Source: DASRDR01 sp963812945 [NCBI: uncultured Candidatus Rokubacteria bacterium] (lineage in GTDB: Bacteria; Methylomirabilota; Methylomirabilia; Rokubacteriales). Taken from it: 64,000 nt of DNA. This document shows, one piece after another, positions 1 to 64,000 of this stretch. Below the pieces are notes generated by a model that did no database searches, was not told the DNA's origin, and saw only the letters and a list, made by a program, of their open reading frames with translations. Location of the stretch: positions 558,001-622,000 of the forward strand of contig CAWEXD010000008.1 of assembly GCA_963812945.1 (NCBI GenBank), read 5' to 3'. The translations under genes were made by a program, and so were the position numbers. Within the stretch, counting starts at the first letter, position 1. Each line of letters begins with the position of its first letter.

Positions 1-1
1 C

Positions 2-703
2 ACGATCGTCCAGCACGTCGCGGTCGAGGCCCTCCTCACGGGTGGCGGCCGCGTGACCGGTGTCCGCACCGAGGCGGGCGAGATCCACGCGCCGGCCGTC
101 GTCGTCTGCGCGGGGCTCTGGGCGCCCGGGCTCCTGGCGCCGCTCGGGATCCCGGTGCCGATCGCCCCCAAGCGCCACCAGATGTGCTTCTTCCGGCGCC
201 CCCCGGGCTTCGACGGGCATCCCGGCATGATCGATCGCCCGAGCGGGACCTACATGCGACCGGAGACCGGCAACCTGACGATCCACGGCGTCTCCACCTA
301 CCACGAGGTGGTCGATCCCGACCACTACAACGAGGGCGCCGATCCGGAGGAGGTCGCGCGAAACGCCGAGCTGATCGCGCGGCGCTTCCCGGTCATGGAG
401 CACGGCCTGTCGATGGGCGGGTACTCCGGCGTGTACGACGTCACGCCGGACCACGAGCCCATCCTCGGCCCGATCCCGGAGCTCGCCGGGCTCCACGCCG
501 ACTTCGGCTGGAGCGGCCATGGCTTCAAGCACTCGCCGGCGATCGGCGACATCATGGCCCAGGTCGTGCTCGAGGGACGGGCTGACGGCTGGGACCTCCA
601 GCCCTTCCGGTGGTCCCGCTTCCAGGAGGGGGACCTCCTGCCGCCGGCGTCGGCGACCGACCCCCCGCACCCGAAGCTTCACGCCGCCGTGGCGCGCCCG
701 TAG
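2..703 (+). CDS. FAD-dependent oxidoreductase (DAO family), 5' end missing
   Basis: C-terminal part (about 233 residues) of a D-amino-acid/glycine oxidase-type flavoenzyme. The frame is open to the left edge, so the N-terminal FAD-binding GxGxxG lies outside the window. Visible family signs are a middle VVVCAGLWAPGL stretch, where the flavin domain continues after the substrate domain, and a C-terminal GHGFKHSPAIGDIMAQ stretch typical of the last FAD-contacting loop. The family oxidises amines or amino acids, giving imine and H2O2 or feeding an acceptor. The substrate cannot be read from this fragment. It stands first in a same-strand run of catabolic genes, 33 nt before the ThDP enzyme subunit. 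Confidence 0.8.
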   Translation, partial: TIVQHVAVEALLTGGGRVTGVRTEAGEIHAPAVVVCAGLWAPGLLAPLGIPVPIAPKRHQMCFFRRPPGFDGHPGMIDRPSGTYMRPETGNLTIHGVSTYHEVVDPDHYNEGADPEEVARNAELIARRFPVMEHGLSMGGYSGVYDVTPDHEPILGPIPELAGLHADFGWSGHGFKHSPAIGDIMAQVVLEGRADGWDLQPFRWSRFQEGDLLPPASATDPPHPKLHAAVARP

Positions 704-736
704 GCCTGCCACGAGCGCCGCAGCGGGCCGGCTAGG

Positions 737-1246
737 ATGACGGTCTCTCGCGACAACTCCAAGGCGGTTTACCAGGGGATCAAGTCCGCGGGCATCCGCT
801 TCCTGACGGCGCTGCCCGAGACCTGGCTGGTGTATCTCCTCCAGTTGGCGGACGACGATCCCGAGATGGCGCTGGTCGAGGTCGCCAAGGAGGAGGAGGC
901 GATCGGCATCGCCGCCGGCGCGTACTTCGCCGGCGCGAAGAACGCTCTCCTCATGCAGAATCACGGCTTCCTCGCCAGCATCAACGGGATCGTGTCGCTC
1001 GCCATGCTCTATCGGATCCCGCTCGTGATGCTGGTCGCGCACCGCGGGCACTTCGGCGAGCCCTACCCCTGGCACACGCAGGGCGGCATCGTGACGGAGC
1101 CCGTGCTCCGGGCGCTCGGGCTTCCGTTCGAGCACGCGCGCGATCCCAGCCGCGTCGGCCAGCAGATCCGGGACGCACAGGCGCTCGCCTGGTCGTCCCT
1201 GGGGCCGGTCGCGCTGCTCCTGTCGCGCGATCTCATGGAGGACTGA
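737..1246 (+). CDS. ThDP-dependent decarboxylase, PYR-domain subunit (sulfopyruvate/phosphonopyruvate decarboxylase alpha-like)
   Basis: A 169-residue stand-alone pyrimidine-binding (PYR) half of a thiamine-diphosphate enzyme. The conserved glutamate that activates the cofactor probably lies in the KEEEAIGIAAGAYFAG stretch (about residues 51-66). This is followed by a QNHGFLASINGIVSL segment like that of the ComD subunit of sulfopyruvate decarboxylase and of phosphonopyruvate decarboxylases. The partner PP half is the next gene, 42 nt downstream, so the enzyme is split as in ComDE. Known family reaction: decarboxylation of a 3-substituted pyruvate to an aldehyde. The actual substrate is not determinable here, and no sulfonate or phosphonate gene is adjacent. 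Confidence 0.8.
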   Translation: MTVSRDNSKAVYQGIKSAGIRFLTALPETWLVYLLQLADDDPEMALVEVAKEEEAIGIAAGAYFAGAKNALLMQNHGFLASINGIVSLAMLYRIPLVMLVAHRGHFGEPYPWHTQGGIVTEPVLRALGLPFEHARDPSRVGQQIRDAQALAWSSLGPVALLLSRDLMED

Positions 1247-1288
1247 CCTGACTGCCATGATCGCGCGCCTCTGGCGACGAGCGATTCC

Positions 1289-1867
1289 GTGAAGCGCGCC
1301 GACTGCGTGGCGGCGCTCTACCCGGAGCTGGGCGACCGGCTTGTCGTGACGATCATGGGGGCGACCGCCCAGGAGCTCTACGACCTGGGCCACCGCGAGA
1401 CCTTCTTCTACCTCCAGCACGCGATGGGACTGGCGTCGTCCATCGGGCTCGGGCTCGCGCTGAACCGGCCGGAGGCGCGGGTGGTCGTCCTCGACGGCGA
1501 CGGCTCGGTGCTCATGAACCTGGGGGGCCTGGCGACGCTCGGCCGCTACCGGCCGCCAAACCTGACGCACATCGTCTTCGACAACGAGAGCCTGCTCTCG
1601 ACCGGCGGCTTCGTGTCCCATACCGCGTCGGGCCGCGTCGACCTGGCCGCGATCGCGCGCGGTGCCGGCTGCCCGCGGGTCCTCCCGGCCCACACGGTCT
1701 TCCAGTTCATGGAGGCGGTGGCCGAGGCCTTCGCCGCCGACGAGATGACGACCATCGTCGCGAAGGTCGAGGCGGTCGGGCCCGACCAGTTCCACATGGA
1801 CCTCGCGCTGCCCGAGAACGCGTTCCGCTTCCGCCGGGCCGCCTCCGGAGGATCGGTCCCCCGGTGA
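1289..1867 (+). CDS. ThDP-dependent decarboxylase, PP-domain subunit (sulfopyruvate decarboxylase beta-like)
   Basis: A 192-residue diphosphate-binding half of the split ThDP enzyme. The cofactor/Mg2+ motif starts at G70-D71-G72 (LDGDGSVLMNLGGLATL) and ends with the asparagine in FDNE (N99), the usual GDG-X25-30-N spacing. The start is GTG; no ATG lies near the conserved N-terminus. It must pair with the preceding PYR subunit to make active sites at the interface. The gene ends 4 nt before a flavin monooxygenase, which suggests co-transcription and a shared pathway, perhaps oxidation of an aromatic or heteroaromatic substrate. That pathway reading is inference. Confidence 0.8.
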   Translation: MKRADCVAALYPELGDRLVVTIMGATAQELYDLGHRETFFYLQHAMGLASSIGLGLALNRPEARVVVLDGDGSVLMNLGGLATLGRYRPPNLTHIVFDNESLLSTGGFVSHTASGRVDLAAIARGAGCPRVLPAHTVFQFMEAVAEAFAADEMTTIVAKVEAVGPDQFHMDLALPENAFRFRRAASGGSVPR

Positions 1868-1871
1868 CCTG

Positions 1872-3062
1872 ATGCCGCTCCGGACGGTGGTCGTCGGCGG
1901 GGGGATCGCCGGGCTTTCCCTGGCACGCGAGCTCACCCGCCGCGGGCTGGCGGTGACCGTGCTGGAGCGGACGACCAAGATTGCCACCGTCGGCGCGGGG
2001 ATCATCATGAACCCGAACGCGATGGCGGTCCTCGAGCAGAATGGCCTCGCGGCGTGCGTGCGCGCTCAGAGTGGCCCCTACCTCGCGCGGGACACTCACG
2101 ACCATCGGGGCCGGTGGCTTGCCAGCCGCGACTATCGCCCGCTGTACGCGGCCGGCCGGCTCGCCGAGGGCGCCCTCGTCCACCGGGGCCACCTCCACCA
2201 GTGCCTTCACGACGGGCTCCCGGCGGGCGTCGTCCACTACGGCGTGTACGCGCGCGTGCTCGCGGCCGGACCCGATGGCGTCCGGGTCGAGATGGACGGA
2301 GGCGACGCCGTCGCCGGGGACGTGCTGGTGGGCGCGGACGGGATCCGGTCGGAGGTGCGGGCGCGCTTCTTGGGGCCGAACGAGCCCGTCTACCTCGGCT
2401 ACCGGTCGCATCGCTTCGTCGTCGAGAACCGGGACGGAGTGGCGCACTTCACGGAGTTTCTCGGGCGAGGCCAGTCGATGGGGCTGGTGCCGATCGGCGG
2501 CGGCCAGCTCTACGTCTGGACCACCTTCGACTCGCCCCGCGCGAGCCGCGCGTGGGGCCTCGAGAGCGCGGACGCCTTCCGCCGGCATTTCGAGCGATTC
2601 AGCGACGCTCGCGTCCGCCGCGCGCTCGCCCAACTGGAGTCCGTCGAGAGCGTGATCTGCACGGAGATCGAGGAGATACACCAGGATCCCTGGGTCGCAG
2701 GACGCGTGGTGCTCCTGGGAGACGCGGCGCACGCCATCACGCCCGGTCTCGGCCAGGGCGCGGGAATGGCGATGGAGGGCGCGGCCGTCCTGGCCGAGGA
2801 GCTGGCGCTGGCCGACCGTGGCGCCAAGGACGTGACGGCGGCGCTGGCGGACTACGCCGCACGGCGCAGGCCGAGGGTCGAGACGATCGGGGCGCTGTCG
2901 CGGGCCGTGATCGAGCGGGGGCAGCTCAGGAACCCTGTCGCCTGCTGGCTCCGCAACCGGCGCATCCGCCGGGAGGGTCGCGCGGTGGCAGAGGTCGAGG
3001 CGTCGCTCGAGCGCCTGCTGGCCTGGCCGCCCAGGGCGCCGGCCGAAAGGGGGAAGGGCTGA
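1872..3062 (+). CDS. FAD-dependent monooxygenase (salicylate hydroxylase/UbiH type)
   Basis: A 396-residue class A flavoprotein monooxygenase. The N-terminal Rossmann motif VVVGGGIAGLSLAREL binds the ADP part of FAD, the central DG motif is VGADGIRSEVR, and the second FAD motif GDAAHAITPGLGQGAGMAME begins at about residue 283. The family hydroxylates aromatic or N-heteroaromatic acids using NAD(P)H and O2 in the cytoplasm. Length and order of motifs are normal. The stop shares one base with the start of the following VOC gene (TGATG), so the two are translationally linked. The exact substrate is unknown; 6-hydroxynicotinate or salicylate-like compounds are typical for close relatives. Confidence 0.85.
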   Translation: MPLRTVVVGGGIAGLSLARELTRRGLAVTVLERTTKIATVGAGIIMNPNAMAVLEQNGLAACVRAQSGPYLARDTHDHRGRWLASRDYRPLYAAGRLAEGALVHRGHLHQCLHDGLPAGVVHYGVYARVLAAGPDGVRVEMDGGDAVAGDVLVGADGIRSEVRARFLGPNEPVYLGYRSHRFVVENRDGVAHFTEFLGRGQSMGLVPIGGGQLYVWTTFDSPRASRAWGLESADAFRRHFERFSDARVRRALAQLESVESVICTEIEEIHQDPWVAGRVVLLGDAAHAITPGLGQGAGMAMEGAAVLAEELALADRGAKDVTAALADYAARRRPRVETIGALSRAVIERGQLRNPVACWLRNRRIRREGRAVAEVEASLERLLAWPPRAPAERGKG

Positions 3063-3499
3063 TGCACCGCATCAAGCACATCGCCATCACCGCGGAGGAT
3101 CCGTTCGTCACCGCCGAGCTCTTCAAGCAGGCGTTCGGGCTCGAGGAGCTCTCGCGCGGCGACAGCGAGATCGCGCGCGAGGTGTACCTGACCGACGGTC
3201 ACATCAACCTGGCGATCGTCTGCTGGAAGCGGACGCGGGAGAATCCCAACCCCTACCCGGAGGGCTACGGGCTCGACCACTTCGGGTTCCAGGTCGACGA
3301 CCTCGGAGCCGCGGAGGCGCGGGCGCACGCGGCGGGCGCGACACCCCAGCCGCCGCCGAAGGTCGATCTCTCCCGGATGGGGGGGCGGATCTTCTTCGAG
3401 AAGAAGCTCCAGCTGGCCGGCGTGAAGTTCGACCTCTCGGGCGAGGGCTGGGCCACCACGCGGGCCGAGGCCCTGGGGCACGAGGAGAAGCCCATCTGA
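3062..3499 (+). CDS. VOC (glyoxalase/dioxygenase fold) family protein
   Basis: A 145-residue protein starting RIKHIAITAEDPFVTAELFK, the opening strand-helix of the vicinal oxygen chelate fold. Two paired beta-alpha-beta-beta-beta units follow, with candidate metal ligands in the GLDHFGFQVDD region (H about residue 72) and at acidic residues elsewhere. VOC proteins bind a divalent metal and act as isomerases, epimerases, ring-cleaving dioxygenases or resistance proteins. Here it overlaps the monooxygenase stop, so a role in processing the hydroxylated product is a reasonable guess. The family assignment is sound; the reaction is not known. Confidence 0.8.
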   Translation: MHRIKHIAITAEDPFVTAELFKQAFGLEELSRGDSEIAREVYLTDGHINLAIVCWKRTRENPNPYPEGYGLDHFGFQVDDLGAAEARAHAAGATPQPPPKVDLSRMGGRIFFEKKLQLAGVKFDLSGEGWATTRAEALGHEEKPI

Positions 3500-3519
3500 G
3501 CTCACCCCGCTTTCACGGG

Positions 3520-3549
3520 TTGACCAGGCCGCGTCCGATCTCGTAAGTT
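3520..3549 (+). promoter_or_regulatory. candidate sigma-70-type promoter for the PLP enzyme gene
   Basis: TTGACC (3520-3525) and TAAGTT (3544-3549) are separated by 18 nt, with the ATG 20 nt beyond. The 69-nt gap after the VOC stop is the first real break in the cluster, so a new transcript starting here is plausible. This is a pattern match only. Confidence 0.35.
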
Positions 3550-3568
3550 TCCGTAACGGGGAGACCGC

Positions 3569-4642
3569 ATGACCACGACCCGATCCGCCACGGCCGCGCC
3601 CACCTTCGACGAGGTGCGGGCGAAGATCGCCCGGATCCCGCGGGTGTCGATCGCCATCCGGCCGACGCCGATGGTGGAGGCGCCGAACCTCGCCCGCGCC
3701 CTGGGCGGGCCCCGCATCTTCGTGAAGCGGGACGACCTCACCGGGGTCGCCCTCGGGGGGAACAAGCTCCGGAACCTCGAGTTCCGCCTGGCGCGGACCA
3801 TGGCCGAGCGGCCGGACGTGGTCCTGGTCGGTCTCGACCTCCAGTCGAACTCCGCGCGCCAGACCGTCGGCGCCTGCAACCGGCTGGGCTTGCGAACCGT
3901 GCTGGTCCTGGAGGGCGCACGGCCGCGCGAGGTCCAGGGGAATCTCCTCGTCGACTACCTTCTCGGGGCGGAGATCCACTTCGCGGCGGATCGCGCCGAG
4001 CAGCGGCGGATGCTCGACCGCCTGGCGGAGGAATGCCGGCAGCGCGGCGAGCGGCCCCACATCCTGAACGACAATCCGATGTTCGACGTCGCGTCGGCGA
4101 TCGCCTATCTCGAGACCACGATGGAGATGCTCGATCAGCTGCGCGCCGCGGGGACGGCGCCGACCGTCCTCTACATGTCGTCGTCGGGCAAAGGCCAGGC
4201 CGGGCTCGAGCTCGGGCGGGCGCTGTGGGGCGGCTTCCGAGTCCACGGAGTGACGGCGACCCGGGAGTACGACGTGCCCGCTCGCACCGCGGCCATCGCC
4301 AACGAGGCGGCCGGCGCGCTCGGCCTCGATGTCACGGTCCGTCCCGAGGATGTCGTGAACTTCGATGACTTCGTCGGTCCCGGCTACGGCCGGCCCAGCC
4401 CGGAGGGGAAGGAAGCGGTCCGGGTGTTCGCCCGCACGGAGGCGCTCATCCTCGACCCCGTGTACACGGGGAAGTGCGCAGCCGCGCTCATCGCCCACGC
4501 CAGGTCGGGCCGCCTGACCAGGGACGACACGGCCGTCTTCGTGCACACGGGCGGCGCGCCGGCCATCTTCACCTGGAGTCACCTGTGGACCGACGACGGG
4601 GCAGAGGCTCCGGACGCGCGGCTTGGAGGAGGCCTCTCATGA
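3569..4642 (+). CDS. PLP-dependent D-cysteine desulfhydrase/ACC deaminase family enzyme
   Basis: A 357-residue fold-type II PLP enzyme of the tryptophan-synthase beta superfamily. The cofactor lysine is K66 in LGGNKLRNLEF, and the phosphate-binding loop is probably SSSGKGQAGLELG in the second half. A C-terminal VFVHTGGAPAIF stretch is characteristic of the D-cysteine desulfhydrase/ACC deaminase branch. Family reactions are the breakdown of D-cysteine to pyruvate, H2S and NH3, or of 1-aminocyclopropane-1-carboxylate to 2-oxobutyrate. Sequence inspection alone does not separate these. The stop overlaps the start of a periplasmic binding protein gene (ATGA), tying the enzyme to import of its substrate or of a precursor. 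Confidence 0.85.
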   Translation: MTTTRSATAAPTFDEVRAKIARIPRVSIAIRPTPMVEAPNLARALGGPRIFVKRDDLTGVALGGNKLRNLEFRLARTMAERPDVVLVGLDLQSNSARQTVGACNRLGLRTVLVLEGARPREVQGNLLVDYLLGAEIHFAADRAEQRRMLDRLAEECRQRGERPHILNDNPMFDVASAIAYLETTMEMLDQLRAAGTAPTVLYMSSSGKGQAGLELGRALWGGFRVHGVTATREYDVPARTAAIANEAAGALGLDVTVRPEDVVNFDDFVGPGYGRPSPEGKEAVRVFARTEALILDPVYTGKCAAALIAHARSGRLTRDDTAVFVHTGGAPAIFTWSHLWTDDGAEAPDARLGGGLS

Positions 4643-6249
4643 ATCGTCGGACGGCCCTCACCCTGCTCGGAGCATCCGCCGCTTCGCCCCTCGCGCTCGG
4701 CTTCCCGCTCCGCGCGCGCGCCCAGGCCACGGCCGGGCGGACCCTCACCTACGGGCAGAGCGGCGCGGTGAACTCGCTCGACCCGGCCCAGGGCGCGTTC
4801 ACCACCTATCCGGCGGGCTACGAGGTCGCGTACTGCCTCTACGACCGGCTGGTCGACTTCGACGAGAACCTCAAGTTCGTCCCCCAGCTGGCCGAGGCGT
4901 GGGACGTGGCGCCCGATCTGAAGTCCATCCGGTTCCGGCTCCGGAAGAACGTGCGCTTCCACGACGGCACCCCGTTCAACGCGCAGGCGGTGAAGTTCAA
5001 CGTCGAGCGGCTGATGGACAAGGCCCGGAACCCGACCAATCGGCCCCTCTGGGACCCGGTCTCCGGCGCCGACGTCGTCGACGAGCACACGGTGGTCATC
5101 CGCACCACGGCGCCGTTCTCCCAGCTCCTCAACTCGCTCGCCCACGGCTCGGGCTCGGTGGTCTCTCCTGCCGCGGTCGAGAAGCACGGCGAGAAGGGGA
5201 TCGCCCAGAACCCCGTCGGGGCCGGGCCCTACCGGCTCGAGTCGTTCACGCCCGGTCAGGAGGTGCAGTTGCGGGCCTTCGACGGCTACTGGGGCGGGAA
5301 GCCCGCCACCGACCGGCTGGTATTCAAGTACATCCTCGAGGCGTCCACGCGGATCGCCGCCCTCCGGACCGGGTCGGTGGACGTCATCGACTCCGTTCCC
5401 GTCCAGCTCGTGGCGGGTCTCCGTCGCGAGGCGAACCTCGACGTCCTCGTCCGGCCGAGCCTCCGGCCCATGGGCCTGGCGATCAACCTTTCCCGGCCGC
5501 CCTACGACGACCCGCGGATCCGCCGCGCGCTCAACCACGCGATCCCCGTCGAGACCATCGCGGAGCGCGTCTTCTTCGGGTTCGCGAAGGCCTCGGACGC
5601 CCCGCTGGCGTTCGACACCCAGGGCTACCAGAAGCAGCGCCCCTACGAGTACTCGGTGACGAAGGCCAAGGCGCTCCTCGCCGAGGCCGGCTTCAAGCCG
5701 GGATCGGGTGGTCAGCTCGAGCGCGACGGGAAGCCGCTCAAGATGACGCTGCTCGCGTCCGACGGCCTCTTCCCCGGCGACGTCAGCCTCGCCGAGATCG
5801 CCCAGCGCGCGTTCCAGCAGGTCGGGATCGACGTGACGATCAGCAAGGTCGAGCGGGGCTCGTACTGGGACGCCCTCCGGCAGGAGCGCTCGGCGCTCAC
5901 GTTCGACCTGGCGGTGTTCGGCTTCAACCCGTCCAACGCCTCGGGCCTCTACCACCTCGAGTCCCTCTTCAAGTCGAACGCCGACGATGCGGCGCGGCCC
6001 ACCGTCTGGAACATGGGGCGCTACCGGAACCCGAAGGTCGACGACCTCCTGGCGCAGGCGAACACGAATCCCGATCCGGCCAAGCAGCGGGAGGCGATGG
6101 GCGAGGCCCAGCGGCTGGTGTGGGAGGATGCCCCGTACGTCTGGCTCCACGTCAACCAGAACGTCACCGCCGTCCGAAAGGGGATCAAGGGCGTCGAGCT
6201 CTGGCCGATCGTGTTCACGATCGCCCGGCGGGCGCGCGTCGAGGCCTAG
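4639..6249 (+). CDS. ABC transporter substrate-binding protein, family 5 (peptide/nickel/opine type)
   Basis: A 536-residue SBP_bac_5 protein. The N-terminus MNRRTALTLLGASAASPLAL looks like a Tat-type signal (twin Arg, then a hydrophobic stretch), with a likely cut after RARAQA. The body shows the family landmarks LAEAWDVAPDLKSIRFRLRK and VRFHDGTPFNAQAVKFNVER, then a C-terminal lobe ending AVRKGIKGVELWP. It delivers a ligand (peptide, opine or other small organic) to the two permeases that follow. No ATPase gene is in the cluster. The stop codon is TAG, directly followed in the same frame by coding sequence of the permease. Confidence 0.88.
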   Translation: MNRRTALTLLGASAASPLALGFPLRARAQATAGRTLTYGQSGAVNSLDPAQGAFTTYPAGYEVAYCLYDRLVDFDENLKFVPQLAEAWDVAPDLKSIRFRLRKNVRFHDGTPFNAQAVKFNVERLMDKARNPTNRPLWDPVSGADVVDEHTVVIRTTAPFSQLLNSLAHGSGSVVSPAAVEKHGEKGIAQNPVGAGPYRLESFTPGQEVQLRAFDGYWGGKPATDRLVFKYILEASTRIAALRTGSVDVIDSVPVQLVAGLRREANLDVLVRPSLRPMGLAINLSRPPYDDPRIRRALNHAIPVETIAERVFFGFAKASDAPLAFDTQGYQKQRPYEYSVTKAKALLAEAGFKPGSGGQLERDGKPLKMTLLASDGLFPGDVSLAEIAQRAFQQVGIDVTISKVERGSYWDALRQERSALTFDLAVFGFNPSNASGLYHLESLFKSNADDAARPTVWNMGRYRNPKVDDLLAQANTNPDPAKQREAMGEAQRLVWEDAPYVWLHVNQNVTAVRKGIKGVELWPIVFTIARRARVEA

Positions 6250-6267
6250 AGCACGCTCGCCTTCGTC

Positions 6268-7173
6268 CTGATTCGCGTTGCGCGGATCCCGCTGATCGCG
6301 CTGGGCGTCCTCACCATCATCTTCCTGATCTTCAAGATGGTGCCGGGCGACGAGGCGACGCTCATGGCGGGGGCGACGGCCAGCCAGGTGGACATCGACC
6401 TCCTCCGCGCGCGCCTGGGCCTCGACCGGCCGCTCGCGGCGCAATACGCCACGCGGCTTGCGGGTCTCGCCCGCGGCGACTTCGGCTACTCGTCGACGTT
6501 CCGCGGCAATCCCTTGCCCCACGTGCTCGCCCGGCTCCCGGCCACGCTCGCGCTGATGGCGGCGGCGATCCTCACGACGATCCTCGTCGGCCTGCCGGCG
6601 GGAGTGGCGGCGGCCGTGGCCCACGACCGGTGGCCGGACTACGTCCTGTCGTTCCTGGTCGTGGGGCTCCTGGCGATCCCGAACTTCTGGCTCGGCCTCA
6701 TGCTGATCGTCGTCCTGTCGGTGGAGCGGGGCTGGCTCCCGAGCTTCGGCTTCACGGGGTGGGCCTCCCTCGTGATGCCGACGGCCGCGCTGGCCGCGCG
6801 GCTCGTCGCGCTCGTGGCGCGGATGACGCGCGGGGTGATGCTCGATGAGATGGCCAAGGACTACGTCCGCACCGCCCACGCGAAGGGTCTCGACACGCCG
6901 GCCGTCGTGGGCCGCCACGTGCTGCGCAACGCCCTGATCCCGACCGTCACGGTGATCGGACTTCAGACCGGTTACCTTCTGGGCGGGTCCGTGGTGGTCG
7001 AACGGCTCTTCGCGTGGCCGGGCGTGGGCGACCTGATGATCAACGCCATCGGCGCCCGCGACCACACGCTGGTCCAGGCCATCACGATCCTCTTCGTGGT
7101 CGGGTTCCTCTTGATCAACCTCGTGGTGGACCTGCTGTATGTCGTCATCAACCCTCGGCTCCGTCATGCCTGA
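6268..7173 (+). CDS. ABC transporter permease, DppB/OppB type (start codon uncertain)
   Basis: Inner-membrane permease with the standard DppB opening helix (LIRVARIPLIALGVLTIIFL) and MVPGDE, and a C-terminal coupling region including EMAKDYVRTAHAKGL, the EAA-type loop that docks the ATPase. The reading frame follows the TAG stop of the binding protein without a frame change, and no ATG, GTG or TTG precedes the first membrane helix. The first Met (6337) would remove that helix. I therefore place the start at CTG 6268, which restores a normal N-terminus, but this is uncertain. The gene overlaps the next permease by 8 nt. Confidence 0.75.
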   Translation: MIRVARIPLIALGVLTIIFLIFKMVPGDEATLMAGATASQVDIDLLRARLGLDRPLAAQYATRLAGLARGDFGYSSTFRGNPLPHVLARLPATLALMAAAILTTILVGLPAGVAAAVAHDRWPDYVLSFLVVGLLAIPNFWLGLMLIVVLSVERGWLPSFGFTGWASLVMPTAALAARLVALVARMTRGVMLDEMAKDYVRTAHAKGLDTPAVVGRHVLRNALIPTVTVIGLQTGYLLGGSVVVERLFAWPGVGDLMINAIGARDHTLVQAITILFVVGFLLINLVVDLLYVVINPRLRHA

Positions 7174-8065
7174 GCCGCGCCCCGCCTCGGGTCAGCCCGG
7201 GCGAGGGGAGGACCCACCCGGCGCGCTCGGGGTGGGGCGAGGCCGAGCGTCCCGCCGGCGCCGCGGACTGCATCTGGTGGTCGGCGGGGGTCTCCTCCTC
7301 GGCTACGTCGCGCTCGCCGCGCTCGGCCCCTGGCTCGCGCCGTACGGGGAGAACGAGCAGGACCTCCTGGGCGTGCTGGAGCCGGCCTCGGCGGAGCACT
7401 GGATGGGCACCGACCAGATCGGCCGGGATCTCCTGTCACGGCTGATCGTCGGGGCGCGGTTCACGCTCACGGCCGCCATCGTCTCCGTCGCGCTGGCCGC
7501 GTCCATCGGGGCGACACTGGGTCTCGTCGCCGGCTACTTCGGCGGCCGCGTCGACGCGACCCTCATGGCGGTCGCGGACCTGCTCCTGACGGTGCCGAAC
7601 CTGATCCTCGCCATCGCCATCGCGAGCGTCATCGGCGCGGGGATGACCGGCCTGATCGCCGCCACGACGGTCAGCTTCGTCGCGCCGCTCGCCCGTCTCG
7701 TGCGGGGGCGCGTGCTCGAGATCCGGCAAGAGGACTTCGTCCAGGCCGCCGTCGCGGTCGGCATGCGCGACGCGCGCATCGTGGCCCGCCACGTCCTGCC
7801 GCACGCGACCACCACCCTCGTCATCGAGACGAGCCTCCTCGCGGGGCAGGCCGTCCTGATCGGATCGGCGCTCGGCTTCCTCGGCCTGGGCGTCCGGCCG
7901 CCGGCGCCCGAGTGGGGCACGATGCTCTCCGGCGGCCGCGAGTTCATCGAGGTCGCCCCGCACCTCGTGGTCGCCCCCGGGGTCGCGATCTCGCTCCTCG
8001 TCTTCGCCTTCAACGTCTTCGGGGACGGTCTGCGCGACCGCCTGGATCCCCGTCACCGCGCATGA
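7166..8065 (+). CDS. ABC transporter permease, DppC/OppC type
   Basis: A 299-residue partner permease. After a polar arginine-rich N-terminus comes one membrane helix, then APYGENEQDLL and HWMGTDQIGRDLLSRLIVGAR, the hallmark block of DppC proteins. The inner-membrane core and EAA loop (IRQEDFVQAAVAVGMRDARI) follow, ending with FNVFGDGLRDRLDP. With the upstream permease it would form the channel heterodimer for the family 5 transporter. ATG 7166 is chosen over the upstream ATG at 7139 because it overlaps the preceding stop by only 8 nt. No nucleotide-binding subunits follow; an amidohydrolase does. Confidence 0.87.
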   Translation: MPEPRPASGQPGRGEDPPGALGVGRGRASRRRRGLHLVVGGGLLLGYVALAALGPWLAPYGENEQDLLGVLEPASAEHWMGTDQIGRDLLSRLIVGARFTLTAAIVSVALAASIGATLGLVAGYFGGRVDATLMAVADLLLTVPNLILAIAIASVIGAGMTGLIAATTVSFVAPLARLVRGRVLEIRQEDFVQAAVAVGMRDARIVARHVLPHATTTLVIETSLLAGQAVLIGSALGFLGLGVRPPAPEWGTMLSGGREFIEVAPHLVVAPGVAISLLVFAFNVFGDGLRDRLDPRHRA

Positions 8066-8072
8066 GGGACCC

Positions 8073-9212
8073 ATGACGGACCTCGCGATCGTCGATTGCC
8101 ACGGACACATCTTTCCGCCGCTGGCGGGCGCGTGCGGCTTCGGGAGCGTCGAGGAGCACCTCGTGCATCTGCAGCGGGCGATGCACGTGCACGGGAACCA
8201 GCCCTACCGGCGTCTCCGCGACCACGCCGTGACGACCGAGCGCCCCCTCTGGAGCGCCGACGACCATTCCGCCGCGGGACGCGCCACGGATGTCCGCTTC
8301 CGGGTGGGGCGGTTCGGGCGCTTCGAGTGGGAGCGGGACGGGGAGGACCACTACGTCCAGTTCCTGCCGCCGCACATGGAGGACCTTTCTTCGCCCCCGG
8401 AGGGCATGGTCGTTCAGATGGACCATGCGGGGGTCGGGACCATGGTTCTCCAGAACGACCACATCTACGGCAACCTGGCCGAGTACTTCGCCGAAGCCGC
8501 GCGGCGCTGGCCGGGGCGCTTCCTGGGCCTGGCCCAGGTAGACGAGCCGTTCTCGTACCGAGACCAGGAGCTCCAGGTGCTTGAAAATCAGGTACATACA
8601 CTCGGGATGCGTGGACTCTACTTCACGATGACCGGGTTCTTCAGGAATGCGTATCGGACCCTCCCCGATGCCGCCGCCTTCGACCCCCTATGGCAGGCGG
8701 TGGCACGTCTGGACCTCCCAGTCTTTTGGGTCCATTCCGCGAAGTCGCCTGCGGGCGACTACCTCGACGAGATGCGCCGTCTCCGCCGGATCGTCGAGCG
8801 CCATCCGGCCATCCGCCACGTCCTCGTCCACGGAGTGCCGACCGGGCTCTATGCGGACGGGCAAGACCGGATCCTCTGGCCCGACGAGATCGCCGAGCTC
8901 CTCGACCATGGGCCGGTGTGGACGGAGGTGCTGTACCCGATCGCGTGGGGCGGGCGGATGCCGTACCCCTATGCGCGGGCTCAGCAGCACGTCCGCCAGA
9001 CCTACGAGCGATTCGGGGCCCGGAAGCTCCTCTGGGGCTCGGACATGCCGAACGTCGGGCGCTACTGCACCTATCGCCAGGCGCTCGCCTACGTGTGGGA
9101 CTACGCGGACTACCTGTCCGCGGAGGATCGCCGCCGCATCTTCCGAGAGAACGCTCTCGGGCTTCTGGCGCCTCCCGCTTCCGGCCGTCTCCCAGAGTTC
9201 ACCCTCGCGTAA
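8073..9212 (+). CDS. amidohydrolase family 2 protein (metal-dependent hydrolase/decarboxylase)
   Basis: A 379-residue TIM-barrel amidohydrolase of the PF04909 type. The N-terminal metal-binding motif is DCHGHIFPP. Further candidate ligands are the histidine in VFWVHSAKSP, the one in HVLVHGVPTG, and the terminal WGSDMPN aspartate. Members include ACMS decarboxylase, gamma-resorcylate decarboxylase and lactone hydrolases. It follows the transporter by only 7 nt and is probably in its operon, so it may act on the imported compound or on the product of the flavin monooxygenase. The substrate is unknown. The N-terminal half has a long insert (residues 45-105) compared with compact members. Confidence 0.82.
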   Translation: MTDLAIVDCHGHIFPPLAGACGFGSVEEHLVHLQRAMHVHGNQPYRRLRDHAVTTERPLWSADDHSAAGRATDVRFRVGRFGRFEWERDGEDHYVQFLPPHMEDLSSPPEGMVVQMDHAGVGTMVLQNDHIYGNLAEYFAEAARRWPGRFLGLAQVDEPFSYRDQELQVLENQVHTLGMRGLYFTMTGFFRNAYRTLPDAAAFDPLWQAVARLDLPVFWVHSAKSPAGDYLDEMRRLRRIVERHPAIRHVLVHGVPTGLYADGQDRILWPDEIAELLDHGPVWTEVLYPIAWGGRMPYPYARAQQHVRQTYERFGARKLLWGSDMPNVGRYCTYRQALAYVWDYADYLSAEDRRRIFRENALGLLAPPASGRLPEFTLA

Positions 9213-9221
9213 CCACGGCGT

Positions 9222-9244
9222 CACGAGCGCTCGCTACGCTCGTG
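9222..9244. other. inverted repeat/hairpin between amidohydrolase and mgsA
   Basis: Eight-base perfect arms, CACGAGCG and CGCTCGTG, are separated by 7 nt, starting 10 nt after the amidohydrolase stop. There is no T-run, so it may be a weak terminator or mRNA-stabilising stem. It marks the likely end of the catabolic operon. Confidence 0.5.
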
Positions 9245-9287
9245 CCCGATGAGAGAGCGAGAGATCGAGCGAGAGGAGACGAGGACG

Positions 9288-9713
9288 ATGAATACAGTGA
9301 ATACGGATGAATGGCGCCCGCGCCGGTGGCGGGTTGCCCTGGTGGCGCACGACGCGAAGAAGACGGCCCTCGTGGCCTTCGTCCAGCGGCACCGGGCGGA
9401 GTTCAAGGACTGGGAGCTCCTGGCGACCGCCTCGACCGGGGAGGCGCTCCGCGAGGCGACGGCCTTGCGGATCCGGACGGTGCTGCCCGGGCCGCGGGGG
9501 GGCGACGTCCAGATCGGCGCCGAGATCGCGGCAGGGGAGATCGACGCGCTCATCTTCCTGCGCGATCCCCTGACGGCCCAGCCGCACGAGCCGGACATCG
9601 CGGCGCTCCTGCGCGTCGCCGACGTGCACAACGTGGCGCTCGCCACCAACCTGGCGAGCGCCGAGTGCCTCGTGCGAGCGCTCACTCCCGAAGGCGCGCT
9701 GACAACCCGCTGA
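9288..9713 (+). CDS. mgsA: methylglyoxal synthase
   Basis: Converts dihydroxyacetone phosphate to methylglyoxal and phosphate, a glycolytic bypass that frees phosphate. From ATG 9288 the protein has 141 residues. It carries VALVAHDAKKTALV, the phosphate loop LLATASTGEALR, the catalytic aspartate in GPRGGDVQIGAEI (D73) and the second active-site block LRDPLTAQPHEPD. An in-frame ATG at 9249 would add 13 highly charged residues (MREREIEREETRT); 9288 is preferred because the family begins close to this point and AGGAG lies upstream. Phosphate release fits the phosphate-rich neighbourhood, although that link is inference. Confidence 0.88.
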   Translation: MNTVNTDEWRPRRWRVALVAHDAKKTALVAFVQRHRAEFKDWELLATASTGEALREATALRIRTVLPGPRGGDVQIGAEIAAGEIDALIFLRDPLTAQPHEPDIAALLRVADVHNVALATNLASAECLVRALTPEGALTTR

Positions 9714-9724
9714 GATCCTGCGCG

Positions 9725-10600
9725 ATGGGAGCGATGCACGCCGTCACGGGGCGCCCACCGTCCCGGCCACACACGGCCACGCCCACGCCCCGGCCCCCTC
9801 GAGCCGTGCTTCCGGCGGGGCGGGCGGACCTCCACGTGCATTCCTGCTGGAGCGACGGGGTCCAGCCCCCGGAGGCGATCGTGCGGGCAGCGGCTGGCTC
9901 CGTCGACGTCCTCGCCCTGACCGACCACGACGAGATCCGCGGTGCACTGGCTGCGCGCGCGTTCGCGCGCGCGAACCCCGAGCTCGGGGTGGACGTCGTG
10001 ATCGGCGAGGAGATCACCACGCGGAATGGACACCTGCTGGGCCTGTTCCTGGAGGAGCGGGTGCCCCCCGGCCTTTCGGCCGGCCGGACGATCGACCTGA
10101 TCCACGCCCAGGGTGGCCTGGCGATCGTCGCCCATCCCTTCCACCCGATCAACTCGCGCGGACGCGGAGCGAGGCCGCTCGCGCGCCTCATTCCCGACCT
10201 CCCGCTCGACGGGGTCGAGGTGGTGAACAATTCGGGATTCTTCTCGCCGCTCTATGACGCGTGGGCGGCGCTCAAGAACGTGGAATGGATGCTTCCGGTC
10301 ACGGGGGCGAGCGACGCGCACGATGTGTGGTATCTCGCGAGCGGACTGACGCGCTTCGAGGGTCATCGGGCCGAGGATCTGCGCCGGGCGCTTCTCGAGG
10401 GCCGGACGCGGGCCCAGGCGCGCTGGCGGTGGACGGCGGACAAGGCCCCCCGGCACGTTGCCTTCCAGGTGCGGGCGGGGCTCCGGTTCGTCCGGCTCGC
10501 GCTCCGCGGAATCCGGCCCGGCCTGCAACCGCGGGCGGCGAGGGCGATCGTCAGCCAGGCGCTCAGGCCTCGCCGCTACCCGATGGCGACGCGGGGCTGA
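9725..10600 (+). CDS. PHP-domain phosphoesterase
   Basis: A 291-residue PHP (polymerase and histidinol phosphatase) domain protein. Metal-binding motifs appear in order: ADLHVHSCWSDG, LTDHDEIRG, GEEITTRNGHLLGLF, VAHPFHP and GASDAHD. These are the histidines and aspartates of the trinuclear metal site. A short basic C-terminal tail follows. Small PHP proteins hydrolyse phosphate esters such as nucleoside 3',5'-bisphosphate, but the substrate here is not determined. The start at ATG 9725 gives a proline-rich leader; ATG 9734 is an alternative. It lies 11 nt after mgsA on the same strand and is convergent with phoD. Confidence 0.82.
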   Translation: MGAMHAVTGRPPSRPHTATPTPRPPRAVLPAGRADLHVHSCWSDGVQPPEAIVRAAAGSVDVLALTDHDEIRGALAARAFARANPELGVDVVIGEEITTRNGHLLGLFLEERVPPGLSAGRTIDLIHAQGGLAIVAHPFHPINSRGRGARPLARLIPDLPLDGVEVVNNSGFFSPLYDAWAALKNVEWMLPVTGASDAHDVWYLASGLTRFEGHRAEDLRRALLEGRTRAQARWRWTADKAPRHVAFQVRAGLRFVRLALRGIRPGLQPRAARAIVSQALRPRRYPMATRG

Positions 10601-10632
10601 GCCGGCAGCTCGGTGCGCGGGCCACTCGGCCT

Positions 10633-12201
10633 CTAGCCGACGGGAGTCAGCTCGGTCGAGTGGAGGACGGCGCCCGTCAGGTCCCGGTGGCTGACCGTCA
10701 TCACCCCGCTCTTCCCGTCGATCCGGACGTGACCGAAGTAGAGCCCGCCCTCGCTGGGCGGCGTGTTGACGCGGCCGGCGGGGGGATGCTTCGCGAACAC
10801 GACGCGGGGCCCGAACGTGTTGTCGAGCTCGTTGGGGCCGAAGCCGCCGGCGTGGATCGGTCCCGAGACAAACTCGTGGAACGGCTCGAAGTCAGTGAAC
10901 TGCGCGCGCCCCGGCTCGTAGAGGTGGGTGGCGCAGTAGTGGACGTCGGCGGTGATCCACACGACGTTCCGCACGGCGTACCGCTTGAGGTGCCGGAGGA
11001 TGTCGGCGATCTCGAGCTCGCGCCCGAGCGCCGGGCCGTTGCCCTGGGCGACCGCCTCGGACCCCCATCGACGCTGGTAGTCGTGGTGCACGATCAGGCC
11101 GAGCGGCATGTCGGCCGCGATGACCTTCCAGGTGGCGCGGGAGGCCACCAGCTCCCGCTTCAGCCACGCGGCCTGCTCGCGCCCCAGGATGCGCGCGGCG
11201 TCAGTGAGAGCCGTCTCACGATTCTCGCCGTTCGGTCCCCGGTAGCTCCGCATGTCGAGCATGAAGAGATCGAGATGCGGGCCCCGGCCGATGCGACGGT
11301 AGACGCGCTCGGGCTCTCGCGGGTGGGCGATCAGGGGCGTGAACTCGAGCATCGCTCGCTTCGCGTGGGCGGCCAGCACTCCGGCGTCCTTGATCGTATA
11401 GCGGTCGTCGTCGAGGAGCTGCCCGGGGAACCAGTTGTCGGTCACGTCGTGGTCGTCCCACTGGACGTACACGGGAACCTCGGCGTTGAAGCGCCGGAGG
11501 TGCTCGTCCATGAGGTTGTAGCGGTGGTTGCCGCGGAACTCGTCGAGGGTCTCGGCCACCTTCGACTTCGCCGGGGTGACGAGGTTCTTCCACGTGACGC
11601 CGCCGGGGAGGTCGACCTCGGCCCTGAGCGGGCTGTCGGCGTAGATGAGGTCGCCGCTGTTGACGAAGAAGTCGGGCTCGGCACGGCGCATCACGTCGTA
11701 GAGCCGCAGGCCGCCCCACTCGGCATTGATGCCCCAGCCTTGCCCCCCGGTGTCGCCTGACCACACGAAGCTCACGTCGGCGCCGTCCTCCGGCGCGGTC
11801 TTGACGCGGCCGCCGACGGGCGCGCTGATCCGGTTCCGGTCGACGAGATCGGCGAAGGTCACCCGGTAGAAGATCTCTTGGCCCGCCGGCAGGCCGGCGA
11901 GGACGACCTTGGCGGTGTACGCGGTCTCGGGCCGCGCGGCGGGGCCGGCGAGGCGCCGGGCCTTCTGGAAGCGCTCGGTGGGGGCGTACTCCACCAGCAT
12001 TCGAGCGGGACGGTCGGTCGCGCTCCAGAGGACCACCTGGCTTGACGTGACCTCGCCGGCCTGCACGCCGAATGGGATCGCGGGGCGCGCGGCCTGGGGG
12101 AAGACCAGGCGCGGCCACGCTCCAGCTCCTGCCAGAGCGGTGGCCGCGGCGAGCGCGCTGCCCAGGAACCGCCGGCGGCTCGGCAGGGGCGGCTCCGTCA
12201 C
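10633..12201 (-). CDS. phoD: alkaline phosphatase D family protein (copy 1)
   Basis: A 522-residue exported phosphodiesterase/phosphatase. GTG 12201, with GGAGG just upstream, gives an N-terminus PSRRRFLGSALAAATALAG, a canonical Tat signal, as expected because PhoD folds around Fe3+ and Ca2+ before export. Catalytic metal-site blocks are visible: VWSGDTGGQGWG, FFVNSGDLIYAD, QWDDHDVTDNW and ITADVHYCATH. An Ig-like N-terminal domain (about residues 35-130) precedes the phosphatase domain. It is closely similar to copy 2 at 13146-14717, indicating tandem duplication. The product releases phosphate from organic esters in the periplasm. Confidence 0.92.
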   Translation of the reverse strand: MTEPPLPSRRRFLGSALAAATALAGAGAWPRLVFPQAARPAIPFGVQAGEVTSSQVVLWSATDRPARMLVEYAPTERFQKARRLAGPAARPETAYTAKVVLAGLPAGQEIFYRVTFADLVDRNRISAPVGGRVKTAPEDGADVSFVWSGDTGGQGWGINAEWGGLRLYDVMRRAEPDFFVNSGDLIYADSPLRAEVDLPGGVTWKNLVTPAKSKVAETLDEFRGNHRYNLMDEHLRRFNAEVPVYVQWDDHDVTDNWFPGQLLDDDRYTIKDAGVLAAHAKRAMLEFTPLIAHPREPERVYRRIGRGPHLDLFMLDMRSYRGPNGENRETALTDAARILGREQAAWLKRELVASRATWKVIAADMPLGLIVHHDYQRRWGSEAVAQGNGPALGRELEIADILRHLKRYAVRNVVWITADVHYCATHLYEPGRAQFTDFEPFHEFVSGPIHAGGFGPNELDNTFGPRVVFAKHPPAGRVNTPPSEGGLYFGHVRIDGKSGVMTVSHRDLTGAVLHSTELTPVG

Positions 12202-12390
12202 GGTGCCTCCTTCGGCGCCGGTTCCGGGCGCCTCGGGGAGGCATGTTAGCGCGAGACCGCCCGGCGCCGGCAACCCCCTCTGTCACGGACACCGGTCGAG
12301 ACCATGGCGGCGGGCCAGGCGTGAATGATTCTTCGCGTGGCGTGACGATACGTCGGCGGCCCTCGAGAACGTGGAGGGGGCGTCGCGCGC

Positions 12391-13119
12391 TCAGGGCCGG
12401 TGCGCGAGGATCGCAACCCGGGTCAGGTTTGCCGGGAAGTCCCTCGGCTCGAGGTGCCGGACGTGGATGCCCACGAGCCCGGCGCGGCGGAGCGCGTCGG
12501 TGATCTGGCCGGGCTCGTACGTCTGGAAGCGGTAGACACGCGACAGGAGGCTCCCCAGCCACCCGCGGCGGACCGCCAGGATCAGGAGCAGCCCGCCGGA
12601 TTGGAGCAAGGCTCGCAGCCTGGTGATCGTGGGCTCGAGCGGCACGTGCTCTAGCGCGCCGCTCACCGCGACGATGTCGAACGTCCGCTCCTCGACGAGG
12701 ATCGCCTGGCCGTCCAGTCCCCGCAGATGGCGAGGGTTCTGGAGGTCGCCTTCCGCCAGCTGGAGCCTGGTCGCGAGATCCGGCCGCCCCTCGGTGGCCC
12801 GGCCGGCGACCGCGAGCATCCGGCGGTCCCGGTCGAACGCGAGCGCGCGGCTGGCCGGGAAGCGGCAAAGGGCCCAGAGCGCCACGAGGCCGGTGCCGCA
12901 GCCCGCATCCAGCAGGCGCGCGCTGGACGGGACTTCCAGGTTCAGGCGGTCGAGGAAGCGCGTGACACCTCGCTCGAATCCGAGCAGAGCCAGCGAGGCG
13001 GCGTACGTCTGGGCGATGGCCCATAGGGGAATGGGCGCGGAGCTCCGGTGCTTCCTGTGCCCTGATCCCCGGAGCGGCGACGGGGTGGCGGCGACGCCTC
13101 CGCGCCCGCTCCGGGGCAC
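12391..13119 (-). CDS. class I SAM-dependent methyltransferase
   Basis: About 242 residues. Motif I is LLDAGCGTGLVALWAL. The acidic end of strand 2 is ALAFDRDRRML, motif II/III is FDIVAVSGALEHVPLEPTITRL, and the fold closes with LLLILAVRRG, all typical of UbiE/Methyltransf_11 enzymes. The substrate is unknown. The start is unclear: GTG 13119 is the first plausible codon after the upstream phoD stop (26 nt gap), but the 35 residues before the fold look poorly conserved. It lies between two phoD copies in the same direction, so it is probably transcribed from the copy 2 promoter. Confidence 0.75.
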   Translation of the reverse strand: MPRSGRGGVAATPSPLRGSGHRKHRSSAPIPLWAIAQTYAASLALLGFERGVTRFLDRLNLEVPSSARLLDAGCGTGLVALWALCRFPASRALAFDRDRRMLAVAGRATEGRPDLATRLQLAEGDLQNPRHLRGLDGQAILVEERTFDIVAVSGALEHVPLEPTITRLRALLQSGGLLLILAVRRGWLGSLLSRVYRFQTYEPGQITDALRRAGLVGIHVRHLEPRDFPANLTRVAILAHRP

Positions 13120-13145
13120 GGAGGCATCGTCCGGACCCGTCGCGC

Positions 13146-14717
13146 TTACCTGGCCGGGGTCAGATCGATCGAGTGGAGGACGGCGCCCGACAGGTCCCGG
13201 TGACTCACCGTCATCACGCCCGTCTTGCCGTCGATCCGGACGTGGCCGAAGTAGAGCCCGCCCTCGGTGGGCGGCGCGTGGACGCGGCCAGCGGGTGGAT
13301 GCTTCGTGAACACGACTCGCGGACCGAAGGTGTCGTCGAGGTCGTTGGGGCCGAAACCGCCGGCATGGATCGGCCCGGACACGAACTCGTAGAACGGCTC
13401 GAAGTCCGTGAACTGCGCGCGACCCGGCTCGTAGAGGTGGGTGGCGCAGTAGTGGACGTCGGCCGTGATCCACGCGACGTTCCGCACGTCGTTCTGCTTG
13501 ACGAAGCGCAGCAGATCGGCGATCTCGAGCTCGCGGCCGAGCGCGGGGCCGTTGCCCTGAGCGACGGCCTCGGAGCCCCACTTCTTCCCGAAGTCGTGGT
13601 ACACGACCAGGCCGATCGGCATGTCGGCTGCGATGACCTTCCACGTGGCGCGCGAGGCCAGGAGCTCCTGCTTGAGCCACGCGGCCTGCTCGCGCCCCAG
13701 AATGCGGGTGGCGTCGGTGAGCGTGGTCTCCCGATTCTCGCCGTTCTGGCCCCGGTAGCTCCGCATGTCGATCATGAAGAGGTCGAGGTGCGGGCCCCGG
13801 CTGATGCGGCGGTAGACGCGCTCACTTTCCACCGGGTGGGTGTCGAGCGGTGTGAACTCGAACATGGCTCGCTTCGCCCGAGCCGCCAGGAGGCCGGCGC
13901 TCTTGACAGCATACCGGTTGTCCTCGATAACGCGCTCGTGGAACCAGTTGTTCGTCACCTCGTGGTCGTCCCACTGGACGTACTGGGCGACCTGGGCGTT
14001 GAAGCGTCGGACGTGCTCGTCGGTCATGTTGTAGCGGTAGTTGCCACGGAACTCCTCGAGCGTCTCGGCGACCTTCGACTTCTCCTCGGTCATGAGGTTC
14101 TTCCACGTGCCGCCGCCGGGGAGGTCGACCTCGGCCTTGAGGGGGTTGTCGGCGTAGATCATGTCGCCGCTGTGCACGAAGAAGTCCGGGTCGAGCCCGC
14201 GCATCACCTCGTAGAGGCGCATGCCACCCCACTCGGCGTTGATCCCCCAGCCCTGGCCCGCGGTGTCCCCGGACCACACGAATGTGACGTCACGGCCGTC
14301 CGCCGGCGCCGTGCGAAGGCGCCCCACGACGGGCGCGCTGGTCGTCTTCATGTCACCGAGGTCCAGGAACGTCACCCGATAGAACACGTCCTGGCCCGCC
14401 GGGAGCCCGTCGAGGACGACCTTGGCGGTGTACCCGCTCTCCGGCAGCGCGGCGGGCCCGAGGATTCGCCGGGCATTCTGGAACTGATCCGTCGCGGCGT
14501 ACTCGACCAGGAGGCGTGCCGGCCGGTCAGTCGCGCTCCACACGACGGCGCGGTTCGCCGTCACCTCGCCGGTCTGGACTCCGAAGGGGACACCGGGGCG
14601 CGCCAGCGTCTGCGCGGTGGCGCGGCGCGGCCAGATGCCTCCACCGACCACCGCACCGCCGGCGGCGAGGGTGCCGCCGATGAACCGGCGGCGGCTGAGA
14701 GAGCTGGGTTTCGTCAT
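13146..14717 (-). CDS. phoD: alkaline phosphatase D family protein (copy 2)
   Basis: A 523-residue Tat-exported PhoD. ATG 14717 is preceded by GGGAGG. The signal is SRRRFIGGTLAAGGAVVGGG. Metal-binding blocks match copy 1: VWSGDTAGQGWG, FFVHSGDMIYAD, QWDDHEVTNNW and ITADVHYCATH. The two copies agree at most positions from the Ig-like domain to the C-terminal SHRDLSGAVLHS. Differences are spread evenly, so the duplication is not recent and both copies look intact. It is probably the first gene of the leftward unit with the methyltransferase, and it is divergent from phoX. Confidence 0.92.
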   Translation of the reverse strand: MTKPSSLSRRRFIGGTLAAGGAVVGGGIWPRRATAQTLARPGVPFGVQTGEVTANRAVVWSATDRPARLLVEYAATDQFQNARRILGPAALPESGYTAKVVLDGLPAGQDVFYRVTFLDLGDMKTTSAPVVGRLRTAPADGRDVTFVWSGDTAGQGWGINAEWGGMRLYEVMRGLDPDFFVHSGDMIYADNPLKAEVDLPGGGTWKNLMTEEKSKVAETLEEFRGNYRYNMTDEHVRRFNAQVAQYVQWDDHEVTNNWFHERVIEDNRYAVKSAGLLAARAKRAMFEFTPLDTHPVESERVYRRISRGPHLDLFMIDMRSYRGQNGENRETTLTDATRILGREQAAWLKQELLASRATWKVIAADMPIGLVVYHDFGKKWGSEAVAQGNGPALGRELEIADLLRFVKQNDVRNVAWITADVHYCATHLYEPGRAQFTDFEPFYEFVSGPIHAGGFGPNDLDDTFGPRVVFTKHPPAGRVHAPPTEGGLYFGHVRIDGKTGVMTVSHRDLSGAVLHSIDLTPAR

Positions 14718-15307
14718 GGAGTGGCCTCCCGCGCCCTCACGGCGCAATCGATCGATGCGGCATCGCGCGCGGGCACCCGCGGCCGAGCATTCTTCCCCTG
14801 GCTCCGCGCGAGGGCACGCTATGCCCTCGGGATCTCGTCGCCATGACCGGGAGGTGAAGCTTGCGCGACGGCGAGTCCGATCCGACTCCTGCCGAGCTCG
14901 GCCGGCGGGGAATCCTCGTCACCGATTCGAGCTGGAGGGCGCCGCGAGCAGACCAGCCGACGGTGGCCGGCGCGCGATCGATGGTCCCGCACGGAACAGA
15001 GGCGACGCTGCCTGGGGCACCTCGATCGTGGATCCGGCAGGTCAACTCCATCGGGGTCGTGAGGCAGTGCGGCTCCACACGGGCTGTCGGGATACCGGGA
15101 ATCGTTGTGTGACAGCGGTTTACGTGAACGTTTGAGTCGGGTGCGTGGCCTCCCCCGAGGACGACGACCCGAGCGCCCGAGCGGGTGCCGCGCCATCGCC
15201 TCGGCCCGAGATGGAACCGTCATCGTTCCGCAAACAGCCGTTCACGAACATTCGCTATCCGTATGGCAGCCATGACCCGTCAGAGCCACCACCGACTGGA
15301 GGTAGCC
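14718..15307. other. 590-bp divergent control region between phoD and phoX
   Basis: No convincing gene is seen on either strand; the open frames here lack conserved sequence and ribosome-binding sites. The region must hold the promoters for phoD (leftward) and phoX (rightward). One clear element is an inverted repeat, CGAGGGCA (14809-14816) and TGCCCTCG (14822-14829), with a 5-nt spacer, about 95 nt upstream of the phoD start. A GTGAAC at 15124-15129 and a GTTCAC at 15239-15244 are isolated and do not make a convincing direct-repeat Pho box. Confidence 0.5.
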
Positions 15308-17275
15308 ATGTCGCGGCACGCCGCAGAGCGCGGGAACACCCCGGTGCAGCGCCCTTTCAACGACGAGGGCGTCCATTCCAACCCGGTTGTCGAGGAGCGC
15401 ACCACGTTCCAGGAGATCGTCGAAGCGCGTGTGAGCCGGCGCGGGTTCCTGAAGGGCGCGTCCGCTCTCGCGATCGGCGCCGCCGTGTCGGAGCTCGGGA
15501 GCCAGTCTTCCCTCGCCAGCCCCTCGAGCCTGACCTTCAAGGAGCTGGCTCACGGAAACGACGAGAAGTTCCACGTCGCCGAGGGGTACGATCAGACGGT
15601 CCTGATCCGCTGGGGCGACCCCGTCGTGGGTGTCGCCCCGCCGTTCGAACCGACACGCCAGACAGCGAGTGCCCAGCTGAGGCAATTCGGCTACAACAAC
15701 GACTTCATCGGCTACCTGCCACTCCCGGCCGGATCGAAGAACTCCGATCACGGCCTGCTGGTGATCAACCACGAGTACACCAACACCGATCTGATGTTCC
15801 CGGGCCTGCCGGAGAAGGACTTCAACGACGCGTTGACCCGTGAGCAGGTCGAGGTGGAGATGGCGGCCCACGGGCTTTCCGTGATCGAGGTCAAGAAGAG
15901 CGGTGGCAAGTGGACCGTCGTGCCGAACAGCCGCTATGCTCGGCGCATCTCCGCCTCGACGACCGAGATGCGCGTGGCCGGGCCCGCGGCGGCACACGAC
16001 CGGCTGAGGACCTCGGTTGATCCGACCGGCGCGCGAGTGATCGGTACCCTGAACAACTGCGCGGGCGGCATTACCCAGTGGGGCACCGTGCTGACCGCCG
16101 AAGAGAACTTCAACGGCTACTTCAGCGGGGACGGCGCCGGCACGAAGGAAGCCGCCAACCACAAGCGGTACGGGCTGCCCAAGGTCAGCTGGTACGGCTG
16201 GCACCGTTTCCACGACCGCCTGGTCGTCGCGAAGGAGCCCAACGAGCCCAACCGCTACGGGTGGATGGTGGAGTTCGACCCGTACGACCCGCTGTCGGTC
16301 CCGGTCAAGCGGACGGCCATGGGCCGCTTCAAGCACGAGGGCGCTCACACGATCATCAACCGGGACGGCCGGGTCGTCGCCTATTCCGGGGACGACGAGC
16401 GCTTCGACTACCTCTACAAGTTCGTCTCTGACCGGCGGTACGACCCGGACAACCGGGCCGCCAACAAGGACATTCTCGACTCGGGGGCGCTGTTCGTCGC
16501 CAGATTCGACGCCGACGGCACGATGACTTGGCTCCCCTTGGTGTGGGGGACGGGACCCCTGATGCCGGACAATGGCTTCAACAGCCAGGCGGACGTGCTG
16601 ATCGAGGCACGGCGCGCGAGCGACCTCCTGGGGGCCACGCCGATGGATCGGCCGGAGGACGTCGAGCCGAACCCGGTGACCGGGGCCGTCTACCTGATCC
16701 TGACGAACAACTCGAATCGCACCAAGGAAAAGGTGGATGCCGCCAACCCACGGCCGGCCAACAAGCACGGCCATGTCATCGAGATGGTGCCGCCGGGCAG
16801 CGGCGCCGACGTCGACCATGCCGCCCTGAAGTTCCGATGGAACATCCTCCTGCTGGCGGGCAATCCGCGGAAGGCGGAGGATGGCGCCAAGTACCACGGC
16901 GAGGTGACGGAGAACGGGTGGCTGTCGTGCCCCGACAACTGTGCATTCGACAACCAGGGACGTCTCTGGATCGCCACCGACGGCGCTCCCACCGCGGCTG
17001 GCTTCGCCGACGGCGTGTGGGGGACCGACACGGTCGGCGGCGGTCGCGCCCTGACTCGGCACTTCCTCCGCACACCCCGGGGCGCCGAGCTGTGCGGACC
17101 GTGCTTCACGCCGGACGACAAGACCCTGTTCGTGGCGGTCCAGCATCCGGGCGACGAGAAAGGGTCGACCTTCGAGAAGCCGGCGACCCGCTGGCCGGAC
17201 TTCAGCCCGAGCATGCCGCCGCGCCCGGCAGTGGTGGCGATCACCAAGGTGGACGCCGGGGTGATCGGCTCGTAG
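15308..17275 (+). CDS. phoX: PhoX-type alkaline phosphatase (DUF839)
   Basis: A 655-residue periplasmic phosphatase of the PhoX family, which hydrolyses phosphomonoesters using Ca2+ and Fe3+. ATG 15308 is chosen because GGAGG sits five bases upstream. The Tat signal is unusually internal ([20 protein letters not shown], about residues 43-62), as is usual in PhoX. The propeller contains [72 protein letters not shown] and [19 protein letters not shown], the blocks that carry the metal ligands and active-site arginines. It ends 25 nt before a strong hairpin terminator. Confidence 0.93.
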
Positions 17276-17300
17276 TCGACCTTCGGGGCCGAGCCCGGCT

Positions 17301-17326
17301 GAGAGGGCGGCTTCGGCCGCCCTCTC
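17301..17326 (+). terminator. hairpin terminator after phoX
   Basis: A perfect 11-bp stem (GAGAGGGCGGC with GCCGCCCTCTC) is closed by a stable TTCG tetraloop, 25 nt past the phoX stop. There is no strong T-run, so termination may need help. It separates phoX from the thiamine operon. Confidence 0.75.
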
Positions 17327-17464
17327 CCCATTGCGCCGCCAGCGCCGGCGGCGTCACCGCGCGCGGCTGAATCGGCGTCTACCGCGTCGGGCCCGGCCCC
17401 GCCTCCCTCCCTCTGTCCCCCGACGCGTCTTGACGACGCGCCAAACACGGTTCCGGCCGCACCC

Positions 17465-17492
17465 TTGCGGACGGCGGAGCCTGCGCTATCAT
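17465..17492 (+). promoter_or_regulatory. candidate promoter of the thi operon
   Basis: TTGCGG (17465-17470) and TATCAT (17487-17492) are 16 nt apart. Transcription would begin at about 17499, exactly where the TPP riboswitch aptamer starts. That agreement in position supports the call. Confidence 0.5.
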
Positions 17493-17499
17493 GAAGCCG

Positions 17500-17584
17500 A
17501 TACTCCGGGGTGGTTCGGTCCGCGCGGCCGAGCCTGAGAACATACCCGTCGAACCTGACCCGGGTAATGCCGGCGTAGGGAGCG
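17500..17584 (+). promoter_or_regulatory. TPP riboswitch (THI element) controlling thiD-E-O-S-G
   Basis: The conserved aptamer blocks are present: CTCCGGGGTG at the 5' side, GCCTGAGAA, then GAACCTGACCCGGGTAATGC and CGGCGTAGGGAG. The closing P1 stem pairs CTCC (17503-17506) with GGAG in AGGGAG (17577-17582). That AGGGAG is also the only ribosome-binding site, 5 nt before the thiD ATG. TPP binding should therefore lock the ribosome-binding site inside P1 and block translation. No terminator hairpin lies between aptamer and gene. Confidence 0.93.
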
Positions 17585-17587
17585 CAT

Positions 17588-18433
17588 ATGATTCCGGTCG
17601 TCCTCACCATCGCAGGCTCCGACTCCTCGGCGGGCGCGGGCATCCAGGCCGATCTGAAGGCCATCTCCGCGAACGGCGGGTACGGTGCGTCCGTCATCAC
17701 GGCGATCACGGCGCAGAACACGCAGGGCGTCACGGCCGCGGTCGAGCTCGACCTCGACCTGATCCGGGCGCAGGCCGACGCCGTCTTCGGCGATCTCCGG
17801 GTGGCCGCGGTCAAGACTGGCATGCTGGCCTCCGCCGCGGTCATCGAGACGGTGGCCAAGGCCCTGCGGGACCACCGGCCGCCGCACTACGTCCTCGACC
17901 CCGTGATGGTCTCGAAGACCGGGTTCCCGCTCCTCCGCCCCGAGGCCGTCGGGGCGCTTCGCGAGACGCTCCTGCCGCTTGCCACGCTCGTCACCCCCAA
18001 CGTCCACGAGGCCCGCGCGCTCACGGGGCTGCCGGTCAGGACGCCGGCCGAGGCCGAGGCCGCGGGCCGGCAGCTGGTCGCGGCGGGCGCGGGCGCCGTG
18101 CTCGTCAAGGGCGGGCACCTCGAGGAGCGGCCGGCGACGGACGTCCTGGTGACGCGGGAGGGCGTGCGGGTGTTTCCCGGGGAATACCTCGACGCCCGCC
18201 ACACCCACGGGACCGGCTGCACGTACTCGGCGGCGATCGCGACCCAGCTCGCCCACGGGTGGCCGCTCGAGGAGGCGATCGCCCGTGCCAAGGCGTACGT
18301 GACCGAAGCGATTCGCGGCGGGCTGCCGGTCGGGCAGGGGATCGGGCCGACGGACCACTTCTTCTACCTCCGCCGGCCGGGTCAGTCTGAGCCGTGGATC
18401 GCGCGCCTGATGGGCGCCGCGGGGTCCCGGTGA
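17588..18433 (+). CDS. thiD: hydroxymethylpyrimidine/phosphomethylpyrimidine kinase
   Basis: A 281-residue ribokinase-fold enzyme that phosphorylates HMP and HMP-P to HMP-PP for thiamine synthesis. Landmarks are the N-terminal [20 protein letters not shown] with the HMP-binding loop, [44 protein letters not shown] and the anion-hole/catalytic [12 protein letters not shown] near the C-terminus. It is the first gene of the riboswitch-controlled operon. The stop overlaps the thiE GTG (GTGA). Confidence 0.95.
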
Positions 18434-19080
18434 AGCCGCCGCTCGGCCGCCTGCACGTGATCACCGACGCGACGCTCCAGGGTCGCTTCTCCCACGTCGA
18501 GCTGGCCGAGCTCGCCGCGCGCGGCGGGGCGGACGCGGTCCAGTTCCGCGAGAAGCGACCATGGACGGCCCGGGCGCTCGTGGAGACGGCGGTCGCGATA
18601 CGCCGCGCGCTCGCGGACGCCGCGGTCTGCCTGGTCGTGGACGACCGCGTCGACGTCGCCATCGCGGCCGGTGCCCGCGCGGTCCACCTGGGCCGGGACG
18701 ACCTCGACGTGGCGACCGCCCGTCGCCTGCTCGGAGGGGACGCCCTGATCGGCGGCACGGCGAACAGCCTCGTGGAGGCGCTTCGAGTCGCGGCGACCGA
18801 CGTCGACTACCTCGGTGTGGGGCCAGTCTTCGGGACCGGGTCCAAGGCGAACCCGGCGCCGGCGCTCGGGCTCGACGGGTTCCGCGCCGTCGTCGAGGCG
18901 GTCGAGAAGCCCGTGATCGCGATCGGCAGCATCACGGCGGACCGGGTCCGGGCGCTTCTCGACGCCGGCGCGTACGGGGTGGCCGTCATCTCGGCGATCA
19001 CGTGCCAGCCCGACCCTGAGCAGGCGGCCCGCGAGTTCCGCGACGCGATCGACGCCTGGCTCGGAGTGCGAGCCGCATGA
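18430..19080 (+). CDS. thiE: thiamine-phosphate synthase
   Basis: A 216-residue TIM-barrel enzyme that joins HMP-PP and thiazole phosphate carboxylate to thiamine phosphate. Motifs are LHVITDATLQGR, VQFREKRPWTARALVE (pyrophosphate/substrate loop), LVVDDRVDVAIAAGARAVHL, GGTANSLVEALRVA, GVGPVFGTGSKANPAP and AIGSITADRVRALLDAG. The GTG start lies inside the thiD stop. Its own stop overlaps an ATG that opens a 25-codon frame leading to thiO. Confidence 0.93.
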   Translation: MKPPLGRLHVITDATLQGRFSHVELAELAARGGADAVQFREKRPWTARALVETAVAIRRALADAAVCLVVDDRVDVAIAAGARAVHLGRDDLDVATARRLLGGDALIGGTANSLVEALRVAATDVDYLGVGPVFGTGSKANPAPALGLDGFRAVVEAVEKPVIAIGSITADRVRALLDAGAYGVAVISAITCQPDPEQAAREFRDAIDAWLGVRAA

Positions 19081-19150
19081 GCGGGCTCCCGGCCCGGAGC
19101 CCACAGGCCGCAGGCTGTCCGATCAACCCCGGCGCGGCGAGGTCAACCCC

Positions 19151-19154
<4 letters not shown>
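19077..19154 (+). CDS. 25-residue coupled mini-frame between thiE and thiO
   Basis: ATG overlaps the thiE stop (ATGA) and the TGA stop overlaps the thiO GTG (GTGA), so this tiny frame exactly bridges the gap. Its first eight codons encode MSGLPARS, the same eight residues that begin ThiO. In that 24-nt stretch the two copies differ only at the first base (ATG/GTG) and at six third codon positions. That pattern fits translation of both copies. It may be a coupling peptide or the relic of a duplicated thiO start. No homologue is recognised. Confidence 0.4.
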
Positions 19155-21344
<2,190 letters not shown>

Positions 21345-21980
21345 CGCGCGCCGGCCACGACGCGCCTTCGGACGCGCTGCCGCGTCTCATGCTGGTGACG
21401 GACCGGCGCGAGACGGGGGGCCGGGACCTGGTCGACGTGGTCGAGGCGGCGGTCGGGGGCGGCGTCGGCCTCGTCCAGGTGCGCGAGCGCGACCTGATCG
21501 GACGCGGAGGTCGAGGCGCTGCTCGGCCGGATCCTCGACCGGCTGCGCGGCACGGAGGCCAGGGTCGTCGTCAACGGCCGCCCGGCGCATCGCTCGCGCG
21601 CTCGGCATCGGGCTCCACCTGCCGGCGGCGGATCCGCCCGTCCTGGCCCGCCCCGCGCTCTGGGGCCGCGAGCGTCCACGACGAGAACGAGGCGTGGCGC
21701 GCGCGGGCGAGGAGGTCTCTTACGTCGTCGCCGGCGCCGATCTTCCCCACCGGGTCGAAGCCCGGCCATCCGGGCGACGGGTCTCGATGCTCCTCGGCAC
21801 GAGCTGGGCCGCATCGTCACGCCGACGCCGATCTTCGCGATCGGCGGCCTCACGCCGGAACGGGTCGGGGCCGTGCTGGCGGCCGGGGCCCACGGTGTGG
21901 CCGTCCGGAGCGCGATCCTCGGCGCGCCGGACCCCGCGCGGACCGCGCGCGCGTTCGCGGAGGCCCTCGCCGCGACCTGA
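21345..21980 (+). pseudogene. decayed thiE/tenI-like gene with multiple frameshifts
   Basis: Directly after thiG a second thiamine-phosphate-synthase-like sequence can be read only by changing frame repeatedly. Pieces in order are LMLVTDRRETGGRDLVDVVE and GLVQVRERDLIG; frame change near 21503; AEVEALLGRILDRLRG and VVVNGRPA; change near 21587; LGIGLHLPAADPP; change near 21665; SVHDENEAWRAR; further changes near 21715-21800; then PTPIFAIGGLTPERVGAVLA and HGVAVRSAILGAPDP, ending in TGA. At least five indels in about 640 nt, with clean genes on both sides, point to a dead gene rather than random sequencing error. Start not identifiable. Confidence 0.8.
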
Positions 21981-22249
21981 GCGATCGCGAAGGCCATGCT
22001 CCCGGACAGGGAGCCAGGGCGCCTGCGGCGCCCTCGCCGCGTGCGTTGCCCGGGTCCGACGGTTGGGACTATGCTACCCCTGCCGAGTGGAGGGAGCCGG
22101 CTCATGCGCTCGCGCACTCCGCCTACAGGCCACCGCCGCGCGCAACCGGCATGCCCTTCCCGGCACGGCCACGAGGTCATCGATCCGGAGGTGCCCAACA
22201 CTTCAGCTCGATAGCCAGCGCTAGCCGCCAGCGTGTCGGGAGGTACCCA

Positions 22250-23135
22250 ATGCCGGATGTCCAAGCGGAAGACCGGAGATCCGCCCTTGGTTGGGTGAAG
22301 CACATCGGCGACCTGCGGGACGGACTCCTGGTGGGCGCCACTTTCCTGTATGGCCTGGGGTATTTCGTCTGGTCTCTCAATGCCTGGATGAACAACCTGG
22401 GTATCCTTCCGCTCATCGAATCCCAGTATCTCGTAACGGGAGTCGTGCCTGCTCTGATCCTGTGGTTGGGCTACCTCGGAGTTCGCCCTCTGAGACGGCT
22501 GATGGATTACTTGCCATCTTGGATCGGGCCAGGTGTGAAGGGATGGAAGCTGGTCGGGCGCCTGCTCACCGTGGCATGCTTCTGGGGATCATTTGCCGTC
22601 TTCTTCGGAATCTTCACTCCCTGGTTCCAGGACAGGTTTCCAGAGTGGACACGGTCCGGGCTGCTCGTATCCTCCGCGATCTTGGTCGTCACGACGGTGC
22701 TGTATTCGGGCTCAGAGCGGAAGACGGATCTCATTCAGAATCTCTACGCGAACGTGTACACTTACTTCATCCCCTTCGGCCTCGCCGTTGTTGCAATCTT
22801 CGCGTACGTGGCAGTGCACCGAACCCTTCCTCACGAGTTTGGTGGCGCTCGCCCGCGCTGTGCCTACCTGGACGTGACAAGGGCGAAGATGTCAGACGAG
22901 TCTCTGCGGGATGTGGTGCCAGCTGATGCGGTCGATGGTCAGCCGGCAGGTCGTACGATCGAACAGGCTGTTCGTGTACTTTTCCGGTCGCGACTTCATG
23001 CTGGTCAGGCCATTCGTGGCGGATCCGCGAGGGGGCGGCAGAGTGACGCTGCACGTATACGAGATCGCCCGAGGTGCCATCGAGGCAGTCAACTGGTGTG
23101 ACCGAGACATGGGTAGAGCGGGCGGCCGCAGCTAG
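22250..23135 (+). pseudogene. five-helix membrane protein of unknown function, probable frameshift near the 3' end
   Basis: ATG 22250 with GGGAGG upstream opens a frame to 23101. Five hydrophobic segments are seen (about residues 26-46, 63-83, 100-122, 138-157 and 170-190), then a soluble region through RCAYLDVTRAKMSDESL. Beyond about 22940 this frame turns into low-complexity basic sequence. The +1 frame instead reads VVRSNRLFVYFSGRDFMLV and GGGRVTLHVYEIARGAIEAV to the stop at 23135, which looks like real protein. I infer one frameshift near 22940. The base composition is visibly less G+C-rich than the neighbours, which suggests acquisition. Family not recognised. Confidence 0.55.
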
Positions 23136-23153
23136 GAAAGGCTTCCGTTTCCT
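23134..23153. terminator. possible hairpin terminator between convergent genes
   Basis: AGGAAA (23134-23139) pairs with TTTCCT (23148-23153) over an 8-nt loop. It lies between the membrane-protein gene and the GH3 gene, which converge here. The stem is short, so the call is tentative. Confidence 0.35.
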
Positions 23154-23196
23154 TCCTGATGGGGGTCGCACCGCCCGGGGTCGAGTGACCGCGCGA

Positions 23197-24750
23197 TCAG
23201 CGGGGTGTCGGCTGGCCGCTGGGCTCCCGGATACTGGCTGACTCGAGGACCCCCTCGAGCACGTCGCGCTGGTTGCTCGCGCGCGGAACCTTGTGCTGGT
23301 CGCCGAGCTGGCCCCGGCGCGCGAGCCAGCGGTGGAAGCTGCCGGCAGCCACCGGGGTGACGCGAGGGGAGGCCATGCCGACGTCCCCGGCGCGCTTCGT
23401 GCGGTAGTCCGTGTTCAGCGCCCGGAGCGCCTCGTCGAGCGCCCAGGCGAACCCGGGAAGGCTCGAGGGTGGGGTGCGGAACTCCACCGCCCACTCGTGG
23501 TGGGCCGGCTGGCCCGGAGCCCCCGGGTACGCGGGCGCCACGGTGAACTCGACAAGCTCCGCGCCGGTTCGTAGACAGGCCTCGGCCGCCGCACGCTCGA
23601 CCTCCTCGACGATCACGTTCTCGCCGAATGCGTTGACGAAGTGCCGGGTCCGTCCCGTGATCACGAGCTGGGGCGGGGCGAGCGAGACGAAGCGCACCGT
23701 GTCTCCGAGCACGTAGCTCCAGAGCCCCGCGGGAGTCGTCAGCACGATCGCGTAGGACTCGCCGAGGCGCACGTCGGCGATGGTCAGCCGGCGGGGCGAC
23801 GGGGAGCCGAGCTCCGATGTCGGGACGAACTCGTAGAAGATGCCGTAGTCGAGCATCAGGGTGAGCCCGGGATCGGCCGCGGCCACCTGGATCGCCACGA
23901 AGCCCTCGGACGCCGGATAGACCTCGAGATAGTGGACGGGACGGCCGATCGCCGCCTCGAAGACCCTCCGGTACGGATCCATGCGGACTCCGCCGTGGAC
24001 GAACACCGAGAGGCCGGGCCAGAGCCGGCCCAGCGCCATGTCGCGGTCGCCCAGCTGTGCCCGCACGCGGTCGAAGAGGACCAGCATCCAGGACGGCATC
24101 CCCGAGATCAGGCGGAGGTTCTGGTGGCGCGCGAGCCAGGCCGTCGCCGCGAGCCGTTGCTCCCAGCCTGGGATGGCGGCGATCTCCGGGCCGGGGCAGT
24201 AGTGCCCCCGGATCCATCGGGGCACCCGCTTCACCACGAGGCCCGAGAGATCGCCCACCTCCGCGTGCCGGCCCAAGGGCTCCGTCCGGCTGCTGCCGCC
24301 GAGAAAGAGCATGGGCCCGTCGAGGCGCTCGACTCGCCCGACGCGTTGGAGGGCGAGGATGAGTGTGTCGAGCCCCCCTCGCCGGTGGGCGCGGTACGCC
24401 TCCGGCGTGACGGGGATGTACTTGTCACCCGCGGTCGTTCCCGAAGTCTTGCAGTAGCGTGAGGGCCGCCCGGGCCAGAGGACGTCCGGCTCGCCTCCGA
24501 TCGCGCGCTCGACGAGGAGCCGCACGTCCAGGTACGTCGTGATCGGCACCCGGCGCTGGTAGTCGGCGATTCCCCGGATCTCCGCGTAGCCGTGCTTCCG
24601 GCCCCAGATGGTGTTGCGGGCGCGACTGACCAGGCCACGAAGCGCCTGATCCTGGACCGCGTGCGGATCGCGCCACACCGCCTCCATCTGGCCGAGACGG
24701 CGGCCGGCGAGCCAGGTGAGCGGGCGTGCGAACCGGCGGAGGAGGCTCAC
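23197..24750 (-). CDS. GH3 auxin-responsive promoter family protein (acyl-adenylating enzyme fold)
   Basis: A 517-residue protein with the firefly-luciferase-like GH3 fold. The ATP motif 1 is YCKTSGTTAGDKYIPVT. VFVHGGVRMDPYRRVFE and HYLEVYPASEGFVAIQ correspond to motif 2, and TTPAGLWSYVLGDTVRFVSL to motif 3. Plant GH3 enzymes conjugate amino acids to hormone acids; bacterial members are poorly characterised but are expected to adenylate a carboxylate and transfer it to an amine. GTG 24750 overlaps the stop of the upstream hydrolase (GTGA), so the two form one operon and may act on the same acyl group. Confidence 0.85.
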   Translation of the reverse strand: MSLLRRFARPLTWLAGRRLGQMEAVWRDPHAVQDQALRGLVSRARNTIWGRKHGYAEIRGIADYQRRVPITTYLDVRLLVERAIGGEPDVLWPGRPSRYCKTSGTTAGDKYIPVTPEAYRAHRRGGLDTLILALQRVGRVERLDGPMLFLGGSSRTEPLGRHAEVGDLSGLVVKRVPRWIRGHYCPGPEIAAIPGWEQRLAATAWLARHQNLRLISGMPSWMLVLFDRVRAQLGDRDMALGRLWPGLSVFVHGGVRMDPYRRVFEAAIGRPVHYLEVYPASEGFVAIQVAAADPGLTLMLDYGIFYEFVPTSELGSPSPRRLTIADVRLGESYAIVLTTPAGLWSYVLGDTVRFVSLAPPQLVITGRTRHFVNAFGENVIVEEVERAAAEACLRTGAELVEFTVAPAYPGAPGQPAHHEWAVEFRTPPSSLPGFAWALDEALRALNTDYRTKRAGDVGMASPRVTPVAAGSFHRWLARRGQLGDQHKVPRASNQRDVLEGVLESASIREPSGQPTPR

Positions 24751-25523
24751 GCCACGCCGGCGGGCACGGGGGCCAGCGAGTCGAGGAACTCCTCCACCGC
24801 GCGCGCGAACGCTTCGGGGTTCTCGAGCATCGGCGCGTGGCCGCAGTCGGGCACGAGCCGGAGCGTGGCCGACGGGAGGCCCTCCAGGAATCGGATCGCG
24901 ACGCTCCGGGGCGTGATCCGATCGTCGGTGCCCCACACGAGGAGCGTGGGGCACCGGATCTCGCGCAGCCTGTCCTCCAGGTTGGAGCGTCGCGCCGACC
25001 GGCTGACCTGGATCGCGCGCAGCGTGTAGCTGCGTCGGCTCACGATGTCACGGACGGCGTCGACCCGCTCGGCGGTGACCATGGCGGGATCGTGGAAGAC
25101 CTCGGCCATCTTCTCCCGCACGAACTCCGCCGACGGGCGGCGAGGGACGCCCCGGGTGAAGCTCCTCTCGAGCAGCCCCGACGAGCCCGAGAGCACGAGG
25201 GCGCGCACACGCTCCGGCGCATGGAGGGCGAGGTCGAGAGCGACGTGGCCACCGAGCGAGTTTCCGACGACGACCGCCGGCGGCACGCGCTCGGCATCGA
25301 GGAACGCCTCCACGTGGGCACGGAGCCCCGCCACCGAGAGGTCGTCCGGGGGCGTTTCGAAGATCGGCAGGGTGAGCGCCATGGCCCGGTAGCCTGGCGC
25401 CAGAGCCTCGAGGGTGGTCTCCCAGTGCTCGCTCGTGCCGAAGAGGCCGTGGAGACACAGCACGGGGAGGCCGGCGCCGGCCTCGGTCCAGCGGAACTCC
25501 GTCACCACGCTCGTTTCGCTCAC
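24747..25523 (-). CDS. alpha/beta hydrolase
   Basis: A 258-residue alpha/beta hydrolase. The oxyanion loop is LCLHGLFGTSEHWE, the nucleophile serine lies in VVVGNSLGGHVALDLAL (S about residue 90), the acid is in LLVWGTDDRITP, and the catalytic histidine is in VPDCGHAPMLENP. The lid region between (about residues 120-185) is helical and charged. Such enzymes cleave esters, thioesters or C-C bonds. The coupling to the GH3-type gene suggests opposing make/break roles on an acyl conjugate, which is inference only. Confidence 0.85.
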   Translation of the reverse strand: MSETSVVTEFRWTEAGAGLPVLCLHGLFGTSEHWETTLEALAPGYRAMALTLPIFETPPDDLSVAGLRAHVEAFLDAERVPPAVVVGNSLGGHVALDLALHAPERVRALVLSGSSGLLERSFTRGVPRRPSAEFVREKMAEVFHDPAMVTAERVDAVRDIVSRRSYTLRAIQVSRSARRSNLEDRLREIRCPTLLVWGTDDRITPRSVAIRFLEGLPSATLRLVPDCGHAPMLENPEAFARAVEEFLDSLAPVPAGVA

Positions 25524-25705
25524 ACCGCCCTCCTTCGCGTCAGGTCCGGTCTCGGTGTCGAGGGCTCGCCGGCCTCCGCCTGGCTGGCGTGGCCGGCGCC
25601 GACCTCACCGTAGCGGAGGAGCGTTGAGCGGGGGTGACGGGGACGTCACATCTCGGCTACCGAAGGCGGGAGAGCGGAGGCCTCGGGAGTTGGGCGGCCT
25701 GGCGA

Positions 25706-25924
25706 TCAGGAGATCGCGGCGATGAGCGCGATGGCGACCGACCCGGCGAGCGCGACGACCGGGGTCACCCAGGGGTCCGACAGGGCGAGGTACGCGTGCG
25801 GATCACCGTGACGGGTCGCCCGCCAGAGCCGGAACCGGAGGAATGCCTCGATGGGGCCCAGGAAGGCGAGGACCACCAGACCGTAGAGCGTGAGCTCGCG
25901 GAGGGCTCCCGGGAGCGTGTCCAC
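25706..25924 (-). CDS. small two-helix membrane protein, function unknown
   Basis: A 72-residue frame starting at GTG 25924. Two hydrophobic segments are clear, LTLYGLVVLAFLGPIEAFLR (about 11-30) and VTPVVALAGSVAIALIAAI (about 53-71), joined by a polar loop. The composition is what a real small inner-membrane protein would have, but no family is recognised. The ribosome-binding site is poor. It lies downstream of ppk on the same strand, 69 nt away. Confidence 0.45.
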   Translation of the reverse strand: MDTLPGALRELTLYGLVVLAFLGPIEAFLRFRLWRATRHGDPHAYLALSDPWVTPVVALAGSVAIALIAAIS

Positions 25925-25992
25925 GGCCCCACGGTAGCCGATGAATGTTACGGCTCGATGACGGCCTGCCGACCCGGGGAAGCCGGGCTCGA

Positions 25993-28053
25993 TCAGTCGC
26001 GGCGGGCGCCGATCAGCTCGTAGATCTTCTCCTGCGAGCGCACGCTGACCTCCCCCTCCGGCGGCCGCACTCTGATCGAGGTGCCATCCGGCTGAAGCAG
26101 GCGGGCCTTCGCCGTGTCGAGGAGCTGGACGTCAAGGATCTCGCGGACGTCCGCCTGCAGCCGGGGATCCAGAATGGGGAAGGCGCTCTCGACCCGGTGG
26201 TCGAGGTTGCGCGGCATCCAGTCGGCGGAGGCGAGGTAGTACTCCGGGGTGCTCCCGTTCTCGAAGTAGTAGATCCGGGCGTGCTCGAGGAAGCGGTCGA
26301 CGATCGAGACCACCCGGATGCGCTCCGACATTCCCGGCACGCCCGGCCTGAGGCAGCACGTCCCGCGGACGAGGAGATCGATCCGGACGCCCGCCTGACT
26401 CGCCTCGTAGAGCTCCTGGATGATCGGCCAGTCGACGAGGCTGTTGGCCTTCGCCACGATCCGGGCGGGGCGCCCCGCCCGCGCGTGCGCGGCCTCGCGC
26501 CGGATCTTCTCGACGAGCGCGTTCCTGAGCCCGGTGGGCGCCACCAGGAGGTGGTTGAAGCGAACCGGCCGCGTGTAGCCCGTCAGGAGGTTGAAGAGCT
26601 CGGTGAGGTCCTCGCCGAACGCCTCGCGGCACGTGAACAGGCCCAGGTCCGCATAGATCCCGCCGGTCCGTGCGTTGTAGTTCCCGGTGGCCAGATGACA
26701 GTACCGGCGGATGCCGTCCGGCTCCTGGCGCACGACGAGGCAGGCCTTGCAGTGCGTCTTGTAGCCGGGGAGGCCGTAGACCACGTGGGCGCCGACCTCC
26801 TCGAGCGCCTGGGCCCAGCGGATGTTGGCCTCCTCGTCGAACCGGGCGCGCAGCTCGACCAGCACCGCCACTTCCTTGCCCGCCTGGGCGGCGAGGGTCA
26901 GCGCCTTCGCGATGGGCGACGTCGGGCTGACGCGGTAGAGCGTCATGTTGATGGCCAGGACGCGCGGGTCGGTCGCGGCTTCCTGGACGAAGCGCGTGAC
27001 GACGTCGAAGGGCTGGTAGGGATGGTGGACGAGGATGTCGCCCTCGCGGATCGCGCTCCACACGTCGGGGGCGCCCTCGAACGCCCGCACCGGGTGCGGC
27101 GTCAACGGGCGGTCCTTGAGCCGCGGCAGGTCGACGGCGGCGTAGAGCTGTCCGAGGTCGGTGAACGCGGTGAACCCCTCGCCGGCGTAGAGGTCCCCGG
27201 GCTCCAGCTCGAGCTCTTCCACCAGCCGCGCCAGGACCTCGGGCGGCAGGTCGGGATCGTACTGGAGGCGGACCGCGTCACCCATCCGGCGCTCGCGCAG
27301 GCTCTCCTCGATGGCCTTCAGGAGGTCGTCGGCCGACCGCCCGCCGGTCAGCGGCACGTCGGCGTCACGCGTCACCCGGATCGCGTGGGCGGATAGGATC
27401 TCGTAGCCGTGGTAGAGCCGGTGGAGATTCAGCCGGATCACGTCCTCGAGCAGCATGAAGCTGTGCTCGCCGGGCGCCGACGGGAGGCGGATGAACCGGG
27501 GAATCACCTGGGCGGGGATGTGGATGACCGCCAGCGAGGCGCTCGGCAGCACGGACGGGGCCGTCGGCCGGAGGGAGACGATGAGACAGAGGGCGCGGTT
27601 GACGAGGTGGGGGAAGGGGTGACCCGGGTCGATCGCGAGCGGCGTCACCACCGGGAGGAGCGTCCGGCTAAAGTACTGATCCAGGACCTTGGCCTGCTCG
27701 GGGGTCACCTCTTTGGGACGGATGATCCGGATGCCCTCGGCGACGAGGCGCGGCTGGATGTCCGCCAGGAAGCACCGGTGCTGCTCCTGGACGAGAGCGT
27801 GCACGCGCTCGGAGACGGCCGCCAGGGTCTGGGACGGCGACAGCCCGTCGGCGGCGGCGGCCTGGTCGCCGACCCAGATCCGCTGCTTGAGGTCGGCCAC
27901 CCGGACCATGAAGAACTCGTCCAGGTTCGAGCTGAAGATCGACAGGAACTTGACGCGCTCCAGGAGGGGCACGGTCGTGTCCTGGGCTTCCTCCAGCACC
28001 CGCCGGTTGAACTCGAGCCACGACAGCTCGCGGTTGATCATGCGCTCGGACAT
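25993..28053 (-). CDS. ppk1: polyphosphate kinase 1
   Basis: A 686-residue PPK1 that reversibly makes polyphosphate from ATP. The N-terminal domain opens RELSWLEFNRRVLEEAQD and SIFSSNLDEFFMVRVADLKQ. The catalytic half carries the phosphorylated histidine in GYKTHCKACLVVRQ and the second active-site block YCHLATGNYNARTGGIYADL, plus a late ASADWMPRNLDHRVE. Length is normal. It is 4 nt downstream of ppx on the same transcript, so synthesis and breakdown of polyphosphate are controlled together. Confidence 0.95.
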   Translation of the reverse strand: MSERMINRELSWLEFNRRVLEEAQDTTVPLLERVKFLSIFSSNLDEFFMVRVADLKQRIWVGDQAAAADGLSPSQTLAAVSERVHALVQEQHRCFLADIQPRLVAEGIRIIRPKEVTPEQAKVLDQYFSRTLLPVVTPLAIDPGHPFPHLVNRALCLIVSLRPTAPSVLPSASLAVIHIPAQVIPRFIRLPSAPGEHSFMLLEDVIRLNLHRLYHGYEILSAHAIRVTRDADVPLTGGRSADDLLKAIEESLRERRMGDAVRLQYDPDLPPEVLARLVEELELEPGDLYAGEGFTAFTDLGQLYAAVDLPRLKDRPLTPHPVRAFEGAPDVWSAIREGDILVHHPYQPFDVVTRFVQEAATDPRVLAINMTLYRVSPTSPIAKALTLAAQAGKEVAVLVELRARFDEEANIRWAQALEEVGAHVVYGLPGYKTHCKACLVVRQEPDGIRRYCHLATGNYNARTGGIYADLGLFTCREAFGEDLTELFNLLTGYTRPVRFNHLLVAPTGLRNALVEKIRREAAHARAGRPARIVAKANSLVDWPIIQELYEASQAGVRIDLLVRGTCCLRPGVPGMSERIRVVSIVDRFLEHARIYYFENGSTPEYYLASADWMPRNLDHRVESAFPILDPRLQADVREILDVQLLDTAKARLLQPDGTSIRVRPPEGEVSVRSQEKIYELIGARRD

Positions 28054-28057
28054 GTGG

Positions 28058-28978
28058 TCAGCCCTCGTCGGTAAACGTCTCGCGAAGCAGCAGCGCGTCG
28101 CGGACGCCTTGCTTGCAGATGGTCATGCCGTGGTATCCGCCGAACGTCATGAGCTCCTCGATCACGATCGCGCCGGCCAGGATGATGTCGGCCCGCTCCG
28201 ACCGGAGCCCGGGCACCTTGCGCCGCTTCGCCAGCGGGAGGGCCTCCAGCCGCGCCCGGATGCGCGTGACGTCGGGCTGCTGGAGGCGCAAGCCGTGGCG
28301 CGACCGGTGCTCCTCCCCCCGCGCGGCGAGGTGGATGCGCCCCAGGGTTCGAACAGTCCCGCCCAGGGCCACGATCTCCTCGCCACGCTCGGCGGCGGGG
28401 AGCGCCTTGGCGAGGCGAGTCCGCACCTCCGTCCGGAGGCCGCGCAGCTCGCCGGGGGTGGGAGGGTCACCGCGTAGGAAGCGGCGCGTCATCCGCACCG
28501 CGCCAATCGGCACGTTGGAAGTCGAGGCCACGTGCCCCGCCCGCAGACGCGTCAGCTGAAGGCTGCCGCCGCCGAGGTCGGCCACCAGGCCATCCTCCAT
28601 GTGAAGGCTCGACTGGACCGCGAGCGCGCCGAGAAGGGCCTCCTCGCGCCCGCTCAGGATCCGGATCTCGATGCCATCCCGGCGCCGGAGCGGACCCAGG
28701 AGGCGCTCACGGTTCGACGCGTCGCGGACGGCGGCGGTCGCCACGGCGATCACCCGAGGATTCCGGTCGCGGCGGGCGCGAGCGAGGAACTTGTGCACCG
28801 CCGCGACCGTGCGCGTGATCGCCTCGGCCGGCAGCGTTCCGGGCTGGCCGCTCCCCAGACGGGTCTGCACGCGCTCCTCCTCGAGCACCTCGAAACCGAT
28901 CCCCGGGCCCAGCCTCGCGACCAGGAGGCGGACGGCGTTTGAGCCCAATTCGACCAAGGCGACGACATCACCTGCCAC
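28058..28978 (-). CDS. ppx: exopolyphosphatase/pppGpp phosphohydrolase (Ppx/GppA)
   Basis: A 306-residue ASKHA-fold hydrolase. The N-terminal phosphate loop is VELGSNAVRLLVARLGPG. ATAAVRDASNRERLLGPL and IRILSGREEALLGALAVQSS (with the catalytic Glu region) follow, then the second phosphate loop VADLGGGSLQLTRL. It is the short form, lacking the C-terminal HD domain of E. coli Ppx. It cleaves phosphate from polyphosphate ends or converts pppGpp to ppGpp. It precedes ppk by 4 nt and diverges from the phoB/pst region. Confidence 0.9.
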   Translation of the reverse strand: MAGDVVALVELGSNAVRLLVARLGPGIGFEVLEEERVQTRLGSGQPGTLPAEAITRTVAAVHKFLARARRDRNPRVIAVATAAVRDASNRERLLGPLRRRDGIEIRILSGREEALLGALAVQSSLHMEDGLVADLGGGSLQLTRLRAGHVASTSNVPIGAVRMTRRFLRGDPPTPGELRGLRTEVRTRLAKALPAAERGEEIVALGGTVRTLGRIHLAARGEEHRSRHGLRLQQPDVTRIRARLEALPLAKRRKVPGLRSERADIILAGAIVIEELMTFGGYHGMTICKQGVRDALLLRETFTDEG

Positions 28979-28994
28979 GGGCCCGCATGCTACC

Positions 28995-29055
28995 CGTCCG
29001 GGGCCGCGGGGACAACCGCACCCCCCGTCCGGGGCCGCGGCGACGACCGGACCCC
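28995..29055. repeat. two-copy 31-bp tandem repeat in the ppx/phoB divergent region
   Basis: Each unit begins CGTCCGGGGCCGCGG and ends ACCCC, with period 31 nt (28995-29025 and 29026-29055). Units differ at a few positions. It lies just upstream of ppx, in the 224-nt gap before the next frame. Confidence 0.6.
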
Positions 29056-29164
29056 GGTGACAGCTTCGCCCGAGGGTACGGTGGTCGAGGTCTCGACTTC
29101 TATTACGTTTTCGTGACGGCCTGATCCACCGTTTCTGTCCCCGTCACCGAAGCTTCCTACTTCC

Positions 29165-29185
29165 GTAACGGGACGGCAACTTGAC
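29165..29185 (+). promoter_or_regulatory. candidate Pho-type operator, site 1
   Basis: GTAACGGGACGGCAACTTGAC shares the pattern GTWACG-N5-GCAACWTGAC with a site at 30351-30371 upstream of pstS. Fourteen of 21 positions agree. It lies 18 nt before the amphi-Trp-like gene and upstream of the phoB-like gene. The role is inferred from position; it does not match the E. coli Pho box. Confidence 0.3.
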
Positions 29186-29202
29186 GAGTCCAACGTCCGC
29201 TC

Positions 29203-29580
29203 GTGGTGTCGATCCCGTCTCGCTTCCGTGGACGGACCCGTCGTGATGCGGCAGCGTTCTATCTCTCGCAGCTCGCCCGGGGAATCCTGGCGGGCGAGCT
29301 CGAGGTGCGGGTCGGCCACGAGACGGTCCCGGTGAAGCCGCCCGATTTCCTGATTCTCGAGATCGCCGTTGCCCAGAAATCCCACGCGAGCCACATCTCG
29401 GTACGCGTTCGCTTCCCACGCCGCCCCCGCTCGAATCGCGCCGCCGCCGGCCGTGGGCAGCGACGCCAGGCTCCCGCGGAACCGCGCGGCGGGGGTCACC
29501 TAGAATTTACTCCGACGTCATCCGGACGCAACCCTGCGGCGCCACACTCCCACACAGTTGCAGATGCGCGCGACCGATGA
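29203..29580 (+). CDS. amphi-Trp domain-like small protein
   Basis: GTG 29203 starts a 125-residue frame. Residues 14-68 (RDAAAFYLSQLARGILAGEL, then VPVKPPDFLILEIAV, then SHISVRVRF) have the helix followed by alternating-charge beta strands typical of amphi-Trp domain proteins, which are short and usually end with the last strand. The 55 residues after RVRF look like random coding sequence and run into the start of the next gene, so either the true protein ends in an altered tail or a small frameshift removed its stop. The biological role of the family is unclear. Confidence 0.45.
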   Translation: MVSIPSRFRGRTRRDAAAFYLSQLARGILAGELEVRVGHETVPVKPPDFLILEIAVAQKSHASHISVRVRFPRRPRSNRAAAGRGQRRQAPAEPRGGGHLEFTPTSSGRNPAAPHSHTVADARDR

Positions 29581-30343
29581 CACGAGCGAGATGACGGCGC
29601 GCCGGCCGGGCGCATCGCCCGGCCGGCGTCCGACGGCCCGCATCCTGGTCGCCGAGGACGAGCGGGACGTTGCCGAGCTGATCCGCTACACGCTGGACCG
29701 CGAGGGGTTCGAGGTCATCGTCGCGGCGAACGGCGCCGATGCGCTTCGGGAGGCGCGGGACAGCCGCCCCGACCTGGTGCTGCTCGACCTCATGCTCCCG
29801 CAGGTGAATGGGTGGGAGCTGTGCCGGCGCCTCAAGCAGGATCCCGCGACGCGTGCCCTGCCCGTGATCATGCTCACCGCCCGGTCGGAAGAAGGCGACA
29901 AGGTGCTCGGCTTCGAGCTGGGCGCCGACGACTACGTGACCAAGCCATTCTCCACGCGCGAGCTGGTCGCCCGGGTTCGCGCCGTCGTCCGGCGGTCCCG
30001 GCCCCCCGAGGCCGAGGAGCGACGCCATCGGATCAAGGTGGGCGACCTCCTGGTGGACCGGCAGCGGTTCGAGGTCACGGTCGGCGGGCGCGCGGTGGCG
30101 CTCACCCCGAAGGAGTTCGAGCTGTTGGCCACGCTCGCCGCCGAGCCGGGCCGCGTCTTCGGTCGCGATGAGCTGCTCGACCTCGTCTGGGGTCGGGACG
30201 GCTTCGTCGAGCCCCGGACCGTGGACGTCCACCTCGCGCGTCTTCGGGCCAAGTTCGTGGCGGCGCGCCTGCCCGAGCCCGGCATCGAGACGGTCCGGGG
30301 GGTGGGGTACCGGTACCGGGAGCCGGGTCGATCGCCCTCGTAA
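29564..30343 (+). CDS. phoB: PhoB-type response regulator (OmpR family)
   Basis: About 259 residues. The receiver domain begins ARILVAEDERDVAELIRYTL, with the phospho-acceptor in LVLLDLMLPQVNGWEL and the switch lysine in GADDYVTKPFSTREL. The C-terminal winged helix carries LTPKEFELLATLAAEPGRVF and the recognition helix PRTVDVHLARLRAKF. It lies 74 nt before pstS, which supports a role in phosphate control. No histidine kinase is adjacent; a PhoR-like kinase lies at 42488-44296 with its own regulator. The start is uncertain: TTG 29558, ATG 29564 or ATG 29591, all before the conserved fold. Confidence 0.85.
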   Translation: MRATDDTSEMTARRPGASPGRRPTARILVAEDERDVAELIRYTLDREGFEVIVAANGADALREARDSRPDLVLLDLMLPQVNGWELCRRLKQDPATRALPVIMLTARSEEGDKVLGFELGADDYVTKPFSTRELVARVRAVVRRSRPPEAEERRHRIKVGDLLVDRQRFEVTVGGRAVALTPKEFELLATLAAEPGRVFGRDELLDLVWGRDGFVEPRTVDVHLARLRAKFVAARLPEPGIETVRGVGYRYREPGRSPS

Positions 30344-30350
30344 CCCAGAC

Positions 30351-30371
30351 GTTACGTCGTCGCAACATGAC
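30351..30371 (+). promoter_or_regulatory. candidate Pho-type operator, site 2, upstream of pstS
   Basis: GTTACGTCGTCGCAACATGAC matches site 1 at 29165-29185 in the pattern GTWACG-N5-GCAACWTGAC. Its first six bases also form an inverted repeat with CGTAAC at 30339-30344 (6-nt spacer). It lies 46 nt before the pstS start. Inferred only. Confidence 0.35.
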
Positions 30372-30417
30372 TGACACGTGAGCCGTGAACCCTAGAGCCA
30401 TACACGGAGGACAACGC

Positions 30418-31389
30418 ATGAGAATCAGAGCGATCCTGGCGGCAGCGGCTGTGGCGGCCGTCCTCGAGGCCGGGCTGGCCGGCGCCCAGATCCAGGTGGA
30501 TCCGGCCCTCGCCACCTACAAGGCGACGAGCGGCGTCAGCGGCAACGTCTCGAGCGTGGGCTCGGACACCCTCAACAACCTGATGACGCTCTGGGCCGAG
30601 CACTTCAACAAGTTCTACCCGAACGCCAAGATCCAGATCGAGGGCAAGGGCTCCTCGACCGCCCCGCCCGCCCTGATCTCCGGCACCGCTCAGCTCGGCC
30701 CCATGTCCCGCGAGATGAAGGGCACCGAGGTCGACCAGTTCGAGAAGAAGTACGGCTACAAGCCGACGCCGCTCCGCACCTCGGTGGACGCGCTGGCCGT
30801 GTTCGTGAACAAGGACAACCCGATCGCGTGCCTCAGCATGTCCCAGGTGGACGCGGTGTTCTCGAAGAGCCGCCGGTCGGGGGCCAAGGATGACGCCAAG
30901 ACCTGGGGGCAGCTCGGGTTGACCGGGGAGTGGGCCACCCGGCCCATCAGTCTCTACGGCCGGAACTCGGCGTCCGGAACCTACGGGTTCTTCAAGGAGC
31001 ACGTCCTGAAGAACGGCGACTACAAGGACGAGGTGAAGGAGCAGCCGGGATCGGCCGCGGTGGTCCAGGGCGTGACCGTCGACCGGTACGCGATGGGCTA
31101 CAGCGGCATCGGGTACGCGACCGCGGGCGTCCGCGCCGTGCCGCTGTCCGCCAAGGAAGGGGACCGGTGCCACGAGGCGACTCCGGACGAGGCGTACTCG
31201 GGGAAGTACCCCCTCTCGCGCTTCCTCTTCGTCTACATCAACAAGGCGCCCGGGAAGGCCCTCGACCCGGTTACCCGCGAGTTCGCCAGGCTCATCATGT
31301 CCAAGGAAGGGCAAGAGGTCGTCGTCAAGGACGGCTACTTCCCGCTCCCGGCCTCGATCACGAAGGAAGAGCTGAACAAGATCCAATAG
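30418..31389 (+). CDS. pstS: phosphate ABC transporter substrate-binding protein PstS
   Basis: A 323-residue periplasmic phosphate-binding protein. ATG 30418 with GGAGG upstream gives a Sec signal ending GLAGAQ. Phosphate-site blocks are SSVGSDTLNNLMTLWAEHF, GKGSSTAPPALISGTAQLGP (the STAP loop), NPIACLSMSQVDAVFS and YGRNSASGTYGFFKEHVL. It captures inorganic phosphate for PstCAB. The stop is followed at once by the pstC ATG with no gap. A strong induction signal under phosphate limitation would be expected, given the phoB-like gene upstream. Confidence 0.95.
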   Translation: MRIRAILAAAAVAAVLEAGLAGAQIQVDPALATYKATSGVSGNVSSVGSDTLNNLMTLWAEHFNKFYPNAKIQIEGKGSSTAPPALISGTAQLGPMSREMKGTEVDQFEKKYGYKPTPLRTSVDALAVFVNKDNPIACLSMSQVDAVFSKSRRSGAKDDAKTWGQLGLTGEWATRPISLYGRNSASGTYGFFKEHVLKNGDYKDEVKEQPGSAAVVQGVTVDRYAMGYSGIGYATAGVRAVPLSAKEGDRCHEATPDEAYSGKYPLSRFLFVYINKAPGKALDPVTREFARLIMSKEGQEVVVKDGYFPLPASITKEELNKIQ

Positions 31390-33696
31390 ATGGCGGTCAA
31401 CGTCGACGCGGTCGCCGAGCGCGGAGCGGGCGGGCCGGGAATGCCGGCCCGCCCGCTGGTCGTCTCTCGGGCACGGACCAGTCGCCGGATCCGGTTGGAC
31501 CGGTGGGCCTCGCGGCTGGTCGTCGTGGGCGGCCTCATCATTATCGCTGCGATCCTGGCCATCCTGTTCGTCATCGTGGCGGAGGTCTATCCCCTGTTCA
31601 AGGCACCGACGGCGACGCTGGTCCGGTCCTACCCCTCGACGGATCCGGCAGCGGCGTGGCGGCTGGCCGGCAGCGAGGGCCTCGGGGTCGACGAGTATCG
31701 CGAGATCGCATACGGCATCGACCGGCGTGGCGTGCTGCGGATGCTGAGCTTGAAGGACGGTCGCTCTTTGCCGCCGGTTCCCATCCCCGGTCTGGATGGC
31801 GCCCTGGTCTCGGCGGTCGGCTACGGGGGACGCTCGCGCTACGTCATCGGGACGTCGGATGGGCGCGTGATCCCCCTGGAGATGGGGTTCGAGGCCGCGT
31901 TCCCTGGCGGGGAGCGCACCGTGACGGCGCGACCGGTCTTCGGCGAGCCGTCCGCCCTCGACCCGGAGCGGAAGCGGCCGATCCGGACCCTGACCTCCGC
32001 CGTCCCCGGTTCCGGCCCGATCTCGATTGCCCAGGTGGGGCCGACGGAGTTGGTAGTCCAGACGACGGTCGAGAAGAAGGCCCTCATCGGCCCGAGCACC
32101 CGGGAGGAGTCGCGGCAGACACTCAACCTGGAGATCGACGGGGGGGTCACCAAGCTCGCGCTCGACGGGCGCGCCGAGGACCTGTTCATCGGGACCTCGC
32201 GGGGCCAGGTGCTCCGCTATGACCTGCGCGACCCGACCAATCCCGCGAGGGTCGAGGTCACGGATGTCACCGATGGTCGCGGCGCTCCGGTCACGGCGCT
32301 CGGCTTCCTCATCGGCGACCGGACGCTGGTCGTTGGCGATGAAGCCGGCGGGGTCTCGACCTGGCAGATCGTTCCGCCGCCGGGAGGTGGCGAGCGGCGT
32401 CTCACCCGCATTTACGAGTTCGAGCGGCAGAAGGGGCCGGTCATCGACGTCAGCGCGTCGAAGCGCGAGAAGGGCTTCACGACCGCCGATGCGACCGGCG
32501 AGGTCCACCTCAACTACGGCACCTCGGGCCAGACCCTGCTGTCGTTGAAGACCACAGGGGCGACGCTGCGCAGCGCGGCGATCACGCCTAAGGCAGACGG
32601 GATCCTGACGCTCGACGACAGCGGGACGGTGGCGCAGTGGCAGCTGGACAACCCCCACCCGGAGATCACCTGGCGGACGCTTTTCGGCAAGGTGTGGTAC
32701 GAGGGCTACTCTCGGCCCGACTACGTGTGGCAGTCCACAGGCGGGACCGACGACTTCGAGGCGAAGTTCAGCCTGACGCCCCTCATCTTCGGGACGCTCA
32801 AGGGGACGGTCTACGCCCTCCTCATCGCGGTCCCCCTGGCGCTCCTGGCCGCGGTCTACGTCAGCGAGTTCATGCACCCGGACCTCAAGGCCTACGTGAA
32901 GCCGGTCGTCGAGATCATGGCGGCCCTGCCCAGCGTGGTTCTCGGATTCCTGGCCGGTCTCTGGCTCGCTCCGATGGTCGAGCGGGTCGTGCCGGGGCTC
33001 TTTCTGATCCCCCTCGTGCTCCCTGTCGTGATCGTCCTGGCCCTGCTCGCCTGGCAGGCGGTGCCCATTCGTATTCGCGGACGGGTCAAGGTCGGGAGCG
33101 AGGTGTTCTTGCTGATTCCCGTGGTCGTCGCCGGGATCTGGGTCGCGCTTGTCCTGGGGGGCCTGGTCGACGCCGTCCTGCTCGGCGGCAACTATCACGG
33201 GTGGCTCCTCTCGGCCCTCGGCCTGACCTACGACCAGCGAAACTCCCTGGTTGTGGGCATCGCGATGGGCTTCGCGGTCATCCCGATCATCTTCACGATC
33301 GCGGAGGACTCGCTCGCCAACGTGCCGGGGCATCTCCGCGCGGGGTCGCTGGCGCTGGGGGCCAACCGCTGGCAGACTGCGCTCCGGATCGTCCTGCCGA
33401 CGGCGAGCCCCGGGATCTTCTCGGCGATCATGATCGGGTTCGGGCGCGCGGTGGGAGAGACCATGATCGTGCTGATGGCGACCGGCAACACGCCGGTCAT
33501 GGACTGGAGCATCTTCAACGGCTTTCGCGCGCTGTCAGCCAACATCGCCGTCGAGCTGCCCGAGGCCCCGGAGCAGGGCACGCTCTTTCGCGTGCTCTTC
33601 CTGGCCGCGTTCCTGCTCTTCTGCCTGACGTTCGTGCTGAACACGGTCGCCGAGCTGGTGCGCCTCAAGCTCAGAAGGAAGTACCGGTACCTATGA
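31390..33696 (+). CDS. pstC: phosphate ABC transporter permease PstC, long form
   Basis: 768 residues, more than twice the length of E. coli PstC. One N-terminal helix (about 40-62) is followed by a periplasmic insert of about 390 residues with repeated strand motifs (for example DLFIGTSRGQVLRYDLRD and RTLVVGDEAGGVSTWQIVPP), which looks like a beta-propeller. The usual permease core then begins at LTPLIFGTLKGTVYALLIAV, with the EAA loop VPGHLRAGSLALGANRWQ and C-terminal FVLNTVAELVRLKLRRKY. The long form is known from Pseudomonas-type Pst systems. The stop overlaps the pstA start (ATGA). Confidence 0.93.
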   Translation: MAVNVDAVAERGAGGPGMPARPLVVSRARTSRRIRLDRWASRLVVVGGLIIIAAILAILFVIVAEVYPLFKAPTATLVRSYPSTDPAAAWRLAGSEGLGVDEYREIAYGIDRRGVLRMLSLKDGRSLPPVPIPGLDGALVSAVGYGGRSRYVIGTSDGRVIPLEMGFEAAFPGGERTVTARPVFGEPSALDPERKRPIRTLTSAVPGSGPISIAQVGPTELVVQTTVEKKALIGPSTREESRQTLNLEIDGGVTKLALDGRAEDLFIGTSRGQVLRYDLRDPTNPARVEVTDVTDGRGAPVTALGFLIGDRTLVVGDEAGGVSTWQIVPPPGGGERRLTRIYEFERQKGPVIDVSASKREKGFTTADATGEVHLNYGTSGQTLLSLKTTGATLRSAAITPKADGILTLDDSGTVAQWQLDNPHPEITWRTLFGKVWYEGYSRPDYVWQSTGGTDDFEAKFSLTPLIFGTLKGTVYALLIAVPLALLAAVYVSEFMHPDLKAYVKPVVEIMAALPSVVLGFLAGLWLAPMVERVVPGLFLIPLVLPVVIVLALLAWQAVPIRIRGRVKVGSEVFLLIPVVVAGIWVALVLGGLVDAVLLGGNYHGWLLSALGLTYDQRNSLVVGIAMGFAVIPIIFTIAEDSLANVPGHLRAGSLALGANRWQTALRIVLPTASPGIFSAIMIGFGRAVGETMIVLMATGNTPVMDWSIFNGFRALSANIAVELPEAPEQGTLFRVLFLAAFLLFCLTFVLNTVAELVRLKLRRKYRYL

Positions 33697-35294
33697 AGAA
33701 GCTGTGGCGAAGCGGCGAGCCGTTCATCTGGCTGACGGGCGGGGCGCTGGCGCTCTCGCTCCTCCTGGTGGCCGGACTGATCGGGCTGATCCTCTACAAC
33801 GGCCTGGGGTTCTTCTGGCCCAAGGACGTCCTGCGGGCGACCCTCGCCGACGGCAAGGTCATGACCGGGCAACTGGCCGACCGGGAGCCCGTTCCCGGCA
33901 AGCCCGGGCAGTACCGGATCAAGCTCAAGGTCGCCAACCGCGACCTGTACGGCGCCGATTTCCAGTGGGTCGACGAGAGCCTCATCACCAAACGTGAGTA
34001 CCCGGCCGACGTCGTGGTGATCGAACGGACGGAGTGGGGCGCGCTGATCGGGACCATCAAAGAGGTCCGGCGTGGCGACCAGATCGCCGCCTCCGGGTCC
34101 CAGGCGGGCTGGGCGGAGATCGGGCGGCGGCTGCCGGAGACCAGTCGGGTGCGGGCCGAGATCCGGGGCATCGAGAAGGGCGAGATCGGACGCATCAACT
34201 TTGCCCAGGAGGAGATTCGGCTGAAGCTTCGCCGCCTGGAGCTCCGTGGTGTCACGTCAGGGCCTGAGGTGATGGTGCTCCAACAGGAACTCGCCACGCA
34301 ACGGGAGCGCTACAAGGCCCAGGAAGCCCGTCTGGCCGAGCTGCGTCAGCGGGAGACGGAGACCCTTGTTGTTGCGGCGGATGGGGGCAAGGAGAAGACG
34401 CTGCCCCTGGCGCAGGTCGTCGACGTCTACTTCCCGAACGCGATGGGGACCGCCGCCAAGGTGGCACACTATGCGGGGAAAGCCTGGGAGTTCGTCGCCG
34501 CCGACCCCCGCGAGGCGAACACCGAGGGCGGCGTGTTCCCGGCGATCTTCGGCACCGTCATGATGGTCATGATCATGAGCGTGCTCGTGACTCCGCTGGG
34601 AGTGCTCGCGGCCTTTTACCTCCGGGAGTACGCGAAGCAGGGTCCCTTCGTGAGCGCGGTGCGCATCGCCGTCAACAACCTGGCTGGGGTGCCGTCGATC
34701 GTCTTCGGCGTGTTTGGGGTCGGCTTCTTCATCTACTTCCTCGGCGGCTCCATCGACCGGTGGTTCTATCCGGAGGCGCTTCCGACTCCGACCTTCGGGA
34801 CCGGCGGCATCCTGTGGGCGTCCCTGACGCTCGCCCTCCTGACCGTGCCGGTCGTGATCGTCGCAACCGAGGAGGGCCTGGCGGCGATCCCAGGGGGGAT
34901 GCGCGAGGCCTCGCTGGCGCTCAGCGCCACGAAGCTCGAGACCACGCTGCGAGTGGTGCTGCCCGCCGTCATGCCTTCGATTCTGACGGGCCTCATCCTG
35001 GCGATGGCTCGTGCCGCCGGTGAGGTGGCGCCGCTCATGATCACCGGCGTCGTCAAGCTCGCGCCGGCCCTGCCGGTGGACGGCTTCTGGCCGTTCGTCC
35101 ACCTCGACCGGAAATTCATGCACTTGGGCTTTCACATCTACGACGTGGGCTTCCAGTCCCCCAACGTCGACGCGGCGCGCCCGATGGTCTTTGCCACGAC
35201 GCTGCTCCTGCTCGGGATCGTTGTGCTCTTGAACCTGTTCGCCATCGGCATGCGTAACCGACTGCGCCGGAAGTATGCGACGGCCGCCGTTTAG
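33693..35294 (+). CDS. pstA: phosphate ABC transporter permease PstA, long form
   Basis: 533 residues. After a first helix (about 12-34) comes a non-membrane insert of about 235 residues containing a predicted coiled coil (QQELATQRERYKAQEARLAE). The permease core starts at GGVFPAIFGTVMMVMIMSVL, with NNLAGVPSIVFGVFGVGFFI and the EAA loop IPGGMREASLALSATKLE. The insert matches in kind the extended PstC encoded just upstream, so both probably contribute to one large periplasmic assembly. ATG 33693 overlaps the pstC stop. Confidence 0.93.
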   Translation: MKKLWRSGEPFIWLTGGALALSLLLVAGLIGLILYNGLGFFWPKDVLRATLADGKVMTGQLADREPVPGKPGQYRIKLKVANRDLYGADFQWVDESLITKREYPADVVVIERTEWGALIGTIKEVRRGDQIAASGSQAGWAEIGRRLPETSRVRAEIRGIEKGEIGRINFAQEEIRLKLRRLELRGVTSGPEVMVLQQELATQRERYKAQEARLAELRQRETETLVVAADGGKEKTLPLAQVVDVYFPNAMGTAAKVAHYAGKAWEFVAADPREANTEGGVFPAIFGTVMMVMIMSVLVTPLGVLAAFYLREYAKQGPFVSAVRIAVNNLAGVPSIVFGVFGVGFFIYFLGGSIDRWFYPEALPTPTFGTGGILWASLTLALLTVPVVIVATEEGLAAIPGGMREASLALSATKLETTLRVVLPAVMPSILTGLILAMARAAGEVAPLMITGVVKLAPALPVDGFWPFVHLDRKFMHLGFHIYDVGFQSPNVDAARPMVFATTLLLLGIVVLLNLFAIGMRNRLRRKYATAAV

Positions 35295-35303
35295 GAGATA
35301 ATC

Positions 35304-36122
<819 letters not shown>

Positions 36123-36137
36123 ATCGCGGAGGGTCTC

Positions 36138-36854
36138 ATGGAGCGGCATTTCGAGGTCGAGCTTCAGGCGATCCGGGAGAAGCTCCTCGCCATGGGCAGC
36201 CTGGCCGAGGGGATGATCCACAAGAGCGTGCGGGCCCTGGTGGACCGGGACGAGGCGCTCGTGCAGGCCGTCCTCGCCCACGAGGAGGAGATGGACCTCC
36301 TGTGCATCGAGGTCGACGACCGGTGCTTCACTCGCCTCGCGCTCCAGCAGCCGATGGCGTCGGACCTGCGCTTCCTCGTCGCCAGCATCAAGATCAACAG
36401 CGACCTCGAGCGCATGGCGGACCAGGCCGTGAGCATCGCGTTGCGCGCGCAGGCCCTGATGCGGGAGCCTCAGGTCAAGCCGCTGATCGACATCCCCCGG
36501 ATGGCCACGCTGGCCCAGGAGATGGTGCGCAAGAGCCTCGACGCCTTCGTGCGGCGGGACCCTGACCTGGCCCGCGCCGTGATCGAGGGCGACGACGAGG
36601 TCGACAGCCTGCGGGACCAGGTGTTCCGGGAGCTCCTGGTCTACATGATGGCCGACACGGCGACGATCCCGCGCGCGCTCGGCTTGATCCTGATCTCGCG
36701 CAATCTCGAGCGGATCGCCGACCACGCGACCAACATCGCGGAGGACGTGATCTACATCGTGCGGGGGGAAGACGTTCGGGAGCGCGGCGACAAGGAGCTG
36801 CGCAAGGGGCTGCGCGTCCCGGTAGGGCCGACACCGGCGCCCTCGTCGGGGTAG
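36138..36854 (+). CDS. phoU: phosphate signalling/transport regulator PhoU
   Basis: A 238-residue helical protein made of two PhoU repeats. Each carries a metal-cluster motif, LRFLVASIKINSDLERMADQ and LGLILISRNLERIADHATNI. It links PstB to the PhoR/PhoB system and damps phosphate uptake. It is the last gene of pstSCAB-phoU, 15 nt after pstB, and is followed by a TPP riboswitch that starts a new unit. Confidence 0.95.
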   Translation: MERHFEVELQAIREKLLAMGSLAEGMIHKSVRALVDRDEALVQAVLAHEEEMDLLCIEVDDRCFTRLALQQPMASDLRFLVASIKINSDLERMADQAVSIALRAQALMREPQVKPLIDIPRMATLAQEMVRKSLDAFVRRDPDLARAVIEGDDEVDSLRDQVFRELLVYMMADTATIPRALGLILISRNLERIADHATNIAEDVIYIVRGEDVRERGDKELRKGLRVPVGPTPAPSSG

Positions 36855-36909
36855 ACTGGCATGGATCGCTTCGGGAGGAACCCGTGACGGCATAGGCTCG
36901 ACGGACGCG

Positions 36910-37003
36910 ACGCGGGAGCTCGGGGAGCGCCGAGCTGAGAGGGCGGCCAGAACGCCGCCGACCGCCGGAACCTGATCTGGGTAATGCCAGCGTAGGGACG
37001 CCA
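36910..37003 (+). promoter_or_regulatory. TPP riboswitch upstream of cytX
   Basis: The conserved THI blocks are GAGCTCGGGGAGCG, CGAGCTGAGAGGGCGG, then CGGAACCTGATCTGGG and TAATGCCAGCGTAGGGA. It lies 118 nt before a permease of the type often controlled by TPP. Unlike the element before thiD, it is followed by two hairpins and not by a ribosome-binding site. Confidence 0.93.
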
Positions 37004-37004
37004 A

Positions 37005-37060
37005 TGTCGCCAAGGTTGGATCTGGCGACACCGAGGGCGCTGGGGCTTCCCAGCGCCCTC
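37005..37060 (+). terminator. riboswitch expression platform with two hairpins
   Basis: Hairpin 1 is TGTCGCCA (37005-37012) with TGGCGACA (37023-37030). Hairpin 2 is GAGGGCGCTGGG (37033-37044) with CCCAGCGCCCTC (37049-37060), a perfect 12-bp stem and GCTT loop, followed by CGTCGTTTCG. The second looks like an intrinsic terminator with a weak U-tract. This suggests transcriptional attenuation of cytX by TPP. Confidence 0.65.
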
Positions 37061-37121
37061 CGTCGTTTCGCGCGCCAGCCGGGGCCGACTAGGGGCCCAC
37101 CGGGAGAAGGGAGGGCTTGCC

Positions 37122-38462
37122 ATGGCCACGGAGGTGATGCCGCCGCGAGGGCTCGAGCCGGTCGCCCGGGAGGCCCGTCAGCTCGGATTCTGGGGCTTCG
37201 CCGTGCTGTGGGGCGACCTGGGGATCGGGCTCCTGGTCCTTCTGGCCGGGAGCTTCCTGGTCCCCGCGCTGTCGCTGCCGCAGGCGCTCGGAGCCATCCT
37301 GGTCGGGAGCGTGGTCGGTGTCACGCTCCTGGCTGTCAGCGGGATCGTGGGGAGCCAGACGGGGCTGCCCACGATGGTCTGCCTCAGGCCGGCTCTCGGG
37401 CGGGGCGGATCCTACGTCGCGACCGGGATCAACGTCGTCCAGCTCCTGGGCTGGACCGTCTTCGAGCTCGTCATCATGGGCCACGCCGCCAACGCCGTCG
37501 TGCGCGGGCTGACCGGCTTCGATGCGGCGTGGCTCTGGACCGTGGTGTTCGGGGGCGCCGTCATCGCGCTGGGTCTCTGGGGGCCCGTGGCCGTCGTGCG
37601 CCAGTGGTTGACGAAGTTCGCGGTGGGGGCGGTCGCCGTGACGACGGCGTGGCTCACGTGGCGCGTGGTCGCGGTCGCGGACCTCGGAGCCCTCTGGGCC
37701 GCCCCGGCGGCGGGTGGTCTCTCGTTCTGGGGCGCCGTGGACATCGTGATCGCGATGCCGATCTCGTGGCTGCCGCTCGTCTCGGACTACAGCCGGTTCG
37801 CCCGGCGCCCCGCCCCGGCGTTCTGGGGCACCGCCGCCGGATACCTGGTCGCCAACGTCTGGTTCTACACGCTCGGCGCGCTGATTCTCCTCTCGGTCCG
37901 GACGAGCTACGACCCGAAGGCGTTCGTCGAGGCGATCGCGCTCCTGGCCGGGCCGCTGATCCTGCTCGTGCTCCTCGCGGACGAGACCGACGAGGCCTGG
38001 GCCGACCTCTACTCGTGCGCGGTCTCGATCCAGAACGCGCTCCCGGGCGCGTCCGCCCGGGCGCTGGTGGGGGCGCTCGGCGCCGTGTCGGTCCTGCTCG
38101 CCCTCGTCTTCGACGTCACGCGCTACGAGACCTTCCTCCTTCTGATCGGAGCCGTGTTCGTGCCGCTCTTCGGCGTGCTGGCCGCCGACTACTTCGTGGT
38201 GTGGCGGGGCCGTTACGACCCGGGGGCGCTCCTCGGAGCCACCCGGGCGGGCGGCGTCGTTCCCGGTGTGCGCTGGCAGGGGATGCTCGCCTGGGCGCTG
38301 GGTGTGGGAGCTTACCTCTGGATCGCGGGCCGGCTCGAGCCGCTCGGGCTGCCCGGCGTCCCGTTTGTCGGCGCGTCGCTTCCGAGTCTCGCGGTGGCGG
38401 TGCTGGCATATCTTGCCGTAGCGCGGGGAGCTGATGGAGGTAGCGCTCCGCGCCGCGTCTGA
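37122..38462 (+). CDS. cytX: NCS1-family permease, CytX-like (thiamine precursor transporter)
   Basis: A 446-residue polytopic membrane protein of the nucleobase:cation symporter-1 family. It opens ARQLGFWGFAVLWGDLGIGL, with GAILVGSVVGVTLLAVSGIVG (helix 2) and the substrate-region blocks VVQLLGWTVFELVIMGHAAN and MPISWLPLVSDYSRFARRPA, about 12 helices in total. The TPP riboswitch upstream identifies it as the CytX type, thought to import hydroxymethylpyrimidine. That would feed ThiD and could compensate for the absence of thiC in this window. ATG 37122 is preceded by GGGAGG. Confidence 0.88.
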   Translation: MATEVMPPRGLEPVAREARQLGFWGFAVLWGDLGIGLLVLLAGSFLVPALSLPQALGAILVGSVVGVTLLAVSGIVGSQTGLPTMVCLRPALGRGGSYVATGINVVQLLGWTVFELVIMGHAANAVVRGLTGFDAAWLWTVVFGGAVIALGLWGPVAVVRQWLTKFAVGAVAVTTAWLTWRVVAVADLGALWAAPAAGGLSFWGAVDIVIAMPISWLPLVSDYSRFARRPAPAFWGTAAGYLVANVWFYTLGALILLSVRTSYDPKAFVEAIALLAGPLILLVLLADETDEAWADLYSCAVSIQNALPGASARALVGALGAVSVLLALVFDVTRYETFLLLIGAVFVPLFGVLAADYFVVWRGRYDPGALLGATRAGGVVPGVRWQGMLAWALGVGAYLWIAGRLEPLGLPGVPFVGASLPSLAVAVLAYLAVARGADGGSAPRRV

Positions 38463-38525
38463 CGGTGCGTCATCTGCCCCTGTCGAACCGTGGCGTGGAG
38501 CGGATGCGCCGATTGGGTCCTTCCT

Positions 38526-38549
38526 TTGGCTGATGTGACCCTCAGCCAA
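38526..38549. promoter_or_regulatory. inverted-repeat candidate operator upstream of the MocR/PdxR-type regulator
   Basis: TTGGCTGA (38526-38533) and TCAGCCAA (38542-38549) are perfect 8-base arms with an 8-nt spacer, 24 nt before the likely start at 38574. It stands in a short stretch less G+C-rich than its surroundings. The position suits autoregulation or control of pdxST, but this is inference. Confidence 0.5.
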
Positions 38550-38573
38550 TTGGCGGTTGACGGTGATCGAAGT

Positions 38574-40127
38574 ATGACGAAAATGGCCTACATGGCTTTG
38601 AATCTCCAGCTGGACCGCGAGAGCCGCGTGCCGCTCGCCCGGCAGATCCAGGAACAGATCGAGCGGCTGATCCGCGAGGGGTGGCTCGCCCCCGGAGTGA
38701 AGCTGCCGGCGACGCGCGAGCTGGCCCGGGCTCTCGGGGTCAACCGCACGACCGTCTCGCTCGCCTACGAGGAGCTGGTGGCGGCCGGCCGGGCGCGGGC
38801 GCACGTGGGGCAGGGGACGTTCGTCGCCGCGCCGCCGGCGGATGGGGCGCGGGTTGCGCCCCCGGCCCGCGTGCCGCTCGACTGGTCGCGCCTGTTCTCG
38901 CGGAGCGCCCACATCGCGCGGTCGGGGGCCGAGCGGCGGACGGCGGTGCCAGCGGGCACGCCGCGCCCCGTGGTCTCCTTCGCCGAGGGCACGCCGGACA
39001 GCGGGCTGTTCCCGACCGACGCGTTCCGCCGGGTCCTCAACCAGGTCGTGCGGGCGGAGGGCGCGACGCTTCTCCAGTACCCGCCGGGTGGCGACGGCTA
39101 CCCGCCGCTGCGCGCGTACCTCGCCACCTACCTCCTCCGGTTCGGCGTCGAGGCGCGCGCGGACGACATCCTCGTGGTCAACGGCTCCCAGCAGGGCTTC
39201 GACCTGATCGCGCGCACGTTCCTGGACCCGGGCGACGTCGTGGCCATGGAGCAGCCGACCTACCCCCGGGCGATCGACGTGTTCCGGGCGGCGGGCGCCC
39301 AGCTCGTGCCGGTTCCCTGGGATCGCGAGGGGCCATCCGCGGAGGCCCTGGAGCAGGTGCTCGCGCGCCACCGTCCGAAGCTCTTCTACTGCCAGCCGAC
39401 CGCCCACAACCCGACCGGGGTGACGATGAGCCCCGAAGCGGCGCGGCGGATCCTCGACGTCGCCGCGCGTCACCACGTGCCGGTCGTCGAGGACGGCTTC
39501 GACGGGAGCCTCTACTACGGCGATCGCCGGCCGCTCCCGCTCCGGGCGCTCGACCGGGATGGCCTCGTCCTCTACATCGGCACGTTTTCGAAGGTCCTCT
39601 TCCCGGGCCTCCGGCTTGGCTGGCTGGTCGCGCCGCCGCCCGTCGTGGAGCGTCTCAAGGCGGCCAAGCAGCTCGCCGACCTGGGGACGAGCCCGCTCAT
39701 CCAGGCCGCGGTCCATCGCTTCTGCGAGCGCCGGCTCCTGGACCGCCATGTCGCGCGGATCGCGCGGGAGTACGACCGGCGGCGGACCGCCTTGCTGACG
39801 GCGCTCGGGCGTCACATGCCGGAGGGCGTGTCCTGGACGGAGCCTCGGGGCGGCTTCTCCCTTCTCCTCACGCTGCCGGCGGGCTGCGACGCGACGGCGC
39901 TCCTGCCCCGCGCGCTGCGCCGGGGCGTGGGCTTCACCCCCGGGGCCCGGTTCTTCCTCGATGGGAGCGGTGAGGGCACGGCGCGGCTCTCGTTCTCCTC
40001 GGTGCCCGCGCGACGGATCGACGACGGCGTCCGCCGTCTCGGCGAGGCGATCTCCGACTGGCGGCGGAGCGGGAGCGCCCGCCCGGCGCCGGAGCGGCCG
40101 GAGCGGGTCGAAGCGCTGGTGGTGTGA
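38574..40127 (+). CDS. pdxR: MocR/PdxR-type transcriptional regulator (GntR HTH plus aminotransferase-like domain)
   Basis: About 517 residues. The N-terminal winged helix (residues 10-75) has [19 protein letters not shown] and [20 protein letters not shown]. The C-terminal domain is a fold-type I aminotransferase relative with [44 protein letters not shown] and the PLP-lysine region [17 protein letters not shown]. PdxR proteins sense PLP and control PLP synthase genes; pdxS and pdxT follow directly, which supports that role. The start could be ATG 38574, 38583 or 38592. A longer frame from 38490 would run through the operator-like repeat and is unlikely. Confidence 0.88.
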
Positions 40128-40168
40128 CCCGGGCCTGGGCCCGGGCGGACGAAAGGAGCGGCACCCCG

Positions 40169-41065
40169 ATGATCGACACGAATGGCCTCAGGATCGCCGA
40201 CCGGAAGCACATCGGCCTCGCCGAGATGCTCAAGGGCGGGGTGATCATGGACGTGACCAACGCCGAGCAGGCGCGCATCGCCGAGCAGGCCGGCGCGGCG
40301 TCGGTGATGGCGCTCGAGCGCGTTCCCGCCGACATCCGGCGCGATGGCGGCGTCGCGCGCATGGCCGCCGTCGGCAAGATCCGCGAGATCCAGCAGACGG
40401 TCAGCATCCCGGTGATGGCCAAGGCGCGGATCGGGCACTTCGTCGAGGCGCAGATCCTGGAGGCGGTCGGCGTCGACTTCATCGACGAATCGGAGGTCCT
40501 CACGCCGGCCGACGAGCACTTCCACATCGACAAGCTCGCGTTCCGCGTGCCGTTCGTCTGCGGCGCCCGGGACCTCGGCGAGGCGCTCCGGCGGATCGGT
40601 GAGGGCGCCGCCATGATCCGGACGAAGGGGGAGGCCGGCTCCGGCAACATCGTGGAGGCCGTCCGGCACATGCGCGCCCTCACCACGGGCGTCCGGCGCC
40701 TCGCGGCGCTCGGCGCCGAGGAGCTCATGGCGGAGGCGAAGGCGCTCGGCGCGCCCTACGACCTGGTCCGCTGGGTCGCGGCGAACCGGCGGCTGCCGGT
40801 GCCGAACTTCTCCGCCGGTGGCATCGCCACCCCCGCCGACGCGGCCCTCATGATGCAGCTCGGGGCCGAGGCGGTGTTCGTCGGCTCCGGGGTCTTCAAG
40901 TCGAGCGACCCGGAGAAGCGGGCGCGTGCCATCGTGCAGGCGACGACGCACTTCCGGGACCCGGACGTGCTCGCGCGAGTGAGCGAGGACCTGGGCGACG
41001 CGATGGCGGGTCTCGAGACGTCCAAGCTCGCGGCCGGGGAGCTCCTGCAGACCCGCGGGTGGTGA
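40169..41065 (+). CDS. pdxS: pyridoxal 5'-phosphate synthase lyase subunit PdxS
   Basis: A 298-residue TIM-barrel PLP synthase. The first imine lysine lies in [20 protein letters not shown] and [19 protein letters not shown], and the second in [37 protein letters not shown] and [20 protein letters not shown] are also conserved. It makes PLP from ribose 5-phosphate, glyceraldehyde 3-phosphate and ammonia supplied by PdxT. ATG 40169 follows AGGAG. It is transcribed with the upstream regulator, with a short GC hairpin (40128-40145) in between. Confidence 0.96.
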
Positions 41066-41069
41066 GGCG

Positions 41070-41675
41070 GTGAGGATCGGCGTCCTGGCCCTCCAGGGAG
41101 GCTTCGGGCTCCATGCCGCGGCGGTCCGGCGCGCGGGCGCCGAGCCTGTCGAGGTACGGAAGCCCGGCGCGCTCGACGACGTGGACGGCGTGATCCTCCC
41201 CGGCGGCGAGAGCACCACGCTCCTTCACCTGATGGATGCCTGGGACTTCGGGCCAGCCCTCCGCGCGTTCCACGCGGAGGGCCGGCCGCTCTTCGGCACG
41301 TGCGCCGGGCTGATCGTCCTCGCCCGGGAGGTGGAGAGCCCGCGCCAGCACGCCCTGGGACTGATCGACGTCACCGTGGAGCGCAACAGCTACGGCCGGC
41401 AGCGGGAGTCCTTTGAAGCGGTTGGCGAAGCCCTTGCCGAGACGGCGGCGGCCGCGCTCGGCGGCGGCGGGCCGCTGCGCATGGTCTTCATCCGCGCGCC
41501 GCGCATCTGCCGCGTGGGGCCCGGGGTCGAGGTGCTGGCCAGCCACGCCGGAGACCCGGTCCTCGCGCGAGAGGGCCCGGTCCTGGTCGCGACCTTCCAC
41601 CCTGAGCTCACCGACGATCTGACGGTCCACCGGTACTTCTGCCGGATGGTGGAGGCACGAGTCCCCGCCGTCTGA
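41070..41675 (+). CDS. pdxT: pyridoxal 5'-phosphate synthase glutaminase subunit PdxT
   Basis: A 201-residue class I glutaminase that passes ammonia to PdxS. The start is GTG 41070 (MRIGVLALQGGFGLHAAAVR). The substrate loop is LPGGESTTLLHLM, the nucleophile Cys is in FGTCAGLIVLA, and the His-Glu pair is in TFHPELTDDLTVHRYF. The IDVTVERNSYGRQRESFE block is typical. It begins 4 nt after pdxS. Confidence 0.94.
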   Translation: MRIGVLALQGGFGLHAAAVRRAGAEPVEVRKPGALDDVDGVILPGGESTTLLHLMDAWDFGPALRAFHAEGRPLFGTCAGLIVLAREVESPRQHALGLIDVTVERNSYGRQRESFEAVGEALAETAAAALGGGGPLRMVFIRAPRICRVGPGVEVLASHAGDPVLAREGPVLVATFHPELTDDLTVHRYFCRMVEARVPAV

Positions 41676-41798
41676 GGCCGCGGGCGAGGCCGGCCCGCCC
41701 GGAACCACCGATCAGCCGACCTCGCCCGACCCTCCCGGGCTACAATTCAGCCGCGGCCAGCCGTGGCGAGCCGTGGCCAATCGTGGAGGAAAGCGCAC

Positions 41799-42488
41799 GT
41801 GCCCCTGACGGTGCTCCTGGTGGAGGACGAGCGTGACATCGCCGGCCTCGTCCGCTATCACGTGGAGAAGGCGGGGATGCGGTGCGTCCACGCGGCCGAT
41901 GGGGCGACCGCTCTCCGGCTCGCCCACGCGGAGCGACCGGACATCGTGATCCTGGACCTCATGCTGCCGGGACTCGACGGGCTCGAGGTCTGCCGCCAGC
42001 TCAGACGGGACGCCCTGACCCGGCGCCTGCCCATCATCATGCTGACCGCCCGGGGCGAGGAGGTGGACCGCGTGGTCGGCCTCGAGCTCGGCGCGGACGA
42101 CTACGTCGTCAAGCCGTTCAGTCCCCGGGAGCTCGTCGCCCGGATCCGGGCAGTCCTTCGCCGCACCGAGGAGGCCTCGACGCCGGTCGGGCTCGCGACG
42201 GGCGACCTCCACGTCGACGAGGCGCGGCACGCCGTGACCGTGGCCGGCCGGCCCGTCGAGCTGACGGCCAAGGAGTTCGGGCTCCTCGCCGCGCTCATGC
42301 GGGCGGACGGGCGCGTACTCAGCCGCGACCAGCTCCTGGAGAACGTCTGGGGCTACGCCAACGCCGCCGAGATCGAGTCGCGCACCGTGGATGTCCACGT
42401 CCGGCGTCTCCGCGGGAAGCTCGGACCGGAAGCCCGCCGCATCGTGACGGTGAAGGCCGTGGGCTACCGGTTCGACGGCGAGGCGTGA
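41799..42488 (+). CDS. PhoB-type response regulator of a PhoB/PhoR-like pair
   Basis: 229 residues from GTG 41799, with GGAGGAAAGC upstream. The receiver has VLLVEDERDIAGLVRYHV, the phospho-Asp in IVILDLMLPGLDGLEV and GADDYVVKPFSPREL. The winged helix has LTAKEFGLLAALMRADGRVL and ESRTVDVHVRRLRGKLG. It resembles the regulator at 29564-30343 but has a partner kinase directly downstream (TGATG overlap). Which of the two acts on the Pst genes is not decided by sequence. Confidence 0.88.
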   Translation: MPLTVLLVEDERDIAGLVRYHVEKAGMRCVHAADGATALRLAHAERPDIVILDLMLPGLDGLEVCRQLRRDALTRRLPIIMLTARGEEVDRVVGLELGADDYVVKPFSPRELVARIRAVLRRTEEASTPVGLATGDLHVDEARHAVTVAGRPVELTAKEFGLLAALMRADGRVLSRDQLLENVWGYANAAEIESRTVDVHVRRLRGKLGPEARRIVTVKAVGYRFDGEA

Positions 42489-44296
42489 TGGCGCAGCGGG
42501 CGGAGCGGCGCCGCCTGGGATTCGCCGCGCGCGTGACGATCCTGCTGGGCGTGGTGGCCGGGCTCGGCGTTCTCGTCATGGGCGTGTACGTGAGCCGCGC
42601 GCTCGAGGCCCGGTCCGTCGCGCGCCTCCAGGGGACCCTCGTCACTCAGGCCGGCCTCCTGCAGGACGCGTTCGCGTCTCCGGGCGATGGCCCTGCGGGG
42701 GCGCGCGCGATCCAGGCGCGCGCCCAGCGCTACGCGCGGATCCTCGGAGGTCGGGTGACCGTGATCGGGCCCGATGGCACGGTCCTGGCCGAGTCCGACC
42801 GCGAGTCCGTGCGCGAGATCGAGAATCATGCCGAGCGCCCTGAAGTCCGCCGGGCCCTGGCCGGGGGCGTCGGCAGCGACGTGCGCCGGAGCGCGACCGT
42901 CGGCCGCGATCTCCTGTACGTGGCGGTTCCGCTCGAGCGCGAAGGTCGCCCGCGAGCGGTCCTCCGGCTCGCGCTGCCGACCCGAGAGGTCGACGAGGCC
43001 CGGGGACTGGTCCGCGCCACCGTCGTGGCCGGGGCGCTCCTGGCGTTCGCGGTCGCGGTGTTGGTGGGACTCTTCGTGAGCCGGCGCGTGACGCGGCCGC
43101 TCCGGGGGATGGAGCACGCGGCCCGGCGCATGGCCGAGGGAGACTTCGGGCAGACGGTGCCGGTCTCGGGCAACGACGAGATCGCCGCGCTCGGGGTCGC
43201 GCTCAACCGAACGGCGGTGGCGCTCCGCGAGAAGATCGAGCGCCTGGCCGACGAGCAGGCCAAGGTGCGCACGATCCTCGACGGGATGATCGAGGGCGTG
43301 GTCGCGCTGGACGACCGGGGTCGCGTCCTCCTGCTCAACCCGGCGGCCCGCGCGATGTTCGGCGTGGAGAACGGGGGCCCCGAGGGCCGCTCCTTCCTCG
43401 AGGTGATCCGGCAGAAGGGGCTCCTCGACCTGGTCGAGCAGGTCCGGACCGCCGGCTCACCCGAGCGGGCCGAGCTCGAGCTGGGTCCACCGGTGAACCG
43501 CGTCGTCGCGGCGCGCGGGGCGACGCTCGGGCTCGGGCCGGGCGCGGCGGGCGTCCTCCTGGTGCTCCACGACGTGACCGAGCTCCGCCGGCTTGAGCGG
43601 GTGCGGAGCGAGTTCGTGGCCAACGTCTCGCACGAGCTCAGGACGCCGCTCACCTGCATCAAGGGATACCTCGAGACGCTCCTCGACGGCGCGCTCGACG
43701 ACCGGGCGCACGCGCGCCGGTTCCTGGAGGTCGCCGGGACGCACGCCGAGCGGCTCGACCGGTTGATCGACGATCTCTTGGAGCTGTCGAACATCGAGAG
43801 CGGCCGCGTGACCATGGCACCGATGCGGCTGGAGCTGGGCGACGTCGTCGGGGGCGTCGCCGCCATGTTCGAGCGGCAGGCCGCCCAGCAGGGGCTGGCG
43901 TTCGAGCGCGCGGTGCCGGCCGGACTCGCCGTCCGCGCGGACCGGGACCGGCTCGTCCAGATCCTCGTGAACCTGGTGGACAACGCCGTCAAGTTCACGC
44001 CCGAGGGCGGATCGATCCGCATCGAGGCCGCGCCCGCCCCGGGCGGGCGAGTCGAGATCCGCGTGTGCGACACCGGCATCGGGATCCCGTCGACGGACCT
44101 CCCGCGGATCACCGAGCGCTTCTATCGCGTGGACAAGACGCGGTCGCGCGAGATCGGGGGCACCGGTCTCGGACTGGCGATCGTCAAGCACCTGGTCCAG
44201 GCCCATGGGGGGGAGCTTCGGATCGAGAGCGCCCTCGGGCACGGCACCACCGTGAGCTTCACCGTGCCCGCGGGCGAGGGACCCGCCGCGCCCTGA
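42488..44296 (+). CDS. PhoR-type sensor histidine kinase
   Basis: 602 residues. There are two membrane helices (about 13-36 and 178-200) around a periplasmic sensor of about 140 residues, then a HAMP domain (SRRVTRPLRGMEHAARRM), a PAS domain (AKVRTILDGMIEGVVALDDR) and HisKA with the phospho-acceptor H382 in VANVSHELRTPL. The ATPase follows, with VNLVDNAVKFTPEGG (N box), VCDTGIGIP (G1) and GGTGLGLAIVKHL (G2). The periplasmic-domain architecture is that of PhoR/VicK-type kinases with an extracytoplasmic PAS-like sensor. The stop overlaps the only plausible start of malQ. Confidence 0.88.
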   Translation: MAQRAERRRLGFAARVTILLGVVAGLGVLVMGVYVSRALEARSVARLQGTLVTQAGLLQDAFASPGDGPAGARAIQARAQRYARILGGRVTVIGPDGTVLAESDRESVREIENHAERPEVRRALAGGVGSDVRRSATVGRDLLYVAVPLEREGRPRAVLRLALPTREVDEARGLVRATVVAGALLAFAVAVLVGLFVSRRVTRPLRGMEHAARRMAEGDFGQTVPVSGNDEIAALGVALNRTAVALREKIERLADEQAKVRTILDGMIEGVVALDDRGRVLLLNPAARAMFGVENGGPEGRSFLEVIRQKGLLDLVEQVRTAGSPERAELELGPPVNRVVAARGATLGLGPGAAGVLLVLHDVTELRRLERVRSEFVANVSHELRTPLTCIKGYLETLLDGALDDRAHARRFLEVAGTHAERLDRLIDDLLELSNIESGRVTMAPMRLELGDVVGGVAAMFERQAAQQGLAFERAVPAGLAVRADRDRLVQILVNLVDNAVKFTPEGGSIRIEAAPAPGGRVEIRVCDTGIGIPSTDLPRITERFYRVDKTRSREIGGTGLGLAIVKHLVQAHGGELRIESALGHGTTVSFTVPAGEGPAAP

Positions 44297-46185
44297 GCGC
44301 CGACGCGTGGGGGATCGAGGACGGGTTCATCGACACCCGCGGGGCCTGGCGCCTGACGGGGACGGAGGCGCGCACCCGGATCCGTGAGGCGATGGGCGCG
44401 ACCGGCGAGGCGCCGTCGCCCGCCGGCCCGCTGATCCACCGGCGTGGCCAGCCGCTTCCCGTGGTCACGGGCGCGGTCGAGCTCGTCCTGGACGATGGGA
44501 CGGTCCTGCGGGCGGACGACGGCTTGCCGCCGGATCTTCCGCTCGGCTACCACGAGCTGAGACCCCTCGACGGACGACCCGCGCGGCGGCTCGTCGTCGC
44601 CCCCGCGCGATGTCACCTGCCGGAGGGGCTCCGGACGTGGGGCTGGGCGATCCAGCTCTACGCGCTCCGGTCTCGCGACAGCTGGGGGATCGGCGATCTC
44701 GGGGATCTCCGGCGGCTCGCCGAGTGGTCCGCGAGCGCGCTGGGGGCGGGCGCGGTTCTCCTGAATCCGCTTCATGCCCCCCTTCCGCTCGTGCCCCAGG
44801 AGCCGAGCCCCTACTTTCCCTCGAGCCGCCGCTACCGGAATCCGCTCTACCTCCGGGTCGAGGAGGTGTCTGGTGCGGTGGACGCGGGGGGGCTCGATCT
44901 GGCGCAGCTGGTGGCCCAGGGACGTGCCCTCGCGGCCGGCCGCCGGATCGACCGCGACGCCGTGTTCCGACTGAAGATGGCGGCGCTCGACGGCCTGTGG
45001 GGGCGGACGCGGGAGGCCGGCGGCGACGCGGCGGGCCTGGCTCGTTACCGCGCGCAGGAGGGGCGGGCCCTCGACGAGTTCGCCACCTTCTGCGCGCTCG
45101 CCGAGCGGCACCGCGCAGGCTGGCGCCGCTGGCCGGCGGAGCACCGGCATCCCTCGTCGCCGGCGGTTGCGCGCTTCGCCGCCGAGCACGCGGGCCGCGT
45201 CGCCTTCCATGCCTGGCTCCAGTGGCTGCTCGACGAGCAGCTGGCCCGGGCGGGGGCCGCGCTCAGGCTCGTGACCGACCTCGCCATCGGGTTCGACGGC
45301 GAGGGCGCCGACGCCTGGGCCTGGCAGGACGTGCTGGCCCAGAGCGTCACGATCGGGGCCCCGCCCGACGACTTCGCGGTCGACGGGCAGGACTGGGGCT
45401 TGCCGCCGTTCGTGCCGCATCGGCTGCGCGCGGCGGGATACGGGCCGTTCGTCGAGACGGTGCGTACCGGTCTCCGGCACGCTGGCGGAATGCGCGTGGA
45501 CCACGTCATGGGACTTTTCCGGCTCTACTGGGTGCCGGGTGGGGCGACGGCCAGGGACGGCGCGTACGTCCGGTATCCGACCGACGACCTCCTGGCGATT
45601 TTGGCGCTGGAGAGCGAGCGCGCCCGCGCGCTCGTGATCGGCGAGGATCTGGGCACGGTCGAGCCCGGCGTGCGCGAGCGGCTCCTCGCCGAGCGGATCC
45701 TGTCGACTCGTGTTCTCTGGTTCGAGCCCGGGCCGCCGGCCAGCTATCCCGCGCTGTCGCTGGCCGCGGTCACCACGCACGACCTCCCGACCGTGCGGGG
45801 GGTCTGGACCGGCAGCGATCTGAAGGAGCAGCGGGCCGTCGGGCTCACCCCGAACGCGGCGGCGACGGAGGCGCTCCGGGCACGCCTCCACGAGCTGACG
45901 GGGCTCCGAGGCGATGCGACGCCGGCCGCGATCACGCTCGCCGTCCACCGGCGACTGGCGGAAGCGCCCTCGGCCGTGATCGCGGCGACGCTGGAGGACG
46001 CCCTCGGCGTGGCCGAGCGGCCGAACCTTCCCGGCACGACCGTCGAGCGTCGCGCCAACTGGTCACTCGCGCTGCCGGATTCGCTCGAGGAAATCCAGGA
46101 GGACCCGCGTCCTCGCACGCTCGCCGGCATCCTTGGGCGGCGGACCGCACCGGATCCCGGCGCCGGAGCGGCGGGGCAGCGCTGA
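44293..46185 (+). CDS. malQ: 4-alpha-glucanotransferase (amylomaltase)
   Basis: About 630 residues of a GH77 enzyme that moves alpha-1,4-glucan segments. Blocks are WGWAIQLYALRSRDSWGIGD, LLNPLHAPLPLVPQEPSPYF, GGMRVDHVMGLFRLYWVPGG (nucleophile Asp), VIGEDLGTVEPGVRERLL (acid/base Glu region), AVTTHDLPTVRGVWTG (transition-state Asp) and LPGTTVERRANWSLAL. The conserved N-terminal piece AWGIEDGFIDTRGAWRLT lies before the first ATG (44392). No ATG, GTG or TTG is in frame between the kinase and that point. The likely start is CTG 44293, overlapping the kinase stop as CTGA. Confidence 0.87.
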   Translation: MSADAWGIEDGFIDTRGAWRLTGTEARTRIREAMGATGEAPSPAGPLIHRRGQPLPVVTGAVELVLDDGTVLRADDGLPPDLPLGYHELRPLDGRPARRLVVAPARCHLPEGLRTWGWAIQLYALRSRDSWGIGDLGDLRRLAEWSASALGAGAVLLNPLHAPLPLVPQEPSPYFPSSRRYRNPLYLRVEEVSGAVDAGGLDLAQLVAQGRALAAGRRIDRDAVFRLKMAALDGLWGRTREAGGDAAGLARYRAQEGRALDEFATFCALAERHRAGWRRWPAEHRHPSSPAVARFAAEHAGRVAFHAWLQWLLDEQLARAGAALRLVTDLAIGFDGEGADAWAWQDVLAQSVTIGAPPDDFAVDGQDWGLPPFVPHRLRAAGYGPFVETVRTGLRHAGGMRVDHVMGLFRLYWVPGGATARDGAYVRYPTDDLLAILALESERARALVIGEDLGTVEPGVRERLLAERILSTRVLWFEPGPPASYPALSLAAVTTHDLPTVRGVWTGSDLKEQRAVGLTPNAAATEALRARLHELTGLRGDATPAAITLAVHRRLAEAPSAVIAATLEDALGVAERPNLPGTTVERRANWSLALPDSLEEIQEDPRPRTLAGILGRRTAPDPGAGAAGQR

Positions 46186-46249
46186 CGCGGCCGGCCTCGG
46201 AGGGCGCGGAGCTTGCGCCGCCCGGTTGGCGCGGCGGATACTAGCGGGC

Positions 46250-46957
46250 GTGGGCGACAGGCGCATCCGTGCCCGCGTGATCCAGGGGGCCGTGCTGGCG
46301 CTGACGGTCCTCGTCGCCGCGACTCCGGCCGATGAGAGACTCCACGACTTCGTGTTCCGCCACGTCGTCTCGCACGAGGCCCGCCTCCTGGCGAACGGTT
46401 TCACGCTCCTCGGCACGACCGAGGTGGCGACCGTCGGCCTCCTGGGGCTCGGTGGCCTCGCGTATCGCGGAGCCGACGCGGCCATGTGGCGAGCTGCGAT
46501 CGGCGGGGTCACCGGCGTCGTGCTGGCCGGCCTGGCGACGCAGGCGGTGAAGCACGTCGCGTGCCGGGCGCGCCCGCGACTGGTCGAGGGCTGGGGCGTC
46601 GGCACCGCCCCGATCCCCGACGCGCCTGCGCGCCGTGGCTTCTTCCACTGGCCCTGCTGGGCGACTCCCAACTACCAGGGCTTTCCGTCGGGCCATGCGG
46701 CGACGGCGTTCGCCGCCGCGGCCGCGCTCGTGGGCTGGGCGCCCGCGCGGGGCCGGGCGTGGGTCCTCGTCGTGGCCTCAGGGGTGGGCGCATCACGGAT
46801 CGTGCTCAACGCCCACTTCCTGTCGGACGTCCTCGGCGGCGGGCTCGTGGGCTGGTGGGCCGGCGAGGCGGGCGTCCGCCTGGTGGCGCGCTACCTGACG
46901 CCTCGCTGGCGCGTGCGCACTCCGGGAGGCGTCCCCGGAAAGCAGGCCGCCGCGTGA
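46250..46957 (+). CDS. PAP2-family membrane phosphatase
   Basis: A 235-residue membrane protein with the three-part PAP2 motif: KHVACRARPR, PNYQGFPSGHAATAFAAAAA and SRIVLNAHFLSDVLGG, carrying the catalytic histidines. About five hydrophobic segments are seen. Such enzymes remove phosphate from lipids such as undecaprenyl diphosphate or phosphatidylglycerophosphate. GTG 46250 is the first start after malQ. The stop overlaps the glycosyltransferase GTG (GTGA), which suggests a cell-envelope role. Confidence 0.83.
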   Translation: MGDRRIRARVIQGAVLALTVLVAATPADERLHDFVFRHVVSHEARLLANGFTLLGTTEVATVGLLGLGGLAYRGADAAMWRAAIGGVTGVVLAGLATQAVKHVACRARPRLVEGWGVGTAPIPDAPARRGFFHWPCWATPNYQGFPSGHAATAFAAAAALVGWAPARGRAWVLVVASGVGASRIVLNAHFLSDVLGGGLVGWWAGEAGVRLVARYLTPRWRVRTPGGVPGKQAAA

Positions 46958-47946
46958 TCCCGCGCTGCCTCGTCATCCATCCCGGGGCGCTCGGTGACGT
47001 GCTTCTGGCCGGGCCGGCGCTGGCCCACCTGCGGCAACTCGGTTACGGCACGACACTGGGCGTCATGCCACGGCTGGTGGGGCTGTTCGCGGGCTCGGGC
47101 CTCGTCGACGCCGCGCAGGACCTCGACAGCCTCGCGCTTCACCGGCTGTTCGTCGACTCGCCTGAGCCCGCGGCGCTCCGCCCGGTCGCGGGGTACGACG
47201 CCATCGTCTCGTGGCTCGGGGCGGGGGACCCGGCCTTCGGGGCGAGCCTCGCCCGGCTGGGGTGTCCGATGGTGGTCGCGCGCGCGGCGCCGCCGGCGGG
47301 CGCGCGGCGCCACGTGAGCCAGCACCTCCTCGAGACCCTGGCGCCGCTCGGCCCCGTCCCGCCCGAGATGCCGCGGGCCCGGTTGGACGTGAGCGATGTG
47401 GACCGGCGGGCGGCGGAGACGTGGCTCGGCGCTCGCGGGCTCCGCCCGGGGGAGGCCGTGGTGCTCCAGCCGGGCGCGGGCAGCGCGGCCAAGGCGTGGC
47501 CGGGCTTCGGATCGCTGGCGAGACGCCTTCGCGACACCGGCATGGCGGTGGCCGCCTTGGCCGGGCCCGCCGACGGCGTCGCCGTGGAGCGCCTCATCGG
47601 GACCGGCGCGCTGGCCGAGGATGCGCTGGCGCGCGACTGGCCACTCTCGCGGGTCGCGGCGCTCCTCTCGGTGGCCCGGGCCGCGGTGGGGAACGACTCG
47701 GGCCCGACTCACCTCGCCGCAGCGGTCGGGTGCCCGACGGTGGCTCTGTTCGGGCCCACCGATCCCGCCGTGTGGGCGCCCCTCGGACAGCACGTGCGCG
47801 TGCTGTCGGGCGGATCCTCCGACGCCCCGTGGACGGGAGTCACGGTCGATCGGGTGGAGGCGGCCCTCCGCGCGCTCCTGGCCGATCGCGGTATCGCGCC
47901 TCGATGCGAGCCCACCCGCGCCGCCGTCGAGTCAGCATGGCCGTGA
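46954..47946 (+). CDS. glycosyltransferase family 9 (ADP-heptose:LPS heptosyltransferase type)
   Basis: A 330-residue GT-B enzyme. The N-terminus VIHPGALGDVLLAGPALAHL is the acceptor-side motif of WaaC/WaaF-like proteins. The donor-binding half has VVLQPGAGSAAKAWPGFGSL and NDSGPTHLAAAVGCPTVALF, and GPTDPAVWAPLG follows. It would add heptose or another sugar to lipid A core-type glycolipid at the inner membrane. It is coupled to the PAP2 phosphatase upstream and overlaps the GNAT start by 10 nt. Confidence 0.85.
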   Translation: MIPRCLVIHPGALGDVLLAGPALAHLRQLGYGTTLGVMPRLVGLFAGSGLVDAAQDLDSLALHRLFVDSPEPAALRPVAGYDAIVSWLGAGDPAFGASLARLGCPMVVARAAPPAGARRHVSQHLLETLAPLGPVPPEMPRARLDVSDVDRRAAETWLGARGLRPGEAVVLQPGAGSAAKAWPGFGSLARRLRDTGMAVAALAGPADGVAVERLIGTGALAEDALARDWPLSRVAALLSVARAAVGNDSGPTHLAAAVGCPTVALFGPTDPAVWAPLGQHVRVLSGGSSDAPWTGVTVDRVEAALRALLADRGIAPRCEPTRAAVESAWP

Positions 47947-48377
47947 TCGAGATCCGTCCCCCGCGCCCGGGCGATCAGCGCGCGTGCGCCGAGCTGGCGG
48001 CGCTCGTCATCGGCCCGGACCGCGCGGGCCCGTTCGTCAAGGCGCACCTCGAGATGCACCACCTGATCGTCGTGGAGGCGGAGGACACGGTGGTCGGACT
48101 CGGCGCCTACCGCACGGACTGGTTCCAGTGCACGTTCGTCTCCCTGGTGGTCGTAGAGGAGCGGTATCGGCGGCGGGGCATTGCGCGCGAGCTCTTTCGC
48201 ACGATCGAGGCGGTCTCCCCGACGCCGCGTATCTTCTCGTCCGTGGAGGAGACGAACGGGCCGGCCATCCGCATGCACACCGCCCTCGGGTTCGCGCCGA
48301 GCGGCCACATCGACAACCTGCCGCAGGGGACGCGGGAGCTCCTCTTCTACCGCCGCGTCCCGCCCCGCCGGATCTAG
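47937..48377 (+). CDS. GNAT family N-acetyltransferase
   Basis: 146 residues. The acetyl-CoA pyrophosphate loop is VVVEERYRRRGIARELFRTI (about 62-81), preceded by HLIVVEAEDTVVGLGAYRTD (motif D/A strands) and followed by EETNGPAIRMHTALGFAPSG (motif B). The substrate is unknown. ATG 47937 lies inside the 3' end of the glycosyltransferase, so the genes are coupled. A role in modifying an envelope sugar or a small molecule is possible. Confidence 0.82.
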   Translation: MAVIEIRPPRPGDQRACAELAALVIGPDRAGPFVKAHLEMHHLIVVEAEDTVVGLGAYRTDWFQCTFVSLVVVEERYRRRGIARELFRTIEAVSPTPRIFSSVEETNGPAIRMHTALGFAPSGHIDNLPQGTRELLFYRRVPPRRI

Positions 48378-48824
48378 ATGCGCGCGCGACGGCCCGGTCC
48401 GCCCGTGCCCCGCGGCACCGGTCGGCCGCGCCGGGACCGGCGCACGATGCGGCGGGGCGGGGAGGGGGCGGCGGGGGAGCTGAACCGGGTGGTGAGCGGC
48501 TGGCCGGGAGTCCGGATCACGCCGATGTTTGGCCGGTTCGGCTACTTCTTCGGCGAGCGGCTGTTCGGCTGCTACCCGATCCAGCCTCGCGCCCACGACC
48601 TCTGGGTTCGTCTGTCGAGGCACGATCAGGCGCGCGCCCTCGCGACCTCAGGGGTGCGGCCCCACCGGCGGTTCGCGGGCCGGGGCTGGATCGAGTGCGA
48701 CGTCCCCGAGCCCGAGGCCGTGCCCCGGGCGCTGCGCTGGCTCCGGCGCGCGTACGAGCACGCCACCCGCGCGCCGGCCGACGATACTGACGATCGTATG
48801 GACGCGGGTCATCACGCCGATTAG
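48378..48824 (+). CDS. TfoX N-terminal-domain-like protein
   Basis: A 148-residue frame starting right after the GNAT stop. The first 35 residues are arginine- and proline-rich and may not be translated. The fold region reads VRITPMFGRFGYFFGERLFG, then HDLWVRLSRHDQARALATSG and RGWIECDVPEPEAVPRALRW, matching the pattern of TfoX/Sxy N-domain or YjbR-like proteins. The role is unknown, and no competence gene is nearby. Confidence 0.55.
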   Translation: MRARRPGPPVPRGTGRPRRDRRTMRRGGEGAAGELNRVVSGWPGVRITPMFGRFGYFFGERLFGCYPIQPRAHDLWVRLSRHDQARALATSGVRPHRRFAGRGWIECDVPEPEAVPRALRWLRRAYEHATRAPADDTDDRMDAGHHAD

Positions 48825-48833
48825 CATGAGGCC

Positions 48834-49040
48834 ATGAGCAAGGCGCGTCGCATCACGGCGAACCTTCCGGAGGAGCTCCTGCGGGACGCCATGGAGGTGA
48901 GCGGCAAGGGCATCACCGACACGCTCGTCGCGGGGCTCCAGCTCGTCCGGCAAAGCCGGGCCCACGACCGGGCGATGGCGCTCCGGGGCAAGGTCAGGCT
49001 CCACATCGACCTGGACGAGTCGCGTGAGCGGCGTCGTTGA
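48834..49040 (+). CDS. vapB: VapB-type antitoxin
   Basis: A 68-residue protein with a ribbon-helix-helix-like start (SKARRITANLPEELLRDAME) and a C-terminal toxin-binding tail (LRGKVRLHIDLDESRERR), typical of antitoxins paired with PIN toxins. The 3' end overlaps the GTG of the toxin gene by 17 nt. It should bind both its own promoter and the toxin. The toxin partner is frameshifted. Confidence 0.78.
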   Translation: MSKARRITANLPEELLRDAMEVSGKGITDTLVAGLQLVRQSRAHDRAMALRGKVRLHIDLDESRERRR

Positions 49041-49406
49041 CACCTCGGCCTGGATCGATTTCTTCGCCGGCCGGGCCGTGCCCTCGCTGGAGGAGGCCCT
49101 CGCCCATGGGAGCGCGTCCTGCCGCCTCTGGTCGTGGCGGAGCTGCTGAGCGGAGCCAGCCGACCAAGAGACCGCGACTCCATCGTCGGGCTGATGCGGG
49201 AGCTCCTGCTGCACGAGACCCCGCTCGGCCACTGGCTGCGGGTCGGCGACCTTCGCCGGCGACTTCGAGACCGGGGGTTGGCCGTGTCGACACCCGATGC
49301 CCATGTGGCCCAGTGCGCCCTGGACCGAGACGCGGTGCTCCTGTCCCGCGACAGGGTGTTCGCGCGGATCGCGGCCATCGCGAAGCTGCGGCTGAGGACC
49401 TCGTGA
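49024..49406 (+). pseudogene. vapC: VapC PIN-domain toxin, frameshifted
   Basis: GTG 49024 begins VSGVVDTSAWIDFFAGR, the PIN opening with the first catalytic Asp, and stays open through LEEALAHG. After about 49112 this frame reaches a TGA at 49147. The frame one step over continues correctly as VLPPLVVAELLSGASRPRDR (second acidic residue), STPDAHVAQCALDRDAVLLS (third acidic site) and RVFARIAAI to the stop at 49406. A single missing base near 49112-49116 explains this. The toxin is probably inactive, unless the shift is an assembly error or is read through. Confidence 0.8.
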
Positions 49407-49431
49407 TCCCGCGCCGGATCCGGCGGACGCC

Positions 49432-51549
49432 GTGACACGCGGGACGCACGCCTCGGTCTGCCCCCACGACTGCCCCTCCGCCTGCGCGCTCGAGGTGACG
49501 ACCGAGGACGGACGGATCGTCGACGTGGCCGGCGACCGGGCGCATCCCTTCACGCGGGGCGTGATCTGCGGCAAGGTCCACGACTACGCCGAGCGCGTCT
49601 ACTCCCCGCTCCGCGTGCTCCGCCCGATGCGGCGCGTGGGCCCGAAGGGGGCCGCCGAGTTCGAGCCCATCTCCTGGGACGACGCGATCGAGGAGATCGC
49701 CCACCGGTTCACCCGGGTGGCCGCCCAGTGGGGTCCCGAGGCCATCCTGCCGTTCTCGTACGCGGGAACGCTCGGCCGCATCCAGTACCATGCCGGCCAC
49801 CCGTTCTTCCACGCGCTCGGGGCCAGCCAGCTCGATCGGACCATCTGCGTGTCGACCGCCTACGCCGGGTGGCAGGCGACACTCGGCACGGTCGCCGGGA
49901 ACGACGCCGAGCAGATGGTGGGCGCCGACCTCGTGATCCTCTGGGGGATCAACGCCGCCTACACCCACATCAACCTGATGACGCTGGTCAAGGACGCGCG
50001 GGCACGAGGGGCGCACATCGTCTGCATCGACCCCTACCGGACCCGGACGGCCAAGCAAGCGGACGAGCACCTCATGATCCGTTCCGGCACGGACGGGGCC
50101 CTCGCGCTCGGCATGATGCACGTGCTCATCCGGGAGGACCTCCTGGACCACGGCTACATCGCCCGCGCGACGCTCGGGTTCGAGGCCCTGCGGGAGCATG
50201 TGAGCGCCTACCCGCCCGAGCGCGTGGCGGCGATCACGGGGCTGCCCGCGGGCCGGATCGTCGACCTGGCGCGGCGCTATGGACGGACGCGGTCCGCTTA
50301 CATCCGCGTGGGCATCGGGCTCTCGCGGCACGAGAACGGCGGCATGACCTGCCGGACCATCGCGTGCCTGCCCGCGCTGACCGGCGCCTATGCCCACCCG
50401 CACGGCGGCGCGCTCCTTGGCAGCTCGGGCGCCTTCGGCTCGGGGGGCGAAACGGTCCTCGAGCGGCGCGATCTCCTCCCGTCGCCACCGCCGCGCTCGA
50501 TCAACATGATCCAGCTGGGACGGGCGCTGACGGATCGGGACCTCCGGCCGCCCGTGATGGCGCTCTACGTGTACAACTCGAACCCGGCGGCGGTCTGCCC
50601 GAACTCGAGCCTCGTGCTGGAGGGGCTCGCCCGCGAGGATCTCTTCACCGTCGTGCACGAGCAGGTCCAGACGGACACGGCCGACTACGCGGATCTCGTC
50701 CTTCCGGCGACCACCAGCATGGAGCACCTCGACGTCTACCGGTCCTTCGGCCACCTCTACCTCCAGCTGGCGGAGCCGGTGGTCGCGCCTCTGGGAGAGG
50801 CCCGGTCGAACTGGGAGGTGTTCGGCCAGCTCGCCCGCGCGATGGGGATGCGCGACCGGCACTACGCGACGCCGCTCCCGGAGCTGATCGACGCCTATCT
50901 CCGCGGCGCCGGGCCGGTGGCCGAGGGCGTGACCCATGAGCGACTTCAGGCCGAGCGCTCGGCGCGGCTCGCCGTCCCCCGGCCGTTCCTGCCGTTCGCC
51001 GACGGCGCGCCCACGCCTTCGGGGCGCGTGGAGTTCTACGCGGAGGCACTGCTCGCGCGGGGGCTGCCTGCCTTGCCCACCTACGTTCCGCTCCGGGAGA
51101 GCCGGGACAACCCGGTCGTCGGGACGCGCTACCCGCTTCGCTGCCACGTCCCGCCGAACCGGTTCTTCCTGAACTCGTCGTTCAGCCAGTCCACGCTCCT
51201 CCGAGTGCGCCAGGGCGGCCCCACCGTGCTCGTCCATCCCGACGACGCGGCGACCCGGCAGATCGAATCGGGAGCTCTGGTCGCCCTCGCCAACGACCGG
51301 GGCCGGGCGCTCTTCACCGCGGTCCTGTCGGACGACACACCGCCCGGGCAGGTGGTCGTCGAGGGCATCTGGTGGCACAAGTTCATGCCGGGGGGCCGGG
51401 GGGTCAACGTCCTCACGTCCGATGGTCTCGCCGACATGGGTGGGGGCCCGGCGTTCCACTCGACGATGGTGGAGATGTTCCCAGCTGACCCATCGGAGGC
51501 AACCTTCTCCGGGCATGCCCAGCACGAGGCCCCACGAATCACGGAATGA
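49432..51549 (+). CDS. molybdopterin-dependent oxidoreductase with [4Fe-4S] site
   Basis: A 705-residue member of the DMSO reductase superfamily. The N-terminal cluster ligands are in VCPHDCPSACALEV and GVICGKVHDY. The cofactor domains show PISWDDAIEEIAHRF, VGADLVILWGINAAYTHINL and IVCIDPYRTRTAKQADEHL. QVQTDTADYADLVLPATTSM and a C-terminal beta-barrel (VLVHPDDAATRQIESGALVA) follow. No Tat signal is visible, so it is probably cytoplasmic. The substrate is unknown; relatives include formate dehydrogenase-like and thiosulfate/polysulfide-type enzymes. The start is GTG 49432. Confidence 0.88.
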   Translation: MTRGTHASVCPHDCPSACALEVTTEDGRIVDVAGDRAHPFTRGVICGKVHDYAERVYSPLRVLRPMRRVGPKGAAEFEPISWDDAIEEIAHRFTRVAAQWGPEAILPFSYAGTLGRIQYHAGHPFFHALGASQLDRTICVSTAYAGWQATLGTVAGNDAEQMVGADLVILWGINAAYTHINLMTLVKDARARGAHIVCIDPYRTRTAKQADEHLMIRSGTDGALALGMMHVLIREDLLDHGYIARATLGFEALREHVSAYPPERVAAITGLPAGRIVDLARRYGRTRSAYIRVGIGLSRHENGGMTCRTIACLPALTGAYAHPHGGALLGSSGAFGSGGETVLERRDLLPSPPPRSINMIQLGRALTDRDLRPPVMALYVYNSNPAAVCPNSSLVLEGLAREDLFTVVHEQVQTDTADYADLVLPATTSMEHLDVYRSFGHLYLQLAEPVVAPLGEARSNWEVFGQLARAMGMRDRHYATPLPELIDAYLRGAGPVAEGVTHERLQAERSARLAVPRPFLPFADGAPTPSGRVEFYAEALLARGLPALPTYVPLRESRDNPVVGTRYPLRCHVPPNRFFLNSSFSQSTLLRVRQGGPTVLVHPDDAATRQIESGALVALANDRGRALFTAVLSDDTPPGQVVVEGIWWHKFMPGGRGVNVLTSDGLADMGGGPAFHSTMVEMFPADPSEATFSGHAQHEAPRITE

Positions 51550-51614
51550 CCCCGAATGGGGCTCCCGGGGGTTCGCCACGGTTCGGTCCTGGCTCATCCT
51601 GGCTCGAAGCAAGA

Positions 51615-51656
51615 TTGACGTAAAGCATTGATTCTATGGGTGCGTCTGATTATTCC
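51615..51656 (+). promoter_or_regulatory. possible promoter before the sigma factor gene
   Basis: A locally A+T-rich patch contains TTGATT (51628-51633) and TATTCC (51651-51656) with a 17-nt spacer, and a TTGACG at 51615. An ECF-type GGAAC element was not seen. Weak evidence. Confidence 0.25.
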
Positions 51657-51725
51657 ACTGCGCACTGTCCAAGCGGGGCCTCGGAGGCTTTTCACGCAAC
51701 GGGGGTTGCGGGGTCTTCATTCGTG

Positions 51726-52253
51726 ATGAGCGACCGGAGCTTCGAGGCTCTGATGGCCGACCACCATGCCGAAATCTATCGATACGTCCTCCGGGTGACG
51801 GGGCGGCGGCAGGACGCCGACGACCTCTCGCAGGAGACGTTCCTGCGCGCGTTCCGGGCCCACCGGGCGCTGCCACCCGACGCCAACCAGCGAGCCTGGC
51901 TCTTCGCCATCGCGACGAACCTCACCCGGAACCACTTCCGCTCCCAGAAGCGGCGCCGGGTCGCCTACGCGGCGGTCGTGACGGAGACCCGGGATGTTGA
52001 CGAGGACCGACCGGACGGAATGAGCATCTCCCGGGAGATCGGGGCCGCCGTGGACCAGGTGGTCTCGGGTCTCCCGCTCCGGCAGCGTCTGGCCTTCCTC
52101 CAGCGGAAGGTCCACGGGCTCGACTACGACGCGATTGGCCAGAGCCTCCAGTGCTCGGCGGAGACGGCCCGAGCTCACGTATTCCAGGCCCTCCGCAAGG
52201 TCCGCCGCGCCCTCGAGGGTCGCGAGCTGATCGGGAAGGAGTTCGTGGCGTGA
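51726..52253 (+). CDS. RNA polymerase sigma factor, ECF type
   Basis: A 175-residue two-domain sigma factor. Sigma-2 is in DHHAEIYRYVLRVTGRRQDA and DLSQETFLRAFRAHRAL (core binding and -10 recognition), with NQRAWLFAIATNLTRNHFRS. Sigma-4 is in LPLRQRLAFLQRKVHGLDYD and IGQSLQCSAETARAHVFQAL. The start at ATG 51726 fits the family; the longer frame from 51636 adds 30 unrelated residues. The stop overlaps the GTG of the next gene, which encodes an anti-sigma zinc-finger domain fused to DNA repair modules, so the two are a sigma/anti-sigma pair. Confidence 0.9.
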   Translation: MSDRSFEALMADHHAEIYRYVLRVTGRRQDADDLSQETFLRAFRAHRALPPDANQRAWLFAIATNLTRNHFRSQKRRRVAYAAVVTETRDVDEDRPDGMSISREIGAAVDQVVSGLPLRQRLAFLQRKVHGLDYDAIGQSLQCSAETARAHVFQALRKVRRALEGRELIGKEFVA

Positions 52254-53224
52254 AGACGAGGCCGGAGGGCTGCAGGGCGATCGAGCCGGACCTGGTCGCC
52301 GCGGCGATCGGCGAATCGGACCCCATCGCCGAGGGGCGAGTGACCGCGCACGTTGCGAAGTGCGAGCCGTGCCGGACCGATCATGCCGGCTACCGCGCAA
52401 TCGACCGCGAGCTCGGGCGGATGCAGGCGGCGCCCGTCGACTCCCAGGGTGCGCTCCGGTCGCGGGAGCGGCTGGAAGCACGGCTCGGCGACATCCGGAG
52501 CCGGATCGTGTCCTATCGGGTCTTCGACTCCTCGCTGGGGCCAATCCTGCTGGCGCACTCGGAGCAGGGCGTGGTGCTTCTCGAGTACCTGCGCGGGTCC
52601 GCCGATCTCGCGGCCTCGCGCCTTGCCCGCATGCGGGGGATCGAGGCGGTCGAGGACGATGGCGCGGCCGAGGGGCTCTACCGGGACTTCCTGGCGTACG
52701 TGGAGGGGCGGGCGCAGCGGCTGCCGTGGTCGCTCGATCTCCGACTGGCCCGGAGCCCGTTCCAGCGGAAGGTGCTCGAGCACACGGCCCAGATCCCGTA
52801 CGGCGCAGTCGTCTCGTACAAGCGGCTGGCGAGCGACCTCGGGCAGCCGCGCGCCGTGCGCGCCGTGGCGCAGGCGCTCCGCTGGAACCCGGTTCCGATC
52901 GCGATCCCGTGCCACCGCGTGGTCGGAGCCAGCGGGCTCCTCACGGGGTACGCCGGCGGCGAGACCACCCGGAAGCGGCAGCTCCTCAGCACCGAGGGCG
53001 TGCCCATGGTGCCGGCGCACGAGGACTTCGCGATCGCGCGCGGGGCGATGTACATCATCGCACCCGGGGACAGCGAGTACTGCATCCCGAGCTGCGCGTC
53101 CACGGAGACGCTCCAGTCCGGGCTTCTGACGTACTTCGGCTCCCGGATCCGCGCCGAGGCGGCGGGACACAATCCCTGCACGACGTGCCGGCCCGACCTC
53201 CACCCGCTCCACGAGGTCGCCTGA
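52250..53224 (+). CDS. anti-sigma zinc finger - O6-alkylguanine-DNA alkyltransferase - Ada-type Zn(Cys)4 fusion
   Basis: 324 residues in three parts. (1) Residues 1-55 carry an HxxxCxxC zinc-binding anti-sigma motif (H34, C38, C41 in TAHVAKCEPCR), the ZAS motif of ECF partners. (2) Residues about 87-255 are a full O6-alkylguanine-DNA alkyltransferase: ARSPFQRKVLEHTAQIPYG, the helix-turn-helix with arginine finger (QPRAVRAVAQAL), and the acceptor cysteine C221 in IAIPCHRVVG. (3) Residues about 265-318 hold C278-x3-C282 ... C310-x2-C313, in EYCIPSCAST and AGHNPCTTCRPD. Their spacing is nearly that of the methyl-phosphotriester-sensing zinc site of E. coli Ada (C38, C42, C69, C72). The AraC domain of Ada is absent. 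Inferred role: alkyl transfer to C278 or C221 changes the protein and frees the sigma factor encoded upstream. GTG 52250 overlaps the sigma stop. Confidence 0.88.
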   Translation: MKTRPEGCRAIEPDLVAAAIGESDPIAEGRVTAHVAKCEPCRTDHAGYRAIDRELGRMQAAPVDSQGALRSRERLEARLGDIRSRIVSYRVFDSSLGPILLAHSEQGVVLLEYLRGSADLAASRLARMRGIEAVEDDGAAEGLYRDFLAYVEGRAQRLPWSLDLRLARSPFQRKVLEHTAQIPYGAVVSYKRLASDLGQPRAVRAVAQALRWNPVPIAIPCHRVVGASGLLTGYAGGETTRKRQLLSTEGVPMVPAHEDFAIARGAMYIIAPGDSEYCIPSCASTETLQSGLLTYFGSRIRAEAAGHNPCTTCRPDLHPLHEVA

Positions 53225-54144
53225 CGACCGGCACCGTACCGCATTCTGCCGTTCCGGCGGACGAGGTCCTGTTTCCAGGCTTCCGCCGCGAGCGTCTCCG
53301 GACGCGCGAGACGGACATTCATGCCGTCGTGGGTGGCCAGGGGCCGCCGGTGCTCCTCCTCCACGGGTATCCCCAGACGCACGCGTGCTGGCACCGGATC
53401 GCACCGGCGCTGGCGTCCCGCTTCACGGTGGTCTGCCCGGACCTCCGCGGCTACGGAGACAGCGGGTGCCCGCCCTCGGACCCGGAGCACCGCGCGTACG
53501 CCAAGCGGGCCATGGCGCAGGATCAGGTCGAGGTGATGGCGCAGCTCGGATTCCAGCGTTTCGCCGTGGTCGGCCACGACCGGGGTGGGCGCGTCGCGTA
53601 CCGGCTGGCGCTCGACCGGCCGGAGCGGGTGACGCGCCTGGCCGTGCTGGACATCGTTCCGACCCTGGAGACCTGGGCGCGGATGGACCGGAGCGGCGGC
53701 CTGGCGTCCTACCACTGGCTCTTCCTGGCGCAGCCCGCCGATCTGCCCGAGCGCCTGATCGGCGCCGACCCGGACTACTTCCTCCGGTGGACGCTCCGGA
53801 GTTGGGCCGAGCGGCCCGACTCGTTCGACGCCCGGGCGCTCGCCGAGTACCAGCGAGCGTTCCGGGACCCGGCGGTCATCCACGCCACCTGCGAGGACTA
53901 CCGGGCCGGGGCCACCGTCGACCTGCGGGACGACGCGGCCGACCGGGACCACCGCCGGATCACCTGCCCGGTCCTTGCCCTCTGGGGCGTGCGCCGGCCG
54001 TCGGGCCGCGAGTGGGACCCGATCGCGATCTGGCGCGACTGGGCGAGTGACGTCCGCGGCCAGGCGATCCGGTGCGGCCACTTCCTGCCGGAGGAAGCCC
54101 CCACGGAGACCCTCGCCGCCCTCGAGCCGTTCCTCGCCGCGTAG
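53221..54144 (+). CDS. haloacetate dehalogenase-like alpha/beta hydrolase
   Basis: About 300 residues, closely patterned on fluoroacetate dehalogenases. The nucleophile aspartate is in VVGHDRGGRVAYRLALDRP, followed by RVTRLAVLDIVPT and the halide/cap block YHWLFLAQPADLPERLIGAD. The catalytic His is in RCGHFLPEEAP. It hydrolyses the carbon-halogen bond of haloacetates. The start is unclear: CTG 53221 overlaps the preceding stop (CTGA), CTG 53269 matches the family N-terminus (MFxGF pattern), and GTG 53185 would overlap upstream coding sequence by 40 nt. No ATG fits. Its position after an alkylation sensor is suggestive, because haloacids are alkylating agents. Confidence 0.83.
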   Translation: MTTGTVPHSAVPADEVLFPGFRRERLRTRETDIHAVVGGQGPPVLLLHGYPQTHACWHRIAPALASRFTVVCPDLRGYGDSGCPPSDPEHRAYAKRAMAQDQVEVMAQLGFQRFAVVGHDRGGRVAYRLALDRPERVTRLAVLDIVPTLETWARMDRSGGLASYHWLFLAQPADLPERLIGADPDYFLRWTLRSWAERPDSFDARALAEYQRAFRDPAVIHATCEDYRAGATVDLRDDAADRDHRRITCPVLALWGVRRPSGREWDPIAIWRDWASDVRGQAIRCGHFLPEEAPTETLAALEPFLAA

Positions 54145-54230
54145 CCGGCTCCCTCCCGGGCTTTCCTGACCCTCCGGCCGTTTCACACGGCCTCCCTCAC
54201 GGTGTCTCAACAGGCAGGAGGAGGCCGGAC

Positions 54231-54611
54231 ATGCTGACTACCGCACTCATGGTTCTGACGATGTTCTCGCCCGTCCTCGTGGTTCTGGCGCTGTTGGCCC
54301 TCGCCGCCTGGCGGGACCGTCGCCGGGAGGCGATGATCGCGCGTCAGATCGGTCTCACCGATGCCATCGCCGATCAGCTCGGTGCGATCGTGGCGCCCGT
54401 CGTGACGAAGCCCCTTGGGCGGCCGTGGCGGGTGGACATCCACGTGCCGGTTGGCCGGCCCGCGACGGTGAGCCGCATCGTGGGCATCGCGCACGACACC
54501 CTGACGCGGATGGGCGCCGGGCGGTACGAGCTGGTCCTCACCCCGGACCCGGTGTCGGCCGGTCCGCTGGCGCCCGCGCCCCGTTCCGCGCGGCGGCTCC
54601 AGGCTGCGTGA
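54231..54611 (+). CDS. hypothetical single-helix membrane protein
   Basis: A 126-residue protein from ATG 54231, with AGGAGGAGG upstream. Residues 3-27 are one hydrophobic helix (TTALMVLTMFSPVLVVLALL), then a charged soluble domain with GLTDAIADQLGAIVAPVVTK and VDIHVPVGRPATVSRIVGIA. No family is recognised. The stop overlaps the next small gene (GTGA), so the pair are co-translated. Confidence 0.65.
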   Translation: MLTTALMVLTMFSPVLVVLALLALAAWRDRRREAMIARQIGLTDAIADQLGAIVAPVVTKPLGRPWRVDIHVPVGRPATVSRIVGIAHDTLTRMGAGRYELVLTPDPVSAGPLAPAPRSARRLQAA

Positions 54612-54835
54612 GGGCTGCCATGCTGAATCTGATGCTCGTGACTGGACTCGGGGTCGCGATCGCCGGGGTGTTCCAGACCACCGCCCGGCGGCAGCGCCGA
54701 CGCGCGTCGGCCGTGGCGCTGCTCCAAGAGGGGATGGCAGGATTCAAGGGCGACGACGCCGCGGCGGTTCGCGCGGAGTTCCGGCGGAGCGGCGTCTTCC
54801 TGCCGGAGCGGCGGCACCCCGGCGGATTCGCGTAG
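54608..54835 (+). CDS. hypothetical small membrane protein
   Basis: 75 residues from GTG 54608 (ATG 54620 is also possible). One hydrophobic N-terminal helix (MLNLMLVTGLGVAIAGVFQT) is followed by a basic stretch and a short acidic/basic tail (LLQEGMAGFKGDDAAAVRAE). Not recognised. It is coupled to the preceding gene and ends before a strong terminator. Confidence 0.6.
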   Translation: MRAAMLNLMLVTGLGVAIAGVFQTTARRQRRRASAVALLQEGMAGFKGDDAAAVRAEFRRSGVFLPERRHPGGFA

Positions 54836-54859
54836 GCCGGATCCGGGAGACGGAGATGA

Positions 54860-54897
54860 CGGGCGGGCCGCCGCGCGCGGCTCGCCCGCGCTCTTTT
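54860..54897 (+). terminator. rho-independent terminator after the small membrane-protein genes
   Basis: A 12-bp G+C-rich stem (54860-54871 with 54877-54888, one G-T pair) is followed within six bases by TTTT. It ends the rightward unit and faces the convergent protease gene. Confidence 0.75.
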
Positions 54898-54910
54898 CCG
54901 GGCGGCTGGA

Positions 54911-55660
54911 TCAGGAGGTCACCTCGGTCCCCGGCGGGAGACTGTAGAGGCGCCGCATCATGCGGACCACGTTCGGCGTGATGGTCAGCACGCAGCAGGT
55001 CGACCGCATCAGCCCGCTCTTGACGTGGCCCGCGAAGCCGAGGCAGTGGCCGATCTCGTGTCGTAGCGTCGCGCGGACCGCCGATTCGCCGAGAGAAGCC
55101 AGGCTCTCGTCCAGGACGATCGCGCACCGCCGGATCTCGCCGCTCGGGAGCACCTCCGGTAGCTCGAGGCGCCGGGCCGGGACACCCGTGGCACGTACCT
55201 GTCTGAGAAGGCGCGCCCCCGTTCCCTGGCGCCCCTGGAAGTACGGGTCAGCGAGCCCGATCGTGGTCCCGGGCAGGTCGTCCGCCGCGAAGAAGATGCC
55301 GCTCTGCGGCACCTTCCTCGTGGGGCCCAGAGGCTGGTAGAGGGACGCCCCCACCCCGAGGGGCCCCTCCCATGCCCGGGCCTCTGCGGCGAGGATGTGA
55401 TCGAGCTCCGGGTCCCCGGTGACGTGGATCGGGATCGGCGTCACCCAGCGACCGGTGCGCCCGCCGAAGAAGGCGGCATTGTGATCGTAGAGAAAGCGGT
55501 CCCGCAACCCGAGGGTGACGTTCCGCTTGCCCTGGGCGGCCTGCTGGTCCACCGTCCCCTGGGGCCCCGTCGCCCCGCTGGAACTGCCGCCGCAGCCCGC
55601 CACCAGCTGCGCCGCCAGGCCGACCGCCACCGCTCCCGCCAACGCGACTGTCCGTGTCAT
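54911..55660 (-). CDS. zinc-metalloprotease-like lipoprotein
   Basis: 249 residues. The N-terminus ends in a lipobox-like LVAGCGG, so the mature protein is probably lipid-anchored. Near the C-terminus HEIGHCLGFAGH is a perfect HExxHxxGxxH metzincin zinc site, followed by KSGLMRS with the Met of a Met-turn. The middle (PIPIHVTGDPELDHILAAEA) resembles the strand region before the active helix in matrixin-like proteases. The substrate is unknown, and no dedicated inhibitor or partner is adjacent. Confidence 0.8.
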   Translation of the reverse strand: MTRTVALAGAVAVGLAAQLVAGCGGSSSGATGPQGTVDQQAAQGKRNVTLGLRDRFLYDHNAAFFGGRTGRWVTPIPIHVTGDPELDHILAAEARAWEGPLGVGASLYQPLGPTRKVPQSGIFFAADDLPGTTIGLADPYFQGRQGTGARLLRQVRATGVPARRLELPEVLPSGEIRRCAIVLDESLASLGESAVRATLRHEIGHCLGFAGHVKSGLMRSTCCVLTITPNVVRMMRRLYSLPPGTEVTS

Positions 55661-55737
55661 GGGCCCCCCAGGGGAGCGAAGTTGGCAACGTGGCGAACAC
55701 CGTAGAGACCTGGATGTCCCCTGTAAGAGCGCATCGA

Positions 55738-55859
55738 CTCAAAACTTCGGTTACCGAAGGGAGCCCCACCCCCCCCTGGAAGGCCGCTCCTGGAGGCGCC
55801 TAGAGGTGGCTCTGGCAACTCTGAGTTTTGAGGTGACGAGAACCCGGAGGGTAACCCTC
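55738..55859. repeat. cluster of inverted repeats between the protease and kamA genes
   Basis: The 309-bp gap 55661-55969 holds three symmetrical elements. CTCAAAACT (55738-55746) pairs with AGTTTTGAG (55824-55832). CTTCGGTTACCGAAG (55745-55759) is a perfect 15-bp palindrome. GAGGGTAACCCTC (55847-55859) is a 13-bp palindrome. The region should contain the kamA operon's end and the protease promoter. No gene is seen. Confidence 0.6.
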
Positions 55860-55969
55860 AGTCATGAGCGGCGACGGCAGCCGATGGGGGGGGAGGAGGG
55901 GCCGGGAAGGGCCCTCGGGGAGGGGGACCGTGACGCCCCGCCGCGACTCCCGGACCGGAGGCTCGCGGC

Positions 55970-57043
55970 TCAGGCGCCGTTCGAGGACTCGTCCGGCTCC
56001 GGGAGCGCGTAGCGGTAGGTCTTGCCCGCGTAGTTCCGGAGCACGATCTCGCGGTCCGTGACCGACTGCACGTAGTCGGGCAGGAGCGGGATCTTCCCTC
56101 CGCCGCCCGGCGCGTCGATGACGTAGTGCGGGACGGCGAGCCCCGATGTCCATCCCCGGAGGGCTGCGATGATCTCCAGCCCCTTCTTGACCGACGTGCG
56201 AAAGTGCTCCGCGCCGGCGACGAGGTCGGCCTGGTAGAGGTAGTACGGTCGGACCCGGCACTTCAGGAGCTCCTGCATGAGGCGCTTCATGATCTCCGGA
56301 TCGTCGTTCACGCCCTTCAGGAGCACGGTTTGGCTGCCCAGCGGACAGCCGGCATCGGCAATCCTCGCCAGCGCCGCCCGGGTCGCCGGCGTCAGCTCGT
56401 CGGGGTGATTGACGTGCACGTTCACGAACACCGGGTGGTATTTCTTGATCGTCTCGCAGAGCGCGGGCGTGATGCGTTCGGGCAGCTGCGAGGGAATCCG
56501 GGTGTGGATGCGCACGATCTCGACGTGGGGGATCGCCCGGAGCTTGCCGAGGAAGTACTCGACCCGACGGTCCGAGAGCATGAGCGGATCCCCGCCCGAG
56601 AGGGCGACGTCGCGGACCTCGGTGTGTCGGTGGATGTAGTCGAACGCCGCGTCGAACTGACCGAGGGGAATCTTCTCGGGATCCCCCACCTTGCGCCGCC
56701 GGGTGCAGAAGCGGCAGTAGGCCGCGCACACCGGGCTGACCAGGAAGAGGACGCGATCGGGGTAGCGGTGGGTGATGTTCGGCACCGGTGAGTCCGCGTC
56801 CTCGCTGAGCGAATCTACGATCCCGTCCACCACCTCGTTTTCCTCGGGTGTCGGGACGTACTGCAGCCAGAATGGGTCTCCTGGCTTCTGGAGGAGTTGG
56901 AGCACTTCGGGCGTGATGCGGAGGTTGAAGCGATCGATCGCCCGCTGCACGGCGTCCCGGTCCACATGCTCGATCCCGAAGCGCTCGACGAGCTCGCCGA
57001 CCGTGGTGACCGATTCGTGGAGGCTCTCTTGCCAGTGCGTCAC
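55970..57043 (-). CDS. kamA: lysine 2,3-aminomutase family radical SAM enzyme
   Basis: 357 residues. The SAM cluster is C106-x3-C110-x2-C113 (VSPVCAAYCRFCTRRRKVG). EDADSPVPNITHRYPDRVLF, VRDVALSGGDPLMLSDRRVE and HVNHPDELTPATRAALARIA are conserved. The aspartates that hold lysine in known aminomutases are present (YYLYQADL and VIDAPGGGGK), as is the PLP lysine of that last motif. The C-terminal cysteine cluster of the clostridial enzyme is missing, so the protein is the short form. It should convert L-lysine to beta-lysine; an EpmB-like role is possible, but no EF-P or EpmA gene is near. ATG 57043 overlaps the stop of the ATP-grasp gene. Confidence 0.9.
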   Translation of the reverse strand: MTHWQESLHESVTTVGELVERFGIEHVDRDAVQRAIDRFNLRITPEVLQLLQKPGDPFWLQYVPTPEENEVVDGIVDSLSEDADSPVPNITHRYPDRVLFLVSPVCAAYCRFCTRRRKVGDPEKIPLGQFDAAFDYIHRHTEVRDVALSGGDPLMLSDRRVEYFLGKLRAIPHVEIVRIHTRIPSQLPERITPALCETIKKYHPVFVNVHVNHPDELTPATRAALARIADAGCPLGSQTVLLKGVNDDPEIMKRLMQELLKCRVRPYYLYQADLVAGAEHFRTSVKKGLEIIAALRGWTSGLAVPHYVIDAPGGGGKIPLLPDYVQSVTDREIVLRNYAGKTYRYALPEPDESSNGA

Positions 57044-58158
57044 GTCGACCTCGTCCCCCTGGGCTCACGCGGGCCGGCGGCCAGCGCAAGGTGTTGGGTG
57101 TACGGCATGCCCTCCATCGGGCGCCGAGCGTGGACGAGCCCCGGCAGGGAAGCCGGGCCCGGGGTCGCCCCCCGGCGAGTCCGGGCAAGGGCCTCGTCCA
57201 CGATCCGAGCGATCAAGTCGACGTAGCTCCAGCCGGCGGCAGCCGCCTGGCGCGCCAATCCGGCGCTCTCGCCGAGGTCCGGATTGGGGTTCACGTCGGT
57301 GACGAACGTCGTGCCTCGGCCGTCGACGCGGACGTCGATGCGGCCGTACCCCGCCCCCTCGACCGCAGCCCAGACCCGCTCGGCCAGCCGAGTCAGGTCT
57401 CGGGCCAGGCGCGCCGGCAGGCGCGCGGGGCATACCGGCACGGTTCCGCGCTCCTCCGGGCTGCCGTAGTCCCACTTCGCGGCGTACGAGACGATCGGCG
57501 GCAGCCCGCGGGGCATGGTCGTGAAGTCGATCTCGGCGTGCGGGAGCACCCGCCCGCCCACGATGGCGAGGTTGAATTCCCGGCCCCGGATGAACCGCTG
57601 GACGAGCATCGGGCCCCACTGCTGGCACGTCTGCGACAGGACGGCTTCCAGCGCGGCGCGATCGCGGACGACCGAGTCGGAGCTGATCCCGAACGATCCG
57701 TCCTCGGCGGCGGGCTTCACGATGGCCGGGTACCGGCGCCAGGGTCCCGGCGCCACGTCCGGGCGCGCCAGCATCCAGGGAGGAACCGGTATGCCATGGG
57801 CCCGGAGGACGGCGTTCGCGCGGTCCTTCCTGAGGCACAGCGCGAGCATCTCCGACGGGGCGCCGGTCAGAGGGATGCCCAGGAGCTCGACCAAGGCGGC
57901 AGCGGCGGGCTCCCCGGCCGCCTGGTTGTTCATCCCCTCGCAGAGGTTGAAGACCAGCTGGAAGCGTCCGTTCGCCAGCTCCGCAACCCAGTCTGTCGGG
58001 TTTCCGCTGAACTCGACGGCTACCGGGTCGTAGCCGAGCGCCCGGAGGGCCATCTTCACCGGACCTGGGCTGCCAGGGGCGCTTGGAGTGCCCATCGACT
58101 GCGCCGTCGCTTCCGACTGGGCGTCGGTGATGACGGCGACCCGAGGCCGCCCCCGCAT
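57040..58158 (-). CDS. ATP-grasp ligase, D-Ala-D-Ala ligase-like (A)
   Basis: About 372 residues. The N-terminal domain has FQLVFNLCEGMNNQAAGEPA. The ATP-grasp core has RYPAIVKPAAEDGSFGISSD, LVQRFIRGREFNLAIVGGRV and FVTDVNPNPDLGESAGLARQ (metal-binding Glu/Asn). The arrangement is that of D-Ala-D-Ala ligase, but the substrate is unlikely to be D-Ala here. It is sandwiched between a second ATP-grasp gene and kamA with overlapping or near-overlapping ends. ATG 58158 is preferred; upstream in-frame ATGs would overlap the preceding gene. Confidence 0.83.
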   Translation of the reverse strand: MRGRPRVAVITDAQSEATAQSMGTPSAPGSPGPVKMALRALGYDPVAVEFSGNPTDWVAELANGRFQLVFNLCEGMNNQAAGEPAAAALVELLGIPLTGAPSEMLALCLRKDRANAVLRAHGIPVPPWMLARPDVAPGPWRRYPAIVKPAAEDGSFGISSDSVVRDRAALEAVLSQTCQQWGPMLVQRFIRGREFNLAIVGGRVLPHAEIDFTTMPRGLPPIVSYAAKWDYGSPEERGTVPVCPARLPARLARDLTRLAERVWAAVEGAGYGRIDVRVDGRGTTFVTDVNPNPDLGESAGLARQAAAAGWSYVDLIARIVDEALARTRRGATPGPASLPGLVHARRPMEGMPYTQHLALAAGPREPRGTRST

Positions 58159-58180
58159 CGTCGGCCGCCGGGGACGCGGC

Positions 58181-59338
58181 CTAGACGGTAATCCCATAGC
58201 GCGCGGCACCGGCGGACAGCACGGCCCGGATCATGGCCCCGTAGTCCAGACCAGCCGCCCGGGCGGCCTTCGGGAAGCAGGAGTTCATCTCGGGATCGGG
58301 CAACACACCCGGCAGGGGGTTCACCTCGATGATGTGCGGCACCCCGCGGCCATCGCACCGGACGTCGATGCGAGCCCAGTCGCGGCAGCGCAGCACCCGG
58401 TAGGCGGCCAGCACCGTCCGCTCGATCGCCCGCCCGAGGCTCGGAGGCACGGAGGCCGGGCACCGGAAGATCTCGAGGGGCCGGTCCGGCGTGTCCCAGA
58501 TCCACTTGGCCTCGTACGAGTAGAGGCGAGCCGCCCCCTTCGGCAGCGCGTCGAAGTCGACCTCGACGGGGGGGAGGAGGCGGGTGCCGGGACCGTTCCC
58601 CAGGATCGCGCACGTGAACTCCCGGCCGGGGAGCCAGCGCTCGACGAGCGCGGGCTGACGGTACCGGCGTCGCACCACGCCGATGGCGCGGCCGACCTCG
58701 GCCCGAGTCCGGCAAAGGGACGCCTGGGTGATCCCCTTGCTCGATCCCTCGTGGACGGGCTTGACGACGACGGGAAGGGGGGGCAGGGCGGGCAGGCTGG
58801 CGAGCCGCACGTCCGGCGCCACGACCGCGAACCGGGCGGTCGGGATGCCGTGATAGGCGAGGATCTCCTTGGCGCGTGCCTTGTCGAGACAGATCGCGAG
58901 GGTCAGGGGGTCACTGCCGGTGTAGGGGACGTTCCAGAACTCGCAGAAGGACGGCACGTGCGCCTCGCGGCTCGGCCCCCACAGGCCCTCGGCCACGTTG
59001 AAGACGATGTCGGGCCGGCCTTCGCGCAGGCGGAGCGGGAAGTCCTCCGTCGCCTCGAGCCGGACGACCTCGCCCACCTTCATCAGGGCGGCTTCCATCG
59101 CGGCGACGGTGACCTCGTCGTCCCACTCCGCGTAGAGGTCCGCCAGGGCCCGCGCGCCCAGAGACGCGGGAACGGCGGACGGAACGGCGCCGTCCTCCGG
59201 CTTCTTGTTGAAGGCGAGACCGATTCGGAGGGAGGTTCCCTGCCGGGCGTCGGGCCGCCGGGGGGGAAGGGCCGTCTCGGCCGTCCAGGCGGCCGACGAG
59301 GCGTGTGCGCGCGGAGGGGTGCTCGAGCGCTGCGTCAC
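58181..59338 (-). CDS. ATP-grasp ligase, D-Ala-D-Ala ligase-like (B)
   Basis: About 385 residues. DIVFNVAEGLWGPSREAHVP, YTGSDPLTLAICLDKARAKE and VVVKPVHEGSSKGITQASLC (glycine-rich ATP loop) are followed by LVERWLPGREFTCAILGNGP and HIIEVNPLPGVLPDPEMNSC. It is a diverged paralogue of protein A. GTG 59338 overlaps the stop of the upstream cysteine-cluster gene. The first 40 residues are low-complexity and may be linker. The pair could make successive peptide-like bonds, for example on a beta-lysine product. Confidence 0.83.
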   Translation of the reverse strand: MTQRSSTPPRAHASSAAWTAETALPPRRPDARQGTSLRIGLAFNKKPEDGAVPSAVPASLGARALADLYAEWDDEVTVAAMEAALMKVGEVVRLEATEDFPLRLREGRPDIVFNVAEGLWGPSREAHVPSFCEFWNVPYTGSDPLTLAICLDKARAKEILAYHGIPTARFAVVAPDVRLASLPALPPLPVVVKPVHEGSSKGITQASLCRTRAEVGRAIGVVRRRYRQPALVERWLPGREFTCAILGNGPGTRLLPPVEVDFDALPKGAARLYSYEAKWIWDTPDRPLEIFRCPASVPPSLGRAIERTVLAAYRVLRCRDWARIDVRCDGRGVPHIIEVNPLPGVLPDPEMNSCFPKAARAAGLDYGAMIRAVLSAGAARYGITV

Positions 59339-60030
59339 CGATCCATCCCGGGGGGGTCCTCCAAGGGGCGTCGGCTGGGACCGTGCTCTGCCACCAGGAG
59401 GCGGAGCTCCCCGAGCCCCGCGCTCCCGAGCACGTGACGGAGCTCGACCTCGCAGAGGTCCAGGACGTCCCGCGGACCGGCGTCGGCCGGTCGGCAGCAT
59501 CCCGTCGGCATCTCGAGGCAGAGCTCGTCGATCCACAGCGTGCCGGCAGTGATGGTGACGGGGAAGGCCGTACAGAAGAAGGGCTTGAGGTCCAATCCGG
59601 GGCGAGCGGAGGCGATCGTCGCCTTCTGCAGGGCACAGCGCCCGGCCGAGTCCAGGAAGACACACCGGTTCTCGCGAACGCGAGTGCCGACGGCCCGGCC
59701 CGACGGGAAGTCCGCGTCGTCTCGCTCCTGGTCCTCGAACCACTGGGCGGGGTCCGGCTCCTGGCTCTCGTCCATGGCTCCCTGGATCAGCCCGGCATGG
59801 GCGAGGATCTGATCGCGCTGGGCGGCGTCGACCAGGACGCCAAGCCGACAGCACGCGCCGTCGCAAGCGCCCGTCGAGCACTCCGGCGCGTAGCGGGCTT
59901 CCAGGATGCTGCGGTTGACCTTGAGAGGAGGGAGGTAGGACAGCCGATGCCGCCGCAGAAGGAGCGACGGCTCCGTGGTGCGCGTTTGGCCGCGCCGGCC
60001 GGGGTCAGGAGGGTCCGATTCGGCGTCCAC
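59335..60030 (-). CDS. YkgJ/DUF3109-like cysteine-cluster protein
   Basis: About 231 residues from GTG 60030. Cysteines fall in the family order: ECSTGACDGACCRLGVLV, RENRCVFLDSAGRCALQKAT, KPFFCTAFPVTI, then DELCLEMPTGCCRPAD. Such proteins probably bind Fe-S or zinc; function unknown. It is the first gene of the overlapping unit with two ATP-grasp enzymes and kamA, which suggests a maturation or regulatory role there. The start is weakly supported. Confidence 0.75.
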   Translation of the reverse strand: MDAESDPPDPGRRGQTRTTEPSLLLRRHRLSYLPPLKVNRSILEARYAPECSTGACDGACCRLGVLVDAAQRDQILAHAGLIQGAMDESQEPDPAQWFEDQERDDADFPSGRAVGTRVRENRCVFLDSAGRCALQKATIASARPGLDLKPFFCTAFPVTITAGTLWIDELCLEMPTGCCRPADAGPRDVLDLCEVELRHVLGSAGLGELRLLVAEHGPSRRPLEDPPGMDR

Positions 60031-60064
60031 CGCCCCTAGCGTTCGAAGCGCCCGTGTGCGGGCT

Positions 60065-60262
60065 TCACGGTTTGGACTTGACCGGCTCGGCCGACCGGAG
60101 GGCCTTCTCCATCTTGGAGAGACCATCCGCCGTCTCCCGACGGAGATCCTCCCGGAGGGACTCGACCTTCTTCGAGAGGTCCTTCGATCCGCCGGCCTCC
60201 TGATAGGCAAGGATCGCGATCCCCAGCGCGACGAGCGAGATCAGAAACGCGAGCTGCGCCAT
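60065..60262 (-). CDS. small membrane-anchored coiled-coil protein
   Basis: 65 residues from ATG 60262, with GGAGGAGG upstream. A single N-terminal helix (AQLAFLISLVALGIAILAYQ) is followed by a charged heptad-like stretch (DLSKKVESLREDLRRETADG). No family recognised. The strong ribosome-binding site and the clear helix plus coiled coil support a real gene. It precedes the cysteine-cluster gene by 34 nt. Confidence 0.65.
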   Translation of the reverse strand: MAQLAFLISLVALGIAILAYQEAGGSKDLSKKVESLREDLRRETADGLSKMEKALRSAEPVKSKP

Positions 60263-60355
60263 GACCGCTTGATCCTCCTCCTAGCGGAACCTTATCGTGT
60301 CGCTTCGTCGACCGCAAGGAAGAAACCTCGGGGAGGCGTCCGCCGGGCAGCGGCG

Positions 60356-61336
60356 TCAGGGACCGGGCCCGGGTGTCGCGACCCGTGTTCCGCGCAACAG
60401 GGCGAGGCACGCGTATCCCGCGAGGATCCACGCTGCCTCGCGGATCCTCCGAACGACTCCGAAGGCGAGGCCCGTCGCGGGATCCATGCGGAGGAGGCTG
60501 AACAGGCCCACGATCCCGCCCTCGAGCACGCCGAGCGAGCCAGGAATGAGGAACCCGACCGCGCGGACGCCGGCGGCGCCCGCCTCGATCACGAGGGCCG
60601 TCATGAGCCCCACCGGCGATCCGAGGAGCGCGAGCATGAGCCACGTTTCGAACGCCCCGGTCACCCATCCCACGAAGCTGTGCCCGAACGAGGCGGCCAC
60701 CCGTCCGCGCCGGTCTCGATAGAAGAGCCGGAGATCGGCATCCAGGCGGCCGGCGACCGCGGCCACCCGCTCGCCCAGCCCGATCCACGCGAGCGCCCGC
60801 CCCCCCAGCCGGAAGATGCCCCGGAGCTGGGCCCACATGAAGCCCGCCGTCGACGCGGCCATGTACGCCGCGAGCAGTCCCAGCAGGACGAGCAACGCCG
60901 GTGACGAGTCCGTGAGCGCCCAGGCGAGGAGGAAGACGCACGTGATGAAGCCCCCCAGCGCCGCCACCAGGGTCGTCTTCGCCACCACGACCGACAGGAG
61001 CCCCTCCTCGACGGACACGCCCGATCGCACCCGCACGAGGAGGAACGCCTTCAGGGCGTCCCCACCCATGGTCGCCGTGGGCGTCGTCTCGTTGACCGCC
61101 TCCCCGGCGAGCCGGACGGGGAACAGGACGGAGAAGCGGGGGCGCGCTCCCGGGAAGGCGGCTCCCCAGCCGGCCGTCTTGAAGACGTTCGTCACGGCCT
61201 GGGGCAGGAGGACCAAGGGGAGCCGCCACGAGAGAGATCGCAGCTGGTCCAGCAGGGAGGTGACCCCGATCTCCCACACGAGCCAGGCGAAGATCAGCCC
61301 ACCGGCCAGGATGGCCAGCGGACGGAGGAGCTTCAT
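60356..61336 (-). CDS. lysylphosphatidylglycerol synthase-type flippase domain protein (UPF0104)
   Basis: 326 residues with about eight membrane helices. Family marks are the N-terminal ILAGGLIFAWLVWEIGVTSL, FPVRLAGEAVNETTPTATMG (conserved polar patch), the middle KTTLVAALGGFITCVFLLAW, and VRAVGFLIPGSLGVLEGGIV near the C-terminus. It matches the membrane (flippase) half of MprF-like proteins but has no catalytic domain. It may move a lipid or glycolipid. ATG 61336 overlaps the stop of a preceding small frame. Confidence 0.83.
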   Translation of the reverse strand: MKLLRPLAILAGGLIFAWLVWEIGVTSLLDQLRSLSWRLPLVLLPQAVTNVFKTAGWGAAFPGARPRFSVLFPVRLAGEAVNETTPTATMGGDALKAFLLVRVRSGVSVEEGLLSVVVAKTTLVAALGGFITCVFLLAWALTDSSPALLVLLGLLAAYMAASTAGFMWAQLRGIFRLGGRALAWIGLGERVAAVAGRLDADLRLFYRDRRGRVAASFGHSFVGWVTGAFETWLMLALLGSPVGLMTALVIEAGAAGVRAVGFLIPGSLGVLEGGIVGLFSLLRMDPATGLAFGVVRRIREAAWILAGYACLALLRGTRVATPGPGP

Positions 61337-61593
61337 CGGGCCACCGGGCGGGTCCCGATGCCGGCCCGGAGGCTCATGCCGAGTAGGGTCGTGGGCGCGC
61401 CGGCGAATGCCGTGTCAGGGGTGGCGCGGATTCGGTATTGCGTCGCTTTCAAGCTGACGCAATACCACGGATTCCATCCTCCAGCAGGGTTGAACGGGAG
61501 GCCCGTGATTGTATGCGATCCAATCCTCAGTGGGCTCGGCACCGGTGGTGCCAACGGCAGGATAGACGACCTAATCTGCGCGAGCAAGGTCAT
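61333..61593 (-). CDS. uncertain 86-residue frame coupled to the flippase gene
   Basis: An open frame whose TGA overlaps the flippase ATG (ATGA). The protein has RIGSHTITGLPFNPAGGWNP and WYCVSLKATQYRIRATPDTA, without a recognised domain. The surrounding 344 bp (61337-61680) is otherwise empty and less G+C-rich than its neighbours. The frame covers the inverted repeat at 61434-61466. No good ribosome-binding site is seen. The overlap is the only support. Confidence 0.25.
   Translation of the reverse strand: MTLLAQIRSSILPLAPPVPSPLRIGSHTITGLPFNPAGGWNPWYCVSLKATQYRIRATPDTAFAGAPTTLLGMSLRAGIGTRPVAR
61434..61466. repeat. 11-bp perfect inverted repeat
   Basis: GGTATTGCGTC (61434-61444) and GACGCAATACC (61456-61466) flank an 11-nt spacer which itself contains CTT..AAG symmetry. 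It could form a long hairpin in RNA of either strand. It is 215 bp past the stop of the large gene to the right, so it may be a terminator, or an operator for the flippase gene. Confidence 0.6.
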
Positions 61594-61680
61594 GCCGGCG
61601 GCTCCACCTCTCGATACTCGGGTGGGGCCGCGGATGACCGTGCCCGGCCGCTCTACCCTCAGGAGCTTTGGATGGTCACG

Positions 61681-63999
61681 TCACCTCGCCAGCTGATGGA
61701 TCCGGTCGCCGAGACGCTCGCGGGCCGTCAGGATGTCGTCCGGGTTCCGGCTCCAATCCGTGAAGCTCCGGCCCACGCTCGCTGCGATGTCGAAGGCTCC
61801 GGTCCGATCCCCGAGGGTGGTGAGGATCTTGAGGTACTCGTAGTCTTCGAACGCATCGCGGATCGCCTTCATGCGCAGACTGACAACCGGTCCGTTGTAG
61901 CCGACCGCGCTTCCCGGATACAGGAGAGCACCCTCGCCGGTGTGCGGCCCGTAGGTCGTCGGGTCCGTCCACGGGTCGGTACTCTCCAGCCAATAGTTCG
62001 TCGCCCAGTATTTCAGTCCGGTCAGCCCCAGTGACCAGTTGATCCAGCCGGGGATCCGATACTGGAACAGCGGGTAGTCGAGCTGCCATATCGGGTAGTT
62101 GTTGCTCACCGTGATTGCCGTGTAGCTCCACACCCATTCGCCGCGGTTCTGACGGTCTTGCGTCAACTGCTGGTTCTGCTCTCGGAAGAGGGGAACCCAC
62201 ACGTTCACCAGGCCGTAGAACTCACTCCGGATGGGTGTCGTCACGAGGATCCGCAGGTCGGCCGCCGCCTCCCGAACGAGACGGGCATACTGCAGGGCCC
62301 AGAACATCTTGTCCGGGTTGTCCGGCTCGTCGTAGAGGAACAGGACGGCGCGGCCCAGCCAGCCACGAGAGCGGAGGTATTCCTGAGTCTCGTAGAAATA
62401 TCGCTGCGTTCGGCCTCGATCGGCACCGAGCGGGTCTCCGAAGGGATACCCGCCGGGATACCACGGGACGATCCACGTCGAGGCTCGATCCAGGTAGGTG
62501 GCCAATGCCGCATCTGAGGCTGAGGTGTCGAGGGAGCCATCCGAGCGGACCCGGGGGTACGTGTTGTTGGGAGACAGAGGGGACACCTTGTGGCGCAGCA
62601 GTTCGTCCAGGTAGCGCGGGTAGGCGACCGAGTCACCCACATCTACGCCTCCGAATGAACTCTCGAGGGAAGGCCGCGTCGGGAGCGTGAAGTTCCAGAC
62701 CGTCAAGGTCACGGGCACAGTAAATGGCGCAAAGCCGCTTGCCGACACGGTGAGCTGGCCCTGGTACGTCCCCGCCGGAGCGTTCTGTGACACCTGGACT
62801 TCGACCCAGACCGGCTGATTCTGTCCGGCGTTGACCGTAAACGGCGCCGCCTGGAAGCGTCCACCGAGGGGCTGGCCGGTCTCGGGGTGGACGAAAGGGA
62901 TCAAGGCGTCGGGCCACCAGCCCGGGGGATAGGGGGAGCCGCCGGTGGAGGTCGTGACGCGGACGTAGTGCTCCCGGTAGAGGCGCACGGCCCCGGCGCT
63001 GGCACCGCCGGGGCCGACGAGAGTCGACGCGACGATGTTGACGTTGGACAGCGCTTGGCCGTTGGGCGCCCGGACGATGACCTGGAAGGCCTCGTACTCG
63101 TTCCGCGCGGCCTTGATCCAAGCGGACGACATGGCGCCTGGGGGATCAGTGGGCTGCACCCGCGTGAGAGGGTTCGTCACCCAGACCGTGAGGCCGCCCG
63201 TCGTGCCCGAAACGTTGAAGGTCGTGCTTGCGCGGTTGTTCGTCTCGGTCGATTCCGCGATCAACCCACTGGGATCGGCCGCGACGATGACGAAGTATGC
63301 GCCTGGGCTGCTATTGGGCAGTGGCGCGGACGTCACCACGACCGTCGAGGCACCCGCCGCGAGTAACGGCACGGGCACCGTCTTGATGTTCGCGATCCCT
63401 GGCAGGGCGGCGTCCGGGGTGCTGGCCAGGTACACTCCGGCGGACGACGCGCCGGCCGTGGCCGTGCCTGCGTTTCGGACCGTGAAGGTGACGTTGAGAC
63501 TCCCGCCCGGGGACACGCTTCCGGGGCTCACCGTGAGGGACTGAACGGTGAGGTCGGGGCTGCTTCCTCCGCCCCCCGGCACGCTGGTGGACGCGAAGAC
63601 CTCCAGTTCGCCGACGGAGATGAACCCCGCGCTCCCCCCCGGGGCGCCGTAGATCCGAATGCCATCGCCCTGGATCGGATTGAAGTTCAGGGTGAACGTC
63701 TCGTAGTTGAGCGCGTTCTTGCCGGCATAGGCTGGCGTGGTCACGAGATTCTGGACGGGGCCCCACACGCCGCCGTTTCGCACCTGCACGGTCAGGTTCA
63801 GGAACCATCCGCCGTCCCAGAAGTGGAGGCCCTCTTGGAACACGACCCGGGTGAACGTCTTGGGGCTCGCGAACGTGTAGCCGACCCAGTCGTCGGCGGC
63901 CGCGTTGTTCCCGTCATAGCTGTCGTACTGGCGCCGCGAGTCCCCGCTGCCCACCGGCGGCCGGTCTCCGTCACGGAGCACCGACAGGCCGGCGCCCAT
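61681..63999 (-). CDS. discoidin-like / CARDB / DUF4091 multidomain protein, N-terminus beyond the right edge
   Basis: 772 residues visible. Residues 1-135 look like an F5/8-type (discoidin) galactose-binding fold (ADDWVGYTFASPKTFTRVVF, then GISVGELEVFAST-like ending). Residues 150-265 are a CARDB-type adhesion domain (DLTVQSLTVSPGSVSPGGSL and AESTETNNRASTTFNVSG). Residues 270-435 are beta-rich (VWVEVQVSQNAPAGTYQGQL). The C-terminal 330 residues have FLYDEPDNPDKMFWALQYAR and SLRMKAIRDAFEDYEYLKIL, which match DUF4091 proteins related to GH123 glycosidases. It is probably a secreted carbohydrate-active protein. The frame may start at ATG 63999, but the discoidin domain looks incomplete, so more sequence is expected to the right. 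Confidence 0.8.
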   Translation of the reverse strand: MGAGLSVLRDGDRPPVGSGDSRRQYDSYDGNNAAADDWVGYTFASPKTFTRVVFQEGLHFWDGGWFLNLTVQVRNGGVWGPVQNLVTTPAYAGKNALNYETFTLNFNPIQGDGIRIYGAPGGSAGFISVGELEVFASTSVPGGGGSSPDLTVQSLTVSPGSVSPGGSLNVTFTVRNAGTATAGASSAGVYLASTPDAALPGIANIKTVPVPLLAAGASTVVVTSAPLPNSSPGAYFVIVAADPSGLIAESTETNNRASTTFNVSGTTGGLTVWVTNPLTRVQPTDPPGAMSSAWIKAARNEYEAFQVIVRAPNGQALSNVNIVASTLVGPGGASAGAVRLYREHYVRVTTSTGGSPYPPGWWPDALIPFVHPETGQPLGGRFQAAPFTVNAGQNQPVWVEVQVSQNAPAGTYQGQLTVSASGFAPFTVPVTLTVWNFTLPTRPSLESSFGGVDVGDSVAYPRYLDELLRHKVSPLSPNNTYPRVRSDGSLDTSASDAALATYLDRASTWIVPWYPGGYPFGDPLGADRGRTQRYFYETQEYLRSRGWLGRAVLFLYDEPDNPDKMFWALQYARLVREAAADLRILVTTPIRSEFYGLVNVWVPLFREQNQQLTQDRQNRGEWVWSYTAITVSNNYPIWQLDYPLFQYRIPGWINWSLGLTGLKYWATNYWLESTDPWTDPTTYGPHTGEGALLYPGSAVGYNGPVVSLRMKAIRDAFEDYEYLKILTTLGDRTGAFDIAASVGRSFTDWSRNPDDILTARERLGDRIHQLAR

Positions 64000-64000
64000 G

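What the first reader, a model, noticed from the sequence alone, without database searches (positions are those of the whole stretch)
51726..53224. A sigma factor paired with an Ada-like anti-sigma factor: a possible DNA-alkylation switch
Seen: an ECF sigma gene overlaps (GTGA) a gene whose product joins an HxxxCxxC anti-sigma zinc motif (H34, C38, C41), a complete O6-alkylguanine-DNA alkyltransferase (PCHRV, C221) and a Cys4 site with C-x3-C-x27-C-x2-C spacing (C278, C282, C310, C313). Known: E. coli Ada senses methyl phosphotriesters through a zinc site with C-x3-C-x26-C-x2-C spacing and repairs O6-methylguanine through PCHRV, and is itself a transcription factor. Known: HxxxCxxC proteins hold ECF sigma factors inactive. 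Inference: here the AraC activator is replaced by a sigma factor held by the repair protein. Irreversible alkylation of C278 or C221 would release the sigma factor and switch on an alkylation response. I know of no described system with this design.
Basis: partly seen in the sequence, partly recalled or inferred. Interest (0 to 1): 0.92.

Follow-up and report, generated by a model that had tools for sequence, protein, structure and literature searches.

The report
Sigma factor with Ada-like alkylation sensor
Two overlapping genes appear to form a switch in which a DNA-repair protein that takes methyl groups off damaged DNA also holds a transcription factor in check, and the same pair occurs in several groups of bacteria, often near or apparently in control of other genes that deal with alkylation damage.

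Summary
Confirmed and extended. Window 51726-52253 is an ECF sigma gene. Overlapping it is a 324-aa protein (52250-53224) with an N-terminal CHCC zinc anti-sigma motif, an O6-methylguanine methyltransferase domain with PCHR, and a C-terminal Ada four-cysteine site; no helix-turn-helix was matched. The 15 full-length relatives fetched (14 from the class of a Candidatus Binatia genome, one from its phylum) keep the zinc ligands, spaced as in RsrA, plus PCHR, the Ada cysteines and the upstream sigma gene. A shorter form without the zinc motif occurs in that class, Actinomycetota and Chloroflexota. A sigma gene lies directly upstream in 64 of 69 loci of one set and 17 of 20 Chloroflexota loci. A two-block promoter-like site precedes sigma (window 51689-51716). 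In related genomes, unlinked copies precede stand-alone methyltransferase genes (three genomes), SDR genes and an epoxide hydrolase. An alkyltransferase-like gene lies downstream in 10 of 15 full-length loci. Most likely mechanism, inferred: alkyl transfer to the sensor releases sigma, which induces repair and detoxification. A review lists group ECF122 beside methyltransferases as 'unknown mechanism'; membership could not be tested. New variant of known kinds; interest high.

The parts
51689..51716 (+). promoter-like site in front of the sigma gene: TTTTCAC, 14 nt, GGGGTCT; start codons GTG 51723 / ATG 51726 follow almost at once
   Evidence: the words TTCAC-15-GTGTC stand upstream of the sigma gene in 13 of 15 full-length relatives
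51726..52253 (+). ECF sigma factor, 175 aa, regions 2 and 4
   Evidence: PF04542 1.4e-15, PF08281 4.8e-10; best PDB matches are sigma factors of the ECF kind
52250..53224 (+). 324-aa partner: zinc anti-sigma motif, methyltransferase, Ada metal site; GTG start overlapping the sigma stop by 4 nt
52271..52375 (+). N-terminal zinc anti-sigma region, aa 8-42: C8, H34, C38, C41
   Evidence: helices 13-19, 25-35, 39-60, 66-88 in a single-sequence model of aa 1-89, pLDDT 83.6
52757..53002 (+). O6-methylguanine-DNA methyltransferase catalytic domain, aa 170-251, PCHR at aa 220-223 (52907-52918)
   Evidence: P220 C221 H222 R223, N213 and E249 in 64 of 64 aligned members
53078..53197 (+). Ada-type metal-binding domain at the C-terminus, aa 277-316; C278, C282, C310, C313
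   Evidence: weak PDB matches to N-Ada (1adn E 0.0054); four Cys in 64 of 64 aligned members
53269..54144 (+). possible operon mate: alpha/beta hydrolase of the fluoroacetate dehalogenase / epoxide hydrolase kind; no ATG, GTG or TTG at the expected start (CTG 53269 is the place by homology, my reading of the sequence)
   Evidence: (Alr0039 1.4e-108; fluoroacetate dehalogenase 4.8e-100)
54181..54207 (+). second promoter-like site: TTTCAC, 14 nt, GGTGTCT
   Evidence: two sites in the window at up to 1 mismatch, shuffled mean 0.04, 0 of 100 shuffles with two
54231..54611 (+). 126-aa protein with a hydrophobic N-terminus behind the second site; no Pfam match at E up to 0.01

Best explanation
An alkylation-responsive sigma/anti-sigma switch. 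Inferred steps: in undamaged cells the partner's N-terminal zinc helical domain holds the ECF sigma factor. When the partner takes an alkyl group onto Cys221 (from O6-alkylguanine) and/or Cys278 (the Ada metal-site cysteine), its shape or stability changes and sigma is set free. Sigma then transcribes its own operon and alkylation-repair and detoxification genes. Shown by sequence: domains and ligands, coupling of the genes, co-variation of the two proteins, shared promoter-like blocks and, in relatives, their place in front of methyltransferase, SDR and epoxide hydrolase genes. Not shown: promoter activity, sigma binding, alkyl transfer, release.
For: Domains. CHCC ligand spacing 26/4/3 equals RsrA's Cys11, His37, Cys41, Cys44. 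PCHR and the four Ada cysteines in 64 of 64 aligned members. Sigma gene directly upstream in 64 of 69 loci (24 of 24 Actinomycetota among them) and in 17 of 20 Chloroflexota loci. Sigma and partner distances correlate at 0.984, 0.888 and 0.912 within three clades, 0 of 2000 permutations each. Promoter words before sigma in each lineage. Pattern search in 15 genomes: 19 exact sites against 1 for the reversed pattern; 12 at the sigma gene, and among the other 7 two stand-alone methyltransferases (L293, L299), two SDRs and an epoxide hydrolase; a one-mismatch site before a third methyltransferase (L257). Alkyltransferase-like PWQRV gene downstream in 10 of 15 full-length loci. In 16 of 21 genomes the partner is the only Ada_Zn match. 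One Streptomyces ORF holds sigma region 4, methyltransferase and Ada site together.
Against: 48 of the 64 aligned members lack the zinc anti-sigma motif, so in most of them no known anti-sigma domain is recognised. The window's own zf-HC2 score is under the curated cut-off. Fold searches of the N-terminal model listed no anti-sigma structure and phmmer gave no PDB match at E up to 10. Three loci have the protein without a sigma gene beside it, not explained by a contig end (L193, L199, L206). In 17 Actinomycetota genomes a promoter pattern gave 72 sites against 34 for the control; of eight such non-sigma sites that I read, one precedes a methyltransferase gene. Among the sites at one mismatch in the 15 genomes several precede nothing sensible. 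Methylation of the partner could serve repair alone.
Confidence: 0.66

Rival explanations
1. Co-activator rather than anti-sigma: after methylation the Ada metal site lets the partner bind DNA or sigma and helps transcription, as methylated Ada does; the zinc motif is a tether.
For: Four Ada cysteines invariant in 64 of 64, and 48 of 64 members lack the anti-sigma motif. A methylated PCHR cysteine goes with activation of the transcription factor Cada2 in Caulobacter (PMC10957082, passages).
Against: No helix-turn-helix match in the partner; the full CHCC zinc site of the window clade matches that of a known inhibitor.
Confidence: 0.17
2. Redox or electrophile switch: the zinc thiols of the N-terminal domain are the sensor, as in RsrA, and the methyltransferase part only repairs.
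For: Ligand spacing identical to RsrA.
Against: The zinc motif is missing in 48 of 64 members while PCHR, the Ada cysteines and the sigma gene stay; regulon candidates in relatives include alkyltransferases.
Confidence: 0.1
3. Repair enzyme merely co-transcribed with a sigma factor that is governed otherwise; no direct contact.
For: Interaction is not shown by any search; plain methyltransferases also follow some pairs.
Against: Linkage in 64 of 69 and 17 of 20 loci, zinc anti-sigma motif in 16 of 16 of one clade, natural sigma-methyltransferase-Ada ORF.
Confidence: 0.07

Closest known systems
Zinc-binding (class I) anti-sigma factors, RsrA / ChrR type
   Same: gene next to ECF sigma, translational overlap, N-terminal CHCC zinc site with RsrA's ligand spacing, ChrR-like plan of zinc domain plus sensor domain (PMC8999054 and PMC4960319, passages)
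   Different: the sensor part is a DNA alkyltransferase plus Ada metal site, not a cupin or the zinc thiols alone
Ada of Escherichia coli
   Same: methyltransferase domain and four-cysteine metal site in one regulatory protein; self-regulated operon (the latter by inference here)
   Different: metal site at the C-terminus, no AraC-type helix-turn-helix match, acts (by inference) through a sigma factor (Ada's own plan partly recalled)
Cada2 of Caulobacter
   Same: methyltransferase used as a methylation-operated transcription switch (PMC10957082, passages)
   Different: Cada2 is a DNA-binding factor without the four-cysteine site; here a sigma partner and no helix-turn-helix match
ECF122 sigma group
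   Same: listed with 6-O-methylguanine DNA methyltransferases in its neighbourhood (PMC8999054, passages)
   Different: listed there among groups without cognate anti-sigma factor and under unknown mechanism; membership of this sigma not tested

Membership tests
ECF sigma factor | regions 2 and 4 in a short protein | tested here: met
ECF sigma factor | own promoter of two blocks about 16 nt apart in front of the gene (usual in the family, recalled) | tested here: met
   a sequence match, not a measured promoter
zinc-binding class I anti-sigma factor | H-x3-C-x2-C motif over helices 2 and 3 (as used in PMC7406223, passages) | tested here: met
   16 of 16 in the window clade; helices from a single-sequence model
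zinc-binding class I anti-sigma factor | zf-HC2 profile over its curated cut-off | tested here: inconclusive
   window 15.0 bits against 22.2; 13 of 16 members match at E up to 0.1, best 2.2e-5
zinc-binding class I anti-sigma factor | anti-sigma fold by structure comparison | tested here: inconclusive
   helical bundle, no such chain listed
zinc-binding class I anti-sigma factor | binds and inhibits sigma | not testable with these tools
   needs the proteins
O6-alkylguanine-DNA alkyltransferase | catalytic domain with PCHR, Asn hinge, Glu | tested here: met
   (roles of Asn and Glu recalled)
Ada (E. coli type) | four-cysteine metal domain at the N-terminus | tested here: not met
   present but at the C-terminus, aa 277-316
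Ada (E. coli type) | AraC-type helix-turn-helix | tested here: not met
   no such Pfam match at E up to 0.1
Cada2-like | DNA-binding helix-turn-helix parts (B-box and RLHD) with C-terminal methyltransferase | tested here: inconclusive
   no helix-turn-helix Pfam match at E up to 0.1; no model of the RLHD part was used
ECF122 | membership by the ECF classification models | not testable with these tools
   the classification paper is not held

The most novel reading that the evidence does not exclude
A widespread further way for bacteria to run the adaptive response to DNA alkylation: a suicide DNA-repair enzyme doubles as the anti-sigma factor (or sigma gate) of its own ECF sigma factor, so that each repair event frees or arms a sigma factor; the form with a complete RsrA-like zinc domain in Binatia-type genomes shows how the shorter forms in Actinomycetota and Chloroflexota work, and the pair stands in for Ada (it holds the only Ada_Zn match in 16 of 21 genomes examined).
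Probability: 0.5. Interest if true: 0.93.

Novelty: new variant of a known kind. Interest (0 to 1): 0.82.

Why it matters
Ada, AdaA and Cada2 are described methylation-operated regulators (passages; that they bind DNA themselves is partly recalled). A sigma/anti-sigma version would join two regulatory schemes that I found nowhere described together (searches named under Tried and rejected), would offer a mechanism for a sigma group that a review lists as unknown if the two are the same (PMC8999054), and would give a testable account of alkylation defence in large groups of bacteria. Binatota are described as methylotrophs using chloromethanes among other substrates and as carrying haloalkane dehalogenases (PMC8262859, abstract and passages), so alkylating electrophiles are a plausible stress for the window's kin; this link is inference.

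Tried and rejected
A single-protein scan of genome contigs with the partner found no confirmed relative, nor did one of viral contigs. Folding the whole partner alone gave a poor model (mean pLDDT 37.7) and was not used. The N-terminal model (pLDDT 83.6) matched only generic helical bundles, so no fold claim is made; phmmer of the same stretch against the PDB gave nothing at E up to 10. A pattern with the spacing one base short was my slip and serves as a control: 16 sites against 18 for its reversed control, none of them at the sigma genes. Two plasmid hits (L002 Ensifer, L003 Novosphingobium) were read and look like a plain methyltransferase and an ordinary Ada. In one search the script printed PLHR for L342 and L343; this was another stretch, and PCHR is present in 20 of 20. 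An earlier count said 36 sites; the recount is 35. Redox-only and co-transcription-only readings were kept as rivals.

Not in print, as far as searched: in open-licence papers only; I saw titles and starts of abstracts of the papers listed (10 of 56, 10 of 666, 20 of 26), and none described this pair. The main ECF classification paper is not held and supplements were not read.

Papers: PMC8999054 passages; PMC7406223 passages; PMC10957082 passages; PMC10779285 passages ('sigma' occurs 0 times); PMC8262859 abstract and passages; PMC4960319 passages. Others seen only as search listings.

Full report
What is there. The window (64 kb, 67-76% G+C in 4-kb steps) holds at 51726-52253 a 175-aa ECF sigma factor (regions 2 and 4). 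Its end overlaps by 4 nt the GTG start of a 324-aa protein, 52250-53224. That protein reads, N to C: a zinc anti-sigma motif (C8, H34, C38, C41), a weak match to the methyltransferase N-terminal domain (aa 88-120), the catalytic domain of O6-methylguanine-DNA methyltransferase with PCHR (aa 170-251), and the metal-binding domain of Ada (aa 277-316) at the C-terminus. No helix-turn-helix was matched at E up to 0.1. The next ORF on the strand is a fluoroacetate dehalogenase / epoxide hydrolase relative, whose start codon is unclear.

Whose it is. No genome is held for the window. The window's polyphosphate kinase is 70-72% identical to proteins of two genomes titled Candidatus Binatia and Candidatus Binatota, and the other 78 loci kept are at 45-51% (pattern-based scan, best 80 kept), so the window is probably from that group. 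Both genomes carry a full-length relative of the partner (39% identity, from aa 7).

Relatives. In a sample of 145 genomes of the class of G001 (the Candidatus Binatia genome), 38 have a match at E up to 1e-28, 14 of them full length. A fifteenth full-length relative, G087 (49%), came from a sample of 297 genomes of the phylum, where 267 of 297 had some match at E up to 0.001, most of them over the methyltransferase part only among the rows listed. Of the 40 matches listed, 36 were examined further and four were not fetched (G693, G774, G745, G678). In the phylum of a Rhodococcus genome (Actinomycetota) 96 of 346 genomes match at E up to 1e-20; 24 strong matches reach through the Ada part, and three weaker rows that reach it across stop codons (G578, G524, G552) were not examined. 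In the phylum of an Anaerolineales genome (Chloroflexota) 63 of 350 match at E up to 1e-28. Named plasmids add Rubrobacter, Nonomuraea and Streptomyces.

Linkage. Of 69 loci examined in one script, 64 have an ECF sigma gene directly upstream on the same strand, with gaps from -20 to +21 nt. The five others: L193, L199, L206 (no sigma beside the gene) and L172, L173 (cut by the contig start). L211 has the sigma gene but no Ada site. Of 20 Chloroflexota loci, 17 have the sigma gene (L346, L357, L360 do not; 20 of the 65 matches listed were fetched), and PCHR is present in 20 of 20. The Streptomyces NBC_00212 plasmid holds one ORF with sigma region 4, methyltransferase and Ada site, in which region 2 is no longer recognised: a natural fusion, apparently worn in its sigma part.

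Conserved residues. In 64 aligned pairs (63 loci plus the window; L211 and the five without sigma left out) P220, C221, H222, R223, N213, E249 and the Ada cysteines C278, C282, C310, C313 are invariant. The ligands C8, H34, C38, C41 are invariant in the 16 full-length members, and the H-x3-C-x2-C motif is absent in the other 48. The spacing 26/4/3 equals that of RsrA's ligands Cys11, His37, Cys41 and Cys44 (PMC4960319). A single-sequence model of aa 1-89 (pLDDT 83.6) has four helices placed much as RsrA's, but fold searches gave only generic bundles. A tree puts the full-length members, the short members from the phylum of G001 and the Actinomycetota members in one clade each (SH-aLRT 97, 98, 99; quick method, long branches flagged). 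Sigma and partner distances correlate at 0.984 (16), 0.888 (21), 0.912 (27) within these clades (0 of 2000 permutations each); shared ancestry of the genomes contributes to this.

Promoter and candidate regulon. Exact two-block words recur upstream of the sigma genes: TTCAC-15-GTGTC in 13 of 15 full-length relatives, TTCAC-15-GGGTT in 14 of 21 short members of that phylum, GAAAC-16-GTGTT in 14 of 27 Actinomycetota loci, GCAAC-16-GTGTT in 10 of 17 Chloroflexota loci; largest count in one shuffled set each 2, 3, 4 and 3. Close relatives inflate these counts. In seven G001-like loci (L179-L182, L188, L191, L100) the site lies 685-760 nt before the sigma stop, against 532-598 nt in the other eight. 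In the window the blocks stand at 51689-51716, and a second site at 54181-54207 precedes a 126-aa protein. In 15 genomes with the full-length form, TTTCAC-14-GGKGTCT gave 19 exact sites against 1 for the reversed pattern: 12 at the sigma gene itself, and seven others: two stand-alone methyltransferase genes (L299 in G696, L293 in G653), two SDR genes (L296 in G696, L295 in G708), an epoxide hydrolase 120 nt away (L297 in G653), a small protein at the sigma locus of G087 on the other strand (L294), and one inside an ORF (L298). The one-mismatch search gave 35 sites against 14 for its control; 18 of the 35 were read, and beside sites with no sensible gene they add a third methyltransferase gene (L257 in G708) and an SDR (L263 in G708). 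With the spacing one base short there was no excess (16 against 18). In 17 Actinomycetota genomes the pattern of that lineage gave 72 sites against 34 for the control, the sigma promoter among them; of eight other sites read, one (G633, L232, one mismatch) stands 45 nt before a methyltransferase gene downstream of the pair.

Neighbours. Of 67 loci scanned for further methyltransferase-like genes, an alkyltransferase-like gene (PWQRV in place of PCHRV) follows on the same strand in 10 of the 15 full-length ones; two of the other five have under 800 nt of sequence downstream. PCHR methyltransferase genes follow in eight (L207-L210, L232, L233, L004, L006), and in L007, which was not in that scan. 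In 16 of 21 genomes the partner is the only Ada_Zn match; in G684 the only match is a stronger Ada_Zn protein elsewhere, and four genomes have a second match.

Mechanism. The best-supported reading is a soluble anti-sigma factor whose sensor is a suicide alkyltransferase with an Ada metal site; alkyl transfer frees sigma, which renews the pair and induces repair and detoxification. That a PCHR cysteine becomes methylated and is needed for a regulatory switch is reported for Cada2 (PMC10957082, passages). Binding, alkyl transfer and release in this pair are inferred. For short members without the zinc motif, a co-activator role is a real alternative.

Known or new. A 2022 review lists ECF122 with 6-O-methylguanine DNA methyltransferases nearby, among groups without cognate anti-sigma factor and of unknown mechanism (PMC8999054). 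The association may therefore have been seen before; what is added here is the C-terminal Ada site, the zinc anti-sigma domain in one clade, the promoter-like sites and the candidate regulon. The searches behind 'not described' are named under Tried and rejected (open-licence papers only). Verdict: new variant of a known kind, interest 0.82.

Noticed in passing
L007 2401-3747 (Streptomyces sp. NBC_00212 plasmid): One 448-aa ORF holds sigma region 4, methyltransferase and Ada metal site; sigma region 2 is not recognised. A methyltransferase gene follows.
   Followed up: partly
L299 643-963 (G696) and L257 (G708): A 103-106 aa protein with an Ada-like cysteine site (weak PF02805 matches, 6.1e-4 and 8.9e-4) lies directly behind the methyltransferase gene that carries the sigma-type promoter site.
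   Followed up: partly
window 54181-54611: A second promoter-like site in front of a 126-aa protein with a hydrophobic N-terminus and no Pfam match at E up to 0.01.
   Followed up: partly
window 53224-54144: Fluoroacetate dehalogenase / epoxide hydrolase relative without ATG, GTG or TTG at its expected start.
   Followed up: partly
window 10633-17275 and 25993-31389: Phosphate cluster: PhoD and PhoX phosphatases, an OmpR-type response regulator and a periplasmic-binding protein of the PstS kind by Pfam (PstS from position), and a polyphosphate kinase.
   Followed up: partly
window 55970-58209: Lysine 2,3-aminomutase-like radical SAM gene overlapping a gene of the D-ala D-ala ligase type.
   Followed up: partly
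L193, L199, L206: Members of the methyltransferase-Ada family without a sigma gene beside them; L193 and L199 lie in genomes that also hold another copy.
   Followed up: no
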